This document shows, in pieces, positions 1 through 64,000 of a stretch of DNA of 64,000 nt. Made by a program: the position numbers and the translations under genes. The stretch comes from Antedon mediterranea. Taxonomy: Eukaryota; Echinodermata; Crinoidea; Comatulida; Antedonidae. Each line of letters opens with the position of its first letter. The stretch's first letter is position 1. Location: assembly GCF_964355755.1 (NCBI RefSeq), contig NC_092673.1, positions 31,687,001 through 31,751,000 of the forward strand, given 5' to 3'. The notes under the pieces were generated by a model that was given only the letters and a program-made list of their open reading frames with translations, was not told the DNA's origin and searched no databases.

Positions 1-420
1 ACAATCTCCTGATGTGCTAACACCAAATATGATTTTGACTCAAAAGTCTAATCACGTGAGGGCCCTCTTGGTATCCGTTTTACCAAGAACGACTTAGTTG
101 GAAAGCAATGGCGGAGGGTGCAATACCTGGCCGATACGTTTTGGTCCAGGTGGAAGAAAGAATATCTTCCCCTTCTACACGGTAGAAGGAAATGGCATCG
201 TGTAAGACGATGTCTGAAGGAGGGCGACCTCGTCCTAATGAAGGAAAGGGCAATTCATCGAAATAATTGGCCAATGGCAAGAGTCACAAGCACTCTTGAA
301 AGTAGTGACAAATTGGTGAGGAAGGTGGAATTAAAAGTGAGCCGAGATGGTTCAACCAAGCTGCTTTCTAGACCAAGCCATGAACTGGTGTTACTGATTC
401 CGGTAGAAGATATGGAGTGA
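1..420 (+). pseudogene. BEL/Pao retrotransposon pol 3' end (integrase C-terminal region), broken
   Basis: The conceptual product carries the typical end of a BEL/Pao polyprotein. A segment reading like LTPNMILTQKS lies at about 20-50 in one frame. WRRVQYLADTFW..RW..EYLP, then GDLVLMKE, then NWPMARV and a final RPSHELVLLIP run from about 110 to the stop at 418-420 in another frame. These match the DUF5641-type domain behind the BEL integrase core. The frame change and stop between about 50 and 80 show the copy is decayed. The integrase core lies beyond the left edge. Retroelement identity is firm; the exact family is not determined. Confidence 0.85.
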
Positions 421-545
421 AGGATTGTACGGTGTAAAATATCATGTTCATTCCTTTAAGAAGCAGAATTTTAGTTCAATAATTAATATGTTTTTCATAT
501 GTAATTTTTAAAAGTAGTGGTATACTTTGTATACCAAACGGGGAG

Positions 546-1045
546 TGTGCCGGCTTAGAGCACCTGCCGCCGTAAAGCGTGGCTCATTTGAATAGTATTT
601 TAGCACACGAATGACTCGTTAGGTATACGTAGTTCTATTGGACGAATCACTATACATTCGTCATATCATGCAAGGGATTGTATCGTGCGATGCTGGTGCA
701 TTTACAGTTGTTGTAAGTAGCTAAGTTTATAATAATGTATTACGATATACCGACTTAACTTAACCTAAAATTGATCTTGATAGATTACTACTGTACGTTG
801 TTATCTTAGTACATATAGGCCTATTATTTATGATAGCTTTCTCGCCGGCATTGGCTGGTGTGGTACTGTTTGTAGGTAACACTTCACATAGCCGGAATTT
901 GCGTATTGTGTGCCCGATGGGCTTGGCTCCCGTGCTCTATTATTATTGTTATTGTTTCAGTTACCATATAACCGCTTTACATATTAAATTGTACGGATCC
1001 AAAGTGCTGTGTTCGTGTTGTATTGTAACCGGTGTGGTTATCTGT
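546..1045 (+). mobile_element. BEL/Pao LTR (right boundary uncertain)
   Basis: A purine-rich tract (CGGGGAG) is followed at 546 by TGTGCCGGC, the usual PPT/LTR junction of BEL elements, about 125 nt after the pol stop. Gag-like coding follows from about 1098, so LTR plus leader must end between about 1040 and 1095. I could not fix the LTR 3' end or the primer binding site. The interval has no other coding content. Confidence 0.55.
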
Positions 1046-1097
1046 CTGGATAGCGGGCAGCCGGTATCGGTGAGGCCAGAACAGAGAACCTCAGTGG

Positions 1098-1398
1098 AGA
1101 TGTCTTCGAAAAAAAAAGCAGTAGAGCAAGTTCACGACGCTTATCCGTGTATTCGCAGCTCGCATTGACAGCCGCAGAGGCTCGGGCAGACGCTGCAATG
1201 AAGAAGGCACGCCTAAACTATACAAAAGAAAAAAGCAAAGTCCAAGTAGAACCAGCGAAGGCCAAGGCGGCATACCAATCGTTGCTGGATGAAGAGGCTG
1301 CTGCAGCTGCAGAGGCTAGGTCAAAGGTGCTTGACCAAGAGCTTCTCGAACTCAATGTGGATGACTTCAGTGACGATTCCTTGGATGGTGTTTTTTAA
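1098..1398 (+). pseudogene. BEL/Pao gag N-terminus, frameshifted and truncated
   Basis: ATG at 1098 opens MSSKKKAVEQ. The similarity continues one frame over from about 1147 as a charged helical stretch (LTAAEARADAAMKKARLNY, then an AAAAAEARSKV segment) and ends with an acidic DDFSDDSLDG tail. N-terminal coiled-coil regions of this kind are usual in BEL/Pao gag. A single-base frameshift near 1110-1150 separates the two parts. The coding stops where the next element begins at about 1391, so only about 100 codons remain. Confidence 0.65.
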
Positions 1399-2127
1399 TG
1401 TTGCCCTCTATTGATGGGTGTTTCTAAAGACCATAACAGAGAGAAGACCATGCGCGCAAAAGCCAAGGAAGACCCTACGAAATGGTAGTGTTCACAAAAT
1501 ACAACTAAAAAGAGTACAAACTCAATGATAACACCGTACATTTACTTACAGAATCTGTAAACATATTTTGATTTTAGTCTTTCGATTTTTTATCCAGAAA
1601 CCAACGCAGCTACTCCTCACACACACACACAGAATACAGATAATCATGATCAATTTAATCATAGATTTTCAAAAGAATATTAATATTAGGGACTAGTAAG
1701 TGTACTTAAAACAAGCTCATGATAATGACATCTGTTCAGTAAAATTACCATAGTCGAGTTATAAAATATAAAATATCATTTTTATCCTTAATCACTTGAA
1801 AATGTGCGCATAAGCAATGCTATAGGTAAAATCATGCTTTGTTTTTGAAAATCGAAAAACTAAAAACGAAATGTGTTTGTAAATGTAAGGTGTTATCATT
1901 GAAGTTGTAAGATTTTTAGTTGTATTTTGTGCACAATACCATTTCGTAGTGTCTTCCCTTGGCAACTGTGCACGCGGCCTTCTCTCTGCATGGTCTTAGC
2001 TTTAGAAATCATCAATAGAGGGCGACAAAATATTATACAAATTTGTTTTCAGTATTTAGATTTTGTAAAATTTTATTTTCGGTTTGTTTTCGGTTGTTTA
2101 TAGTTGTTTTCGGTAATTAGACTGACC
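1391..2127. mobile_element. MULE-like foldback MITE, copy 1 (left end truncated)
   Basis: The left arm (TTGCCCTCTATTGATGGG..., 1399) is the reverse complement of the right arm (...ATCAATAGAGGGCGACA, about 2030). The right side continues through CGGTTGTTT-type subrepeats to AATTAGACTGACC at 2127. The element at 20121-21150 is a full copy. Compared with it, this one lacks the outer left arm, where the gag remnant abuts. Confidence 0.75.
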
Positions 2128-2512
2128 CGTTTTAACTGTATTTAAGGTTAGGTAAATATTACCACACCATGTGGCAAAATCAGTTATTGACTGACTATAG
2201 TTTAATTCATTATTAGGCCCATCCTTAATAGATCCAGTTATAACACTGTCATCGGCATACTTAATTTAACAGCAGCAAATTTAATTTTAAACTCATTTGT
2301 ATATATGCTGAACAGAAAATTAACTTAATATTAAATTGCACAAAAAATCTATTTGAACAAATGGACAACCTGACTTTTGGATGAAACACCTTAAATCACC
2401 GTTGAATGCCAACAATTTACAATTTAAATGTCAAGGCTAAGTAGTGTTTTAGTATTCATTAAATTAAAATAACTTTTTTAATTTTTTTACAAATTTATAT
2501 TTTGATACTAAG
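2128..2512. other. AT-rich DNA upstream of NLR mini-exon; no gene seen
   Basis: No open frame, RNA gene or clear repeat is seen. If paralogue 1 has upstream exons, this would be intron sequence. Confidence 0.5.
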
Positions 2513-2578
2513 GTCAACTAAAAAAGTATGAAAAGCTTAAAGAAGAACTTCAAAGAAATCTTGATTCAAGGAAAGAAC
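2513..2578 (+). CDS. NLR paralogue 1, coiled-coil mini-exon
   Basis: This is a 66-nt exon bounded by AAG and GTAAG. Both edges are phase 1, and it encodes GQLKKYEKLKEELQ... with a C left over at the donor. It is the clear homologue of the last mini-exon of paralogue 2 (31895-31963), which has the same phase, the same split codon and a similar peptide (LLKNYERRKEELQEN). It splices in frame to 4206, where C+AG completes a Gln. No other mini-exon was found upstream. Confidence 0.75.
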
Positions 2579-4205
2579 GTAAGTTTAAAGACTTGTTGTC
2601 CCTCTGAAAAAAAATGATTCACTTTGAGCAAAAATAGGTGAAACAGGTGATAGCTTTTTCTATCCAAAATGTTTTGTTGTTGTTAAAATATACTAAAATA
2701 TACTAAAATATAGGCCTATACAGATATTAGTATCTAAAATCTACCTTGGGTTGTTTATTAGTAATTACTTATTTTCCATAAATTCAAAATGGCTGCCATT
2801 TGAAAAATTTTCCTTAATTTTCTCTTTAACCACTAAGTTTGTTGTAAAGAATGTTTTAAACACATACAAACATTATCCTTAAAATTCAGAATAACTAATT
2901 TAATTTTGCCTTTGAGTCTAGGTCAAAGGTCAATTTATTACACTATACACAATTATTTTATATCTTAGTATTAAGAATGTATTAGGTACAAATATAAATG
3001 TGGCCTTAAAGCTTTAAAATAACATTTAATCTGTGCTTTCTTCTGGAGATACAATGTTAAAGGTCAAAGGCTTAAATGACCCCCACACTTTTTTTTTAAT
3101 TATTGAATAAGCCATTTTAATGTTACAATAGTTAATCACTTTGACAAAAAAATTGATGGAAACGAAAAATTATTTAACCTAATAAAATCATAATTTAAAA
3201 AAAGAGTAGTAAACTGGAAGCCCATTTTCTGAAATTCAATGGGTTTGTATTTGATTTACTGTTTTTAATTTTTTTAAGCTAAATCATTATTTTTTTAATA
3301 ACCTAATTAAAACTACAAAGGGACTACAGAAAGGGATGTGATATCCATTATAATATCCAAAGAATTTAGATTTTCACTCCGATGAAGTACATGGTGACTG
3401 AGTTGTTCCATCCAACCCAATATATTTATAGAAAAGACAACTTCAAAGAAGGGACACAGACAAGGCTATCAAGTTGTTTGATAGCCTTGCATACCAGACT
3501 AATGAAAGTGGTCTATTCTGTTGGCCAGGGAAAGATTAACAAAAATCAGGAGACACCTCATCTTGTGATTAAGTTCTGGACATGGGCACAAGTTTGAGCA
3601 TTGAAGTAGTGAAGGGAAAAACAGGTTAAAAGCAACAAAATACAGTACATGGGATATGAGAGGTCTACACTACGTACATTTTTTTATATCTTTATGTATG
3701 CCTACCTATATCCAGTGAACAAAAAAATCGATGTTACGTTATCATATGGCTAGTCAAAGTTAAACAGTACAGTAGTTTTTTTCATTTCCTCCTTCAAAAT
3801 TATACAAATTTCAAGAGGCGCGCACCACGCTTCTACGTGTCCAATTTTCTTTCAAGACTTGTATCCTTTTGCTCAAATCATTTTCTTCCGAAATTGTCAT
3901 CTTCATGTTTAATTTTGATAATGTCATCATACAAAAAATTAGAACATATGTGAGTTCCGTAATTTCACCTATGCTACAGTACGCTGTATATAGATATATA
4001 GTATACAGTATACTGACAGTAAATAATATTCTATATGACACATAATTGGCACAACTCAGCACTAGTGTATAATGCATCAGGTCATAGGATGGCACACGTC
4101 AACATTTTCAATCGTATTTTAACGTACGTGCATCGTTTTGTGACGAATTAAATTATAGTTATTAATTTACTGTATTTTTGTTGTTGTTCTCATACATTCT
4201 TACAG
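2579..4205 (+). other. Intron of NLR paralogue 1
   Basis: It starts with GTAAG and ends with a T-rich tract and ACAG at 4205. It is AT-rich, with several poly-A/T runs. A 72-codon frame at 3382 has no recognisable content. The corresponding intron of paralogue 2 is 649 nt. Confidence 0.65.
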
Positions 4206-7200
4206 AGTTGATAGAAAAATATCTCCTTACACAACAGCAGCGCTACATATTTACACCACAACTTCAGAATCCGGGTTCCATGGTTGATGTAAAAGACATT
4301 TTCTTGGATTTGGCCATGTGGAAGAAAAAGAAAAATGAACCAATAACACTAGGTGGTATGTTAGATTTGATCAAATCCACACCTGCATGTAAGGTTCTTG
4401 TGGAAGGCGAAGCTGGCACAGGTAAAACAACCTTATTAAGGTACTTGGCATATAACACTACTAAGCATTCAATTAAAGCTTTTGAAGGTAAAATTGTATT
4501 TCTGTTGAACATAAGAGAGTTAGATGTAAATGATAACATCTTTGATTTGGTTGTAAAGCAACTGGATATGGAAGACTTTAGTATGAAAACCAATCTTCCA
4601 CAAGATTCAAAGTCAATTGAACAGTTCATAGTAAAGCATGATGATAAAATGGTCTTGATGTTAGATGGGTTAGATGAATTAAGGTTTAAGAATACAAGCT
4701 TGATTAGACTTTTCAGAAAGGAAAACTTAGGAAAGAGTGTTGTGATACTTACATCAAGATCAGGGAATCTTAATGAATTCACAAAAGTAAGTGATTTACA
4801 TGTTAGAGTTAGTGGATTTAAGGAATATGCTATGGGAATGTATATTGACAAATACTTTGAGTATCAACCACAATTGGGATTATCCCTGAGAAAGAAATTG
4901 GGTATTGGCAAACAGGTTTGGGATCGTAGACATGCAGAAGTTTATTCAGTGTGCAAGAATCCACTGTTTCTTTATTCAATTTGTATTGTGTGGGAAGACA
5001 TGCAAAGTCTTCCTCGGAATAAAACTGACAGTGTTAAAGAAATTATTCGCAATATTTTGAATCAGTTTAACAAACAAGGAAATGAAAAAAGAATGATTTC
5101 TAAATTTGAGGATATTCCAGTGGAATATGCAAATGCTATGATTTTGTTAGGAAAGTGCATGTATAACAGCTTGAGAGTAAATCAACTTTCAATAAACAAA
5201 AAAGACCTACAAGCCAATGACGCTACAGTTGACTTGGCTGTGAAACTAGGATTTGTTTATAAAGATTTGGCAGTTAGTAAATCTAACTTTGAAGTGTGTT
5301 ACATGCCTTTTCACAAGTTGATTGCAGAGGCATTAGTAGGATTTTATTTGTGTAAACTATGTGAAGTAGAAGGTAGGGAGAATGATCAAGGACAATTACT
5401 AACCCCATTGGATGATGGTGATTGGGAGGTGATCAAAGAAAGTGAACATTTAGAGGAGGCAAGAGATTTTGCAATTGGTTTTCTTGGTTCTGATGCTGGT
5501 ATGTTATTAAAGCATTTGATTTCAAATACTTTATCTTATTGTGATCAATTTTTTCGCAGTTTTTATGAGACTTTGTCAGCTGACCGCAAAAGCAAAGTTC
5601 TTGCCTACATTTTAGGTCTTTCTAATGTAGTTAACTTTGACATGCATAATTCCAATTTATCAGGAGTTTTAATGAATGGAATGATTAGAGAGTGTTCTTT
5701 TAAAGGAATTAAGTTGACATTACATGCTCTCAATATTAGTGAAAATAACATCAGCGACATTGATGGTACTTTACTGGGTGTTTTCTTAAGTAAGTCTCCT
5801 AAGCTGCACAAACTTGACTTGCATGATTGCAAACTATCCGGTAATGTAATGAATGAAATGATCAGAATACATGCAGGAGATGAGTTAGAATTACAAGACC
5901 TTTGTATTGGGAATAATGATATCAGTGACATTGATGGTACTTTATTGGGTGTTTTCTTGAGTAAGTCTCCTAAGCTGGTTAAGCTTGACATGCAAAATTG
6001 CAAACTATCAGGTAATGTAATGAATGAAATGATAAGAGTGTATGCAGGGGATAAGTCACAATTAGAAAATATTAGTATTAGGAATAATAATTTCAGTGGC
6101 ATTAATGGTACTTTACTGGGCTCTTTCTTGAGAAAGTCTTCTAAGCTGAATACTCTTTACATGGATAATTGCAAACTGTCAGGTAACGTAATGAATGAAA
6201 TGATCAGAATACACGCAGGAGATGAGTTAGAATTACAAGACCTTTGTATTGGGAATAATGATATCAGTTGCATTGATGGTACTCTACTGGGTGTATTATT
6301 GAGTAAATCTCATAAGCTACTTAAACTTTACATGAATGATTGCAGACTATCTGGTAATGTAATGAATGAAATGATCAGAGTGTATTCAGGAGATGAGTTA
6401 CAACTTCAAGAACTAGATATTGGGAATAATGATTTTAGTGCCATTGATGGTACTTTACTGGGTGTTTTCTTGAGTAAGTCTCATAAGCTGCTTAAACTTT
6501 ACATGAATGATTGCAAACTATCAGGTAATGTAATGAATGAAATGATCGGAGTGTATTCAGGAGATGAGTTAGAAGTACAAGAACTTGATATAAGGAATAA
6601 TGATTTCAGTGACATTTCTGGTACTTTATTTGGTACTTTATTGAGTAAGTCTTCTAAGCTTCATAAACTTTACATGAATGATTGCAAACTGTCAGGTAAC
6701 ATAATGAATACAATTATTAGTGCGTATTCAGAAGGGTTACAAATACAAGAGCTTTATATTGGGAATAATGACATCAGTCATATCGATGGTACATTACTGG
6801 GTACTTTCTTGAGTAATTCTCCTAAGCTGGTTAAACTTTACATGAATGATTGCAATCTATCTGGTAGCATATTTAATTCATTGATCATAGTATATGTAGG
6901 AGATGAGTTACAATTACAAGAGCTTAGTATTAGAAATAATGACATCAGTCATATCGATGGTTCCTTACTGGGTGTTTTTTTGAGTAATTCTCCTAAGCTG
7001 GTTAAACTTTACATGAATGATTGCAATCTATCAGGTTCCATAGTAAATGAAATGTTCAGTGGGTATGTAGTTGATGAGTTACAATTACAAGAGTTTTATA
7101 TTGGGAATAATGATATCAGTGGCATTGATGGTACTTTACTGGGTGTATTCTTGAGTAGGTCTCCAAAGCTGCTTAAACTTGACATGAAAGATTGCAAACT

Positions 7201-10200
7201 ATCAGGTTACATAGTAAACGAAATGATTAGAGGGTATGTAGGTGATGAGTTACAACTTCAAGAACTAGATATTGGGTATAATGATTTTAGTGCCATTGAT
7301 GGTACTTTGCTGGGTACTTTTTTAAGTAAGTCTCCTAAACTGCATAAACTTTACATAGATGATTGCAAACTATCAGGTAATGTAATGAATGAAATGATCA
7401 GAGTGTATTCAGGAGATGAGTTAGAATTACAAGAGCTTAGTATTACGAACAATGATATCAGAGAAATTGATGGTACTTCACTGGGTGTTTTCTTGAGTAA
7501 GTTTCCTAAGCTGATTAAACTTTACATGGATAATTGCAAACTATCTGGTAATGTAATGAATGAAATGATCAGAATACATGCAGGAGATCAGTTAGAATTA
7601 CAAGACCTTTGTTTTATGAATAATGATTTCAGTGACATTAATGGTACTATACTGGGTGTTTTCTTGAGGAAGTCTCATAGGCTGCTTAAACTTTACATGA
7701 ATAACTGCAGACTATCTGGTAATTTAATGAATAAAATGATCAGAGTGTATGCAGTAGAAGAGTTGGAATTACAAGAACTTGATATTAGAAATAATAATTT
7801 CAGTGACATTGATGGTACTTTACTGGGTGTATTCTTGAGTAGGTCTCCTAGGCTGCTTAAACTTTACATGAAAGATTGCAAACTATCAGGTAATGTAATG
7901 AATGACATGATCAGAGTGTATTCACGTGATGAGTTAGATTTTCAAGAACTAGATATTGGGTATAATGATTTTAGCGCCATTGATGGTACTTTACTGGGTA
8001 CTTTTTTAAGTAAGTCTCCTAAACTGCATAAACTTTACATGAATGATTGCAAACTATCAGGTAATGTAATGAATGAAATGATCGGAGTGTATTCAGGAGA
8101 TGAGTTACAACTACATGAACTTGATATTAGGAATAATGATATCAGTGGCATCAACGGTATTTTACTGTGTGTTTTCTTGAGTAAGTCTCCTAAGCTGCTT
8201 AAACTTTACATGAGTGATTGCAAACTATCAGGTAACATGATGAATGAAATGATGATATTGTATTCTGGAGATGTGTTACAAGAACTTGATATTAGGAATA
8301 ATGATTTTAGTGCCATTAATGGTACATTACTGGGTGTTTTCTTGAGTAAGTCTCCTAAGCTGCTTAAACTTTACATGAATGATTGCAAAATATCAGGTAA
8401 CATAATGAATGAAATGATCAGAGTGTATTCAGGAGATGTGTTACCATTACAAGTCCTTTGTATTGGAAATAATAATTTCAGTGACATTGATGGTACTTTA
8501 CTTGGTGTTTTCTTGAGTAAGTCTCCTAAGCTGATTACACTTTACATGGATGATTGCAGACTATCAGGTAGTGTAATGAATGAAATGATCAGAGTGTATT
8601 CAGGAGATGTGTTACCATTACAAGTCCTTTGTATTGGAAATAATAATTTCAGTGACATTGATGGCACTTTACTGGGTGTTTTCTTGAGTAAGTCTCCTAA
8701 GCTGCTTAAACTTTACATGGATGATTGCAAACTATCAGGTAATGTAATGAATGAAATGATCGGAGTGTGTTCAGGAGATGAGTTAGAATTACAAGAACTT
8801 GATATTAGGAATAATGATATCAGTGGAATTGATGGTACTTTACTTGGTGTTTTCTTGAGTAAGTCTCCTAAGCTGATTAAACTTTACATGGATGATTGCA
8901 AACTATGTGGGAATGTACTAAATGAAATGATCAGAGTGTATTCAGGAGATGTGTTACCATTACAAGTCCTTTGTATTGGAAATAATAATTTCAGTGACAT
9001 TAATGGTACTTTATTGGGTGTATTCTTGAGTAAGTTCCCTAAGCTGCTTAAACTGTACATGAATCATTGCAAACTATCAGGTAACATATTGAATGAAATG
9101 ATCAAAGTGTATTTAGAAGATGAGTTAGAATTACAAGACCTTAATATTGGGAATAATAATATCAGTGACATTGATGGTACTTTACTGGGTGTTTTCTTGA
9201 GTAAGTCTCCTAAGCTGCTTAAACTTTACATGGATGATTGCAAACTATGTGGTAACGTACTAAATGAAATGATCAGAGTGTATTCAGGAGATGTGTTACC
9301 ATTACAAGTCCTTTGTATTGGAAATAATGATTTCAGTGACATTAATGGTACTTTACTGGGTGTATTCTTGAGTAAGTTCCCTAAGCTGCTTAAACTGTAC
9401 ATGAATCATTGCAAACTATCAGGTAACATATTGAATGAAATGATCAAAGTGTATTTAGAAGATGAGTTAGAATTACAAGACCTTAATATTGGGAATAATA
9501 ATATCAGTGACATCGATGGTACTTTACTGGGTGTTTTCTTGAGTAAGTCTCCTAAGCTGCTTAAACTTTACATGGATGATTGCAAACTATCAGGTAATGT
9601 AATGAATGAAATGATCGGAGTGTATTTAGGAGATGAGTTAGAATTACAAGAACTTGATATTAGGAATAATGATATCAGTGCCATTAATGGTACATTACTG
9701 GGTGTTTTCTTGAGTAAGTCTCCTAAGCTGCTTAAACTTTACATGAATGATTGCAAAATATCAGGTAACATAATGAATGAAATGATCAGAGTGTATTCAG
9801 GAGATGTGTTACCATTACAAGTCCTTTGTATTGGAAATAATAATTTCAGTGACATTGATGGTACTTTACTTGGTGTTTTCTTGAGTAAGTCTCCTAAGCT
9901 GATTACACTTTACATGGATGATTGTAGACTATCAGGTAATGTAATGAATGAAATGATCAGAGTGTATTCAGTAGATGTGTTACAATTACAAGAACTTTAT
10001 ATTGGATATAATGATATCAGTGACATTGATGGTACTTTACTGGGTGTTTTCTTGAGTAAGTCTCCTAAACTGCATAAACTTTACATGGATGATTGCAGAC
10101 TATCAGGTAATGTAATGAATAAAATGATCAGAGTGTATGCAAGAGATATTTTACAATTACAAGTCTTTTGTATTTGGAATAATGATTTTAATGACATTGA

Positions 10201-10828
10201 TGGTACTTTACTAGGTGTTTTGTTGAGCAAGTGTCCTAAGCTGGTTAAACTATACATGCATGATTGCAAACTATCGGGTTTTGTAATGAATGAAATGATG
10301 AGAATGTATGGAGAAAACGAGTTGGCACTACAAGAGTTTAATATTGGAGGTAATTATATCAGTGACATTGATGGTACTTTACTGGGTGTTTTCTTGAGTA
10401 AGTCTCCTAAACTGCATAAACTTTACATGGATGATTGCAGACTATCAGGTAATGTAATGAATAAAATGATCAGAGTGTATGCAAGAGATATTTTACAATT
10501 ACAAGTCTTTTGTATTGGGAATAATGATTTTAATGACATTGATGGTACTTTACTAGGTGTTTTCTTGAGCAAGTGTCCTAAGCTGGTTAAACTATACATG
10601 CATGATTGCAAACTATCGGGTTTTGTAATGAATGAAATGATGAGAATGTATGGAGAAAACGAGTTGGCACTACAAGAGTTTAATATTGGAGGTAATTGTA
10701 TCAGTGACATTAATGACACTTTACTGGGTACTTTCTTGAGTAAGTGTCCTAAGCTGGTTAAAATCGATATGCATAATTATAAGCAATCAGATGCCATAGC
10801 AAATGTCGTGTACTATGCCTCATGTTAA
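4206..10828 (+). CDS. NACHT-LRR protein (NLR) paralogue 1, giant terminal exon
   Basis: One uninterrupted exon encodes 2,206 residues. After a short helical lead comes a NACHT ATPase: Walker A GEAGTGKTT at 4406-4432, Walker B MVLMLDGLDEL at 4649-4681, a sensor-like VVILTSRSGN, and the NPLFLYSIC segment in the following helical region. From about 5717 to the stop the protein is about 30 tandem 57-residue units, each with two RNI-type leucine-rich repeats. By family knowledge NLRs are cytosolic sensors: LRRs bind or autoinhibit, NACHT binds ATP and oligomerises. No signal peptide or membrane segment is seen. The start is a splice acceptor (CTTACAG) with the same phase as paralogue 2, so the protein must begin upstream. 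No DED or other N-terminal domain lies between position 1 and this exon. Either those exons are left of the window or the gene has lost them. The frame is intact, which argues against a pseudogene. Confidence 0.9.
5717..10828 (+). repeat. 171-nt coding tandem repeat (57-aa double-LRR unit, about 30 copies)
   Basis: The units follow a pattern L-x-I-x-N-N-x-[IF]-S-x-I-[DN]-G-T-L-L-G, then F-L-S-K-S-P-K-L, then L-x-M-x-x-C-x-L-S-G, then M-N-E-M-I and L-x-L-Q. I count 29 full units plus a divergent last one. Unit 6 and unit 15 are slightly short. Blocks are duplicated at multiples of 171: 342 nt (8891 vs 9233; 10117 vs 10459) and 1,368 nt (8381 vs 9749). Confidence 0.92.
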
Positions 10829-12615
10829 TATCACTGAAAAATAGGTATTCTTTATGGTACTACAAATATTGTTATCAACAAGTAGGATACTTTTTTTCAG
10901 GAGCACTTCTTATTGTCACTACGGTCTGGAATTGACCCATATAGAAAACCAGGTGCTTTTGTAAGCCAGGCGAGTAGTTTAATCATGCTATGGTGTTTTA
11001 ATTACCATAGTATTTGTAATATTTGGGTATTAGGAAATATAATAGGTTACTTGAGTTATGTTTCTATTTGTTTACATTAGATCATTAATGTTTAAGTGTA
11101 CTGATATGTTTTATTGTCTGGCAAATTGCTGACAGCTGACTTAAATCTAATTATTTATATTAATATAGTTTTTGATTAATGTTTGACTAAACATTTGTTT
11201 TTTACTTATTATTGTAGCCTATGTTCATAGTGGTATTAATCAATTACACAGAGTCTTGAAATCCAACTATAAATACAACACTTTATTGGGTTGTCCTGAC
11301 ATAACAGTCTAAAAACATCCACCTTGAAGACCCACAAGGTCTCACCCCTCTATGAGTGACGTTCACTTATAGGGTTACATTATTATCTCTAGCATTTAAC
11401 AAGTTTTCTTCTGAACTAATCAAAAAAGTAGTATCCCAACCCAAAACTGAAGATAGAAATATATGGTATAAATTCATCATAAAGCGTGGGTACAGTGTTT
11501 GGGGTCATGGCTCATATACGGCCTTGTAGTTTAGCAGTATTTAAGTAAGAAATATTTAATCCATAATAGGTCTATCATCTGTTAGTATATTTTGAAATGC
11601 AGATGCTTCTGTAAATAAATGTCTTGGATACATACATACATACTTGGATGATTACTATATATAATTACTATGTTGTAAATAAACATTGAAATATTATAAT
11701 AAAAATTTAAATCTAATATTTGTATTCTGGTTGATTTATTACAATGTTGTTATAGACCTGTTATAGACTGTTTTTTAGCTAATAAATAAAAAAAAACCCT
11801 AGTTGATTAGACCACTCTATCATAGTAATGGCCTTTCATAAAAACTACTGTAACAATTGAATTATATCTAGCTAATACGGTTTATTTGATCGTGTCCAAA
11901 GAAAGTTTGAGGTACTCTACCACTCACACCTGCAAACTTTAATTATCTTGCTTTGTCAAGAAAATTAAAATACCTGGTTCTAAAATATAAGCTACAATAT
12001 TCCATGTACAATATGTTGGCAAATTATAATGAAGCTCTCGCATTTAGACAACTACTGCTGGAGACTCACCACCATACATTACCCTTTAGAGGTTTAGAAC
12101 AACCAATTGGCAAGGAGGCAAATCAACCAAATCAGCAATTTGGACAACATAGGAACTAGTTATGTCATGGTAAATTCATTATGTGTATGCATGTACATTG
12201 AGTAGTATAGGTTCTAGACACATATGGCATTTCATACGTACAATACGAAAAATCCAGACAAAAATTGAAACGCCGACTGATGGACTATCATGAAAAAGAC
12301 AATAACTACAGACTTGGGGCAAGTCTACTTGAGCTTGAAATATCCAGAAATTGAAACGCAGACTGGTGGACATGAAAAAGATAATAGTCTAAGACAACCA
12401 ATAACACTATGCAATATGCATAGTTGTAAATCATAGGTCATTTCAAATCAGAGTGATTGAACCAAAAGGCAATAACTACAGACTTGGGGTAAGTCTAAGA
12501 CAACCAATGGCACTATGCAATATACATAGTTGTAGATCATAGGTCATTTCAAATCTGAGTGATTGAACCAAAACAAAATAAAACAACACAACTTTGTATC
12601 TGAAAATAAGATGCT
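10829..12615 (+). other. 3' flank/UTR of NLR paralogue 1, homologous to that of paralogue 2
   Basis: Blocks near 10900-11070, 11440-11640 and 11790-12615 align by eye with 35050-35210, 37005-37200 and 39545-41065. No second gene is seen. A short local tandem duplication (the GACTTGGGG.AAGTCTAAGACAACC region with following sequence) lies at about 12300-12570. Confidence 0.65.
11614..11619 (+). terminator. Candidate polyadenylation signal AATAAA, paralogue 1
   Basis: AATAAA lies in the block CTTCTGTAAATAAATGTCTT, which is conserved between the two paralogues (counterpart 37185-37190). Conservation in an otherwise drifting flank suggests a used 3' end. Transcript data would decide. Confidence 0.4.
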
Positions 12616-13030
12616 TTATATTCTTTACCATTGCCCGTGTACTACTCTACGCCCGGTAAATTAAGTATTGTTTTTATGATATAAATTAGTATAAAGTACA
12701 TGTTATTAATAGGATAAAATGTTAAATGTCATTAACATGTATTTGTTTTACCGGAAAAAAGTTAAATATAGGAATATTATTAAACTTTCCTTCGTGAAAA
12801 CGCGTAAACACCAACACGCCCGGTCACGCTATCGTAGCGCCCGGTTGATAAAGTCGAACTGTTTATACGGCAGTTTTTACTAAATAAATTGCATAAAAAA
12901 AACAATTAAATATCCAAATAGCATTTAACATGATGTTGGCATGTAGTTGATAACATTTTTTATCATGAAAATACTACCGGTGGTCCAGCCTTTGATTAGT
13001 GAAACCGTCACAAAAAGTTGTATACATCCC
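12616..13030. other. AT-rich spacer with CGCCCGGT words; no gene seen
   Basis: This begins where the homology between the two NLR flanks ends. ACGCCCGGT occurs near 12650 and 12818, and a related CGCCCGGTTG near 12838. No coding or RNA feature is seen. Confidence 0.5.
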
Positions 13031-13514
13031 ACCCAGCGGGCAAAACACGTTGGATTGACGTTGAATCAACGTCGAACCCTGACGTCGACACGCCGTTGAA
13101 TAGACGCTGGATATGAAAGGTGGATCGACGTCATTATGCCAACGTTGTATCAACGTCGGATATCAACGTTTCATTGACGTCTAATTACGACGTCGATACA
13201 ACGTTGAATTGTAGTTGGATTTGAAAGGTGAATCGACGTCATCTTTTGACGTTGTGTCAACGTCGGAAATCAACGTTGCATTGACGTCCAGCCATTGGAT
13301 TTGAAAGGTGAATCAACGTCTTCTTTGTGACGTTATGTCAACGTCGGAAATCAACGTTGCATCGACGTCCAGCCTTGAAGTCGACGATACGTTGGATTGT
13401 AGTTGGATTTGAAAGGTGAATCGACGTCTTCGTTGCGATCCGACGTTGATGTCAGGTTGTCCGACGTCGCGACCTAATTTCAACGTTGATTCAACGTCGG
13501 TATGCCCGCTGGGT
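13031..13514. mobile_element. MITE with ACCCAGCGGGCA / TGCCCGCTGGGT termini
   Basis: A 12-bp perfect terminal inverted repeat bounds 484 bp rich in GACGTTG/CAACGTC words. The inside is roughly three copies of a diverged unit containing GGATTTGAAAGGTGAATCGA and CGTCGGAAATCAACGTT. No coding capacity. No target duplication could be read with confidence. Confidence 0.75.
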
Positions 13515-13515
13515 A

Positions 13516-13828
13516 GTGAGTGAGTGGCCGAGCGGTTAAGACAGTGGAACCGTAATCACGTAGCCATAACATCGGCAGGGGTTCGAGGCTCACTCACTCC
13601 ATGGTTCTGGTGGTAGAACGAGTCTTCTCGGATAAGGACTATAAACCGTAGGTCCAGTGTACACAACTTGCTCGTGTGCACTTTAAAGAACCTAGTACAT
13701 CTTTCGAGATGAGTAGGGGGTTACCCCGGTGTATTAGTACATCACAGCCACTGATCACCAACTGGGCCCTCTGGGAGATCAGTCTTTGACTGAAGAGGTT
13801 ACCCAGTATAAAGATAAAACAAACAAAC
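13516..13828 (+). mobile_element. tRNA-derived SINE, full-length copy
   Basis: The head reads like a Ser/Leu-class tRNA: A box TGGCCGAGCGG at 13525, B box GTTCGAGGC at 13581, and a perfect 9-bp closing stem (GTGAGTGAG with CTCACTCAC, 13516-13524 and 13589-13597). The body (TGGTTCTGGTGGTAGAACGA and on) ends in an A-rich tail. A 5'-truncated second copy lies at 43299-43580. It abuts the CCCAGCGGGCA MITE on one side and a LINE fragment on the other. Confidence 0.8.
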
Positions 13829-14548
13829 TCCAGGTTGTGAAGCATATTAAGCTATTAGGAGTTTTGATCCAAGACGACTTGAGGTGGAATTCACATGTTA
13901 ACGAAATAATTACAAAGGCTTCCCGTAGGTTATATACACTGTATTTTACGTAGGGCTATAAATGCCCCAGTTGACGATATGAAATGTATTTATTTGAGTT
14001 ACATTCGCCCTATATTGGAATACGCCTGCCCTGTATGGCATGGTGCCATTACACAAAAACTTCATACCTAACTTATTGAAAGGGCTAAAAAAAGGGGCCC
14101 TAAAATTATTCCTGGCCTTAACTACAATTCATATAAATTAGCTTTAGAATTTTTAAATTTACCTTTGCTAAAAGTCAGGCCTGATAATCTAGTACTGACT
14201 TTTGGCAAGAAGCTGTCGAACTCGGACAAGTTCAGTTATTTGCTCCCCCTCCCTATCCGTAGTATTCCTCGTGTTTTCCGAAGCAATGGCAAGGTCAAAT
14301 ATCAACACTACAAACTGAGAACCGAAAGATTAACAATTTCACCAATCCCTACAATAATTAATATGCTAAACAATAGTTCATAGAGCCAAAGCGACAAAGT
14401 GATATTGTTGTACATTTTATTTCATTTTTATTACACCCTTTTTATTGTTATGCAAGTAAATTGTACAGTAATTTTGTAAATGCAATGTTTTTAGCCTTGC
14501 GGCTACTTTTTGTAAGTTTTATACGCGAATAAATAAATTTAAAATCAT
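13829..14548 (+). pseudogene. Non-LTR retrotransposon 3' end, decayed
   Basis: Frames joined by eye give LLGVLIQDDLRWNSHV, ASRRLYTL, then VDDMKCIYLSYIRPILEYAC and PVWHGA. This is the conserved region after the reverse transcriptase of CR1/Jockey-type LINEs. The C-terminus is open from 14165 to 14383. Stops and frameshifts at about 13950 and 14070 disable it. The 3' tail ends in AATAAATAAATTTAAAATC. Confidence 0.8.
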
Positions 14549-15085
14549 TTTTACCATTTTAAGATTCATTTAAACAGTAGAACAGGGCATTTAAGATTTT
14601 TGCTTGCAAATTTAGTTTATTTGGGGACTATACTTATTGGTTGCCTTGTTATGTAGGGCCATGAGCATTTAAGATTTTAAGGTTTGTCTGTAATTAGTTT
14701 GTGAATCTACATTTTTTTTACTGAAATGGTTACCTGGAAACAGAGGACAATTTGCAGAATCCAGAAAAACTCATCTGGCGTTGGGGAGGGTAAAATGGTA
14801 CAAAAGGTTTGGGCATTAAAAGGAATTAGGTACTGGGGACCATGTCATGGCATAGAAGCTTTTTGAGCTATTTATTTCCCTTTAATCAAAATTATGGACA
14901 ATTTCTAATATAAATTCTATGTAATTCTATCTCTTTCCTCACATTTTTGTTTATTACTGAAATTTGCATTGGACACCCACCCACGAGACTTCCGCTCGCA
15001 TCCACCCCCAGGGGAAGTACTAGGCTCCGAATGGAGCATGTAACTGAGTTGTTAGTTGTTGTAGAGAGCCTCTATCAAATTGGTA
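14549..15085. other. Non-coding spacer; no gene seen
   Basis: AT-rich. A 63-codon frame at 14947 has no recognisable motif. No repeat or RNA gene was identified. Confidence 0.5.
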
Positions 15086-15094
15086 TTCAACTGG

Positions 15095-16161
15095 GGGGTG
15101 TCACGAAACCTAAGACCACGAAAGCTAAGACCCCCTAAGACCTAAGATCACGAAAGCTAAGACCCAAGACCTAAGATTACAAATATTTATCTTTCGCACC
15201 TGCCTTGTATTTTACCTTCCAACATTTATTCTGAATACCACACCTTAGAATTGGCACTTTCATGAAAAAGAATCACATAAAAAGTAACAAATACATTTTT
15301 AAATTGATGATTTTACAGACGTTTTTCTCGCATACAAAATGACTAGCCTACAGTACACTGGTAGGCCTACCCCATGTTCAATGTTTTTGTTTCTATGGAA
15401 CGTCAAAAGAGCAAAAATTATATAGAGGGCTGAAAACTCTGTGGAGCGAGTCCATCTACAGTGTGGATGGAACAATGTAAAATTTAAATTGTAATGATAA
15501 TAGTATAATCATGCAAGTACGAAGAAATAAATACTGGCAAATAAATTTTAACTTAAAAATCATGATAAGTTTTTTTGTTTCGTTTTCTTTCTGTTTTTAT
15601 ACTTGTACTATTATTGTTGCTCTTTTGGCGCTCCATAGAAACAAAAACATTGAGCATGGGGAGCTCGAGGAGTTACATTACAGTATACAAAGAAACACGT
15701 CTGTAAAATCATCAATTTAAAGGATTTATTTATTTGTTATTATGTGTTTCTCCTTCTGAAAGTACTTATAAGTCCTAATTTTAAAGTTTGGTATTCAGGA
15801 TAAAGTTAGTAAACAAATTTGGAGTCAAAATACAAGAAAGGCAGGTGCGTAAGAAAAACTTCCCCTGAACCAACACATTGGAGTAAATATATACCAACAA
15901 ACAACCCGTCAAGTTTGTTTGTTGTAAAGAAAAATATACATTTACTCAACGGGCGAAAATAATGTGAGTTTATCTGTGTTTTGCGGTAGTATTAAATTAT
16001 ATTTATGGTAATAAATAAAACCTACTGTGTTTAAATTATGTATGGATAAACAAGTATTGTTTTTAAGCTGTAGTATATCTTAGAATTTGTAATCTTAGGT
16101 CTTGGGTCTTAGCTTTCGTTAGGGGGTCTTAGCTTTCGTGGTCTTAGGTTTCGTGACACCC
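15095..16161. mobile_element. MULE-like foldback element with 9-bp TSD
   Basis: It is flanked by TTCAACTGG at 15086-15094 and 16162-16170. Termini GGGGTGTCACGAAACC and GGTTTCGTGACACCC start arms that pair over most of their length, including an inner pair (GATGATTTTACAGACG near 15305 with its complement near 15698). Subterminal CGAAAGCTAAGACC words are shared with the 20121 family. There is no transposase; 9-bp target duplications and long TIRs are typical of Mutator-like elements. Confidence 0.85.
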
Positions 16162-16225
16162 TTCAACTGGGAATGCTACTAGGTGAAAGTTCATCAAATC
16201 ATCAACTTTGTGTTAATTTCACAGT

Positions 16226-16470
16226 ACTAACTACACTATCAAACTAGTTTGACAAAAAAAAGTGTGATGTGCTCAAACCGCTCAAATATGGTATAGTAGT
16301 GATATGTCGACATCACACAGCCACTGTAACAGACACTAATAACTCATCAAGATGGCCCCTTGATTGTCAGCATACGCTGTTTAGGGTCACCCTCTATAAA
16401 TAAGGTGAAATAAAAATCATGTCCATATTTGGGCATTTTTTGTCACATAAAGTTTAATAGTGTAGACAGA
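16226..16470. mobile_element. Short MITE (CTACACTATCAAACT type)
   Basis: The left end CTACACTATCAAACTAG.TTGACAAAAAA is mirrored by TTTTTTGTCACATAAAGTTTAATAGTGTAG at the right. A half-copy is present at about 31725-31860 in an intron of NLR paralogue 2. No coding capacity. Confidence 0.65.
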
Positions 16471-18082
16471 ACTTAAGGAATAAACTTATAGAAAATCCAA
16501 AATAGAATGATTACACTATTGTACTTTTTGATTTTAAATAATATGAGGTATTGCAGCTGGTCCCTTCACCCATTTGAAAAGGTAACACTGTAGTAGTAGT
16601 GCAATAAGGATTGTTGAAGTTGCTCAATCATGTTATTCTTCAGATGATCTGTTATTGTGTAGGACGTCAGTATTGTTCGTTAGGTTTTATTTATCCAAGC
16701 CCTTACAATTAGTGTAACAAGCAGGTTTATTAATTCATTAAATATTCAGAGAATATTGCGATCATATTTCAAATGAAAAAAAAAGAACATTTTTTTAAAT
16801 AACAATGCATGAAAAATAGGAATGTTTGCATGATGTCATTAAATTGATCTGACCAAATTTGCTTGTAATGGCCCATTAACTTAGTGTGTGGTGACACCGT
16901 GTAGGGGCATGTTAATTTAATAAAATATATGTAAAAAAGTGGCAGATTTTGGCACAACATTTTAAGACAAATATTGTGCTATGCGTTGGCCTAAGACTGT
17001 ATGTAGGCCTACGTGTAACAAAAATAAAATGGTGAACTGGCAAAATTAATATTGGGCGTTTGAATCTAAGGTAACAAGGTTCATCGAATCAATTAATCCA
17101 TTTTCCAAAATCTAACTGTGAGTATACTCATATTATTATTGTAAAAATATATATATATACTGAAATTTAGAGCATTTAGATTTTGTCGTAACAAAATATT
17201 CCAAATATTGCATTTATATCATTCTTTTAAATTGATTTGTACTAAACGGTTACAAATTTGTATAACAATAATCTATTGATAGTCAAATTCGATAATGAAT
17301 TGGCTCCTAGCATGTTATTGTTATGCTTCAATTATTTTGTACAAAAGATAATTAGTATTCAGTCAGCTTCAGCTGTGGCCTGTGCAGGGACCCGGTAATA
17401 GGGTGTGTAAAGTAAGTAACTACTGTAGTGAATCTGAGTGGTATAAGGATAACACTATGGAATTGTGTCGATTATAGTGGTACAGCCGCACAAATGTAAC
17501 CAACAGAAATAATATTGTTTTAGCAAGCATGTAAGTTAACATTAGTTACAGTAACTACTGTGCATTTTAGAAATACGACAGACCATTTAGATGAAGGAAT
17601 ATTACACCAAGATTTATTTTGATTAACAAATGTTATCTACTGTACAAAACATAGTCTGGGTTCCAGACGGAGTTTTTTCTTAATATTAGTAAAAAGATAA
17701 ATATTTTGGCACATATGGCGTTTCATACGTATACTACTTGATTTTGGATTTTCAGACAAAAATCGCGGTTGAAATAAAAACAAATAAATTTAAAAAAAAG
17801 ATAATACAGACTTGGGGCAAGTCTATACAAAACAGTAAGAAATGAAAAATGTAATGTTGCACATGACTGAATGTAAATCTTACTTTCAAGATTGTGTATA
17901 CACAATACTTCAAACAATGTCAATTGCATTATTATTTTCATTTTATTTAACCACAGAGGTTGTTCTTCTCTGGGTGTTTTATAACAGTACTGTACTAAAT
18001 TATATTGTGGAGGAATAATTCCTCCATTTATACAGACCATGCTGGGTATTTATTTATAATATCTATCAATTTTTTTTTGTAG
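16471..18082. other. Spacer upstream of NLR paralogue 2
   Basis: AT-rich, no gene seen. A fragment at about 17704-17830 (CACATATGGCGTTTCATACG ... CAGACTTGGGGCAAGTC) is a third copy of a motif otherwise found in both NLR 3' flanks (12215, 40830). The promoter and any 5' non-coding exon of paralogue 2 should lie here, because 18083 is preceded by a splice acceptor. Confidence 0.5.
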
Positions 18083-18120
18083 ACATGCAGAATGTGATGA
18101 AATGACAGACTCTAAAGACA

Positions 18121-18631
18121 ATGGCAGAAGACAAATTGAGCATCTTGAAAAGAGATCTCAGTAAATTCTATCAAGGAGAACGGTACCTTTGGTTGAGATT
18201 CGTTGTCTTTGATCACATAGAATTGGGAGATCTTACTCGTACAGATGTCAATGGACATACATTGTTTAATTTACTCCAAGATAAAGGTTATGTAAAACCT
18301 ACTAATGTCAACCTTTTATTAGAAGTTACACAACTAACATGTTTGGCAGCTGCAATAGAGCTGGTTACTCAATATATGCTTGCTAACAATGTCCAACATT
18401 GTGATATAAAACGATTGTCACCATACCGAAAACAACTGTTTAAAGCCTTAAGAAAAGTAAATCAAAACGATCTAATTAATGTTATTGCTTTCTATAATTT
18501 GCACCATAATCCAAACCTAAATATTTGGGAAATAGTGTTTGACCTGGAGGAACAGAAGAAGTTAACACAAGATGCAGATAAACTCCAGTGTTTTGCAGAT
18601 CTTCTTCAGACAATTGCAAAAGATGAACTAT
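18121..18631 (+). CDS. NLR paralogue 2 exon 1: tandem death-effector domains
   Basis: Two six-helix death-fold blocks are visible. The first has LSILKRDLSKF...TLFNLLQDKGYV...NVNLLLEVTQL (residues 5-88). The second starts near residue 100 with YRKQLFKALRKV...DLINVIAFY and ends FADLLQTIAKDEL. Hydrophobic spacing and the order helix 2 - acidic turn - LLEx helix 5 fit DEDs such as those of caspase-8/FLIP rather than CARD or Pyrin. Acceptor TTTGTAG at 18082 gives a 38-nt 5' UTR segment. Donor TAT|GTAAG, phase 1. Confidence 0.75.
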
Positions 18632-21600
18632 GTAAGTAACAGGGGTTTAGGTGGTTATTACATTCAAATATATGCTTTTTTTAATGTTTTAATTATTTAA
18701 CTATATTTCATGATAAAGGATATTTTTATCATGAAATATGCTATTTTGCAATTAAAGAATGACTAATGAATGAAAACTATAATAAACTAAATTCTAATAA
18801 ATATTTTAATTGAATAACGTTAAATTATTTTTATTTGCATACAACGCGACTCTATAGCTCATTATGTCGGTTGGTAAACACTAATAGTTCACGAGATAGC
18901 ATTTTTTTGCAATTGTTATCCAAAAATGAGTGAAAATGGTTATTTTACTTATACACGGTCACAATATAACACAAATTAAAACATTTTTTTTACATCCACT
19001 CCTATATGACTGGAGCAGTTTTTAAAAGTTGCTCGAAAAATATTGAAGAATATATTATTAGCTATTGATATTTAAAAAAAATAAAAATATCAAATTTTAC
19101 CCAAAAAATGAAAAAAAATTGTTTATTTTAAAAATATTTTGTAAAATAATGACTGAAATGACTTTTAATGAGAATCAATGTTTAGTATAATTCATCAGCT
19201 TTAATTTGAGCCTAATTTTTAAGAAACGTTCTGTGCCATAAAATAAAAATACTGGTAAAATGTGGGTCAAAAAGTAGGTCCTTGACCTCTGACCCCAAGA
19301 CCCAGCACTCACAACACTTAAGAATTGGGTTTTCAGATGTACCAAAGTATGTCACACACAGAAATCATATTAAGACCAATGGTAAAATATGTGCACTATA
19401 TTGATCCATCTCTCGGACTAGAACTCAAATTTGTGCACGCAACTGCAGCCTTGTTTTAAAGGCTATTTGTTTGGTATTTTCAGGAAGAAGTACTTTTCAA
19501 TAATATAACTTTGAAGTTTCTGAACGTGCACAGAATTTTCGACTTTGCATCTATGTAGTCTAGTGACACATTAAAATGAATGGCTGTTATATTTATTTTA
19601 AAACAAATTCTGATTTTTGTGATTTTCAGTAATTTCATAAAATCATATGCAACTATAGTATAATAAACAATTTATCATACATGACTTTCTAATAGTTTAT
19701 CTTTTATTTTTGTTTAGGTGGAAGCCTTCCAACGTATATCAAACCATGTAGAGATATCCAACATTTGCCAGCAAACTTTTTTAAGCTTGCACTGCTTCCT
19801 GATGCCATAGGTTATGTCAAGAAAATATTTAATAACATTTTACCTGTATTCCCATTTGCCACTGTCAATGAAGCAAGAATGAGTATACATTCAAATACAT
19901 CTATAATATTTGATCTACGTGTATACGATAGAAACGCCCTGTTTAATTTATTGAACCTGTACTGGGAAAATGTACTTATCAAGAAGTTAGCAATCATATT
20001 AGTACCAGAAAAGACACAACAGTTCTTAGAAAACTGGAAAATAAAGATTCATGATAATGACAAAAGTCAAGCTTTTAAGGAACTAAAGGAAAAAGGTAAT
20101 TGTATTCAATTCAGAAAAATCGGTCAGTCTAATTACCGAACCGAAAATAACCGAAAACAACCGAAAACAACCAAAACAACCATAAACAACCAAAAACAAC
20201 CGAAAACAAACCGAAAACAAAATAAAATAATCTAAATACCGAAAACAAATTTTGTATAATATTTTTTTTAATGTTGCCCTCTATTGATGGGTGTTTCTAA
20301 AGACCATAACAGAGAGAAAACCGCGCGCGGAAAAGCCAAGGAAGACCCTACGAAATGGTAGTGTGCACAAAATACAACTAAAAATCGTACAATCAATCAA
20401 TGATAACATCGCATTTACTACAGAATCTATAAAAATATTTTAATTTTAGTCTTTCGATTTTTGATCCAGAAACGAACGCATTTACTCCTCACAATAATTG
20501 TGAATCACGTTAATCCATACTAGAAAGTAAATTGACTATGGTTAATCATGATCAATTTAATTATAGATTTTCAAAGATAATAATATAAAAATGATATTTT
20601 TAAGAATATTGATATTAGGGACTAAAGTATACTTAAAACCAGCTCACGATAAAGGATTCACAATATAATCTATTCAGTAAAATTACCGTAGTCGAGTAAA
20701 TAACGTTTTTATCCTTAATCACTTCAAGGGACGAAAACGCAAAGTTAGGTAAAATCATATGCTTTGTTTTGAAAAGACTAAAAACGAAATGTGTTTTGTA
20801 AGTAAATGTAGTCTACGGTGTATTTCATTGAATTTGTACGATTTTGAGTTGTATTTTAATTGTGCACACTGCCATTTCGTAGGGTCTTGTCTTCCTTGGC
20901 TTTTGCGCGCGCGGTTTTCTCTCTGTATGATGGCCGGTCTTAGCTTTAGAAACACCCATCAATAGAGGGCGACATTAACAAAAATATTATACAAATTTGT
21001 TTTTGGTATTTAGATTTCTTTATTTTGTTTTCGGTTTGTTTTCTGTTTATTTTCGGTTGTTTACGGTTGTTTGTGGTTGTTTTCGGTTATTTTCGGTTGT
21101 TTTCGGTTATTTTCGGTTGTTTTCGGTTGTTTTCGGTAATTAGACTGACCCAGAAAAATTAACAGCTTTTTGCTGTTGTTTATATTAACTCTAACAAATG
21201 TTTATACAAAAATTGAAAAATAAAGTACTAAACCTAGCATAATGTTCTATCTTTTTGTTTTGTTTCCAAATCAGATCTGCTTATGTTTTTACAATATAAT
21301 ATATCGTACAGTCTTTATGGACTAAACCTTGACTTACAATTATATATGTAGTGATTAACAATTCATAAATTATCTTACAGATGAAGTTGTAACCAAAAAT
21401 AAACATGAAAGTTGGAAAGGTAATTTCTGTTTTGTTTCTATTGTATGTTTTTAAAATATTAAAGTAATCTCAAATCTAAACATTTTAAATCAATCTTATT
21501 AGAAACGAATAAGCAAATTTATTTGTAACATATAAATAAAGAAGAAATGAAGATATTAATACTAATGCATGATTGAGAACGTTTGTAGCATAACCGAGAC

Positions 21601-24600
21601 GGTGAGATATTCTAAACACAATTCTCTAAATGCAACAATAACCCTTGCTCGAAAAGGTCTTTAGGTCAGCATTTATTTATAGGATTTATCTGTTTTTATA
21701 GTTTATTCACAAATGAAACTTGTTTTTTTTTGCCTTTTGTTAGGTGCAAAATTATTAGTTCGTCTTGTTAAACAGCAAAGTGATAGTGAACTCCCTGGAC
21801 TGGAAGAACTATTTGGCAATCAACAAAGGTTAGCAAAAGTATGGACAGAGATAAACAAACAGCTTACTACATATTTCCAGAGTATTGGTATAAAGTATGA
21901 GTATCTTGGATCTGGAAGCATAGTGTTATATCTAGTATCATGTGACTCTGGATCTATGAAAGGGCTATGGGAAATGTATGTCAGCAAAAAGCTGCACAAA
22001 GATTTAGCAAAATTATTGGTAGCAGATGAATTCCAGCACATGTTTGCACAACACTTTATTGTTGAGATTGATATACAAGACTATGAAACTGCAATCAGGA
22101 AATTAGATGGAATAGGTAAGGAATCATAATACTTTAAGTAAATAGTTTTTGAGGATCAGATGAACATGTAGAAATAGGCTATTACAGTTTAAATTTGACT
22201 TTTCGTTTACTACCAGTGTCAAATTATCATGTAATTCATTCATTCATTCAATCTTTTATTTCGGAAACTCTGGTCCATAGAAAGTAAATTACATATAAAT
22301 GAAATAAATAAAATAAACAAAATTACTACTACTCATCTCAGGCCCTTTGATGTATGTAAAAATTGTGTAGCATATCTTTTTTGTGTGTGCAGTGCTTGTA
22401 TTAATAGCATCTCACACAATGAAATTCTCTATCTCAGTAGACTTTTATGTTGACTTGTACATCGAGAACCTTGAAGTTATATGTCTAAAAAAATAGTTTT
22501 AGCCTAAAATCTGCATTGATAGCTTTTAATGCAGGGATGTAAAACAAAATAAATACATTTTATTTTGTTTTTACAGTTGCAGTTGGACCACCAAATACAG
22601 ATTCAGGTATGTTGTACTTTAACAGAATAAATAATTTTAAAGCTCAAAAATTTGTATTCCTATATCATCAGATATATAATTATTCTGCATAAAAATTATT
22701 CCGATATAGCAATATTTAGTGAAAATTTGACTTATTTTATATGAGTAAATATTTATTGACTTTCAAAGATTGTAAAGATTTTAACTGTTTTGATGACAGA
22801 TTGGTTTTCACAGCCATGTACCCATAGTGAGCTTGAGTTTACCAAGTTTAACTGGTTTAAATCACTATTTCAGTGTGCACTACCTGAGTAGGCTTACATT
22901 ACATTTTTTTCAACAGTAGAATGTTAATGTGAACATTAAATACCGTAAATCTTCTAATAGTAACCCACACTCTAATAGTAACCCCCTTCTAATAGTAACC
23001 CACACTCTAATAGTATCCCACACTCTAATAGTAACCCACCTTATAAGTCAATCTATAATAATAACCCACTACTCTATTAGTAACCCATTGTGGTTACTAT
23101 TAGAGTCAGAAAAACTTATGATGCAGCCGTATTTTGAAAATAAAGAGATAATGCATGTTGATCTCGGGAGTTGGTGAGGATTGAGTGTTTTAAAAAGTTT
23201 ATAACATAAAGTTAGAGTTCAGCGAAATTTGTTTATTCGTACTGTTTTATTATTTTACTATGAGGTGCTGACCGGAAAAGTTGGGGGTGGGTTACTATTT
23301 TCAGGTGCCTAATTTAAGATTAGTAATACAGTAGTAACCCACTACTCTAATAGTAACCCCCCTTCTCATAGTACCCCACCCTAGAAAACAACCAAAGAAT
23401 AATAACCAAGGGTTACAATTAGAAGATTTACAGTATCACCTTTAATGTCTATTTTATCTCTATGCTTGTGGAAACCTCCCTGAACCTTCTGTTCTAGCAC
23501 AAATTGTTATAGTGCAAAAGGTGAATATGGTCATTTAGACAAGATTAGTGATATAATTTATATTTTCTTATCAAACAGAAACATTTGGAGACTCTCATTC
23601 ATCTGTGATTAGCAGCATGGAGCAAGGAGCAGAATTTGGTTATTTACATTTTTTTTCTCATTTCAATACATAAAGAAACCCAGAAAAACGACCACCACCC
23701 ATTTAATTTCATATTTTAGCATGTATGCAGACCCCCACCTAAACCCTAACCACTGTCAGCCAATAGCTTTTAATGTTTCAAGCTGGAATCAGTGGTTTAT
23801 TAAAGAAAAGTTTACTTTTAAACAAAAGGTGTGTTATAACAAAAAATGAATGTTTTTAATCATCAAATAGAGAAAATATTTCAGTTGTCTTAGTCTTGTT
23901 AAGTAAAGCAGTCATCTTTCAACTCATGAAATAGTCTCACCATCCAACTGATAAACATTCATTATTTATGTAATATTATACCAAAGTGTACATTTGTGTA
24001 TAGTGACAATAGAGTTCATCTTATCCTTATAGTATGGATGTGTATGAATTTGTTAACTTTTTACAGGTCAAGTTGGAACATTCGAAAGATCAAGCCCAGA
24101 TCTAGGTATGTTATGTTAAAGAGTCACAAATTTACTTCAGAAAAAAGTTCACAGCTGTCACGGTTATAATACATATTGTTGCATAGGATTATATTTTATA
24201 ATAAACAATAACAATTTGAAACCTTTATTACTGTAACTGGTTCAAAACTGTGATGACCTCCCAGAATGTATAACCAAGATTATTCGTTTATATTATTTTT
24301 AAAAAGGAGTTCTCATTATATTAGTCTTTATACTATTTAAAATTGTATTGTCAGTTACCCTATTTTATAAATAAAGCTTTGCTTCATGCATTACCACCCC
24401 CCCCCCCCCCTCCCACCTTTTTTTGCGTTGTCCTTAGGGTCCTTACAAGACACGGCACTGCCTTCTAGTTTGTGACCATATCAACAGTTAATTTATTTTA
24501 ATTGATTAATCTATGTTCAAAATGTTGATTACTGTTGATAAATAAATGTATATGAAATTAACTTGGAGCAAATACCTTTCAATAAAGTTAATTTTTTGAA

Positions 24601-27600
24601 CATCATCTGAGCTTTTAATATACAAGAATACAATGCAGAATGGGAGACTATACCTTTCACATACCAAAACCAAGGACTCATTCTTAATAATGGTACATAT
24701 ACATAATGGATTTTTTAGTCCTAGAAGAAGCAGCTACTTCTGTTAGTGAACATTACATGGTATCTGTTATGGATCTCAAAAGTGTTGGATCACAAAGCGG
24801 TGAGTTCTTATATGCTGATATCAAACTTCTTGTGTATGCAATCGTGAAGGAAATTATTCTCTAATAATCTTAATCTTAGTTATTCATTTTGACAAAAAAT
24901 TGGATCCAAACATTTTTTTTACCTAAAAACAACTGTAATTAAAAGCAAAAAAATAATAAAATTTTCTGCCAGCCAATGGTTTTTTGTTGAATTTAACCAT
25001 GAAAACATAGGCCTATATATTTTTTTTGGAAGAACTTGATTAAAGCTACAAAATGGTCAATTCAAAATCTGATTGATTGATTTGTCATGTTTTTGGGGAA
25101 AATACATCTTTAAGTGTAAATTTAAAAGCCACAATTTGGAATTGGCACTGTGAGATGGTATACACTGTGCATTCACTATTTTTATACCCTGAACATTTGT
25201 AGTAACACAAATCAAATTGAAATATTTTGTGAACATTTTTTACTTTTACAGTTATTTTATTTTAATTGTTGATAAATAAATGAATATTAAATAAAATGAA
25301 CCTATAGCTACCTTTTAATAAGGTTAATTTTGTGAACAGCATCCGAGCTTTTAATATATGCATTTTTAAATTTTAAAGATGAAATTGGAACATCGGAAAG
25401 ATCATTTCCAGGTATGTTTGTTGTATTATGTTAAAGGGTTGCTCCTGGTTTAACATTAATAATAACTTTTTCCATAGTATTTCCTATGCAACATTGATTG
25501 TCCTTTTGTAATAAACAATACAGATTTTAAAACTGGAGTTTGCATAGGAACCTTGTAACCTCTAAACTTAGCAACTTTAAAATGATAAAAATATTTGTTA
25601 TTATACCTATGTTCATTTATTTCTAAACTTAGCTGTCTCTGACAGTGGACGTTACACACTCTCTGTTATAGACCAAAGTGTTGGATCAAAAAGTGGTGAG
25701 TACATTAAGATACAGTAGGACTTGAAAAACTACCTCATTTGTCCCTTTGACATCATAACCGCAAACTCTTCCTTTGTATCAGTGAAAATAATAATACAGA
25801 TTAAACAAAATGTAAATGAATAGATTAATAGTTAATGCCTTAAATAAAGTCAAGTAAAATGTGCGAATTGAGATCAAAATAATCATACTGCATGACATGA
25901 TCAACAGTTAAAATAAATGACACAAAGAGCACTGTGACAATTAGATAACAATGGTAATAAGCACTAAATAAGAAAAATAAAGAAAAAAGGGCAAAGTAGT
26001 ATATAGACAATATCATTAATAAGAGGTGGATAATATATTTTTATGGAGATGATAAAGTAATAGGCTGTAAACATATTTGTATTTAAATTAGGAATTAAGA
26101 AAAGAAAGAATACAAGTAGAAAAAGTGGGAGACTTTTCTGCCAGTCACATGTTGAAACCAGCATACACATTCTTTGTTATTTTTGGTTTTTTTTAGTCCT
26201 AGAAGATGCAGCTACTTCTGTTAGTAAGCACTACATAGACTCTGTTAAGGACCAAAGTGTTGGATCACAAAGTGGTGAGTTCTTATATGCTAATTAAACT
26301 TCATGTGTATGTAATTGTGGAAGAAATTGAGATTTAATTGATACTCTCTTATAATCTTAATTAAGTGTAAATTTAAAAGGCAAAATTTAAAATTGGTATG
26401 ATAGATGGCACTATGAAATGGTACATTTTTAGCAACACACAACACAACTAAATAAAATTTGATAAATGTCTAGTGAAAGTGATTTTTTGTATGACTAAAT
26501 ATGTATTGACTTTCAAAGATTTTAAATATTTTGACAACAGATTGATTTTCACAGTCATGTACCCATGAACAACATAAATACTTTTAATACATGAAAATGT
26601 ATTATTAAAATGAAAAGGTTCAAATATATGAGTTGGTGTGTTTGTTTAGGAGAGTGACTCTAACCTCATTCAAATTACTAAATATGCTATTATTATTTAT
26701 ATAAAACCTAGCTGCTTCTGGAAGTGGACGTTACACGCTCTCTGTTATGGACCAAAGTGTTGGATCAAAAAATGGTGAGCTCTTACCTTTAAAGATAGGA
26801 CTTAAGAACTAGCTCATTGTCACGAACTCCTCTCACGTATGTTTCCGAGCGGTTGAAAATACCTTAGGAACTCCCTTGTGACATAAAAGTATACACACAA
26901 ACAACTCAAAAACAAAGCTTTAATTTCAATCAACTTTAACTTTTAACAATCCAGTAAGCACTTTAAACAACAGCTTCACAATAACTTTACAATATAATAT
27001 CCAACCTCTAATCCAACCTTCTTCTACAAAATAAATGCTTCAATCAAAAATCCTTCTCCCTTTTACAATTGTCATACTTCCCCTTATATACAAGATGCTC
27101 CTATCCTTCTAGATCATTCTTTATACTTCTCATTATTACATGATTACAGTTTCTATTAATAGCATACTGGAATGTTCCTGATTGTTCTTATTAATTATAC
27201 ATGGTTTCTTAAATCAAAACATCTTATTCTAGAATGTTCATGTAAATACTATGTTACTCTATATGTTAGGGAATGGTAATTTATTACACTCATGCAAAGT
27301 TTACCTTTCTATCAGTAAACAATAATAATAGTTTATAGATAAAAGTAAACTTTATGGCATGATCACCAGTCACGAAAAGCAATAGGAAACAGTTGAATAA
27401 AATTGGTGATTGGCCGTAAATGTATTTGTATAAAATTAGGAAAACTTGCATTAAAGAAAGAATACAAGGAAAAAATGTAACAAGTTGTAACCAGGTTTGC
27501 ATACTGATAAGAGGCCTGTTTTTGTTCCAAGATGTTCCAAGTTGTTACTGCGCGCGTGTGTTGCCCTGGTATTGAACTGACCAATCATATATTAATCAAA

Positions 27601-30600
27601 TAGAGCGTATACAATTTGCTACAAGATAAAACAAGGATTATGAATTACGCAGAAACAAAAGTTGCAAGTCGTCTTTCCATTTATTTGTTCACAATACTGA
27701 ACCCATCAAGTTGCCTGGTAATTCAAAGTAGTCCTTCTAATAGATGTTAACATGATAAAGAACATAACTAACTAAATAAAAAACGCCTTTAGGCTGAAAA
27801 AATGTATAAGGAAAGTGTTATTTTAAAAATAATTTAGAATTTACAAGCACATCATATATAGTTTTTTAAGTGTTTATGTAAAAGTCATAATTAAAAAGTT
27901 CTATATGATTTTTTATTAGCTGCACAAACATACTCCAACACGACTGATATTGAAAAAGAAATAAAATCTGTTGAAGGTAGGTAAAAATATTGGTCCATTT
28001 AAATGAAAATAATAGTAATAGTCTCTATAATCACAATGACAATCATTGCTGAAAACAAATTGTTTTGACAACCATTATTGAAAGTTCAATGTGATTTGTT
28101 TATCAGGTTCAATAAGGTTCTATGCAGGTCGTAAACAAGAACTTGAAGAAGAACTTGCTGAAACTGAACGTGAGTCATCATTTAGAAACTAATTATTAGT
28201 AGAACAACTAACAAACTATATGAGGAATGAAAAAAATGGGTTTGTTACTATTGTAATTAGTGATGAGTTAACTCAAAGGTCAGAAATGTCATTTCCTGTC
28301 ATTTTTTACTATAATGTCCAATTAGACTGAATACGCATGTATACCTTCTGATCAATTTGAGACCAAAATTACCTTGCTGTGACCAGTGGTTTTCAAAATG
28401 TAAGGACCTATTGGTATTTTGGTCTTATAACCTTTCACCTTGACCTTTTGCCACATTTTCAAAATGTGTAGCCAAGGCAAAAATGATTGTTTGACCATTC
28501 TAAACCAATTTCTGAAGTCAAATTCTCTGGACCTCAAAGACGTGCATACAGTACAGTAATAAGAAAGCATTAACAATTTGTAAATAATAATTTATTTTTT
28601 TATTATTACAGGTTTATTAAGACTCAATGAAAATCGTAAGCAAAATCAAGAAGAAGAACTTTCTGAAACAGAAGGTGAGTCATAATACATAATATTATTA
28701 CATATTGTTGATTTGTTGTCATGTGCATTTTATTTGGTACACATATACTGTACTTGCTTGCTCCAGCATTTAATTCTGACCCAGAGTTTTTCGGAGAGAT
28801 AGATGCCATGTTTTGCGTCTGGCCAGATGAAAGGGGCTACCTGTACATTTATAGATGTTGTGGCCCACAATAATTAAAAGATGAAGCAAAATGAAAAGGT
28901 ACAATTACGTTGGCTACATGCAGTGTTTGTTGAAGGCATCCATGCTGAAGGGATTTTAATGTACTGGTACATGTCTTGAACTGTTTTGATATTGCACATA
29001 ATTTTGTGTTACGTTCCTGTGCTTGGAGGATGACTGTTGTTGATGAAGGATTCTGGTGGTGAGAGGATGCATTACCCATACGGGGAATTCATCCTGTCAC
29101 CTACTGATTTTGATGTTGGAAGGGAATGTTGGGATAGTGTCTGTACTTACATTGGTCGTGTATGTTGTTTAGTCTAATAGTGCATCTATCTGTCTGACGG
29201 CTTAGTTTTATCAACTATGAACTTGTCTTGATGAAAATCAATTTGAAATTTCCAGGTGTCCGAATCATGGCACTGTCCTAACCATGGATCATTGAGGTAC
29301 ATGAATATTGAAAATGTGACGAGTTTTAAAATACATTCCTTTTCACTAAATAATCTTTCGCATGGTGAAGTCCACGATTTATAAATTTACACCTTTAATG
29401 ATCTTCGATTGTAAAATCTAAACAGTTACTCCTAATCGTTCAAATTTGGTATCAATTTGAACAAAAAATATAACATTTTCACGTACATATCTATCATTAA
29501 TATTGAGGGAATATTGTTAAATTAAGAGTTTTATAGAAACAGTACTAGTACTAGGAGGTTACGGTCCAGGGGAAAAATACCGGGGGGAGGGGGTTTAGGG
29601 GAATGTCCGTGGGTGAAATGTCCAGGGGGAAAATATCCTAGAACCGATTTCACAACATTAGGATATTATTATTATTATTATTTACATGTTTATAAGCATT
29701 ATAAATTATAGTTACGTCCTGTAATTTGTGAGTTTCTTGCGGTTGGATCCATGTTAAAAATAATATTACTTTTAAAGCAGCTGGCCTATATACAAATATA
29801 AAGTGTCTGAAAACCTGGCCTTTGGCATTCTATTTAAGACAAAAGTGGAAAAATAATTGAGCGGCTTTAGAAGTTGCATACTTTTTAATTGTGCATTATT
29901 CACATGCACAACACATGATGTGAAATAAATCAATCAAATGGCAATAATACATTCATAAAAATGTATTATTAAAAGTAAAGTACAATTAAAGTGTATTCAT
30001 CACATGTATCGCATGTTAAAATGCCAGCATGTTAAAATGCCCATGCCAGCTCACTCAGTTGGTTCTATTGTTTTTTTTGTATGTCGTGTTTTTCATGTAT
30101 TTTATATTTGGCAATAAAAGAATAAGAATAAGAAAATACAATAAAAGAAAAATAATGAAATAATCAAAAAAACTTGATACCATTTTATTTTATGTCTTTT
30201 ATAGATTTACTAAGCCACTATGACTCGCTTAAAGAAAAACTTAAAGAGATTATAAGTAAAGGTAAGTTTAACACATTCAAGAATAGCATTAGAATTTATA
30301 AAAAATGTTGTAAAAACCTTAACTGTATTTGATTTCTTTTGATAGGTAGAGACCGTGAAATGCAGAAGAAAGAACTACTTTTGCCAACTGAAGGTAGGTT
30401 TTGGAGACAATTTCTTATATAACTAGAGGGCACTCTACCTTCAATATATTTTTCCTACATACAAATTTCCTCCTGAAAAAAAAAATTTTGTTTGTTTGTG
30501 ACTTGACACTTTACTCTGAACCTTAAGTTCAACAGAGTTTTGAAGCAAACTGTGACCTGTAGAAAATGAAATATATATATAATATATTGTAAATAGTTTT

Positions 30601-33600
30601 TGTGGATTGTGACCTTTGATCCTACAACAAAATTCAACTACAGTACTCTTAGATGATGGATACAAATTGAATTTTGGCAAGAATTTGGTTGATAGATCAT
30701 TGTGACCAACTGTACTTTTTTCTGTTCTTTTTTTATTTTTTATTCCAACTTTTATCTACTGGTTTTATATATATTTTGTATTTCTTTATTGTCTAATTAA
30801 TTTATTTTCTTTATTTATATATATTTTTTTTTTTTTCCTTCTCTTATTTAAATATTTTGTAAAGGCAATCCCGTCACAAGATTGTAATCTTTTTGGGATT
30901 TGCCTTCGTCCATTTTCTTGTTTTATCACTTGCCATTTTGTTTTTGTTACTTTTGTCTTTTGGACGTGAATAAATGTTCCTTGAATTGAATTGAAAAGTA
31001 AAGATAGGAAAAAATCATAGTAATCATAGTATAAATATTGTGGAAGCTCCAAGTAAGATGATGTATTTGATTTTGTTTTTTGGAAAGGTGTTGGAGGCCG
31101 TGAAATACAGAAAGAAGAAATACTACTTGTTTCAACTGAAGGTAGGATTTGGAAACAATTCCTTACATTATTAGTTCTAATATCAGATAAATAATGAATT
31201 TGGACTTCTAAAGTAAACCTCATTTAGCTCTGTGTAATAATGAAATGTATACACAACGTGCACACCAAAAACCAAAATACATACTGTAAATAACAAAACA
31301 GATTCAAAAATTGAAATACATAAGTGCCTGTCATGATCAATCATTAGATCATTACAATTTTGTAGAAGAATGTTTACAATGTATAAGATTGTTGTAATAA
31401 GATGTTCAATTTGGTTTTGCATAGCTAAAGGAGACCATGGGATGCAAAAAGAAGAACTACATCTTTCAAAAGAAGGTGCGTTTTAAGAATACAAATTATT
31501 TTATTATAGTGCAACATTTCATTGTTTCTGATCATGATCATAGCACACATAATCATGATGTATTATGCTTATTTTGGAGATGAGCAGATGCAATCCAAAT
31601 CTTTTCCTCTCAACTGTCCCGGATATGTACTTTACCTGTCTCACACAAGATATAGACTGTGGTAGTCACTGAGATTTGATTCTTTATTCTTAGAGCATTG
31701 ACGAGAGACAACCTCTACCCTTAAGCCTTGTCTACACTATCAAACTTTATGTGACAAAAAAAATGTGGTGTGCCCATATATGGACATGATGATGTCATAT
31801 CACTACCATGTTTAAGCATAGCACTACCATATGGGCTAATTAAGTAGTCTGCATGATTACAGTGCTTGCTTTTCAATTGATTTACTATATTCAGGTGAAC
31901 TTCTAAAAAATTATGAAAGACGTAAAGAGGAACTTCAAGAAAACCTTTATTCAACTAAAGAGCGTAAGTTTATAAATTAGTGTTTTAAGTACTTTATACA
32001 CATTACATTACAATTGTATTAACTTTATATGAAATTGATAACACAATAAGAATTTTTCATTTGATAACTAATGAATCAAATTAGCAGTTATAATTTTGTT
32101 ATTATTGTGATTGTTGATTATAAATAGACAAAATTGGATTATATTTAAAAACAATTTGGGCAGTGAAACATGAAAAGTACAGTATGAATATTTTTACCAG
32201 AGCCAAAAGTGAAATAGCAAGTACTAATTAAATATAAATAAGTTCACAACCTTTGTGCTCGGATTATAAGAAGAGAAGCACAGAAAAGTTGTTTTAATTA
32301 AAACTTTTCCAGGTCGCATACTACAAGTATTATTCCCAATTTGCTTTTAAATGGTAGACATAAAACACAAAAACTGTTTCACTTATTTGTTTTTTGTTAA
32401 TTTAGGAATATGGTAAGTTCATTGATTAATCGTTAGCAAACATTTTCTATAGAAAAAGAGTCTCGTTTTATATTTTGTCAAACATTCTGCGGGATAATGT
32501 TCTATCATTATTAAATTACAATAAACTATTTTCTATAATTAGACAAATATCATAACCATAAATTTTAAATTTGTTTTTTATTCTAGTTATTTGTACTATT
32601 TCTTGTTTACAGAACAAATAGAAACGTATCTACTTAATAGACACCAGTGGCACAACATCAACAAATTTACACCAAAAATTTGTAATCCTGATTTTGTAGT
32701 TGATGTAAATGATGTTTTCAGTGATTTGGAATTCTGGGAAAAGAAAAGAAACGAGCCTATAACGTTAGATGGTATGTTAAATGTTATCAAATCCAAACCA
32801 GCATGTAAAGTTCTTATAGAGAGTGAGATGGGTACTGGTAAAACGACTTTATTAAGATACTTAGCATACAATGCCAAGGAGACTATTAAAGCCCTTGAAG
32901 GTAAAATCGTATTCCTTTTAAATGCAAGAGAGTTAGATACAAATAAGAGCATCTTAGATTTGATGGTAAAGCAACTGAAAATGAAAGATTTCAGTGCAAG
33001 GACCAATCTTCCACATGATTCAAATTTGATTAAACGATTCATAGTAAATCATGTGGATAAAGTTGTGGTGATGTTAGACGGCTTAGAGGAATTAAGGTTT
33101 AAAAATACAAACTTAATTACAATGTTGAGAAAAGAAAACCTAGAGAAGAGCATTGTGATACTTACAACAAGGTCAGGGAACCTTGATGAATTCATAAAAG
33201 TGATTGATATACATGTAAGAGTTGCTGGATTTAGTGAAGATTCTATAGGAAAGTATGTTGACAAACACTTTGGGTATTTTGGTAAACCAGAATTGGGAAA
33301 TTCCCTTAGAAAGGAATTGGGTATTGGCAAACAAGTTTGGAATCGTAAACACCCCGAAATTTTTTCATTGTGCAACAATCCCATGTTTCTTCTCACAGTT
33401 TGTATTTTGTGGGAAGATATGCAATGTCTTCCTCATAATAAAGCTGACGTTGCTAAAGTATTATTTATTAATATTTTGAATCAGTTTGAAAAAGAGAAAT
33501 ACCCAAAAATCTCTAAATTTAAGAAAATTCCATTGGAATATGAAAATGCTATGATTTTGTTGGGGAAAAGTATGTTTAACAGCTTAAAAGTAAATCAAAC

Positions 33601-35005
33601 CTCAATAAACAAACGAGACCTTAACGCCAACAAGGATATTGTTGACTTGGCTTTGAAACTTGGATTTGTTTATAGACATGCACCAATTGGAAAATCTAAC
33701 TTTGAAGTGATTTACATGCCTCTTCATAAATTAATAGGGGAGTCATTGGTAGGGTTTTACTTGTGCAAATTATGTGAAGCAGAAAGTGTGGAGTGCACAA
33801 AGGATACACAAGAATTGCTTACCCAATTGAGTGATGATGACTGGCAGATGATAAGAGAAAGTGAGCATTTAGAGGGGGCAAAACAGTTTGCAATTAATTT
33901 CCTTGATGGTGATGCGGATAAATTATTAAAGCATTGGATTACAGATAATGTATCATATCAAGATCAATTTTTCCGCAGTTGTTATATGACTGTGTCAGCC
34001 GACTGCAAAGGAAGAGTTCTTGCCCACATTTTAGGCCTTGCTAATGTAGTTAACTTTGACATGCATAATTCCAATCTAACAGGTGATGTAATGAATGAAA
34101 CGATTAGAGAGTGCTCTTATAGAGGATTTGAGTTGACATTACATGCTCTAAATATTAGTGATAATTACTTTAGTGACATTGATGGTGTTTTACTAGGTAA
34201 GTTTTTGAGTACATCGCCTAACCTGATTAAACTTGGCATGCATGATTGTCAACTATCAGGTAATATAATGAATTATATGATTCTAACATATAAAGGAAAT
34301 GAGTTGAGATTGCAAGAGCTTGATATTGGAAATAATGATATCAGTGACATAGATGGTACTTCACTAGGTACTTACTTGAGTAAGTGTCCTAAGCTGGTTA
34401 AACTTCGCATGTATGATTGCAAACTATCAGGTAATGTAATGAATGAAATGATGAGAGCGCATGCAAGAGATAAGTTAGAATTACAAGAGCTTGATATTAG
34501 GAATAATGATATCAGTGACATAGATGGTGCTTTACTAGGTACTTACTTGAGTAAGTGTCCTAAGCTGGTTAAACTTTACATGGATAATTGCAAACTATCA
34601 GGTAATGTAATGTATATAATGATGATAATGCATTCAAGAAATGAGTTAGAATTACAAGAGCTTAATTTTACGAATAATGATATCAGTGGCATAGATGGTG
34701 CTTTACTAGGTACTTACTTGAGTAAGTGTCCTAAGCTGATTAAACTTTACATGGTTAATTGCGAACTATCAAGTAACGTAATGAATGAAATGATGAGAGT
34801 GCATGCAAGAGATAAGTTAGAATTACAAGAGCTTGATATTAGGAATAATGATATCAGTGACATAGATAATACTTTACTAGGTACTTACTTGAGTAAGTGT
34901 CCTAAGCTGGTTAAACTTCGCATGTATGATTGCAACCTATCAGGTGATGTAGCTTATATTGTGGTCAGAGAGTGTAATAATAGAAGAATCATGTTACTAA
35001 TGTAG
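18121..35005 (+). CDS. NLR paralogue 2: DED-DED-(TRADD-N-like)x2-linker-NACHT-LRR, 20 exons
   Basis: Joining 18121-18631, 19718-20095, 21744-22115, sixteen mini-exons (22577-22606, 23579-23638, 24067-24105, 24719-24799, 25379-25411, 25633-25695, 26197-26274, 26712-26774, 27920-27976, 28107-28169, 28612-28674, 30205-30261, 30346-30393, 31088-31141, 31425-31475, 31895-31963) and 32613-35005 gives 4,563 nt, exactly 1,521 codons. Every internal junction is phase 1 with GT-AG borders. Domains: tandem DED (about 5-168), two TRADD-N-like domains (about 175-420), a Ser-rich then Glu/Lys-rich linker (421-723), NACHT (about 760-1100), LRRs (from about 1230). By family knowledge this is a cytosolic innate sensor that would recruit DED partners. 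ATG 18121 is chosen because TGA at 18103 closes the frame upstream. Introns hold a foldback element, a MITE, a solo LTR and LINE tails. Exon use is predicted, not observed. Confidence 0.85.
19718..20095 (+). CDS. NLR paralogue 2 exon 2: TRADD-N-like domain, copy 1
   Basis: The 126-codon phase 1-1 exon encodes PANFFKLALLPDAIGYV, then SNTSIIFDLRVYDRNALFNL and EKTQQFLENWKIKI. The order SIx-hydrophobic strand, 'L..L...Y/W' helix and final I.I..xD strand parallels exon 3, so the two exons look like a domain duplication. The TRADD-N-like assignment is inference from the pattern; a structure search would settle it. Confidence 0.7.
20121..21150. mobile_element. MULE-like foldback element, copy 2 (intact, 9-bp TSD)
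   Basis: Target duplication CAGAAAAAT at 20112-20120 and 21151-21159. Termini GGTCAGTCTAATTACCG and CGGTAATTAGACTGACC lead into arms of about 330 bp built from CCGAAAACAA subrepeats and then the TTGCCCTCTATTGATGGG block. It sits in the intron between exons 2 and 3 of NLR paralogue 2, 26 nt after the donor. No transposase. Confidence 0.88.
21744..22115 (+). CDS. NLR paralogue 2 exon 3: TRADD-N-like domain, copy 2
   Basis: A 124-codon phase 1-1 exon. It encodes a helical start (KLLVRLVKQQ), then QLTTYFQSIGIKYEYLG, then GSIVLYLVSCDSGSMKGLWE, VADEFQHMF and IVEIDIQDYETAIRKL. The GSIV strand, LW helix and xIDxxDYE end resemble TRADD-N-like domains that accompany NACHT proteins in many invertebrates (family knowledge, not searched here). 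Donor GATGGAATAG|GTAAG. Confidence 0.7.
22220..22400 (-). mobile_element. Probable LINE 3' tail remnant in intron
   Basis: Read on the minus strand it ends in an A-rich, ATGAATGAATGAAT tail, typical of CR1-type 3' ends. No coding remains. Confidence 0.35.
22577..22606 (+). CDS. NLR paralogue 2 mini-exon 1
   Basis: 30 nt, phase 1-1, borders TTTTACAG / GTATG. Peptide VAVGPPNTDS. Confidence 0.6.
22941..23435. mobile_element. MITE with TAATAGTAACCC minisatellite, TA-flanked
   Basis: Left CCGTAAATCTTCTAATAGTA is mirrored by right AATTAGAAGATTTACAG. TA at both edges suits a Tc1/mariner-type duplication. The left half contains about six CTCTAATAGTAACCCAC repeats. Intronic in NLR paralogue 2. Confidence 0.7.
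23579..23638 (+). CDS. NLR paralogue 2 mini-exon 2
   Basis: 60 nt, phase 1-1, acceptor AAACAG. The donor GTTATT is weak. Ser-rich peptide beginning ETFGDSHSSV. Less certain because of the donor. Confidence 0.45.
24067..24105 (+). CDS. NLR paralogue 2 mini-exon 3 (type B)
   Basis: 39 nt, phase 1-1, borders TTTACAG / GTATG. Peptide GQVGTFERSSPDL. Paralogous to mini-exon 5. Confidence 0.65.
   Translation, partial: VKLEHSKDQAQI
24719..24799 (+). CDS. NLR paralogue 2 mini-exon 4 (type A)
   Basis: 81 nt, phase 1-1, borders TTTTTTAG / GTGAG. Peptide VLEEAATSVSEHY... ending SVGSQS. Near-duplicate of mini-exon 7, and the following intron start (GTGAGTTCTTATATGCT) is also shared. Confidence 0.75.
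25379..25411 (+). CDS. NLR paralogue 2 mini-exon 5 (type B)
   Basis: 33 nt, phase 1-1, acceptor TTTAAAG, donor GTATG. Peptide DEIGTSERSFP, a homologue of mini-exon 3. Confidence 0.6.
25633..25695 (+). CDS. NLR paralogue 2 mini-exon 6 (type A')
   Basis: 63 nt, phase 1-1, borders ACTTAG / GTGAG. Peptide AVSDSGRYTLSV... ending SVGSKS. Near-duplicate of mini-exon 8. Confidence 0.75.
26197..26274 (+). CDS. NLR paralogue 2 mini-exon 7 (type A)
   Basis: 78 nt, phase 1-1, borders TTTTTTTAG / GTGAG. Peptide VLEDAATSVSKHY... ending SVGSQS. Paralogous to mini-exon 4. Confidence 0.75.
26712..26774 (+). CDS. NLR paralogue 2 mini-exon 8 (type A')
   Basis: 63 nt, phase 1-1, borders ACCTAG / GTGAG. Peptide AASGSGRYTLSV... 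ending SVGSKN. Differs from mini-exon 6 at only a few residues. Confidence 0.75.
26818..27288 (-). mobile_element. Solo LTR (Gypsy-like) in NLR intron
   Basis: A 471-bp segment begins TGTCACGAACTCC and ends TTATTACA, flanked by the 5-bp duplication CTCAT (26813-26817 and 27289-27293). Read on the minus strand it starts TGTAATAAATTACC, has a TATA-like TATATAAGGGG and ends GGAGTTCGTGACA, which suits a Ty3/Gypsy LTR. No internal retrotransposon sequence remains. Confidence 0.82.
27920..27976 (+). CDS. NLR paralogue 2 mini-exon 9
   Basis: 57 nt, phase 1-1, borders TTATTAG / GTAGG. Peptide AAQTYSNTTDIEKEIKSVE. It marks the change from Ser-rich to charged peptides. Confidence 0.65.
28107..28169 (+). 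CDS. NLR paralogue 2 mini-exon 10 (coiled-coil type)
   Basis: 63 nt, phase 1-1, borders TATCAG / GTGAG. Peptide GSIRFYAGRKQELEEELAET. The split codon at its donor is C|GT. Confidence 0.7.
28612..28674 (+). CDS. NLR paralogue 2 mini-exon 11 (coiled-coil type)
   Basis: 63 nt, phase 1-1, borders TATTACAG / GTGAG. Peptide RLLRLNENRKQNQEEELSET. Same length and pattern as mini-exon 10. Confidence 0.7.
28675..30204 (+). other. Large intron of NLR paralogue 2
   Basis: 1.5 kb with ATT microsatellite near 29670 and a G-rich block at 29570-29640. I looked for further phase 1-1 mini-exons and found none convincing. Confidence 0.45.
30205..30261 (+). CDS. NLR paralogue 2 mini-exon 12 (coiled-coil type)
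   Basis: 57 nt, phase 1-1, borders TTTTATAG / GTAAG. Peptide DLLSHYDSLKEKLKEIISK. Confidence 0.7.
30346..30393 (+). CDS. NLR paralogue 2 mini-exon 13
   Basis: 48 nt, phase 1-1, borders TTGATAG / GTAGG. Peptide GRDREMQKKELLLPTE. The exon and its downstream intron start are duplicated as mini-exon 14. Confidence 0.7.
30840..30995 (+). mobile_element. LINE 3' tail remnant in intron
   Basis: It has an imperfect hairpin around AAGATTGTAATCTT with flanking GGCAATCCCGTC and GGGATTTGCC, and ends GTGAATAAATGTTCCTTGAA with ATTGAA repeats, a usual CR1-type 3' end. Confidence 0.5.
31088..31141 (+). CDS. NLR paralogue 2 mini-exon 14
   Basis: 54 nt, phase 1-1, borders GGAAAG / GTAGG. Peptide GVGGREIQKEEILLVSTE. 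Paralogous to mini-exon 13. Confidence 0.65.
31425..31475 (+). CDS. NLR paralogue 2 mini-exon 15
   Basis: 51 nt, phase 1-1, borders GCATAG / GTGCG. Peptide AKGDHGMQKEELHLSKE. Third member of the MQKEEL type. Confidence 0.65.
31725..31860. mobile_element. Half-copy of the CTACACTATCAAACT MITE
   Basis: CTTGTCTACACTATCAAACT followed by TTATGTGACAAAAAAAATGT matches the arms of the element at 16226-16470. Confidence 0.5.
31895..31963 (+). CDS. NLR paralogue 2 mini-exon 16 (coiled-coil type)
   Basis: 69 nt, phase 1-1, borders ATTCAG / GTAAG. Peptide GELLKNYERRKEELQENL... This is the mini-exon with a direct homologue in paralogue 1 (2513-2578). Confidence 0.78.
32613..35005 (+). CDS. NLR paralogue 2 exon 20: NACHT and about five LRR units
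   Basis: Residues 724-1520 of the model. The acceptor is TTGTTTACAG. The P-loop reads ESEMGTGKTT at about 32819-32848: the first glycine of the GxxxxGKT consensus is Ser (residue 794), while Lys800 is kept. Walker B is VVVMLDGLEEL, with Glu where paralogue 1 has Asp. The sensor segment VILTTRSGN and NPMFLLTVC are conserved. LRRs run from about 34138 in units of 57 residues (four full, one partial). This exon aligns with 4206-10828 along its whole length apart from LRR number. The ATPase may be intact but weaker, which is inference. Confidence 0.88.
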
Positions 35006-35465
35006 TGTCATATCATTGAGAAGTAGGCATCTCAAAGTTGTTTATTTTATTACTTCTTATTGTATTACTGCCTGGAATGCCATGATAGACAATGCAGGTG
35101 CTTTTGTAGGCCAGACAACAGTTGTGGTGGTTTGATTGCCATTTAGTATGATTTGGGTATTGTAGTAACTTTACTGGGTTACTTTGGGTTATGTTTTTTT
35201 AATTTTTTTATTTTATAACATAGCATTTGTGTTGTTCAGTAATGTTAAGTGAAAGTGCTATTAAACTATGTGGTATTTAAATCATTTGTATGAGTTGTTT
35301 CAGAATGTGTTTTTAAAAATCAATCAATTTTTAGACCTGAACACATTGAATTTTGTGTGGCATTATTTACATTGTTAATACTGTTATAATAATGATGTGT
35401 TAATTTTTTTTCAATTTGAAAATGTTTGTGTATGTTTTTGTTTACAGTAATATAAACTTATAATA
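35006..35465 (+). other. 3' UTR/flank of NLR paralogue 2, first part
   Basis: Contains blocks homologous to the paralogue 1 flank (GCAGGTGCTTTTGTAGGCCAG vs the 10950 region). It ends at the Helitron insertion. Confidence 0.6.
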
Positions 35466-36829
35466 TCTATATTATAAGTGAGAGAGTTTGTCTGTCTGTT
35501 TGTCTGTCTGTTTGTTTGTTTGTTCTTTATACAAAATTTTGTTACTGCACATAATCTTACATATGGGGTATCAAAATGCCTGCAATTGTACCGGGAATGT
35601 CCTAAGCTATATTTCAACATCATCCGCCACCTAGGATCCATGTTAGGGACCAAAATGTGGTCAAAACCCCCACTTTCGATGTTTGTTCGTTATACAAATT
35701 TCTGTTTCTGCACGTAACCATACGTATGGGGTATCAAAATGATGGCAATTGTACCCGGAAGGTTTTAAACTACATTTTAAAAAATTCCCCCGACTCCTGG
35801 GGTTTTTGTGGGAGGGGTGGGGAGGGGGGGGTGTGGTGGTTTGTGATGTCAGTTTTGCTAGGGCTCGGGGTTGTAGGCTATCGAATTGTAAAATTATACT
35901 ACAAAAGTTTGACAGTATTTTAATTATCCTCACCAAGGCGTATATAGATATACATATTTTATTCATTAACCAATATGACACCTATTCAATTACACATTTA
36001 GCAAAGTACTTTAACCATATCCAGCTATGTATCGGTCTCTTGGATTTTCTCATTACAGACATCCATTCCTGTGTGAACATACACACGTTGTTTACCGTTA
36101 CTGTGTTCAACTACATTACGATGCCTCCAAGGAAAAAACGTCCATTGTGGGAGAGTGGATTTGGGAGTTGTGAGTTGGGAGTTGTGGTTCAGGGGATAGT
36201 GGGGGTTTTGCTTTGCTATTGTGTTTGGATTTAATTATTCCTGGGAAGCGGCTGTGAGTTTGGGATGGGGATTTAGGCCTATCACCATGACCGAAACTGT
36301 ATTTGGAATGTTTTAAACTACATTTGAAAACTGCCACTTCAACACATCACCCAGTGTATCTGGGGTGTGTTTGTAGGGGGAGGTGGAAGAGCGAAAATAT
36401 TGGCGTAATGAAGTAGCCTATATGCTTGGAATTGTACTAGGAAAAGTTACTATATTTGAACTGTCTAGGGGAGGAGTTAAGGTTTGTTGATTGTGGCTGG
36501 GGTGGTGAGAGGAGAAAGAAGGCTGGGGGCCCGCAGTATCTAAATTAGATATTTTAATTATCAGCCAATATGACACCTATTCATTTACACAATTTACAAC
36601 ATACTTCAACCATTATTAGACCCATCATAGCTATGTATACTCCTCTCAATTTGAAGCTTACGTTGAATTGAATTTGTCCATCACTGGGAAGAATTTGTTT
36701 TTAAAAAAGAGTATGGGGTGGTATAGAAGAAGGGTGGAGATTGGTGAGTATAGACAGATACTGGCGTCGGGTGTTGAGAAGGCTTTAAACTAATTTTGAA
36801 ACCCGCCCTGGGGCGGGTATAATTGCTAG
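35466..36829 (+). mobile_element. Non-autonomous Helitron
   Basis: The 5' end TCTATATTATAAGTGAGAG follows a host A. The 3' end has a GC hairpin (ACCCGCCC / GGGCGGGT, 36801-36818), then CTAG at 36826-36829 followed by a host T. TC start, 3' hairpin, CTRR end and A/T insertion are the Helitron rules. Inside are diverged repeats (TATGGGGTATCAAAATG at about 35562 and 35725; CCAATATGACACCTATTCA at about 35970 and 36565). No Rep/helicase coding. Confidence 0.85.
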
Positions 36830-37310
36830 TAATATTATAACAATGCCTTACTTTTATTAAATTTGAACATTGTGTGTATTTTTTTGTTTATAGTGGAATA
36901 TAGCTATTTTTTATAGTTTTTAACCGATTGACTACAAATTTGTTTTGCTTATTACTATCACTAGTATTTAAGTTTTTTCTGAAGTAACCAATGAATCAAA
37001 ATCAACCCAAAACTGAAGGTAGAAATGATAAAACGGTACACAAAGTAATCATCAAGTGTGGTTACAGTAGTTGGGTCATGGCTCATTTGAAGATTTGTAG
37101 TTAGCAGTATTATGTAGGAAATATTTAATCCATAATAGTAGGTCTATAGTCATCTGTTTATTTTGAAATGTAGATACTTCTGTAAATAAATGTCTTGAAT
37201 ATATATTGAAATATTATACACAGATAATTATGTTGATATTTATCACTATATACAATTATTATATTGTAAATAAAAAACTTTAATTTTGTCACCAACTCTA
37301 TATCTTACAG
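36830..37310 (+). other. 3' flank of NLR paralogue 2, second part, with candidate polyA signal
   Basis: AATAAA at 37185-37190 lies in a block conserved with 11614-11619. About 37005-37200 matches 11440-11640. It ends at the LINE. Confidence 0.55.
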
Positions 37311-39413
37311 TGGAATTGATGTGGAAACTGACCATAGAATAGTAAAAAGAAACCAAAAAAGAAATGTAGAGTAATTGACGTAGAAAAATTAATTGAAAGG
37401 ACTAATCAAGAAAAATACCAGGATAGAGTGAAAGAGTCATTAGATACAGATAAACTAACTAACGTTGACGTGACACATTTAAACGATGGGGGCTTATTGC
37501 AGACGTCTGTAAAGATGCAGCAATAAATGTAGTAGGATTCAAAGAAACTCTAAAAGTAAATAAAATACAAAATGATGAAATTAAGAAACAAAAGAAACTT
37601 AGGCTAGAAATAAACGCATGCAAACAAAATGATGATAGGATTAAAATGAAAAAACAACGAAATATAGTACTCAAGGAAATTCATAATAAGATCAAATATG
37701 AGGAAGAAAAAACAATAAGTAGACAAATTGAAGAACTAGAGAAAATAAAAGATGAACCAAATAAAATGTTTCAAGCAATAAGACATCTAAAAAGAACAGA
37801 AAAAACAGATAAGAGTTTTGTATACGACTGTAGAAATAGCATAATTACCAATGAGACAGAACAAGTAAAAATTATAACTATTATAAGTTATTTCAGAGAA
37901 GTCTATGAGAAGAAAGGAGTTGAGAAGAACCTAGGAATTGATAAGATAAGGATGAAAAATCCATTTAAGATAGAAGAAATTAAATTAGCTGCTAAGAAAC
38001 TGAAAAATGGGAAGAGCCCAGGGCCAGATGATGTTCACTCTGAACTTATAAAAATATGCACCTGACAACATTTTCAGTAGTATTGCAACTATGTTCAATG
38101 ATAATGGTTATGACAGGAAAAGTGCCCCATGATATCACAGAAGGCATCATAGTTCCATTACATAAACCAGGCAAACAAAAGGGTATCGTAAAGAACGTTA
38201 GACCAGTTGTCCTCCTCAATATCATTAGGAAACTTTTGGCCATTTGCCTTATAAATAGAATTGATGATAAGCTTAGGACCATTATACCACCCTCACAGGC
38301 AGCATACTGTAAAGGAAGGAGTGTCACTGAACATGTGTTTACTCTCCGAACACTAGCAGAAAAAGCAATCACATCATCAGACTACGAAATAAATGTACTC
38401 ATGTTAGACATGAGCAGTGCCTTTGATACTGTAGACAGGAAAAAATTAATTGATATAATATCTCACATCCTTGAACCAGAAGAACTAAATATTATCAAAT
38501 TCCTTATAGAACAAGTAGATCTTAGAGTAAGGATTGGGAAGGAAATAGGCGACCCAATTAAATCAAACATAGGAGTACCACAGGGAGACTGTCTTAGTCC
38601 CATCCTTTTCATTACATATCTAGCACATATCCTACAAAAATATGAACAAGAGCAACAACAAAAACAAAAACAATATACACCTGAATTTACATTAAACATC
38701 AATATGCAGAAGATATACATAAATGAAATAAATACAGACATTCCACGGTATCTACAAGACTTATAATCTAAAAGTTAACCCGTCAAAAACAAAGATTTTA
38801 AAATAAAAAGGAAAGGAAATGAAGACTGGCGAAACTGCAAATTCCTTGGAAGTAAATTGGGAACCAGAGAGGATGTTAATAACAGAAAACGTCTCGCATT
38901 AGCAGCTTTCAGCAAGATAAATCACATACTCCAAAATAGAAAAATAACAATAAACCTGAAAATAAACGATAAACGTATATATTACAAGCATCTTTCTGTA
39001 TAATTGTGGACAATGACAGCATCACTAAAAAGCGAAATCGATGTCTTTCAAAGAAAATTTCTAAAGAGAATAATAGGCATAAGGTGGCCGGAGAAAATAA
39101 AAAATGAAGATTTGTACAAAAGAACAGGAGAAATTGAGTGGAGTAAGAATGTAAAGAAAAGAAGGCTGACATGGTATGGTCACCTGCTCCGTTTAAATGA
39201 AAATACACCAGCTAAGATCGCACTCGGAGAGGCTCAGAGAAAGACCAAAAGACCAAAAGGAAGACCAAAAACAACATATGGCAAACATAAAAAAGGAAAC
39301 AGAACTTTTCACACGCGGACCTATACACATGCTTGCTCAAAAACGTACTGAGTGTCGAACACAAGTGAGACGCGCAATGTCTAACGACGATTAGCGTTTT
39401 AAGAGAGAAATAA
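37311..39413 (+). pseudogene. 5'-truncated non-LTR retrotransposon with RT remnant
   Basis: It starts inside the endonuclease end (SGIDVETDHRIV, about 37316). The reverse transcriptase follows in pieces: KNGKSPGPDDVHSELIK (to 38060), VRPVVLLNIIRKLLA, LDMSSAFDTVDRKKL (motif A) and GVPQGDCLSPILF (motif B). Motif C is found one frame away as YAED at 38703-38714. The C-terminal part KRIIGIRWPEKIKNEDLY and WYGHLLR at 39060-39200 is typical of CR1/Jockey-type LINEs. At least three frameshifts disable it. It interrupts the NLR 3' flank. Confidence 0.88.
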
Positions 39414-39978
39414 AAAGATCTGTTGTAGACTGGTTATTTTTACTCTATAACTCACTATGTCGGTCGGTCGGTAAACACTAAATTACTCAAATTTGCGCAC
39501 ACGACTGCATCCATGTATGGCCTTGTTGGCTATAAGTTTTAACAAATAGTTGATTAGACCACTCTATCATAGTAATGGCCTTTCATAAAAACTACTGCAA
39601 TTGAATTGAATATTTAGCTAAGACTGTTTGTTTGATCGTATCCAAAGCAAGTTTGAGGTACTCCTACCACTCACACCCACAAAGTTTAATTATCTGGCTT
39701 TGTCAAGAAAAATACCTGGTTTTAGAATATAACCTATGATATTCCATGTACAATATGTTGGCAAATTAATGAAGCTTTTGCATTTAGACAACTACTACTA
39801 CTGGAGACTCACCACCGTACATTGCCCTTTAGAGGTTTAGGGTTAGTAACTATAGTTAGACAATTAACATTGAGAACAACTAATTGGAAAGGAGGCAAAT
39901 CAACCAAATCAGCAATTTGGGACAACATAGGAACTAGTTATGTCATGGTAAATTCATTATGTGCATGCATGTACATTG
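39414..39978 (+). other. 3' flank of NLR paralogue 2, third part
   Basis: From about 39545 (TTGATTAGACCACTCTATCA) it matches 11797 onward in the paralogue 1 flank. An ACTCTATAACTCACTATGTCG segment at 39440 also resembles 18850. Confidence 0.6.
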
Positions 39979-40795
39979 TACGGTGGCTGATTTCCGCCAA
40001 AGAAATTTTTTTTTTATAATAATACGGCGTAAGGGCGTTATAACGCCGTATTAGGGCGTTATAACGCCGTATTAGGGCGTTATAACGCCGTAATTAGGGC
40101 GTTATAACGCCCTAATACGGCGTTGGGGCGTTATAACGCCCTAAATATACAATCTGTTCACACGTACATGCGCATGCGTAGTACATCAACAAACCTCTCG
40201 GCGCATTCACAGATTTTAGAAAGTCACGTGGTACATTACTGGCCATCTTTGTGTCCAACTATGCCTATGTTGTGTATGGAGTCGAGTCATGTGCTTAAAA
40301 AATGTATAACATTCACAAGGTTTTAAATATCAAAACAATCAAGGTTTTTGTTAAGATAACGCAATCTTAAAGTTACTGCGAAGATGATTTTAAACAACAA
40401 AATGTAAAAACAATGCATTACTACAGAGAATCGCTGTAGGCCTACAAAATAAACACGTAGAGCCAGCCAGCCAGAGCCGTTAAATTAAATGGATTAAAGC
40501 TATTTTTTTTTTGTTTTTTTTTTAAATCATCAAAAAATAATGTTATTATTGTTTTAACAAAAACCTTTAAAAAAATTGATTCAATCCATTCAAAGTCGCA
40601 ACTCTTTATGGCTCTGGATTTGTTGATGTACTACGCATGTGCATGTTGTACGTGTGAACGGATTGTATAATTAGGGCGTTGTAACGCCGTAATACGGCGT
40701 TATAACGCCGTAATACGGCGTTATAACGCCCTAATACGGCGTTATAACGCCCTAATTAACAAAAATGTTTTCTTTGGCGGAAACCAGCCACCGTA
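39979..40795. mobile_element. Palindrome-rich DNA element with 6-bp TSD ACATTG
   Basis: Flanked by ACATTG at 39973-39978 and 40796-40801. Termini TACGGTGGCTG and CAGCCACCGTA open arms that include TTTCCGCCAAAGAAA. Both arms contain arrays of the self-complementary word GGCGTTATAACGCC (40031-40140; 40676-40755) and a paired CAACAAATCC/CGCATGCG region. 817 bp, no coding capacity. The paralogous site in the other NLR flank (about 12192) is empty. Confidence 0.9.
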
Positions 40796-40801
40796 ACATT
40801 G

Positions 40802-41065
40802 AGTAGTATAGGTTCTAGACTCTGTTTTGCACATATGGCATTTCATACATATTATACATGGGCTTGAAAAATCCAGACAAAAATTGAAACACTGACTGAT
40901 GGACTAACATGAAAAAGACAATAACTACAGACTTGGGGTAAGTCTTGGATCGACAACCAATAACATATGCATAGTTGTAGATCATAGGTCATTCCAATTC
41001 AGAGTGATTGAACCGAAACAAAATAAAACAACACAACTTTGTATCTGAAAATAAGATGCTTTATT
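40802..41065 (+). other. 3' flank of NLR paralogue 2, end of duplication
   Basis: Matches 12198-12615. Homology stops just after AAAATAAGATGCTTTAT. Confidence 0.65.
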
Positions 41066-42840
41066 TTCATACATTAAAGCAACAACATTTAACATGCATG
41101 ATAAGGCTAAACAAATTATAATAAAATTATACAGAAAAATGTTTCAAGTTAGCTACTATTAATGTAATGATTAAAACATTGATTACCATTGATATGGTAA
41201 CAGCAAAAATTGAACATTTGTATATAATCCAATTGGACAACATTTTGTAAATTAAGTGGCAGAATTATACTCAGAAAACAACATTTTAGCTGGTTTTCAC
41301 TATGCAAATTGAACATTACTCAGCTCTGATTGGTTGATATTTCTTTTCTTCATATCACAAAAAATAGATAGAAACATGAATACATGCATAAAGTAATGCT
41401 TTTGATTTGCCGAAAATAAATTCACCCAGTGGAAAACAGGCTTTACACTTGCCTGATTTTAGTAATACCCAAGTCAGATGAAATTAAACATAAAACTAAA
41501 GGTACAACACTAAACTAATGTAAGGGAGGATGTTGTGTGAACAGAACCTTATTGGAAACAAAAATGATCAAGGTAAACATTTTCATATGTCTTATGACTG
41601 ATAATGTACTTGAGTTGCTTATTAAATGATTAATAATAGTTAATGGGATGGTACTCGTTGCTTCATATAATAATATTCAAACATAATTATTAAAATATTA
41701 ATAAAAGCTGCTGTATAATTAATTATAGCACAATACTAATAATATTAACATAAAAGCATATATAAGTCATAATGATTATAATACAGTGTTACAATAAACT
41801 AAATTAAGCTCTATTTAATAAATTCTAACTAATATTTAATTTATTTTTTAAACTGAGATAAAATTAAATATTATTTACTAGGCCTATACAGTACCTAGAC
41901 AGCCAGGTATTATATGAATATAAGAGGATTTATATGTTTATTGTACATGATTTCATACCCAACAGTGTCACACAAACTGTCAATGTATTTAAAGAATTGA
42001 CATGCTTAACAAATGTCTAACCTATTCTTTCAAAGTAAGGTAAACATAGTCGCATGGTACACATTGACGTACCTACAAGAAATAAAGTGGTGCAGTGATT
42101 ACAAAAAAAAAAGCGAAAAATCTGTGTAGACCACAGGGTTGTCAAAGACCACTGTGAAAAAGTGGTCATGTTGAAACCTTACAGTACTGGTGACTATGGC
42201 CCTGGTATTAATTTACTTGTATCCATATAATAAAGTAATGTAAAAATATTATATTAATATTTTAGCACCATTCATATTTCAGATACATTTAAAAATCTTT
42301 GACAATTTTCTTTTGGAACAGATTAGGATGACTGTTTGAGGCAGTACTCATAGCTATTCCACAACATGCGCTTATTTTTGTTTCTTTGTACCCTCAGTAC
42401 AAAGAAACTAATATCTGTTATTTAATAAAATTCTTAAATAATTCTTAAAACATTTTATAGACACATATAAGAGAATAAAATTATTCAATAAATTTTTTCG
42501 TTATCAAAATAGATTGGTCAAGATGATCACACTTCTTATTTAAAAATACGTTCTGTTGCATTTTGTAATTTAAAGTACTGGAATGGCCTATACAATGTTA
42601 AAGTTACACCAGCTAGAAGGAAGAGTGGAGAGGGAAAGGGGACAGTTTGTTTAAAAAAACATCCTTTATAATGGATGTCATAATAAAAGCTGATCTTTTT
42701 TTATATATTTTAAAATAAAAAACTACCCTTTTGGAAGCATCCTTAAAATTGGTGAATACCTACCCTATGTATGAGCCCCATCCCTTATAAGCCAATCCTC
42801 ACACACCCCTAACTTAAAATGCACATGACTATTAAGTCAG
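41066..42840. other. AT-rich intergenic DNA; no gene seen
   Basis: No coding frame, RNA or recognised repeat. It contains the 3' flank of the minus-strand CTR1 gene, which ends near 42850. Confidence 0.5.
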
Positions 42841-42851
42841 TAGAGTTTTTC

Positions 42852-42857
42852 TTTATT
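42852..42857 (-). terminator. Polyadenylation signal AATAAA of CTR1
   Basis: TTTATT on the plus strand gives AATAAA on the coding strand, about 38 nt after the CTR1 stop codon. Confidence 0.6.
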
Positions 42858-42894
42858 AAAAATGTCATCGTCTCAAAATATACATAATGTAAAA

Positions 42895-45800
42895 TTAATG
42901 GCAATGTTCGTTTATATCAACCACGATAGCTTTTTTCCAGCCGAATAAGAAATATCCGAATCCAGCACCGAGGGCGACAGATATGCATAGCCAGCCGTTG
43001 TACGTCATGAAGATAAGCATAAGGAAGTAACTGATGGTTACTTGGACAATATGTAAAAACGTCTGCAGAAAATGAGCACCACTCAACCAACGAGTTCTAA
43101 AAGAAAACAGACATTATATATTAGTTTTACACGATAAAATAAAACATTACATTTTATTTCCACATTTGTGCAAATGACATTCCAATTACAACAATTGTTT
43201 TTATAGTATATTTGGGATATGTACCAACCATGTTTTTATGACGACATATCATCAGCTTAAAGTAAATACCGGAATACATATTGAGGGCACTTTACTTTTG
43301 TTAAGACAGTGGAACCGTAATTACGTAGCCATAACATCGACAAGGGTTTGAGGCTCACTCTCTCCATGGTTCTGGTGGTAGAACGAGTCTTCTCTGATAA
43401 GGACTACAAACCGTAGGTTCAGTGTACACATCTAGCTCATGTGCACTTTAAAGAACCTAGTACATCTTTCAAGACGAGTAAAGGGTTACCCCGGTGTACT
43501 AGTACATCACAGCCACTGATCATAACTGGGCCCTCTGGTAGAGCAGTCTTTGATTGAAGAGGTCGCCCAGTATAAATAAAATATTTCAATAACATGATTA
43601 GGTGGTACAGCAGGGTACATTCTCCTATCATAGTTGTCCTGTCTATTTGTAATTTCTACCATGGTTGTGGTACATAATACTTTAACCATGATTGTGGTAA
43701 ACCATGGTTGTGGTATTATTTCAGCCATAGTTGTGGTACACTATGGTTGTGGTACAATATTCCAACCATGGTGTGGTACACTACTAGTTGTGGTGCATTT
43801 CAATACTTACTCTCCCGAACCATGTGTTTCTGTCAAAACAGTTTCACTTCCTTTCGCAATTTGCATAGTCTTATAGCGTACGTTGACAACAGAACGACGC
43901 AGCAACGTCTCTCGCATCACTTTAAGTCCCTCATACAAGATGGCAAGAAAAAACACTGCAATGCATGATCCTACAAGGCCTATAAAAGAAATAAAGAAAA
44001 AGTTCTTAAATTAAAAATGATATTTCACTTGAATGAATGTATAAATGAACATTTTAGAAAAAATACAAACCAAATTTCAGTGAAATTGATAGGTGGGTCA
44101 GTCATTGACGTGGAATCCAGAGAGGAAGAGGCCAGCCTAGAAATATCTGGCAAAGGGACCAACAGGCAGACACCAAAAAGGCTGGCTTTGCATGGAGAGT
44201 CTTGGATAGAATAGCCAGATAGAAGACCTTACAGAACTAAAAAAATGATTTTATGCTAGTTCCTTACCTCCAACTGAGCTGACTTCCCATTCTTCAAATA
44301 AAATTGTTACATGGGTACTAAGGTAGAACGTCATCTAAAAAGAATAAAATTTTATTAATTAACCATCATTAAAAAAAAATATTTAGTACTGCCAAGAAGA
44401 CACAATCAATAAGTTCTTGTGTATAGTTTATTGGTTGTAAACAAATCTCATTATTTGCAGTTCTCCAAATAGATAAACACCGCCCTCAATCTAGAAAATG
44501 ATCAACATAATTCATAGATTGTGTGGCAGAACTCTATTGACTTTTTCAAACAGTTGCTGAAAACTCATTGCCAATTTCTACCTAGTTTGAGCCTTGTGGT
44601 CATAGCGCTTTACAGACAATTCATTTTGGTTAGGCGCTATACAAAAGACAATTATTATTAATTGGCTCCTGTGTACATTCATTCAGTTTCAAGACAATTC
44701 ATGTACAGTACAGTATTTATCATATCTTTTTTTTTATATCCATGAAAAAACCAATAAACAATCGTGGCGAATCTCATAACATTAAATAAAATATAAAAAT
44801 TGGATGTGTCAAATGTTATTGTACATTCTGTGTGTAAAGGAAATTAGGAATTAGCTAGTTACAGTATTGGCTGAAATCCAGACAACAAACACCATTTCAC
44901 ATTACATCATAGAGATATTTAGTTCACTAAAATAACGCTATGATATTATCTTGCTTAAAAAGGTGTATACTGTATGTACAATTACAAACAGTGAGAGTTA
45001 CCAGAAGACACAGTCAATGTTTACATTGTTGCTTCATATTGTAATTTAAGTACAGTATTTGACCTTTGTACATAAGTAGGTCAATTGGCGACATTTACAT
45101 ACCACTTAAAACATGAAAAGTATATTATTACCAAGAAAGAAACTATAAGTTAACTATTATAGCTTGGTTTACAAACTATGATGAAACGCATGACTGTAAG
45201 CACAGTGCAAGTAAATTGACCAATCACAACATCATGGATCATCCAAACTGTCGCTGGTGATTGATCAACTCACTTGCGTTACCAGACAAAAAGGGTATAC
45301 ACCAATAGCAACGTACTACATTATTTGCAATTCATTACATATTATTAATTATTTCTTAGTTTATTATAAATATACATCCCTTAAATCTTAAGATTAATGT
45401 ATGTTGTGGTGTAAACATTCAGGTAGATTTGGGATTAATTTCTTTAATCTTTTAATCGTAATGTTCAAACATTTTGATCACACAGCGAATGCATGCTCAA
45501 AATTACATAACAGTGTTGAGGTTATCAGATGTCTGAGTCATTAATATGTTAGAAATATAGTTTAAGTAAATAGATGTCGACAGAAACATACTGTATGAAG
45601 CAATAGAGATGCATTTAGGTAGACTGACTGGTATTGTTTGGGCAAGGTACTTAGTGTTTACCCAAGTTGGAATACGTGACCAGTAGGCCTATGTGAAGGT
45701 CACTTTGAGCTATCGTGGTCCCACTAACAATGACGTTAGAGCCTGTTTTCCTGTCGACATTAGTCGACGCTATCATCGGCGCGATCTTCTACAAAAACAG

Positions 45801-46851
45801 TGAAATGTTAAAAAAGGTACTCGCTATCGTTATCATTTCAACTTGATCGTTTTCAAACGATTGTCGTTGAACTGTTAACGAACAAAGACGTTAGCGTCGA
45901 ATAACGTCGACAGGAAAAAAGGCTTTATAACATACCTGAGTGTATATCCTTACTTTTTGATTCGTGTATTATTAGGTATCACATGTTGATCGTTATTTTG
46001 ATACGTGCTCACGATTAGGTGGTACATTGCATGTTGAAGTATTTGTACAAATATTGTGCAACAAAAGAATGGTAATTGTCTGTAACGTCTCTATTCAACA
46101 GCCAAATCTCGAGCACATTTTTTTTTTTTTTTTTTAATTATTTTCGTTAAAATTTTACATAAAAATACAAAAATCTGTTAAAAGGGTTAACATTTGGTAA
46201 AATACAGATAAAATACATGGTAAAAAATCAAAAAATTGGTGTGTGTAAGGGTACACTGTAGCATATAATAATCTATTTAGTCTTTGACATACAGTCATAT
46301 ACAGTGTGTATAAAACAAATAGTGAATGTTTTGTATTTGTGGAATTGATAGAATACTTTCATTTATTAAAAGATGTATTTGGTCTATTCAATGATGCAAT
46401 TTGCCAGTTCATCTATCAACTATGAAAATATTTTATCCATTTCACTCAGGTACATAACTATTTGTATGCTTAACCTCACTATATGGTCTCTGACCCTGCT
46501 TCTGCTGCAAGCAAATAACGGCTTTATTAATACTGGAGTAAAATAAATTACCTCTACATTATTTCAGCAAACATTTCTAAACTATAAATATGTTGGAATA
46601 CTAATGTGATCCAGTTTTTAGCTGCAAGGCAAAACCAAAGTTTGATATACTTTGGTTTTTTATTTTTGTACCTGCATCATCATCGTATGACTATCACCAT
46701 GATCTCCGTGGTCCATAGTATGGTCCATAGTGTGGTCCATATGTCCAGTATGGTCCATAGTATGGTCCATATGTCCAGAGTGGTCCATATGTCCAGTATG
46801 GTCCATTGTGTGGTTCATTGGCATTGCTGTTGTATTCATATCCATATTCAT
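42895..46851 (-). CDS. SLC31A1: High-affinity copper transporter CTR1 (SLC31A1-type), four coding exons
   Basis: Join of 46851-46672, 44334-44268, 43979-43811 and 43096-42895 gives 618 nt (205 aa; human CTR1 is 190). The extracellular N-terminus (1-60) is rich in Met and His ([13 protein letters not shown]). TM1 lies around [20 protein letters not shown] (82-101). TM2 holds the MxxxM copper-selectivity motif (Met165, Met169), TM3 the GxxxG packing motif (Gly182, Gly186), and the chain ends in HCH (203-205). These are the diagnostic CTR1 features. The family forms plasma-membrane homotrimers that import Cu(I). Splice sites are GT-AG with matching phases (0, 1, 2). TTTCAG just before the ATG implies a non-coding first exon upstream. 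It lies tail-on to the NLR flank and shares no obvious function with it. ATG 46851 is chosen as the first in-frame Met after that acceptor. Confidence 0.95.
43299..43580 (+). mobile_element. tRNA-derived SINE, 5'-truncated copy, in CTR1 intron
   Basis: Matches 13540-13828 almost throughout (TTAAGACAGTGGAACCGTAA ... AGTATAAATAAAA). The A box and closing stem are missing and the B box is changed to GTTTGAGGC. Confidence 0.8.
43650..43800. repeat. Diverged minisatellite, ACCATGGTTGTGGTA-type units
   Basis: About eight imperfect copies of an approximately 17-23-nt unit around ACCATGGTTGTGGTA, directly next to the donor of CTR1 exon 3. Several units contain the palindrome CCATGG. Confidence 0.6.
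44586..44662 (+). mobile_element. LINE/SINE tail fragment (AGCGCTTTACA ... GCGCTATACAAA)
   Basis: The motif pair around AGCGCTTTACAGA and GGCGCTATACAAAAG followed by ATTATTATTA is a common 3' tail of L2/CR1-derived repeats. It is in a CTR1 intron. Confidence 0.4.
44670..45730 (-). other. Intron of CTR1; no further gene seen
   Basis: AT-rich intronic DNA between coding exons 1 and 2 of CTR1. Confidence 0.5.
45739..45925. mobile_element. 187-bp MITE, TA-flanked
   Basis: GAGCCTGTTTTCCTGTCGAC and GTCGACAGGAAAAAAGGCTT are inverted repeats between TA dinucleotides (45737-45738 and 45926-45927). Inside are paired TCGACGCTA and TTAGCGTCGA. It lies in the first coding intron of CTR1. Confidence 0.72.
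46672..46851 (-). CDS. SLC31A1: CTR1 coding exon 1: Met/His copper-binding ectodomain
   Basis: Encodes residues 1-60. Two-thirds of the exon is a GGTCCAT-type minisatellite that spells repeats of (T/S)-(M/G)-H-M-D-H. Ends MMMQ at donor GTAC. It contributes the Mets/His motifs that in this family collect copper before transport. Confidence 0.9.
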
Positions 46852-46861
46852 TTTCTGAAAC

Positions 46862-49800
46862 AAGATCATGTTTAATATACATAATACATATCTACTCTAA
46901 TTTGAATAATAAAATACAATTTTTAAGATGAAAAAATTGTTTTTAAACTGAAATCCAACATAAAATAAGCATGTAATATAAGCAGGAGCACCTCAGCTGA
47001 TTCCTTCCATAAATGTTCCAATGATTTTAATTTTACTCATAAAAAAAAATATACAGTAGTCAAAAGTATGTTCCAAATAGTTTCTGCAATGATGACCTGC
47101 ACTGAGCTAAGTCAAGCAGAAAGTCAACAGCATTCAACCACAATTCCATCGTAACATAGTAATCTGATTGGTCCAATTAGTTTATGTTTCCTATTAATAT
47201 GGTAGTATCTCTTTTACGCCGATGGTAGAATTCAAGTATTAAGAGAAAACATTAAGATTACTGGGGTAGTCAGTGGAGGATCCAGGATTTTTAAATATAG
47301 GGAGGGGGGAGGGGCAGGGCCTAAAAATAGTGAAAAAAATGGCTGAGCTTAATTGTATGTCCAATCTTTTGCATTATAATTTGGATCAACCACTGATAAT
47401 ATTTGCCGGTAAAATTTGTTTTTACATGACCTGGCAGGAAAAAAAACTGCTAGTTCCTGGCCAAGTTTTTGTGTTTAAATAAAGTAATTATTATAATATA
47501 AGTGACCTAACAGGAGAAAAGATATGGAAGGTTGGATACTGTAACTGAGCTAACGTAGTGCCAACAGGGTGTGGTCAATTTAACTAGGTCGCCCATATAT
47601 TCTTACATACAACAGTCCTAGAAGTGGAATTCAAATCAACTTTCCCAAAAATAGGATTCAATTGTTAAATAAATATGGTTTTCATATCAAATCGTTGAAG
47701 ATATATTATTATACCAGCAGGAGGTCTATGTTGAACAAAATCATAAAATACAATTCCAGTTGTTCATTTAATGACAAGTGTGCTATGCCAGTGGAGAAAC
47801 AAAGCAGCCATGTCCTTTTGTCTATTACAAACTTTTCAACTAAATAATTATAAATCAAAGTTTTGTACATTTTTAAATCATCATAAACCAGGTCCTAACA
47901 ACTATACATGAAGAAGAAGGAATTGGATTACACTCGAATAATAAATTTAAAGGATGCCCGAATTTAGCTAAATTAGGTGATGGGATTATACCATATGTGA
48001 GCATGGAATTATACTTGGTCAATAAAAAAACATATTTTTTACCATCAATTTTAGGAAAACATATGACCAATGAAGAGAAATTTACCAGCTTCCAATACCA
48101 CCTCGCACCTCCAAATAATTAGCAATGATGAATAACAACAGGTCTGTTAACCAAAAGGAATCAGTTAACATTTTCAGATAGTGAGTTTCAATAATAATAA
48201 TACGTAAATAAATTTACCTGGTCGGTAAACAATTGGTATCTTTGGTTACTAAACCATTAACTTGAGAATGTCTACTTGTCACGTAGAACAATTTTCATAA
48301 AAATATGTGATATTAATATAATTTATAAAACGGAAAGATCTAATGACATTTACAGATGTTTCAAATTTTCTGATGAATATTTTGTCATCAGTATAGTTTG
48401 TAGGTGGTGTTCATTTTCTCTCCATATGGACTTAAATATAAAAATAATATGTCATTAGTTACAATGATGTCATGCTTTCCTGTTCACCTGGCATTCTCTT
48501 TAAAAGGTGTCCATATGGAATAACAACAATTAGACCCACAGAGAATAAACATGATCTTTTAAAAGCGTTCATGTATGGCATAATTATCGCTGCGTAGGTT
48601 CCATTTATAAATGCTAATTAAACTTGTAATCAAAACAATTGCTGTGTATTACTATCTAGTAGTAGTACAGAATAACTCTTCTAGACAAATCTCTCTCAAA
48701 TTATAATTATAAAATCCATCAACATTTCATGTTCTTTAATTTTATATAACAAAATTCTATTGATGATAATTAAACAGTTCAACATTTGATAACAAAAATG
48801 TAATGGTGTAATACCCTATACAGTACTAAAGTGCTACTTATAATGCACTACATTATAGTTCATCATTCTAATTTACTGTCAAAACTTACTACTGTATGAA
48901 AATAATCAAAATATCAAATATAGTTATCTAATGTGATTTTTACAATTTTCTGTTCTTTGAATACATAAAACAAAATTCTATTATAATAACTCAAAATTAT
49001 TTAGTATTTTTATTTAAATTGATGATGCAATATAGTCAGTTCTAATGGATTTCAGAAATCTAAATCCGCTAATCAAAAATCTTACAAAAAATAATCCAAC
49101 TTATAATCAGTTTATAGTGTTTGATCTTTATGGTTTCCTGTTCTTTGATTTAGTAAAACCACAGATTAAATTTAAGATCAGTAGAAAGTGCTGGACTACA
49201 ATGATATTTAATTTAAACGAAACAAATTTAATTTTTAATAAATCATGTTATTAAACCCTTATAATAGCATTTGAAATATTGTTAAGAACTAACAATACAA
49301 TATTATTTATTCAGAGTTTTTCTGAAATCTATCAATCGGAATTACAAAACTGTATACATGTAATTTATTTTTACTAACTATTTCTGGAAATAAAATTGCA
49401 GATACAATAGAACACACTATTAAGGGGACACCTCCATTAAAAGGACACTTTCTTGCGTTGTAAAATGAATGACAGTAAATATATTTAATTTTAATTTAGA
49501 TTAGATTTAACACATATCAAAATAATCTTAGCTTATGTATATACTGATTAACACAGAAAATCCCTATTCAGGGGACATCACTATTAAGTAAACACTTTTT
49601 TTCAGTTCAGGTGTTCCTTAGAAATGATATTCAAAATAATATTTTTCCTCTTTACTTTATACCAGAAAGATTATTTGTTAAACAGATGTTTTGATAGTAA
49701 ACTGTTTTATAATTAATGCCAATATTAACAAAGCTGAATCTTTAGGGAGCATTGTATAAATTAGCACATTCAAATATAAGCTGGTACTACCAGTTACTGT

Positions 49801-50301
49801 AAATATAGATAAATAGAAACATTGTTGTTATGATTTTCTAATAAACTTGGCAATATAAATTACACACAGTAGGGCCTACATGTTTTGAAAACATAATGGA
49901 TACATTTTATGGTTTTATTGTAATATAATAATACAGAATAATAATGAAGATTATCTTATTCTATGATCATGTGATTACAGTCCATTGTTGCATAAGAAAA
50001 CCTTGTGAAGTGTGTAATTGTGTAAAATGATTTCATTGATAACAAATATTCTATTGGCGTCCAACAGTACAGTGGAAAATCTGTTTTGTTATTATGGGAT
50101 CAAAGTGGGTATATAAAATAGAGATGACATACATTCTATGTTGCCGTAGGTCTATTTGTACACCACACAATGCACAGTTAATGTCAAAAAGAGGATTTAC
50201 TACTGTATATTATAAAGAATGTTGTTTTTTAATTGAAATGTTTATAAAAATTTAAAAACTTATTTTAATGACATCATTTGCGGATTGGGTAAAAAATTAT
50301 A
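46862..50301. other. AT-rich intergenic DNA upstream of CTR1
   Basis: No credible coding frame. A GTGGAGGATCCAGGATTTTT-type repeat fragment with a G-run lies at about 47272-47320. The CTR1 promoter and non-coding exon should be somewhere here but could not be placed. Confidence 0.5.
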
Positions 50302-50688
50302 CGCCGTGGCTAAAGATACGGTACCGTATTCTAACTTCTGTTTACTAAAGGTACGGTAAAATTGCATTACGTCATAACCAGCCAATGGGGTGCTGGTACG
50401 TGTGTGACGTCATCGTATAAGGACTTTGTGGATTTTTTTCATATCGCGAAAACAGTGTGATCAACCGCATTTTCTTGATGCTTTATTTATCGCTATTATC
50501 GCCGTCGTGTGTGACAAAAACTAAATGTAGCCTACGTCTGTTATTATTATTGAAAAGCCAAAACATGTTGATTTTAATTCTAGAATACAGAAAACCGTTT
50601 CAAAAGAGGCCTAGGCCTACTTATTACGTACTATAACCTCATTATATGAGTTTAATTGTTTGTGTAGAGAGGGAAAGCGATGCCAGGC

Positions 50689-51069
50689 GGTGTACATCGT
50701 GTTCGGCCGCAAACGGTTTCGGCCGCAATGTTTTGAATGCCCATATAAGGCGTTAAGATTGTTAAGATTGTATATAATAAAATAATTTTCATTTTTCTCT
50801 ATCTGTGATGAATCTAACTGTATCTGAAAAGAAATCGTAATATTATATACAATAATACAAATGTAGAGAAAAATCGGTAAAGCAATGCACCCCTATTTTT
50901 TTAATGGAATAAGCCACGGAGATCGCTAATCTAAACAATGCATTTAATATAAACAATGCAAGCAAGCCTGGCGTTCCATACTAAATACATGCGGCCGAAC
51001 ACGACGGTGTACATCGTGTTCGGCCGCAAACGGTTTCGGCCGCAATGTTTTGAATGCCCATATAAGGCG
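50689..51069. repeat. Two identical 64-bp direct repeats bracketing a 253-bp segment
   Basis: GGTGTACATCGTGTTCGGCC... occurs at 50689-50752 and 51006-51069 without a difference. The words TTCGGCCGC and its complement GCGGCCGAA recur around it. Confidence 0.85.
50761..51000 (+). repeat. 240-bp direct repeat, copy 1
   Basis: Near-identical, including length, to 54196-54435 near the other end of the element (for example one A/C change in ATATTATATAC vs ATATTCTATAC). Confidence 0.85.
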
Positions 51070-53008
51070 CTATGTATGGAGCGCCAACCATGCATCAACT
51101 TCAGTTTGTTCTGCTGGTCTTTTCATTGGGTTATTCCATTCAAAAAATGTGGGTGCATTCTATTCTAACGTGATCGATCGAAATTGACCGACATAAAATG
51201 TACGGCGTATTATATTACTTTCTGTGATATAAGTATTATTTAGAATGCTGTGGTGTGGATATATATACGTTTATTATTATTATAATAATAATTTTAAACG
51301 GGCAATAAACTTGTACTTGTGTCTTGTACATTTACTCTTGCAGGCCTAATGTGTTCTAATAAAAACAGAAATGACCATTAAATCAGTTAATAATACATTA
51401 AGTATTTTAAAACTCTGGTTATATAGGCCTAATTGTATGTCTAATAATATTGTATATTATCAACAATACTTAAATAAGCCTATGCCTTCGTAAGAAAATA
51501 GGAGGAACAAAATAACATTACAGTATTTCGAAATTCCTTTTTTATAGCGATTTTTGGAAAAATTAATATTTAGTAAGGCTTGAATTATTTCAGGATTATA
51601 CAGTTCCACATTAAAACCTACCAACATTGGATTGCGAAAACTCTGAAAAGGCTACTACTGCTATTGTTTTAAAACAATGAGGGAGTGTCTTGAATTCCAT
51701 CTTAGACAATGAAGGTGGTGTAGCATGGTTGTTTTTTATTAACATAACAATGAAATGTGTTACGTTTCGTGTCTTCAATTTGTTGAAGTGTTATTAACAG
51801 CAAAGTTAAATATAAAAATAATGGTGAATTATTTTATGTTTTTAATAATTGGAGGGAAGCTAGCTTGCTTGTTGTATGTGATTAATGGAGATGTTGATAT
51901 TAATGTTACATTTTATTATGTTATTTATCCAATATTTACTATTTTTATAAATTGTCACGATTGTTGTAATTCAGTTTGTTAACTGCAAGAACAATTTAAA
52001 TAAATAAACCTTGCTTATTATTGTTGTTGCGTCCGTTTTCACTTACGTTTCTTTTCTTACGTTATGTTAATATAATATGTTCTTTATTGGTTTTATATTT
52101 ATTTTACTCTGTACAGTATTTGTAAAAATAAATGTTAATAAATTGAGGTATACATTACAAATTATAACTTATAGAAGTGCATATCCTTAAATTAATCTAA
52201 TGACAGTACTGTATATAACTTGCATTCCTTTCAGTCTTAAATATAATCGTTGGGGCACATTTTCCGACCGGTACAAAAATGAAAACATTTCATTTTCTTA
52301 TGTCATTATTTATAATTCAATCTTTATATAAGAAAAAAGAAAGCATGATTTTATGTTCAATATCACAAAATACACATTAAATCTCATTTGATTTATAAAT
52401 AACATTTTGTTGTACTTAGTTAATAATAAAACGTCAGATATTTAAGGTAAGGTAAGTGATCTAAGTATAACATCGAAACTTTGCTGTATAATGTCTAATT
52501 TCATAACGTGATTCACTAGTTATTACAAAAGTTAGTAAAAAGACTTAAAAAAAAAACAGTTGTTTGTTTGATTTCATCGTAGTGTTACATGAAAAAGGAA
52601 ATTTTGTAAATATATAATTTTGTGTGTTTTCGCTTCCATCGTTATTCATTTTGGTTTGATTTATTACAGTTAGGCCTCTAAAGTTAAAGTTTAAAAGTAT
52701 AGTCACCTACAAAAAGCGCATGATGACACAAGCGCAGTCGGTTACTTGCAAGAAATTTGGCTAAACAATGACCATTATTTATTAATAACGCTTTTAAGTT
52801 AGGCGTTTACCGTCACACAATACACACACACAAAATTCGGTACATTTTAAGGATTCTTTTTTTGTAATCGGTAAAACAATAACCGGAGCATGGAGGTCAA
52901 TGACCGGAGTGCGCGCATCTTTATAAGAGAACCTCATTTTAGGGAATATTACTTATTTCTGAATTGCCATCTGAATTGTTAACTACACTTTTACTGATTA
53001 TCTACGAA
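51070..53008. other. Interior of TIR element without recognisable coding
   Basis: AT-rich. Small frames at 50956 and 51755 show no conserved motif. Confidence 0.45.
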
Positions 53009-53711
53009 CCATGAACGATTGTATTTGAATGTCGCGAACCCGTAACGGAACAGCAAGAAGGACCGTTTTGCGAAGAGTGTCAGAGATGGCAACATCGTCG
53101 GTGTGACTCAGGAGTGAAAAGAGGAGCAGCGTACAGGTTAGCCGTCGAAGAGGGTTTTATTGATTGGACATGTAGAGACTGTGCTCCAGAAAACAACGTC
53201 CAACCGGTGCCGCAACTAGAGATTTTTGCAGCCGACCTTGGAGACTTTTTGGAACCAATCGTTCATAGAAGAAGAGGTACTGAATCTTTACCCTGAACCG
53301 CAACCAATACAAGAGATGCCTGCTGTTGATGATGACATCGTTACTTATCGGCGATTAGCAGGAACAACAAAACGTGGGAATGTAAGTTCTTAAAATATTT
53401 ATAATCTATTCTTTGTAAATTTTTTTTTTATTATCGCATTTTCTTGTGAAAACCAACTTAACCTTCTGTTGTTTCAGGACTCGCTTGTAGACAGTCATGG
53501 GTACCAATATACAGAGAAGATTGATAAAAGACGGGCAAATACAACATGGAGATGTTTTCTCAGAAACAAGAATGTGACGTGCAAAGCAACAGTGTTGGAG
53601 AAGAATGGAGTTGAAACATTGTGGGACGAGTACCGCGAGGGCCAACGTAGTGTACGTTCTCAAATGCTTGCCGCGAGTAAACTTATCACTCGTGATGCTC
53701 GCGTTGAATAG
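53009..53711 (+). pseudogene. PHD-finger + FLYWCH-finger protein remnant (transposon-borne)
   Basis: ATG 53009 opens MNDC. One frame over follows FECREPVTEQQEG, then CEECQRWQHRRCD and DWTCRDC, so a C-x2-C ... C-x2-C ... H-x2-C ... C-x2-C PHD pattern appears only if a single-base frameshift at about 53020 is allowed. A second shift near 53270 leads to PEPQPIQEMPAVDDDIVTYR and a donor AAT|GTAAG at 53381. The next exon (53478-53711) starts DSLVDSHGYQYTEKIDKR and has TWRCFLRNKNVTCKATV, a FLYWCH zinc finger. It lacks the usual final H-x-H and stops at 53711, followed by AATAAA signals. FLYWCH fingers often accompany MULE transposases. With two frameshifts and no transposase I treat it as dead. Confidence 0.7.
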
Positions 53712-54195
53712 TGCTAATGTTATGTATGTTAGTTAAATTAGTTAACAAATTAGTAAAAATCGTATGTTAGTAATAAACATTAAATATAATTTTTAAATAT
53801 TTGCAAAATACGTTAGTTAAGAACTTTTGTAAAATAACATGTTATTGCTAGAAATAAAGTCAATTTTAATGTATGTAAAGAAGTAAGATATTAGTAAAAA
53901 TCGTATGTTAGTAATAAACATTAAAAAAGATATTGTTTCATTGTTACATTTTAAACTATTTGCAAACTATATTACTTATTAGTTAAGTAGTTTTGTAATA
54001 TAACATGTTATTACTAGTAATAAAGTCAATTTTAATGCATGCTAGTGGTTAGGCCTATATATGAAAAAAACAATTATAAATATAAATGTTATATTATATG
54101 TTTATTTATAAAATATGGTAGTTAAGTTAATTCGTTTGTAAATTCTCAAACTTATAACATGTCTAAATAAAAATACAGGAATTGATAATAAATGT

Positions 54196-54435
54196 GTTAA
54201 GATTGTATATAATAAAATAATTTTCATTTTTCTCTATCTGTGATGAATCTAACTGTATCTGAAAAGAAATCGTAATATTCTATACAATAATACAAATGTA
54301 GAGAAAAATCGGTAAAGCAATGCACCCCTATTTTTTTAATGGAATAAGCCACGGAGATCGCTAATCTAAACAATGCATTTAATATAAACAATGCAAGCAA
54401 GCCTGGCGTTCCATACTAAATACATGCAGCCGAAC
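54196..54435 (+). repeat. 240-bp direct repeat, copy 2
   Basis: Counterpart of 50761-51000 in the same orientation. Confidence 0.85.
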
Positions 54436-54999
54436 TCGTTGGCGGCCGAACAAGACGGTATTCTGCCAGGCTGGGGCCAGCTACATGTGTGCGCTGATTT
54501 CTGTGACTCGTCAGCCCTGGGACTACTGTCTAAATCATAGTATTTGAGGGCCCCTTTATTGTCCGCATTTGCTTGTTGTTTATGGTCACCATTGTACAAA
54601 CAAAGTTTAATAAAAAATATAGGCCTAAATAGGCCATTTGGAATAAAAATAAAACCCTCGTCTGCAGCGCACACACATCCACACAGCCTGGCGCCGCCGA
54701 TAGGAATTCTACATATAATACAACAGACACGATATGAAAAAAAATCCCAAGTCCTTATACAATGACGTCACACACGTACCAGCACCCCATTGGCTGAATA
54801 TGACGTAATGCAATGTTACCGTACCTTTAGTAAACAGAAGTTAGAATACGGTACCGTATCTTTAGCCACGGCGGTATTAATTAATATTGCATTCAATTCA
54901 ATGCTACAGTTACAGTATGTGCGATGTCCTTCTTGTGCGTCCGTCGCCTTGCAAATAACGCAATGTGTTTGTTCGTAAAACCATATCACATATTAACTC

Positions 55000-55187
55000 C
55001 ATTGGCGAAAACGCGTAAGCTTGTTCATAGATAAAGTCATGTTTTTTGATAACATAACGATTAAAATCGAAATCTTTTTTTGGAATCTGTAAATTCAAGG
55101 TGTTATCACGATTTTGGTCGGATTTTGAGGACACTACCATTTTGTAGGGTCTTCACTTTCGAGGTCTTCGCTTTCGACACACCCTAC
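55000..55187. mobile_element. Right-end fragment of a third MULE-like foldback family
   Basis: ACTACCATTTTGTAGGGTCT followed by GAGGTCTTCGCTTTCGACACACCC resembles the right arms of 1391-2127 and 15095-16161. No matching left arm was found nearby. Confidence 0.5.
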
Positions 55188-55790
55188 CTACTATGACATG
55201 CATGCCTATATAACATGACACTTGATATCATTTTAAATCATACAAGCCTACCGCCGACCGGGCCATACCAGGCGTAGATTAGTAGTATGAACGCTATGTA
55301 TTCAGGCCTAGGCTAGGCCTACTTAGGATGGGCTTACTTCTCAACCAACCTCCTGCTTAACTCTACCACTACTGTCACTCTAGTAGTACTAGTAGGTTAG
55401 GCAGGCCTGCCTGGTGTCGCGGCCTGGTCACTACTACGAGTAGGCCTAGCTAGCTAGGACGGCCTAGCTTCGCCTTATTGTATTTGTAGGCCTCATTATA
55501 GAGTACCTAGATATACATCGACACTAACTTTCATACAGTAAAACAACTCACTTCTTTTTATTGTATGGATCAAATTGAAAATAAAAAAAAAGTTAAATTT
55601 AAAATACTGTTAATGACGCTCTGAATATACCTCCAATACCATATTTTTATAGTAATTTCTGAGAATGATTCAAAATTAAAGATAAATATCGCATTTCCTT
55701 ATTTTAGTAGTGCAAATATTGTTATAAGTTAGCATACCGTCGAAGAACCGAAGAAGGAAAACGAAGCGGTGGTGTTCCACCAGGCGGGCG
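55188..55790. other. GGCCTA-rich spacer; no gene seen
   Basis: Repeated TAGGCCTA/GGCCTAGC words at 55300-55490. No coding or RNA gene. Confidence 0.45.
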
Positions 55791-58700
55791 GCCGGCTGCG
55801 ATTTTTTTTTTCGTACATAAGTTGGGGACCCTCTCATGAAACGTCACAAAATAAACATGAATAATTCATGATTAAATTTTCTTGTTCCGTGTGCACCCAA
55901 GCGTATAGCAACAAGAAGTGGTTACACAAGTGCGGTACGATTCTAGGCCTATCTCCGCTGTTGTTGCGGCGTGCGATTTCATAGAAGAATAGCGGCGTTT
56001 TGTGTGGATTGTCGAAATAATCAGCCTTTAGTTTATGGTGTTTTTAATATAATTTATTACTAAAGAATTACGTGTTAAAATTATAATTTCTATTAACATT
56101 ATTAGGCCTAATTATTAGTCTCTAAACCCATGTCTATTCTAGGCCTAGTAGTAGCTGTGTGGGTGTGTGTTACGTGTGTGTGTTAGGTATGACACAATCC
56201 GAGTAATAAGTCAGCAAAATTAAACAATAAACATTACACAAAAATACATTTTTTATTCTCGTGGGTCTAATCTTCCCATCTCATGTGTTCATATACGCGC
56301 ATTTTTAAAGTTCCTGTAACTGCCCTAAAAATAATGCGAGTGATAGTCGTTATTCAAGTCCAACACCCAAGGTGCTCCTTTATTCCTGTTTCTTGAATGT
56401 GAACCAGATTACTAAAACAAAACATAACAATGACCTATAAATGCATGTCTAGCAATATATGTGGCTCCTTAAGCGTCAAACTGAAAAGTTTTGTATTTAA
56501 GTTAAAACAAACAATATAAAAGACGATCCCTTAAACTAATTAAAAATGCAAAACCGTGTCGTCATAGCAACCGCTAACAAAATCCTTGCGGTTAACTCCT
56601 CCTTCCTCTACAACGACGCGACACCTACATGCCATTGACATTGTATACGTAAATCAATTAAAATGATCACATGAACTATAAAGTTTTGCGAAGATTATTA
56701 TAACTATAGTATCCAGGTGCTTAAAGGGGGGTTCCGGGTTTAAAATGAATAGTAAAAAATGTAAAATATATTTGTTTGTCTCTTGAACGGTAAAAGTTTC
56801 AATTTATATAAGCGCCCAGTGAAGCAGAACGAAGGCTGTGAAATCAGGCCAGATTACAAGTGCAGCTACGGCAAAATCACACTGTGGTTACAAATTCGTG
56901 AAATGGTCCATCTTCCGACGACTCGTTATCAAAAACCATATCAATTACTTTTGTAAAATTATACTTATCTGATGTAATTTTAGTCGGTCTTCCCATTTAT
57001 AAAGTCAATTTTTTATGAAAATTCATCAAAACAGTGAAAAATTAGATATGTTTGCACTTTACGTTTGCCGATTTTCGCACCGACTTAGGAAAAAATCAAA
57101 ATCAATGAAGCGTAACGTATACTGTACATTCCTGCTGAGGCTCGAGCGAGACGAAAATACACGTGCTCTCTCTGCTGCCCATGCCTGGCATCGTCACGTG
57201 ATAAGCAGATACAACAATACCAAACTGGTCGGGTCGAGTATACCCCGTCTATATAATCACAACATGAACGATGTACAGTATTTGATTGAAGGTCGACTTG
57301 ACCTACCGGTATAGATAATATAGCTCGAATTAGAGAGTTGGAATATTTGTGTAGTGCAGCCTATAGTAAAAGGCCTGGTAGTATCAATTCGCATAGGGTC
57401 TACTACACTAGCTAGCTCAATTTTTAACTGGGCCGGATCAGCTAGGTCTCCTTCCTACTACCTGGTCTACTTGCTTGATGCATGAGTATCCGCTTTTTTG
57501 GAGAGTAAACTAAGCCTATTTTATTTTAGGCCTACTTAGACGATCGGGACACCATACGTGTGGACGGCGATCGGACCTTGTTTTGCTTCAATATTTACAG
57601 CCGATTTTGTAGAACGTTTTAGGTTTAGATTGTTTAGGAGTTTGGTTGATAGGATGGGTTTTGTTATTTATGGGCCAATCGTCTAGTAGTAGGCTAGCTA
57701 GGCCCATGGGCCCCATTGTTTTAACGTAGCCATCGTGGCATGGAATCCCTAGTCAGAATGGCTCTCGCCCATATTATTATTAGGCTAGGCCTAGAGTAGT
57801 ATTGTACGTGAAGCCGATAATACGATCTGTACTATAGATAATAGAGGTATAAAAATAGTATAATTTATGACTCCGTATCTGTACTAAATTTTGTATTTCA
57901 TTAAATGTCAAATAAATATATGCTACTACTGTTATTATTACACTTTAGGCCTAGCTTAGAAAATCTACAAAAAATGTATTTCACAATGATTGGGTGGTCG
58001 TCGTTTGACAGAGGAGAGAGATGTAAATTAGTTGACAAACACAACGTACATGACGTCGCGAGTTTGGAATCCACTGGTGACGTGATTTTGTGAATATCTC
58101 ATGAATATTAATGAGCTTCCCTAAGCTGCTGAAAAACAGACTTTCCATGAATTTACCCTAAAATGTATATGAAATTTAATTTTTTTAATTTCTCGTTATT
58201 ACTTCTTCATTCTGACATGTCTATATTGTTATAATATTTTTTATTTAATAAATAAACGATATTTAAAACCAATTTTAAACCCAGAATCCCCCTTTAATGC
58301 AATGCAGTAACTTTAACAATGAATTATTAATACTAATACTTTAGTAAATGATTAAATTAAGGTACAACGGGTCAAAGCCATATCTCATCAATATATAGGC
58401 CTAGCTAGGCCTAGCTAGGTAACATAACCGAAATTAATGGCGTCTCAATAGAACTTGGCCTAATAACATTAAATCTGTATGAGTTATTGATCAATAAATG
58501 TAGCGGAATGCAGCTTACCGAAAATAGCAAAGTCACCCGCTATCTGCAGTACATAAACAATTCAAGTAAATATAAAAAATTAAACAATATACGTCAATAT
58601 CCTATAATAAAAGTCACTAGCTGTGATCATACATCCTCTCCTCTCTAATGCAAGATACCTCTCTCCTCACATGGTCCTAAAATGACGTCATTTTCTTAAT

Positions 58701-59147
58701 AATGCGCCCTCTCTAAATATAAACTAGTTTGGGACCAAACAGTTCCTTTGAGTACATGCATATTGTTTGATAATAAAATAGCAGAATTAAAAAATTACAG
58801 TACACAAATATTATGCACATTTTTTATTCTTGTGGGTCTAAGCTTTCTTTGGGCTATGTCCAATGAATTTACTACTTAGTCTAATGTCTTGCCTAGCTGT
58901 CGATTAGCCTCGACACATTTTGCATAGTGGTGTGTGTGAGAAGAAGAGTGCGCGAGCGCGAAGGCAATCACGTCACGTGAATTGACCTAGGATCCTAGGC
59001 CTACTGTAGAAAGAATCGTATCGCAGTTTAGTTGTGCTCACTTCTTGTTGCTATACGCTTGGGTGCACACGGAACAACAAATTTAACTGATGAATTATTC
59101 ATGTTTATTTTGTGACGATATGTACGAAAAAAAAAATCGCGGCCGGG
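55791..59147. mobile_element. TIR DNA element E1 (3.36 kb), with nested insertion
   Basis: The left end GCCGGCTGCGATTTTT...CGTACATAAGTTGGGGACC pairs with the right end (58741-59147) over about 120 bp (to TAGCAACAAGAAGTG). It contains the TTAA-flanked element 56725-58293. No transposase recognised. Confidence 0.7.
56725..58293. mobile_element. Kolobok/T2-like element E3 with TTAA TSD
   Basis: TTAA at 56721-56724 and 58294-58297 bracket the termini AGGGGGGTTCCGGGTTTAAA and TTTAAACCCAGAATCCCCCT. TTAAAGG-type ends with TTAA duplication are typical of T2/Kolobok MITEs. A 99-codon frame at 57015 has no recognised domain. Nested within E1. Confidence 0.78.
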
Positions 59148-60034
59148 AGTTTTTTTCGTACATAAGTTGGGGACCCCCTCATGAAACGTCACAAAATAAA
59201 CATGAATAATTCATCAGTTAAATTTTCTTGTTCCGTGTGCACCCAAGCGTATAGCAACAAGAAGTGATCGATACTTTTACAGTAGGCCTAGGATTCTAAG
59301 TCAATTCACGTGATTGCCTTCGCGCACTCTTCTTCACACACACACACACCACTATGCAAAATGTGTCGAGTCGATGCTAATCGACAGCTAGGCAAGACAT
59401 TACACTAAGTAGTAATTCATTGGACATAGCCCAAAGAAAGCTTAGACCCACAAGAATAAAGAATGTGTATAATTTGTGTACTACTGTATTTTTTTAATTC
59501 TGCTATTTTATTATCAAACAATATGCATGTAATCAAAAGAACTGCGCGTATATGAACACATGAGATGGGAAGGTTAGACCCACGAGAACAAAAAATGTAT
59601 TTTTGTGTAATGTTTATTGTTTAATTTTGCTGACTCTAACACACACGTCACACACACCAACACAGCTACTACTAGAATAGACATGGGTTTAGAGAATAGT
59701 AATTAGGCCTAATAGTATCAATAGAAACTATAATTTTAACACGTAATTCTTTAGTAATAAATTATATTAAACACACCATAAACTAAAGGCTGATTATTTC
59801 GACAATCCACACTAAACGCCGCTATTCTATTATGAAATCGCACGCGGCAACCACAGCGGAGATAGGCCTAGAATCGTACCGCACTTGTGTAAACTACTGT
59901 AATCACTTCTTGTTGCTATACGCTTGGGTGCACACGGAACAAGAAAATTTAACTGATTAATTATTCATGTTTATTTTGTGACGTTTCATGAGGGGGTCCC
60001 CAACTTATGTACGAAAAAAAAAATCGCGGCCGGC
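59148..60034. mobile_element. TIR DNA element E2: inverted, internally deleted relative of E1
   Basis: Its left arm (59148-59543) is the reverse complement of E1's right arm. Its right arm (59544-60034) is the reverse complement of E1's left arm (55791-56300). The E1 interior is missing. The ends meet E1 within GGCCGGG at about 59141-59147. Confidence 0.8.
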
Positions 60035-60057
60035 TATACTACTCTAGCCGGTTTCGA

Positions 60058-60892
60058 TCCAAGTCGGCCCTAAACCGTCTCGGCCAAAGTCAAGTCGGCC
60101 CCAAGTCAAGTCGGCCTCAAGTCAACTCGGCCTCAAGTCAACTCGGCCTCAAGTCAACTCGGCCTCAAGTCAACTCGGCCAAAAAATAATCGGTCAAATC
60201 GGCCCCGTTAAAGTATGGAACGCAAAAAGTGCAAATGAAGGGGATTGATAAAATAATATTTCTTCTTTTTTAACTATGAATAATTCTGACTTTTAATGAA
60301 TATTATTATTTAGACAATAATATATTTAGCAAAAAAAATAGGAATGATTTCACCAACTTTCCTTTAATTATTTACGTTTAATACAATTTCGTAGCTGAGC
60401 CTCCCTGCGCGTTTCCCAGCTTTTTCGATATCTACAACTGTTATGTGTTTTTGCTGACCGGGCGATTCCCCTTTTTTAAAAACGCAAATCATGCACAAAA
60501 ACGATGTACGATCATTTTTTCTATGGCCAAATGGTGGAACGTAGGCCTCCGTCTTCGATTTCCTAAAATACGGTACCTGCACGTGTTTTTTTGTAACACG
60601 CGGGTACTTCTATTCATATCGGCAATGAGTTCATTTTTTTATAATTATGATATTATATTTTTTATTTCTTCATTTTTTTTAAAACGTGGATAGTAAGAAT
60701 CGTAATAATATTAAGCACTTTTTGCGTTACATACTTTATTGTGGCCGAGTTGACCGATTAGTTTTTGGCCGAGTTGACGTGAGGCCGAGTTGACTTGAGG
60801 CCGAGTTGACTTGAGGCCGAGTTGACTTGGGGCCGACTTGACGTGGGGCCGACTTGACTTTGGCCGAGACGGTTTGGGGCCGACTTGACCTG
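60058..60892. mobile_element. Foldback element with 16-bp subrepeats in both arms
   Basis: The left arm is CAAGTCGGCC followed by several CCTCAAGTCAACTCGG units. The right arm is the complement (CCGAGTTGACTTGAGG units). The arms pair for about 175 bp, to GCAAAAAGTGC at about 60232 and GCACTTTTTGC at about 60715. The 480-bp centre has no recognised gene. Confidence 0.85.
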
Positions 60893-61156
60893 CACCCCTC
60901 TAGGTCTGGACTACTAGCTAGGGTCTGGACTACTGATACTGAATAGGTTACATGGCCTAGCTTAAACTAATATTAAAAACTTAATTTTTACATTTATTTT
61001 GAATTATTTCAAGTTACAGTGATAATATTATTTAATTGTAATAATAAATGTTATGTATTTATTATACACATGTTATCTTCGCATTTATTATGTTTTATTT
61101 TGAGTTATTTAGTTTCCAATAAATTATTATAATACCGATTGTCTGGTAGAATTTTG

Positions 61157-61362
61157 TTGCGCAATTTGAAAATTTACAGTTCGTTTTCAAATTGCGCAAA
61201 GGTGTCATATTGCGCAAGAACTATCTTGCGCAATTTACAAATTGTGCAGCGCAATTTAAAATTGCGCAAAGATTTTCTTGCGCCATTTTAAATTGCGCAA
61301 GAATTGTTTGCGCAATTTCAAATTGCGCAAGGATTTTTTTGCGCAAATCGTTCAAATCGCGC
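61157..61362. repeat. Array of TTGCGCAA palindromes
   Basis: About nine perfect TTGCGCAA octamers plus variants in 205 bp, usually as AAATTGCGCAA or TTGCGCAATTT, at irregular spacing. Confidence 0.85.
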
Positions 61363-61858
61363 ATAACATAACCACGTTGTTCTTCACTAATAGCGAGCTT
61401 TCGTTTTAGTACGGAAGTAGTTCAGTACGGTAATTTGAACCGAAATGTGATCTACGCATGCTCAGAAATTTAAGACTCGCCGTAGCGCTAAATTTCAGAA
61501 CGGTAGTGAGAAGAAATAGCGTCCTGTCTGAAACGAACATTCAGCTGTGTATTTTAATACAAAGGACACGATGGAAGCAGTATCGTCAAAGGCAAAGCAG
61601 TTTAATCAGTCGTTATTATAGCTTTATGTAATCAAACATAGACTAGGCTATAGCATATTAAATGAATGTTCATTAATGTAGTGCTCTAGATCAGTGATGC
61701 CAAATATAAAATAAAAGGCGAAAGGCGAAAATCGTTATGTCTAAAGATACGGTACCGTATCCATACTTTTAAAAACTAAAGGTACGGTAATTATAGAGGG
61801 CGCTATGTAATGTGGATGTTAATCAAATACTGGTTATTGCATTGGTTTTCTGCAAGCC

Positions 61859-61940
61859 AGCTGTGTAGCCTAGTGGGCATGTGACGAGGCTTTGGCTTAA
61901 GGGGTTGGGGGTTCGATACTCTTCTTGACGTCTTTTTTTA
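61859..61940 (+). other. tRNA-like pol III box pair inside MITE
   Basis: A box TAGCCTAGTGGG (61866-61877), B box GTTCGATAC (61911-61919) and a T7 run at 61933-61939 fit pol III consensus. The acceptor arms do not pair, so it is not a functional tRNA gene. Confidence 0.55.
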
Positions 61941-61993
61941 ATTTTTTTTTTATAGTTTTTAATTTAAGAGAGATTATTTAGAGGGTTAGGTTT

Positions 61994-62170
61994 TTAATAT
62001 TTAGGAAGGAGTTTAATATTTAGGAACGAGTTTAATATTTAGGAACGAGTTTAATATTTAGGAACGAGTTTAATATTTAGGAACGAGTTTAATATTTAGG
62101 AACGAGTTTTATATTTAGGAACGAGTTTTATATTTAGGAACGAGTTTTATATTTAGGTACGAGTTTTAGG
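61994..62170. repeat. 19-bp minisatellite AGGAACGAGTTTAATATTT
   Basis: About nine near-perfect copies. The last three share an A-to-T change (GTTTTATATTT). Confidence 0.88.
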
Positions 62171-62271
62171 AATGCAATTTTACCGTACTTTTAGCAAACG
62201 GAAGCGCCCTCTATAATTACCGTATCTTTAGTTTTTAAAAGCATGGATACGGTACCGTATCTTTAGCAACG

Positions 62272-63483
62272 GCGAAAATTATAAAACAAAAACCCCAAAG
62301 GCACTACAGTATGTTTGCAAAATGTTATACAGTTAGCACAAGCAACCAGAAAATAATATTGAAAAAAAAATTAAATTTGGAATAATAAATACTGTTCATT
62401 GAGATAGCATTAGAAACACTGTAAAAAACTGTTTACTATTATGATGGGCAATATTCAGTATACAAATACAGGTACTGTACGCAGAAAATATATCTACAAA
62501 AACTGTAACACTAACACATCACTTTCATATTTTCACTTCACTTTCACAAAATCAAAAATGATTATTAATATATTGAGTTGTTATAACAAGATAAAAAAGT
62601 ACTTTTCTCGAGTGCTGTATAGTACTTACCTACTAGACTAGTCTTATACAAATCTACCGGAAAATAAACTGTGTTCAGTAATTGTGAAGAAGGTGGGTCT
62701 GGTGTCAAATGATGAAGATGCTGGTAGAGAGAGCTGGTGGTGGGTGCAGAACCGTGCAGTGAGTGGTGGTAGGTTTGGCCTAAGTTTAAGGACAAATCAC
62801 ACGGTAGTTTTCGTAGTATCTAATAGTAATACTATATAATTTAATAAAATCTTAACAATATTATTATCACTAATAATGAATTACCAGAAAAACTAGTAAA
62901 TTAAACAACGAAACAAGTGAAAAACTTTCGTTTTTAAGGAAGTATAATCTTACCTTTATCAAAAACTGGTCTCCAACTGTGTTTTTATTTGTTGTTGAAC
63001 TTTAGCCACATAGCACATGTCGCCCTCATCGTAATTATTTTTTTATAGAGGGCGCTGATCAATATTATTGTTTCTAAAAAAAGTTTATTAAAAACGATGT
63101 GTTTAATACATTAAATGGAGAACAAAAACTACCATAATACTCGTTTACCTAATTTCAATTATAAGGTATATAATGTTAGGATCACTTTTAGAGCAAAATT
63201 ATGTTAGGGTCTCATTCATGTACAACTTTAGCCTAGAGACTCTAGCCTAGCTAGGCCTAACTAAACTTCTAATCCTATCTACTAAGTCTATACTCATACT
63301 GTACTGTATGCAGCAAGTGCCAAGGCAGCACCTACTAGGATATGGATAACTCCTCCATCTACACTTCATAAAGCCTAGTAATAGTAGCATAGCTTAAGCA
63401 TAGTGTTAACTACCCAGTATCGACAGGGGAAGAGAGAAGTGTGTGGAGTAAAAAATTATTTGTTGACCATTCTATTTTTTCAG
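62272..63483. other. Non-coding DNA before the right-edge exon
   Basis: No gene seen. It ends in a polypyrimidine tract and TTTTTTCAG at 63475-63483, the acceptor of the next exon. Confidence 0.5.
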
Positions 63484-64000
63484 AGAAGAGAACAAAGCAA
63501 TCCGACTGATCAACATTCATTTCACCAATCTGAAAAACCACCTTATCCAAGTTTCCGACAAAATGTTCCAGAAATCAGCGATTATTGGGACAAAAAAAGG
63601 AGGGAGTTTCCGCCAAGAGGTCACCAATCTTGGCTAGAGCATGACCAACCAAATCCACCCAGAAGAGAGGAAGAGTATCCTGGTCACAGGTTCGACAATG
63701 AACCTTGGACAAGTGGCAGCCGACATGAAAAGCGATTCTCAAATCGATATGATCACAGTGATAGTTATACATCAAGTTATCAAGAAGATCAGTGGAATCC
63801 CAGAATGACAGACTTTTCAAAAGAAGCAAGAGAAGGACACCGACTTGAAAGAGAATCTTCCTCTGAAGGAATTCAAAGAGATGATTATAACCAACAAAGA
63901 ACAAGATACAAACATCAGTCATATAGTGACAGAAGACCAGATGGATATTCCTCTTCAAAGTCTTCATCTGGACGCCAGACTTCTCATAAACGTCGATCAA
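63484..64000 (+). CDS. Internal exon of an Arg/Ser/Tyr-rich nuclear-type protein (partial)
   Basis: After the acceptor ATTTTTTCAG the frame is open for 172 codons to the window edge. The peptide is hydrophilic and rich in R, S, Q, D, Y and H (for example SDYWDKKRREFPPRG, RFSNRYDHSDSYTSS and SSSKSSSGRQTSHKRRS). No folded domain is recognised. Such composition is common in splicing-related and other nuclear scaffold proteins, but the family cannot be named. The other five frames are broken or complementary to this one. Long frame plus acceptor make it more likely coding than chance. Confidence 0.6.

Follow-up and report, generated by a model that had tools for sequence, protein, structure and literature searches.

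Invertebrate NLR families are large, and changes in their architecture have mostly been deduced from domain lists. Several described systems come close to the locus reported here, and they are summarised from the available parts of the cited papers. In the zebrafish NLR-B30.2 family, N-terminal peptide repeats lie upstream of the NACHT exon with one repeat per exon; the repeat types are not tied to NACHT groups, and the authors infer exon shuffling (PMC4852459). In the case of human NLRP3, deletion of exon 3 changes the oligomer state and localisation of the protein and does not significantly change IL-1beta release (PMC13226650, PMC6642158). Schistosoma micro-exon genes (MEGs) combine long introns with numerous short exons, most of which have a length divisible by three (PMC10526429). 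Marine-invertebrate expansions of death effector domain (DED) plus TRADD-N genes keep a constant DED and TRADD-N region with variable flanks (PMC8195603), and in lancelets and other metazoans symmetric 1-1 exons are favoured in shuffling and expansion (PMC4284660).

Here, we analysed a 64-kb stretch of the Antedon mediterranea genome (the window), in which an NLR gene on the plus strand (18121-35005) was rebuilt from the DNA, so that all exon borders are predicted. A linker of 16 mini-exons separates exon 4, which ends at 22115, from the NACHT exon starting at 32613 (Table 1). It spans 10.5 kb and encodes about 300 residues. All 16 are 30-81 nt long, multiples of 3, bordered by AG/GT and predicted to be in phase 1 on both sides. 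One extra mini-exon, m0, is found upstream of the linker. The model of 21 exons, with m0 and x, has 1,534 codons and a single stop, which is terminal; without m0 and with x, the 20-exon model has 1,521 codons with the stop counted (1,514 - 13 + 20). A preliminary description had proposed an NLR gene with these 16 mini-exons, their lengths, GT-AG borders and phase, and a frame of 20 exons and 1,521 codons in which m0 was uncounted; rebuilding the gene reproduced both the exons and the frame. An Rfam search of the window returned no match. A search with COX1 likewise found nothing, and the best match of a tektin exon was to PDB chain 8snb, a sea urchin structure (174.7 bits, against 136.2 for the second, the human 7ung), which may point to an echinoderm. 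The genome has at least 103 NACHT matches.

Table 1. Predicted exons of the NLR gene, with positions in the window
Feature	Positions	Strand	Basis or remark
Exon 1, start codon, tandem death-effector-domain-like (tDED)	18121..18631	+	Pfam DED 2.8e-5, below cut-off
Exon 2, TRADD-N-like domain, phase 1-1	19718..20095	+	Aligned with exon 21744-22115 and paralog exons
m0, 39 nt, phase 1-1	21381..21419	+	Donor score 10.3; without paralog match
Exon 4, second TRADD-N-like domain, phase 1-1	21744..22115	+	Pfam TRADD-like_N E 0.0013, below cut-off
m1 (A-like), 30 nt	22577..22606	+	73% nt identity to m2; without paralog match
x (family X), 60 nt, weak GTTATT donor	23579..23638	+	Two copies in paralog C4r, same length and donor
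m2 (family A), 39 nt	24067..24105	+	Gene model; sequence comparison
m3 (family B), 81 nt	24719..24799	+	Gene model; sequence comparison
m4 (family A), 33 nt	25379..25411	+	Gene model; sequence comparison
m5 (family B), 63 nt	25633..25695	+	nt identity 89% to m7, 87% to C5p exon
m6 (family B), 78 nt	26197..26274	+	nt identity 87% to m3
m7 (family B), 63 nt	26712..26774	+	Sequence comparison
m8 (family C), 57 nt	27920..27976	+	Relatives in C5p, C4r, C4s
m9 (family D9), 63 nt	28107..28169	+	Relatives in C5p, C4r, C4s
m10 (family D9), 63 nt	28612..28674	+	nt identity 75% to m9; present in C5p
m11 (family D11), 57 nt	30205..30261	+	Relatives in C5p, C4r, C4s
m12 (family E), 48 nt	30346..30393	+	Sequence comparison
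m13 (family E), 54 nt	31088..31141	+	Sequence comparison
m14 (family E), 51 nt	31425..31475	+	Sequence comparison
m15 (family F), 69 nt, coiled-coil-like by eye	31895..31963	+	Relatives in C5p, C4s
Terminal exon, NACHT and leucine-rich repeats, stop codon	32613..35005	+	NACHT 9.4e-16, LRR_4 1.1e-25

The predicted product is an intracellular-type NLR, with a tandem-DED-like exon, two TRADD-N-like exons, the linker and a NACHT-LRR exon. NACHT (PF05729) scores above the cut-off and its P-loop GTGKTT is present in the translation; the C-terminal leucine-rich repeats match LRR_4, and a 171-nt LRR repeat occurs 4.6 times. Of the eight paralog exons aligned to exon 1, seven give a DED match with E no higher than 0.1, exon 1 of the window itself being below the Pfam cut-off, and the best PDB match of the exon 1 profile is the caspase-8 tandem DED (E 0.0088, positions 10-162). 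The start of exon 1 is charged and DED-like, and a signal peptide is not apparent by eye. TRADD-like_N (PF20694) was matched, below cut-off, in two of the five members of the TRADD-N-like exon set, and no TRADD chain was found among the PDB matches of the TRADD-N-like profile. The head profiles also gave weak PDB matches, which were set aside as chance, to viral nsp8, a dynein and a clostridial neurotoxin chain. Single-sequence structure predictions of exons 1 and 4 were too poor for use (mean pLDDT 49.9 and 44.8).

Open AG-GT segments could be ignored by the spliceosome, the true transcript containing few of them. The borders were derived from the sequence only, m1 found no match in the paralogs and the donor of x is weak, all of which would fit such pseudo-exons. 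Splice-framed open candidates were counted on both strands, with a splice matrix trained on the window gene itself: the linker contains 19 in the forward direction (overlaps counted) and 0 in reverse, two control regions contain 2 forward and 1 reverse (36001-64000) and 1 and 0 (10900-17500), and 50 shuffles gave a mean of 0.42 and a maximum of 2. Sixteen paralog loci outside the matrix training contain 70 forward and 12 reverse candidates, overlaps counted, with forward not above reverse in four of them (C4q, L010, L017, L019). The plus-strand DNA of the linker that can be aligned to its relatives is also centred on the exons: 8 of 8 matches to C4r fall on mini-exons, where random placement gave a mean of 1.03 and none of 20,000 placements did as well. 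For C4s it is 8 of 9 (random mean 2.03, P 5e-5), the single remaining match falling outside. This forward-only excess and the paralog conservation on exons led us to reject chance open segments, and they make pseudo-exons highly improbable.

The mini-exons were compared with each other and with the nearest paralogs. Nucleotide identity within the compared pairs of duplicates is 70-89%, and the flanking introns also carry repeated stretches. Copy numbers in the paralogs, which are lower bounds derived from similarity and splice borders, differ from the 16 of the window: 12 in C5p, at least 7 in C4r and at least 9 in C4s, while the order of families is the same. In C5p one of three B exons is weakly similar, C4r has family X twice and in C4s the run C, D9, D11 is present twice. 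The AG/GT borders and the phase are mostly preserved; in C5p, the acceptor of m10 is shifted inwards by 9 nt and m12 is shorter by 3 nt, neither of which breaks the frame. Altogether these comparisons of predicted exons show that the linker grew via tandem duplication of whole phase 1-1 exons plus some flanking intron. The NLR identity, exon families, serial duplication and frame-neutral junctions put forward in the preliminary description are thus supported.

Symmetric exons might also multiply harmlessly in a disordered linker whose length and sequence have no function. The varying copy number in paralogs fits this neutral expansion, and so do the residues of m8-m15, which show no sign of constraint between the window and C5p (31 nonsynonymous and 3 synonymous differences; dN 0.094, dS 0.036). 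Positive selection was considered for the same comparison and not retained, since the excess of 31 of 34 nonsynonymous differences falls short of significance (p 0.075; p 0.090 when compared with NACHT). Neutrality is harder to reconcile with the frames, borders and family order, which persist in paralogs with NACHT only 66% identical and linker introns that hardly align, and with mini-exon identities of 87-94% as compared to 82-89% for the three introns measured. We regard a purely neutral origin as possible, if doubtful.

The mini-exon content of the linker differs by lineage. The family B peptide, used as a query of the genome, matched four places only (two in the window, C5p and C4t), which suggests, so far as one peptide search tells, that family B is restricted to the clade of the window gene. 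C4t (C4:32.08 Mb, minus strand) was left uncounted as a NACHT locus; the nearest NACHT to its B exon, among the matches listed, is that of C4q, on the opposite strand and ~21 kb away. More distant NLRs contain unrelated mini-exon arrays at the same position. In four of these (L012, L013, L030, L031) we found 19 related segments, 14 with predicted symmetric phase-1 borders and 5 without predicted borders. An exon of L013 used as a genome query gave 12 matches (E >0.1 in 7 of them). Ten of the 12 precede a NACHT exon on the same strand by at most ~10 kb, and L013 itself accounts for two of these ten. Several NLRs of the same genome have one or two linker candidates only (L015, L016, L019, L024-L026), so that a long array is not required.

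As all junctions are in phase 1, any subset of mini-exons keeps the frame, and subsets could vary by cell or infection to give many linker isoforms in the manner of schistosome MEGs. Family X would suit such regulated inclusion, since all 3 of its copies, across two paralogs, keep the weak donor GTTATT, and the modular LRR exons of NLRP3 are described as alternatively spliced (PMC13226650, PMC6642158, available parts). However, duplication alone also yields a uniform phase, and the donors of the linker exons other than x (2.4) have scores of 8.9-14.1, values that suggest efficient inclusion of these 15 but come from a matrix trained on them. We consider combinatorial splicing of this kind unlikely.

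We examined 26 loci with NACHT exons (window, C5p, C4q, C4r, C4s, L009-L020, L023-L031). The DED/NACHT identity matrix uses 22 of them. It omits C4q, which is decayed, L029, for which tblastn gave no DED match, and L011 and L020, whose NACHT exons are absent from the set (L011 also lacks a DED match); L018, whose DED match is interrupted by a stop, entered with the part before that stop. The DED and NACHT histories differ in several sister genes, with AU tests rejecting in four of five, and two breakpoints were mapped to the intron that separates the DED exon from the linker. These results show that N-terminal and NACHT exons have recombined through introns, as symmetric phase-1 exons, in sister genes; the demonstration does not extend to the window gene itself. 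In the case of the window and C5p, NACHT is 90% and DED 43% identical; because a common clade of the two is not rejected by the DED data (p 0.209), this contrast may reflect conversion of the 3' half instead of a head swap. A bolder reading would make the array a selected diversification device, a frame-neutral hinge at which recombination swaps heads onto sensor bodies and regulated inclusion through the weak donor tunes linker length and partners, giving many receptor geometries from one germline family. We hold this to be decidedly unlikely.

The explanation that we consider probable is a spacer specific to this lineage, which grew as exons were duplicated in tandem and which sits at a frame-neutral junction used for the exchange of N-terminal modules. 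Most or all mini-exons would be spliced in, inclusion being assumed constitutive although the weak donor of x speaks against it, to form a spacer with a Ser/Thr-rich half followed by a charged, coiled-coil-like half, which would set the reach and freedom of the death-fold head relative to the NACHT ring. Adding, removing or exchanging an exon or a head would leave the frame intact, and because phase 1 junctions keep the frame, the junction between head and NACHT would tolerate remodelling. This suggests a frame-safe joint for remodelling sensors; selection for remodelling is no part of the claim. The junction of head and NTPase can thus be read at the DNA level, as tiny symmetric exons that were tandemly duplicated into arrays differing by lineage within one genome, and the head swaps of sister genes, with breakpoints in the intron adjoining the linker, are part of the same record. 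It offers a concrete case in which to ask whether the distance that the linker sets between death fold and NACHT has been tuned through its length, and whether receptors evolve more easily owing to gene structure. In annotations of such genes, exons of 30-60 nt may be missing.

Serial mini-exon linkers in NLRs were found in none of the surveyed titles and abstract openings, the zebrafish family apart (PMC4852459); subscription literature lay mostly outside this survey, and such linkers may be published there. The available text of a sponge NLR paper (PMC12909245) does not contain the words ‘exon’, ‘intron’ or ‘linker’. Compared with the marine-invertebrate DED and TRADD-N expansions, the TRADD-N match is weak here, and mini-exon linkers are not described in the available text on those genes (PMC8195603). 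The preference for symmetric 1-1 exons is a genome-wide pattern that concerns chiefly domain exons (PMC4284660, in part), whereas here it concerns tiny linker exons of one receptor family. The likeness to schistosome micro-exon genes drawn in the preliminary description was not supported: MEGs encode secreted proteins and are composed of micro-exons (3-81 nt), according to the available text (PMC10526429), whereas mini-exons, m0 and x included, make up 948 of 4,602 coding nt (~21%) of an intracellular-type NLR in which no signal peptide was seen by eye. We therefore rejected a gene of that type.

The zebrafish NLR-B30.2 family is closer, as it is likewise a large NLR family with N-terminal repeats each on a single exon (PMC4852459, available parts). 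Its repeats are of ~30 residues and two main types, while the window gene has many families of ~10-27 residues; it carries FISNA and B30.2, neither of which was found in the NACHT-LRR exon of the window at E up to 1, and the tandem-DED and TRADD-N-like heads are also unlike it. NLRP3 shares a separate, skippable exon as spacer between death-fold head and NACHT (PMC13226650, PMC6642158, in part), with one exon of 40 residues in contrast to sixteen, and the likeness is one of architecture. By this analogy, the predicted mini-exon linker is one that would work like the N-terminal repeat exons of zebrafish and the linker exon of NLRP3, and not like a schistosome MEG.

Joining the predicted exons over the region read (17500-36500) gave a single plus-strand gene at 18121-35005. 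The genome, of 354 Mb in 18 contigs, yielded at least 103 NACHT matches. The preliminary description had counted 16 mini-exons within 22577-31963 in a frame of 20 exons and 1,521 codons including the stop. The rebuilt model reproduced these figures, with exon x among the 16; a further predicted mini-exon upstream of these, m0, had not been counted. With m0 and x, the model comprises 21 exons and 1,534 codons, the sole stop being terminal. All mini-exons and both TRADD-N-like exons have predicted phase 1 borders at both ends, so that exon gain or loss and swaps of the head (the N-terminal DED-type module) would keep the frame. Frame neutrality, as proposed earlier, is thus borne out. The linker amounts to 301 residues, one half Ser/Thr-rich (28%) and the other charged; by eye, the charged half looks like a coiled coil.

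Mini-exons of the focal gene, nearest paralogs and other linker arrays
Feature	Location	Strand	Description
x	23579-23638	+	predicted mini-exon
m0	21381-21419	+	predicted mini-exon, additional to the 16
C5p	C5:5.05 Mb		paralog; NACHT 90-91% identical to window gene
C4s	NACHT exon at window 4166-10828		paralog, tandem neighbour
L013	C11:21.6 Mb		7 linker segments
L012, L030, L031	C3		4 linker segments each

Exons this short could be chance open segments. In a scan whose splice matrix was built from the focal gene itself, the linker gave 19 symmetric open candidates forward (overlaps counted) and none in reverse; positions 36001-64000 of the window gave 2 and 1, and 50 shuffles a mean of 0.42 (maximum 2). 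Sixteen paralog loci outside the training set gave 70 forward and 12 reverse candidates, the forward excess being absent in four of them (C4q, L010, L017, L019). Plus-strand matches of linker DNA fell on mini-exons in 8 of 8 cases for paralog C4r (1.03 by random placement) and in 8 of 9 for C4s (2.03), which had one further match, on the minus strand outside exons. Both share 66% NACHT identity with the focal gene, and the linker DNA is alignable to them almost solely at mini-exons. A chance origin is ruled out by the forward-only excess, the shuffles and this exon-centred alignment.

The serial duplication suggested beforehand is supported by nucleotide identities within families of 89% (m5/m7), 87% (m3/m6), 83% (m12/m13), 76% (m2/m4) and 75% (m9/m10). 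Because the linker introns carry repeats too, genomic segments were duplicated, not spliced RNA. Donors are also similar within families: GTGAGT in most B and D9 copies, GTAGGT in most C copies and GTTATT in all three X copies. An intronic element of about 1 kb (20130-21140) whose complementary ends are rich in AACCGAAAAC / TTGTTTTCGG, and of which another copy lies near the neighbouring paralog, looks like a fold-back transposon. Elsewhere in the window, two overlapping open frames at 37469-38766, reverse transcriptase-like by eye, are perhaps a broken LINE, and a 19-nt unit is repeated in tandem at 61993-62166 (9.2 copies, 98% matches).

The paralogs retain the families in the order X/A/B, C, D, E, F. 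In C5p, 12 linker mini-exons occur together with one tandem-DED-like and two TRADD-N-like exons. Of these mini-exons, the first has no counterpart seen in the window and the next three belong to family B, one of them with only weak similarity; the rest correspond one to one to m8-m15. In the case of C4s, the run C, D9, D11 is present twice, and C4r carries two X copies and single B, C, D9, D11 and E copies. C4q is decayed, with a stop within its m15 and its NACHT broken into two pieces. At L033 (G000:C4:32074001-32084000, minus strand), TRADD-N-like exons accompany family B mini-exons, one peptide-identical to a C5p exon, with no adjoining NACHT exon on that strand among the matches listed; this locus is perhaps a partial duplicate. 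In the neighbouring NLR at 4166-10828, a single 2,220-codon open frame holds about 29 LRR units of 171 nt (57 residues) each, compared with 4.6 in the focal gene; LRR growth is within one exon, whereas the linker grows by whole exons.

Other arrays occupy the same position. The segments of L012, L013, L030 and L031 mostly terminate in a K-S-E-T-like motif, and 14 of 19 have predicted symmetric phase-1 borders. One L013 exon as query matched 12 places in the genome, seven with E >0.1. Ten of the 12 (two in L013 itself) are followed downstream by a same-strand NACHT exon no more than about 10 kb away, and C3:751377 and C1:2777164 are without that context. Members of a tandem cluster (C3:2.33-2.44 Mb) have a single linker exon, in which a 15-residue unit is present once in L024-L026, twice in L027 and three times in L023. 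L015, L016 and L019 have one or two linker candidates; therefore, a long array is not universal among the NLRs of this genome.

DED and NACHT identities, compared over 22 loci, indicate that heads and bodies (the NACHT exon side) recombine among sister NLR genes. L023 and L024-L027 share 91-92% in NACHT and 18-19% in DED; L024-L027 and L030/L031 share 94-95% in DED and 71-75% in NACHT; L015 shares 75-80% in DED and 54% in NACHT with L013 and L023; the window gene and C5p share 90% in NACHT and 43% in DED. In AU tests on groups chosen post hoc from these identities, with trees under a simpler model (mixture off), NACHT data rejected DED clades (p 9.8e-7 and 3.2e-4) and DED data rejected two NACHT clades (p 0.001 and 0.003); DED data did not reject the window + C5p clade (p 0.21). 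L023/L024 homology starts at L024:5280, between DED donor (5200) and linker acceptor (5336). Within the same intron, 30 nt inside, the 96% homology of L024 to L030/L031 stops at 5230, restarting at 5293 with 77-80% over about 55 nt. The mapped breakpoints are all in sister genes, none within the window gene. L027 may bear a recombination scar: on the downstream side of its DED exon, at 4077-4124 (as fetched, plus strand), lies what appears to be left of the other DED type's tail.

By analogy with human NLRP3, the array would probably act as a spacer, its length and stickiness determining where the head is placed. In NLRP3, the linker that exon 3 provides from PYD to NACHT is described as influencing both oligomer state and localisation (PMC13226650). 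If any mini-exon is skipped, the best candidate would be x, whose weak donor is retained in all three X copies. So far as a limited literature search tells, what appears new is how many and how varied the tiny exons are, that one genome has several unrelated arrays, and that these adjoin mapped swap points. Exon shuffling is reported to prefer symmetric 1-1 exons (PMC4284660), and expansions of DED and TRADD-N are already described in marine invertebrates (PMC8195603). The nearest precedent for both array and head swaps is found in zebrafish NLRs, for which PMC4852459 describes N-terminal peptide repeats on single exons, shuffled between NACHT groups.
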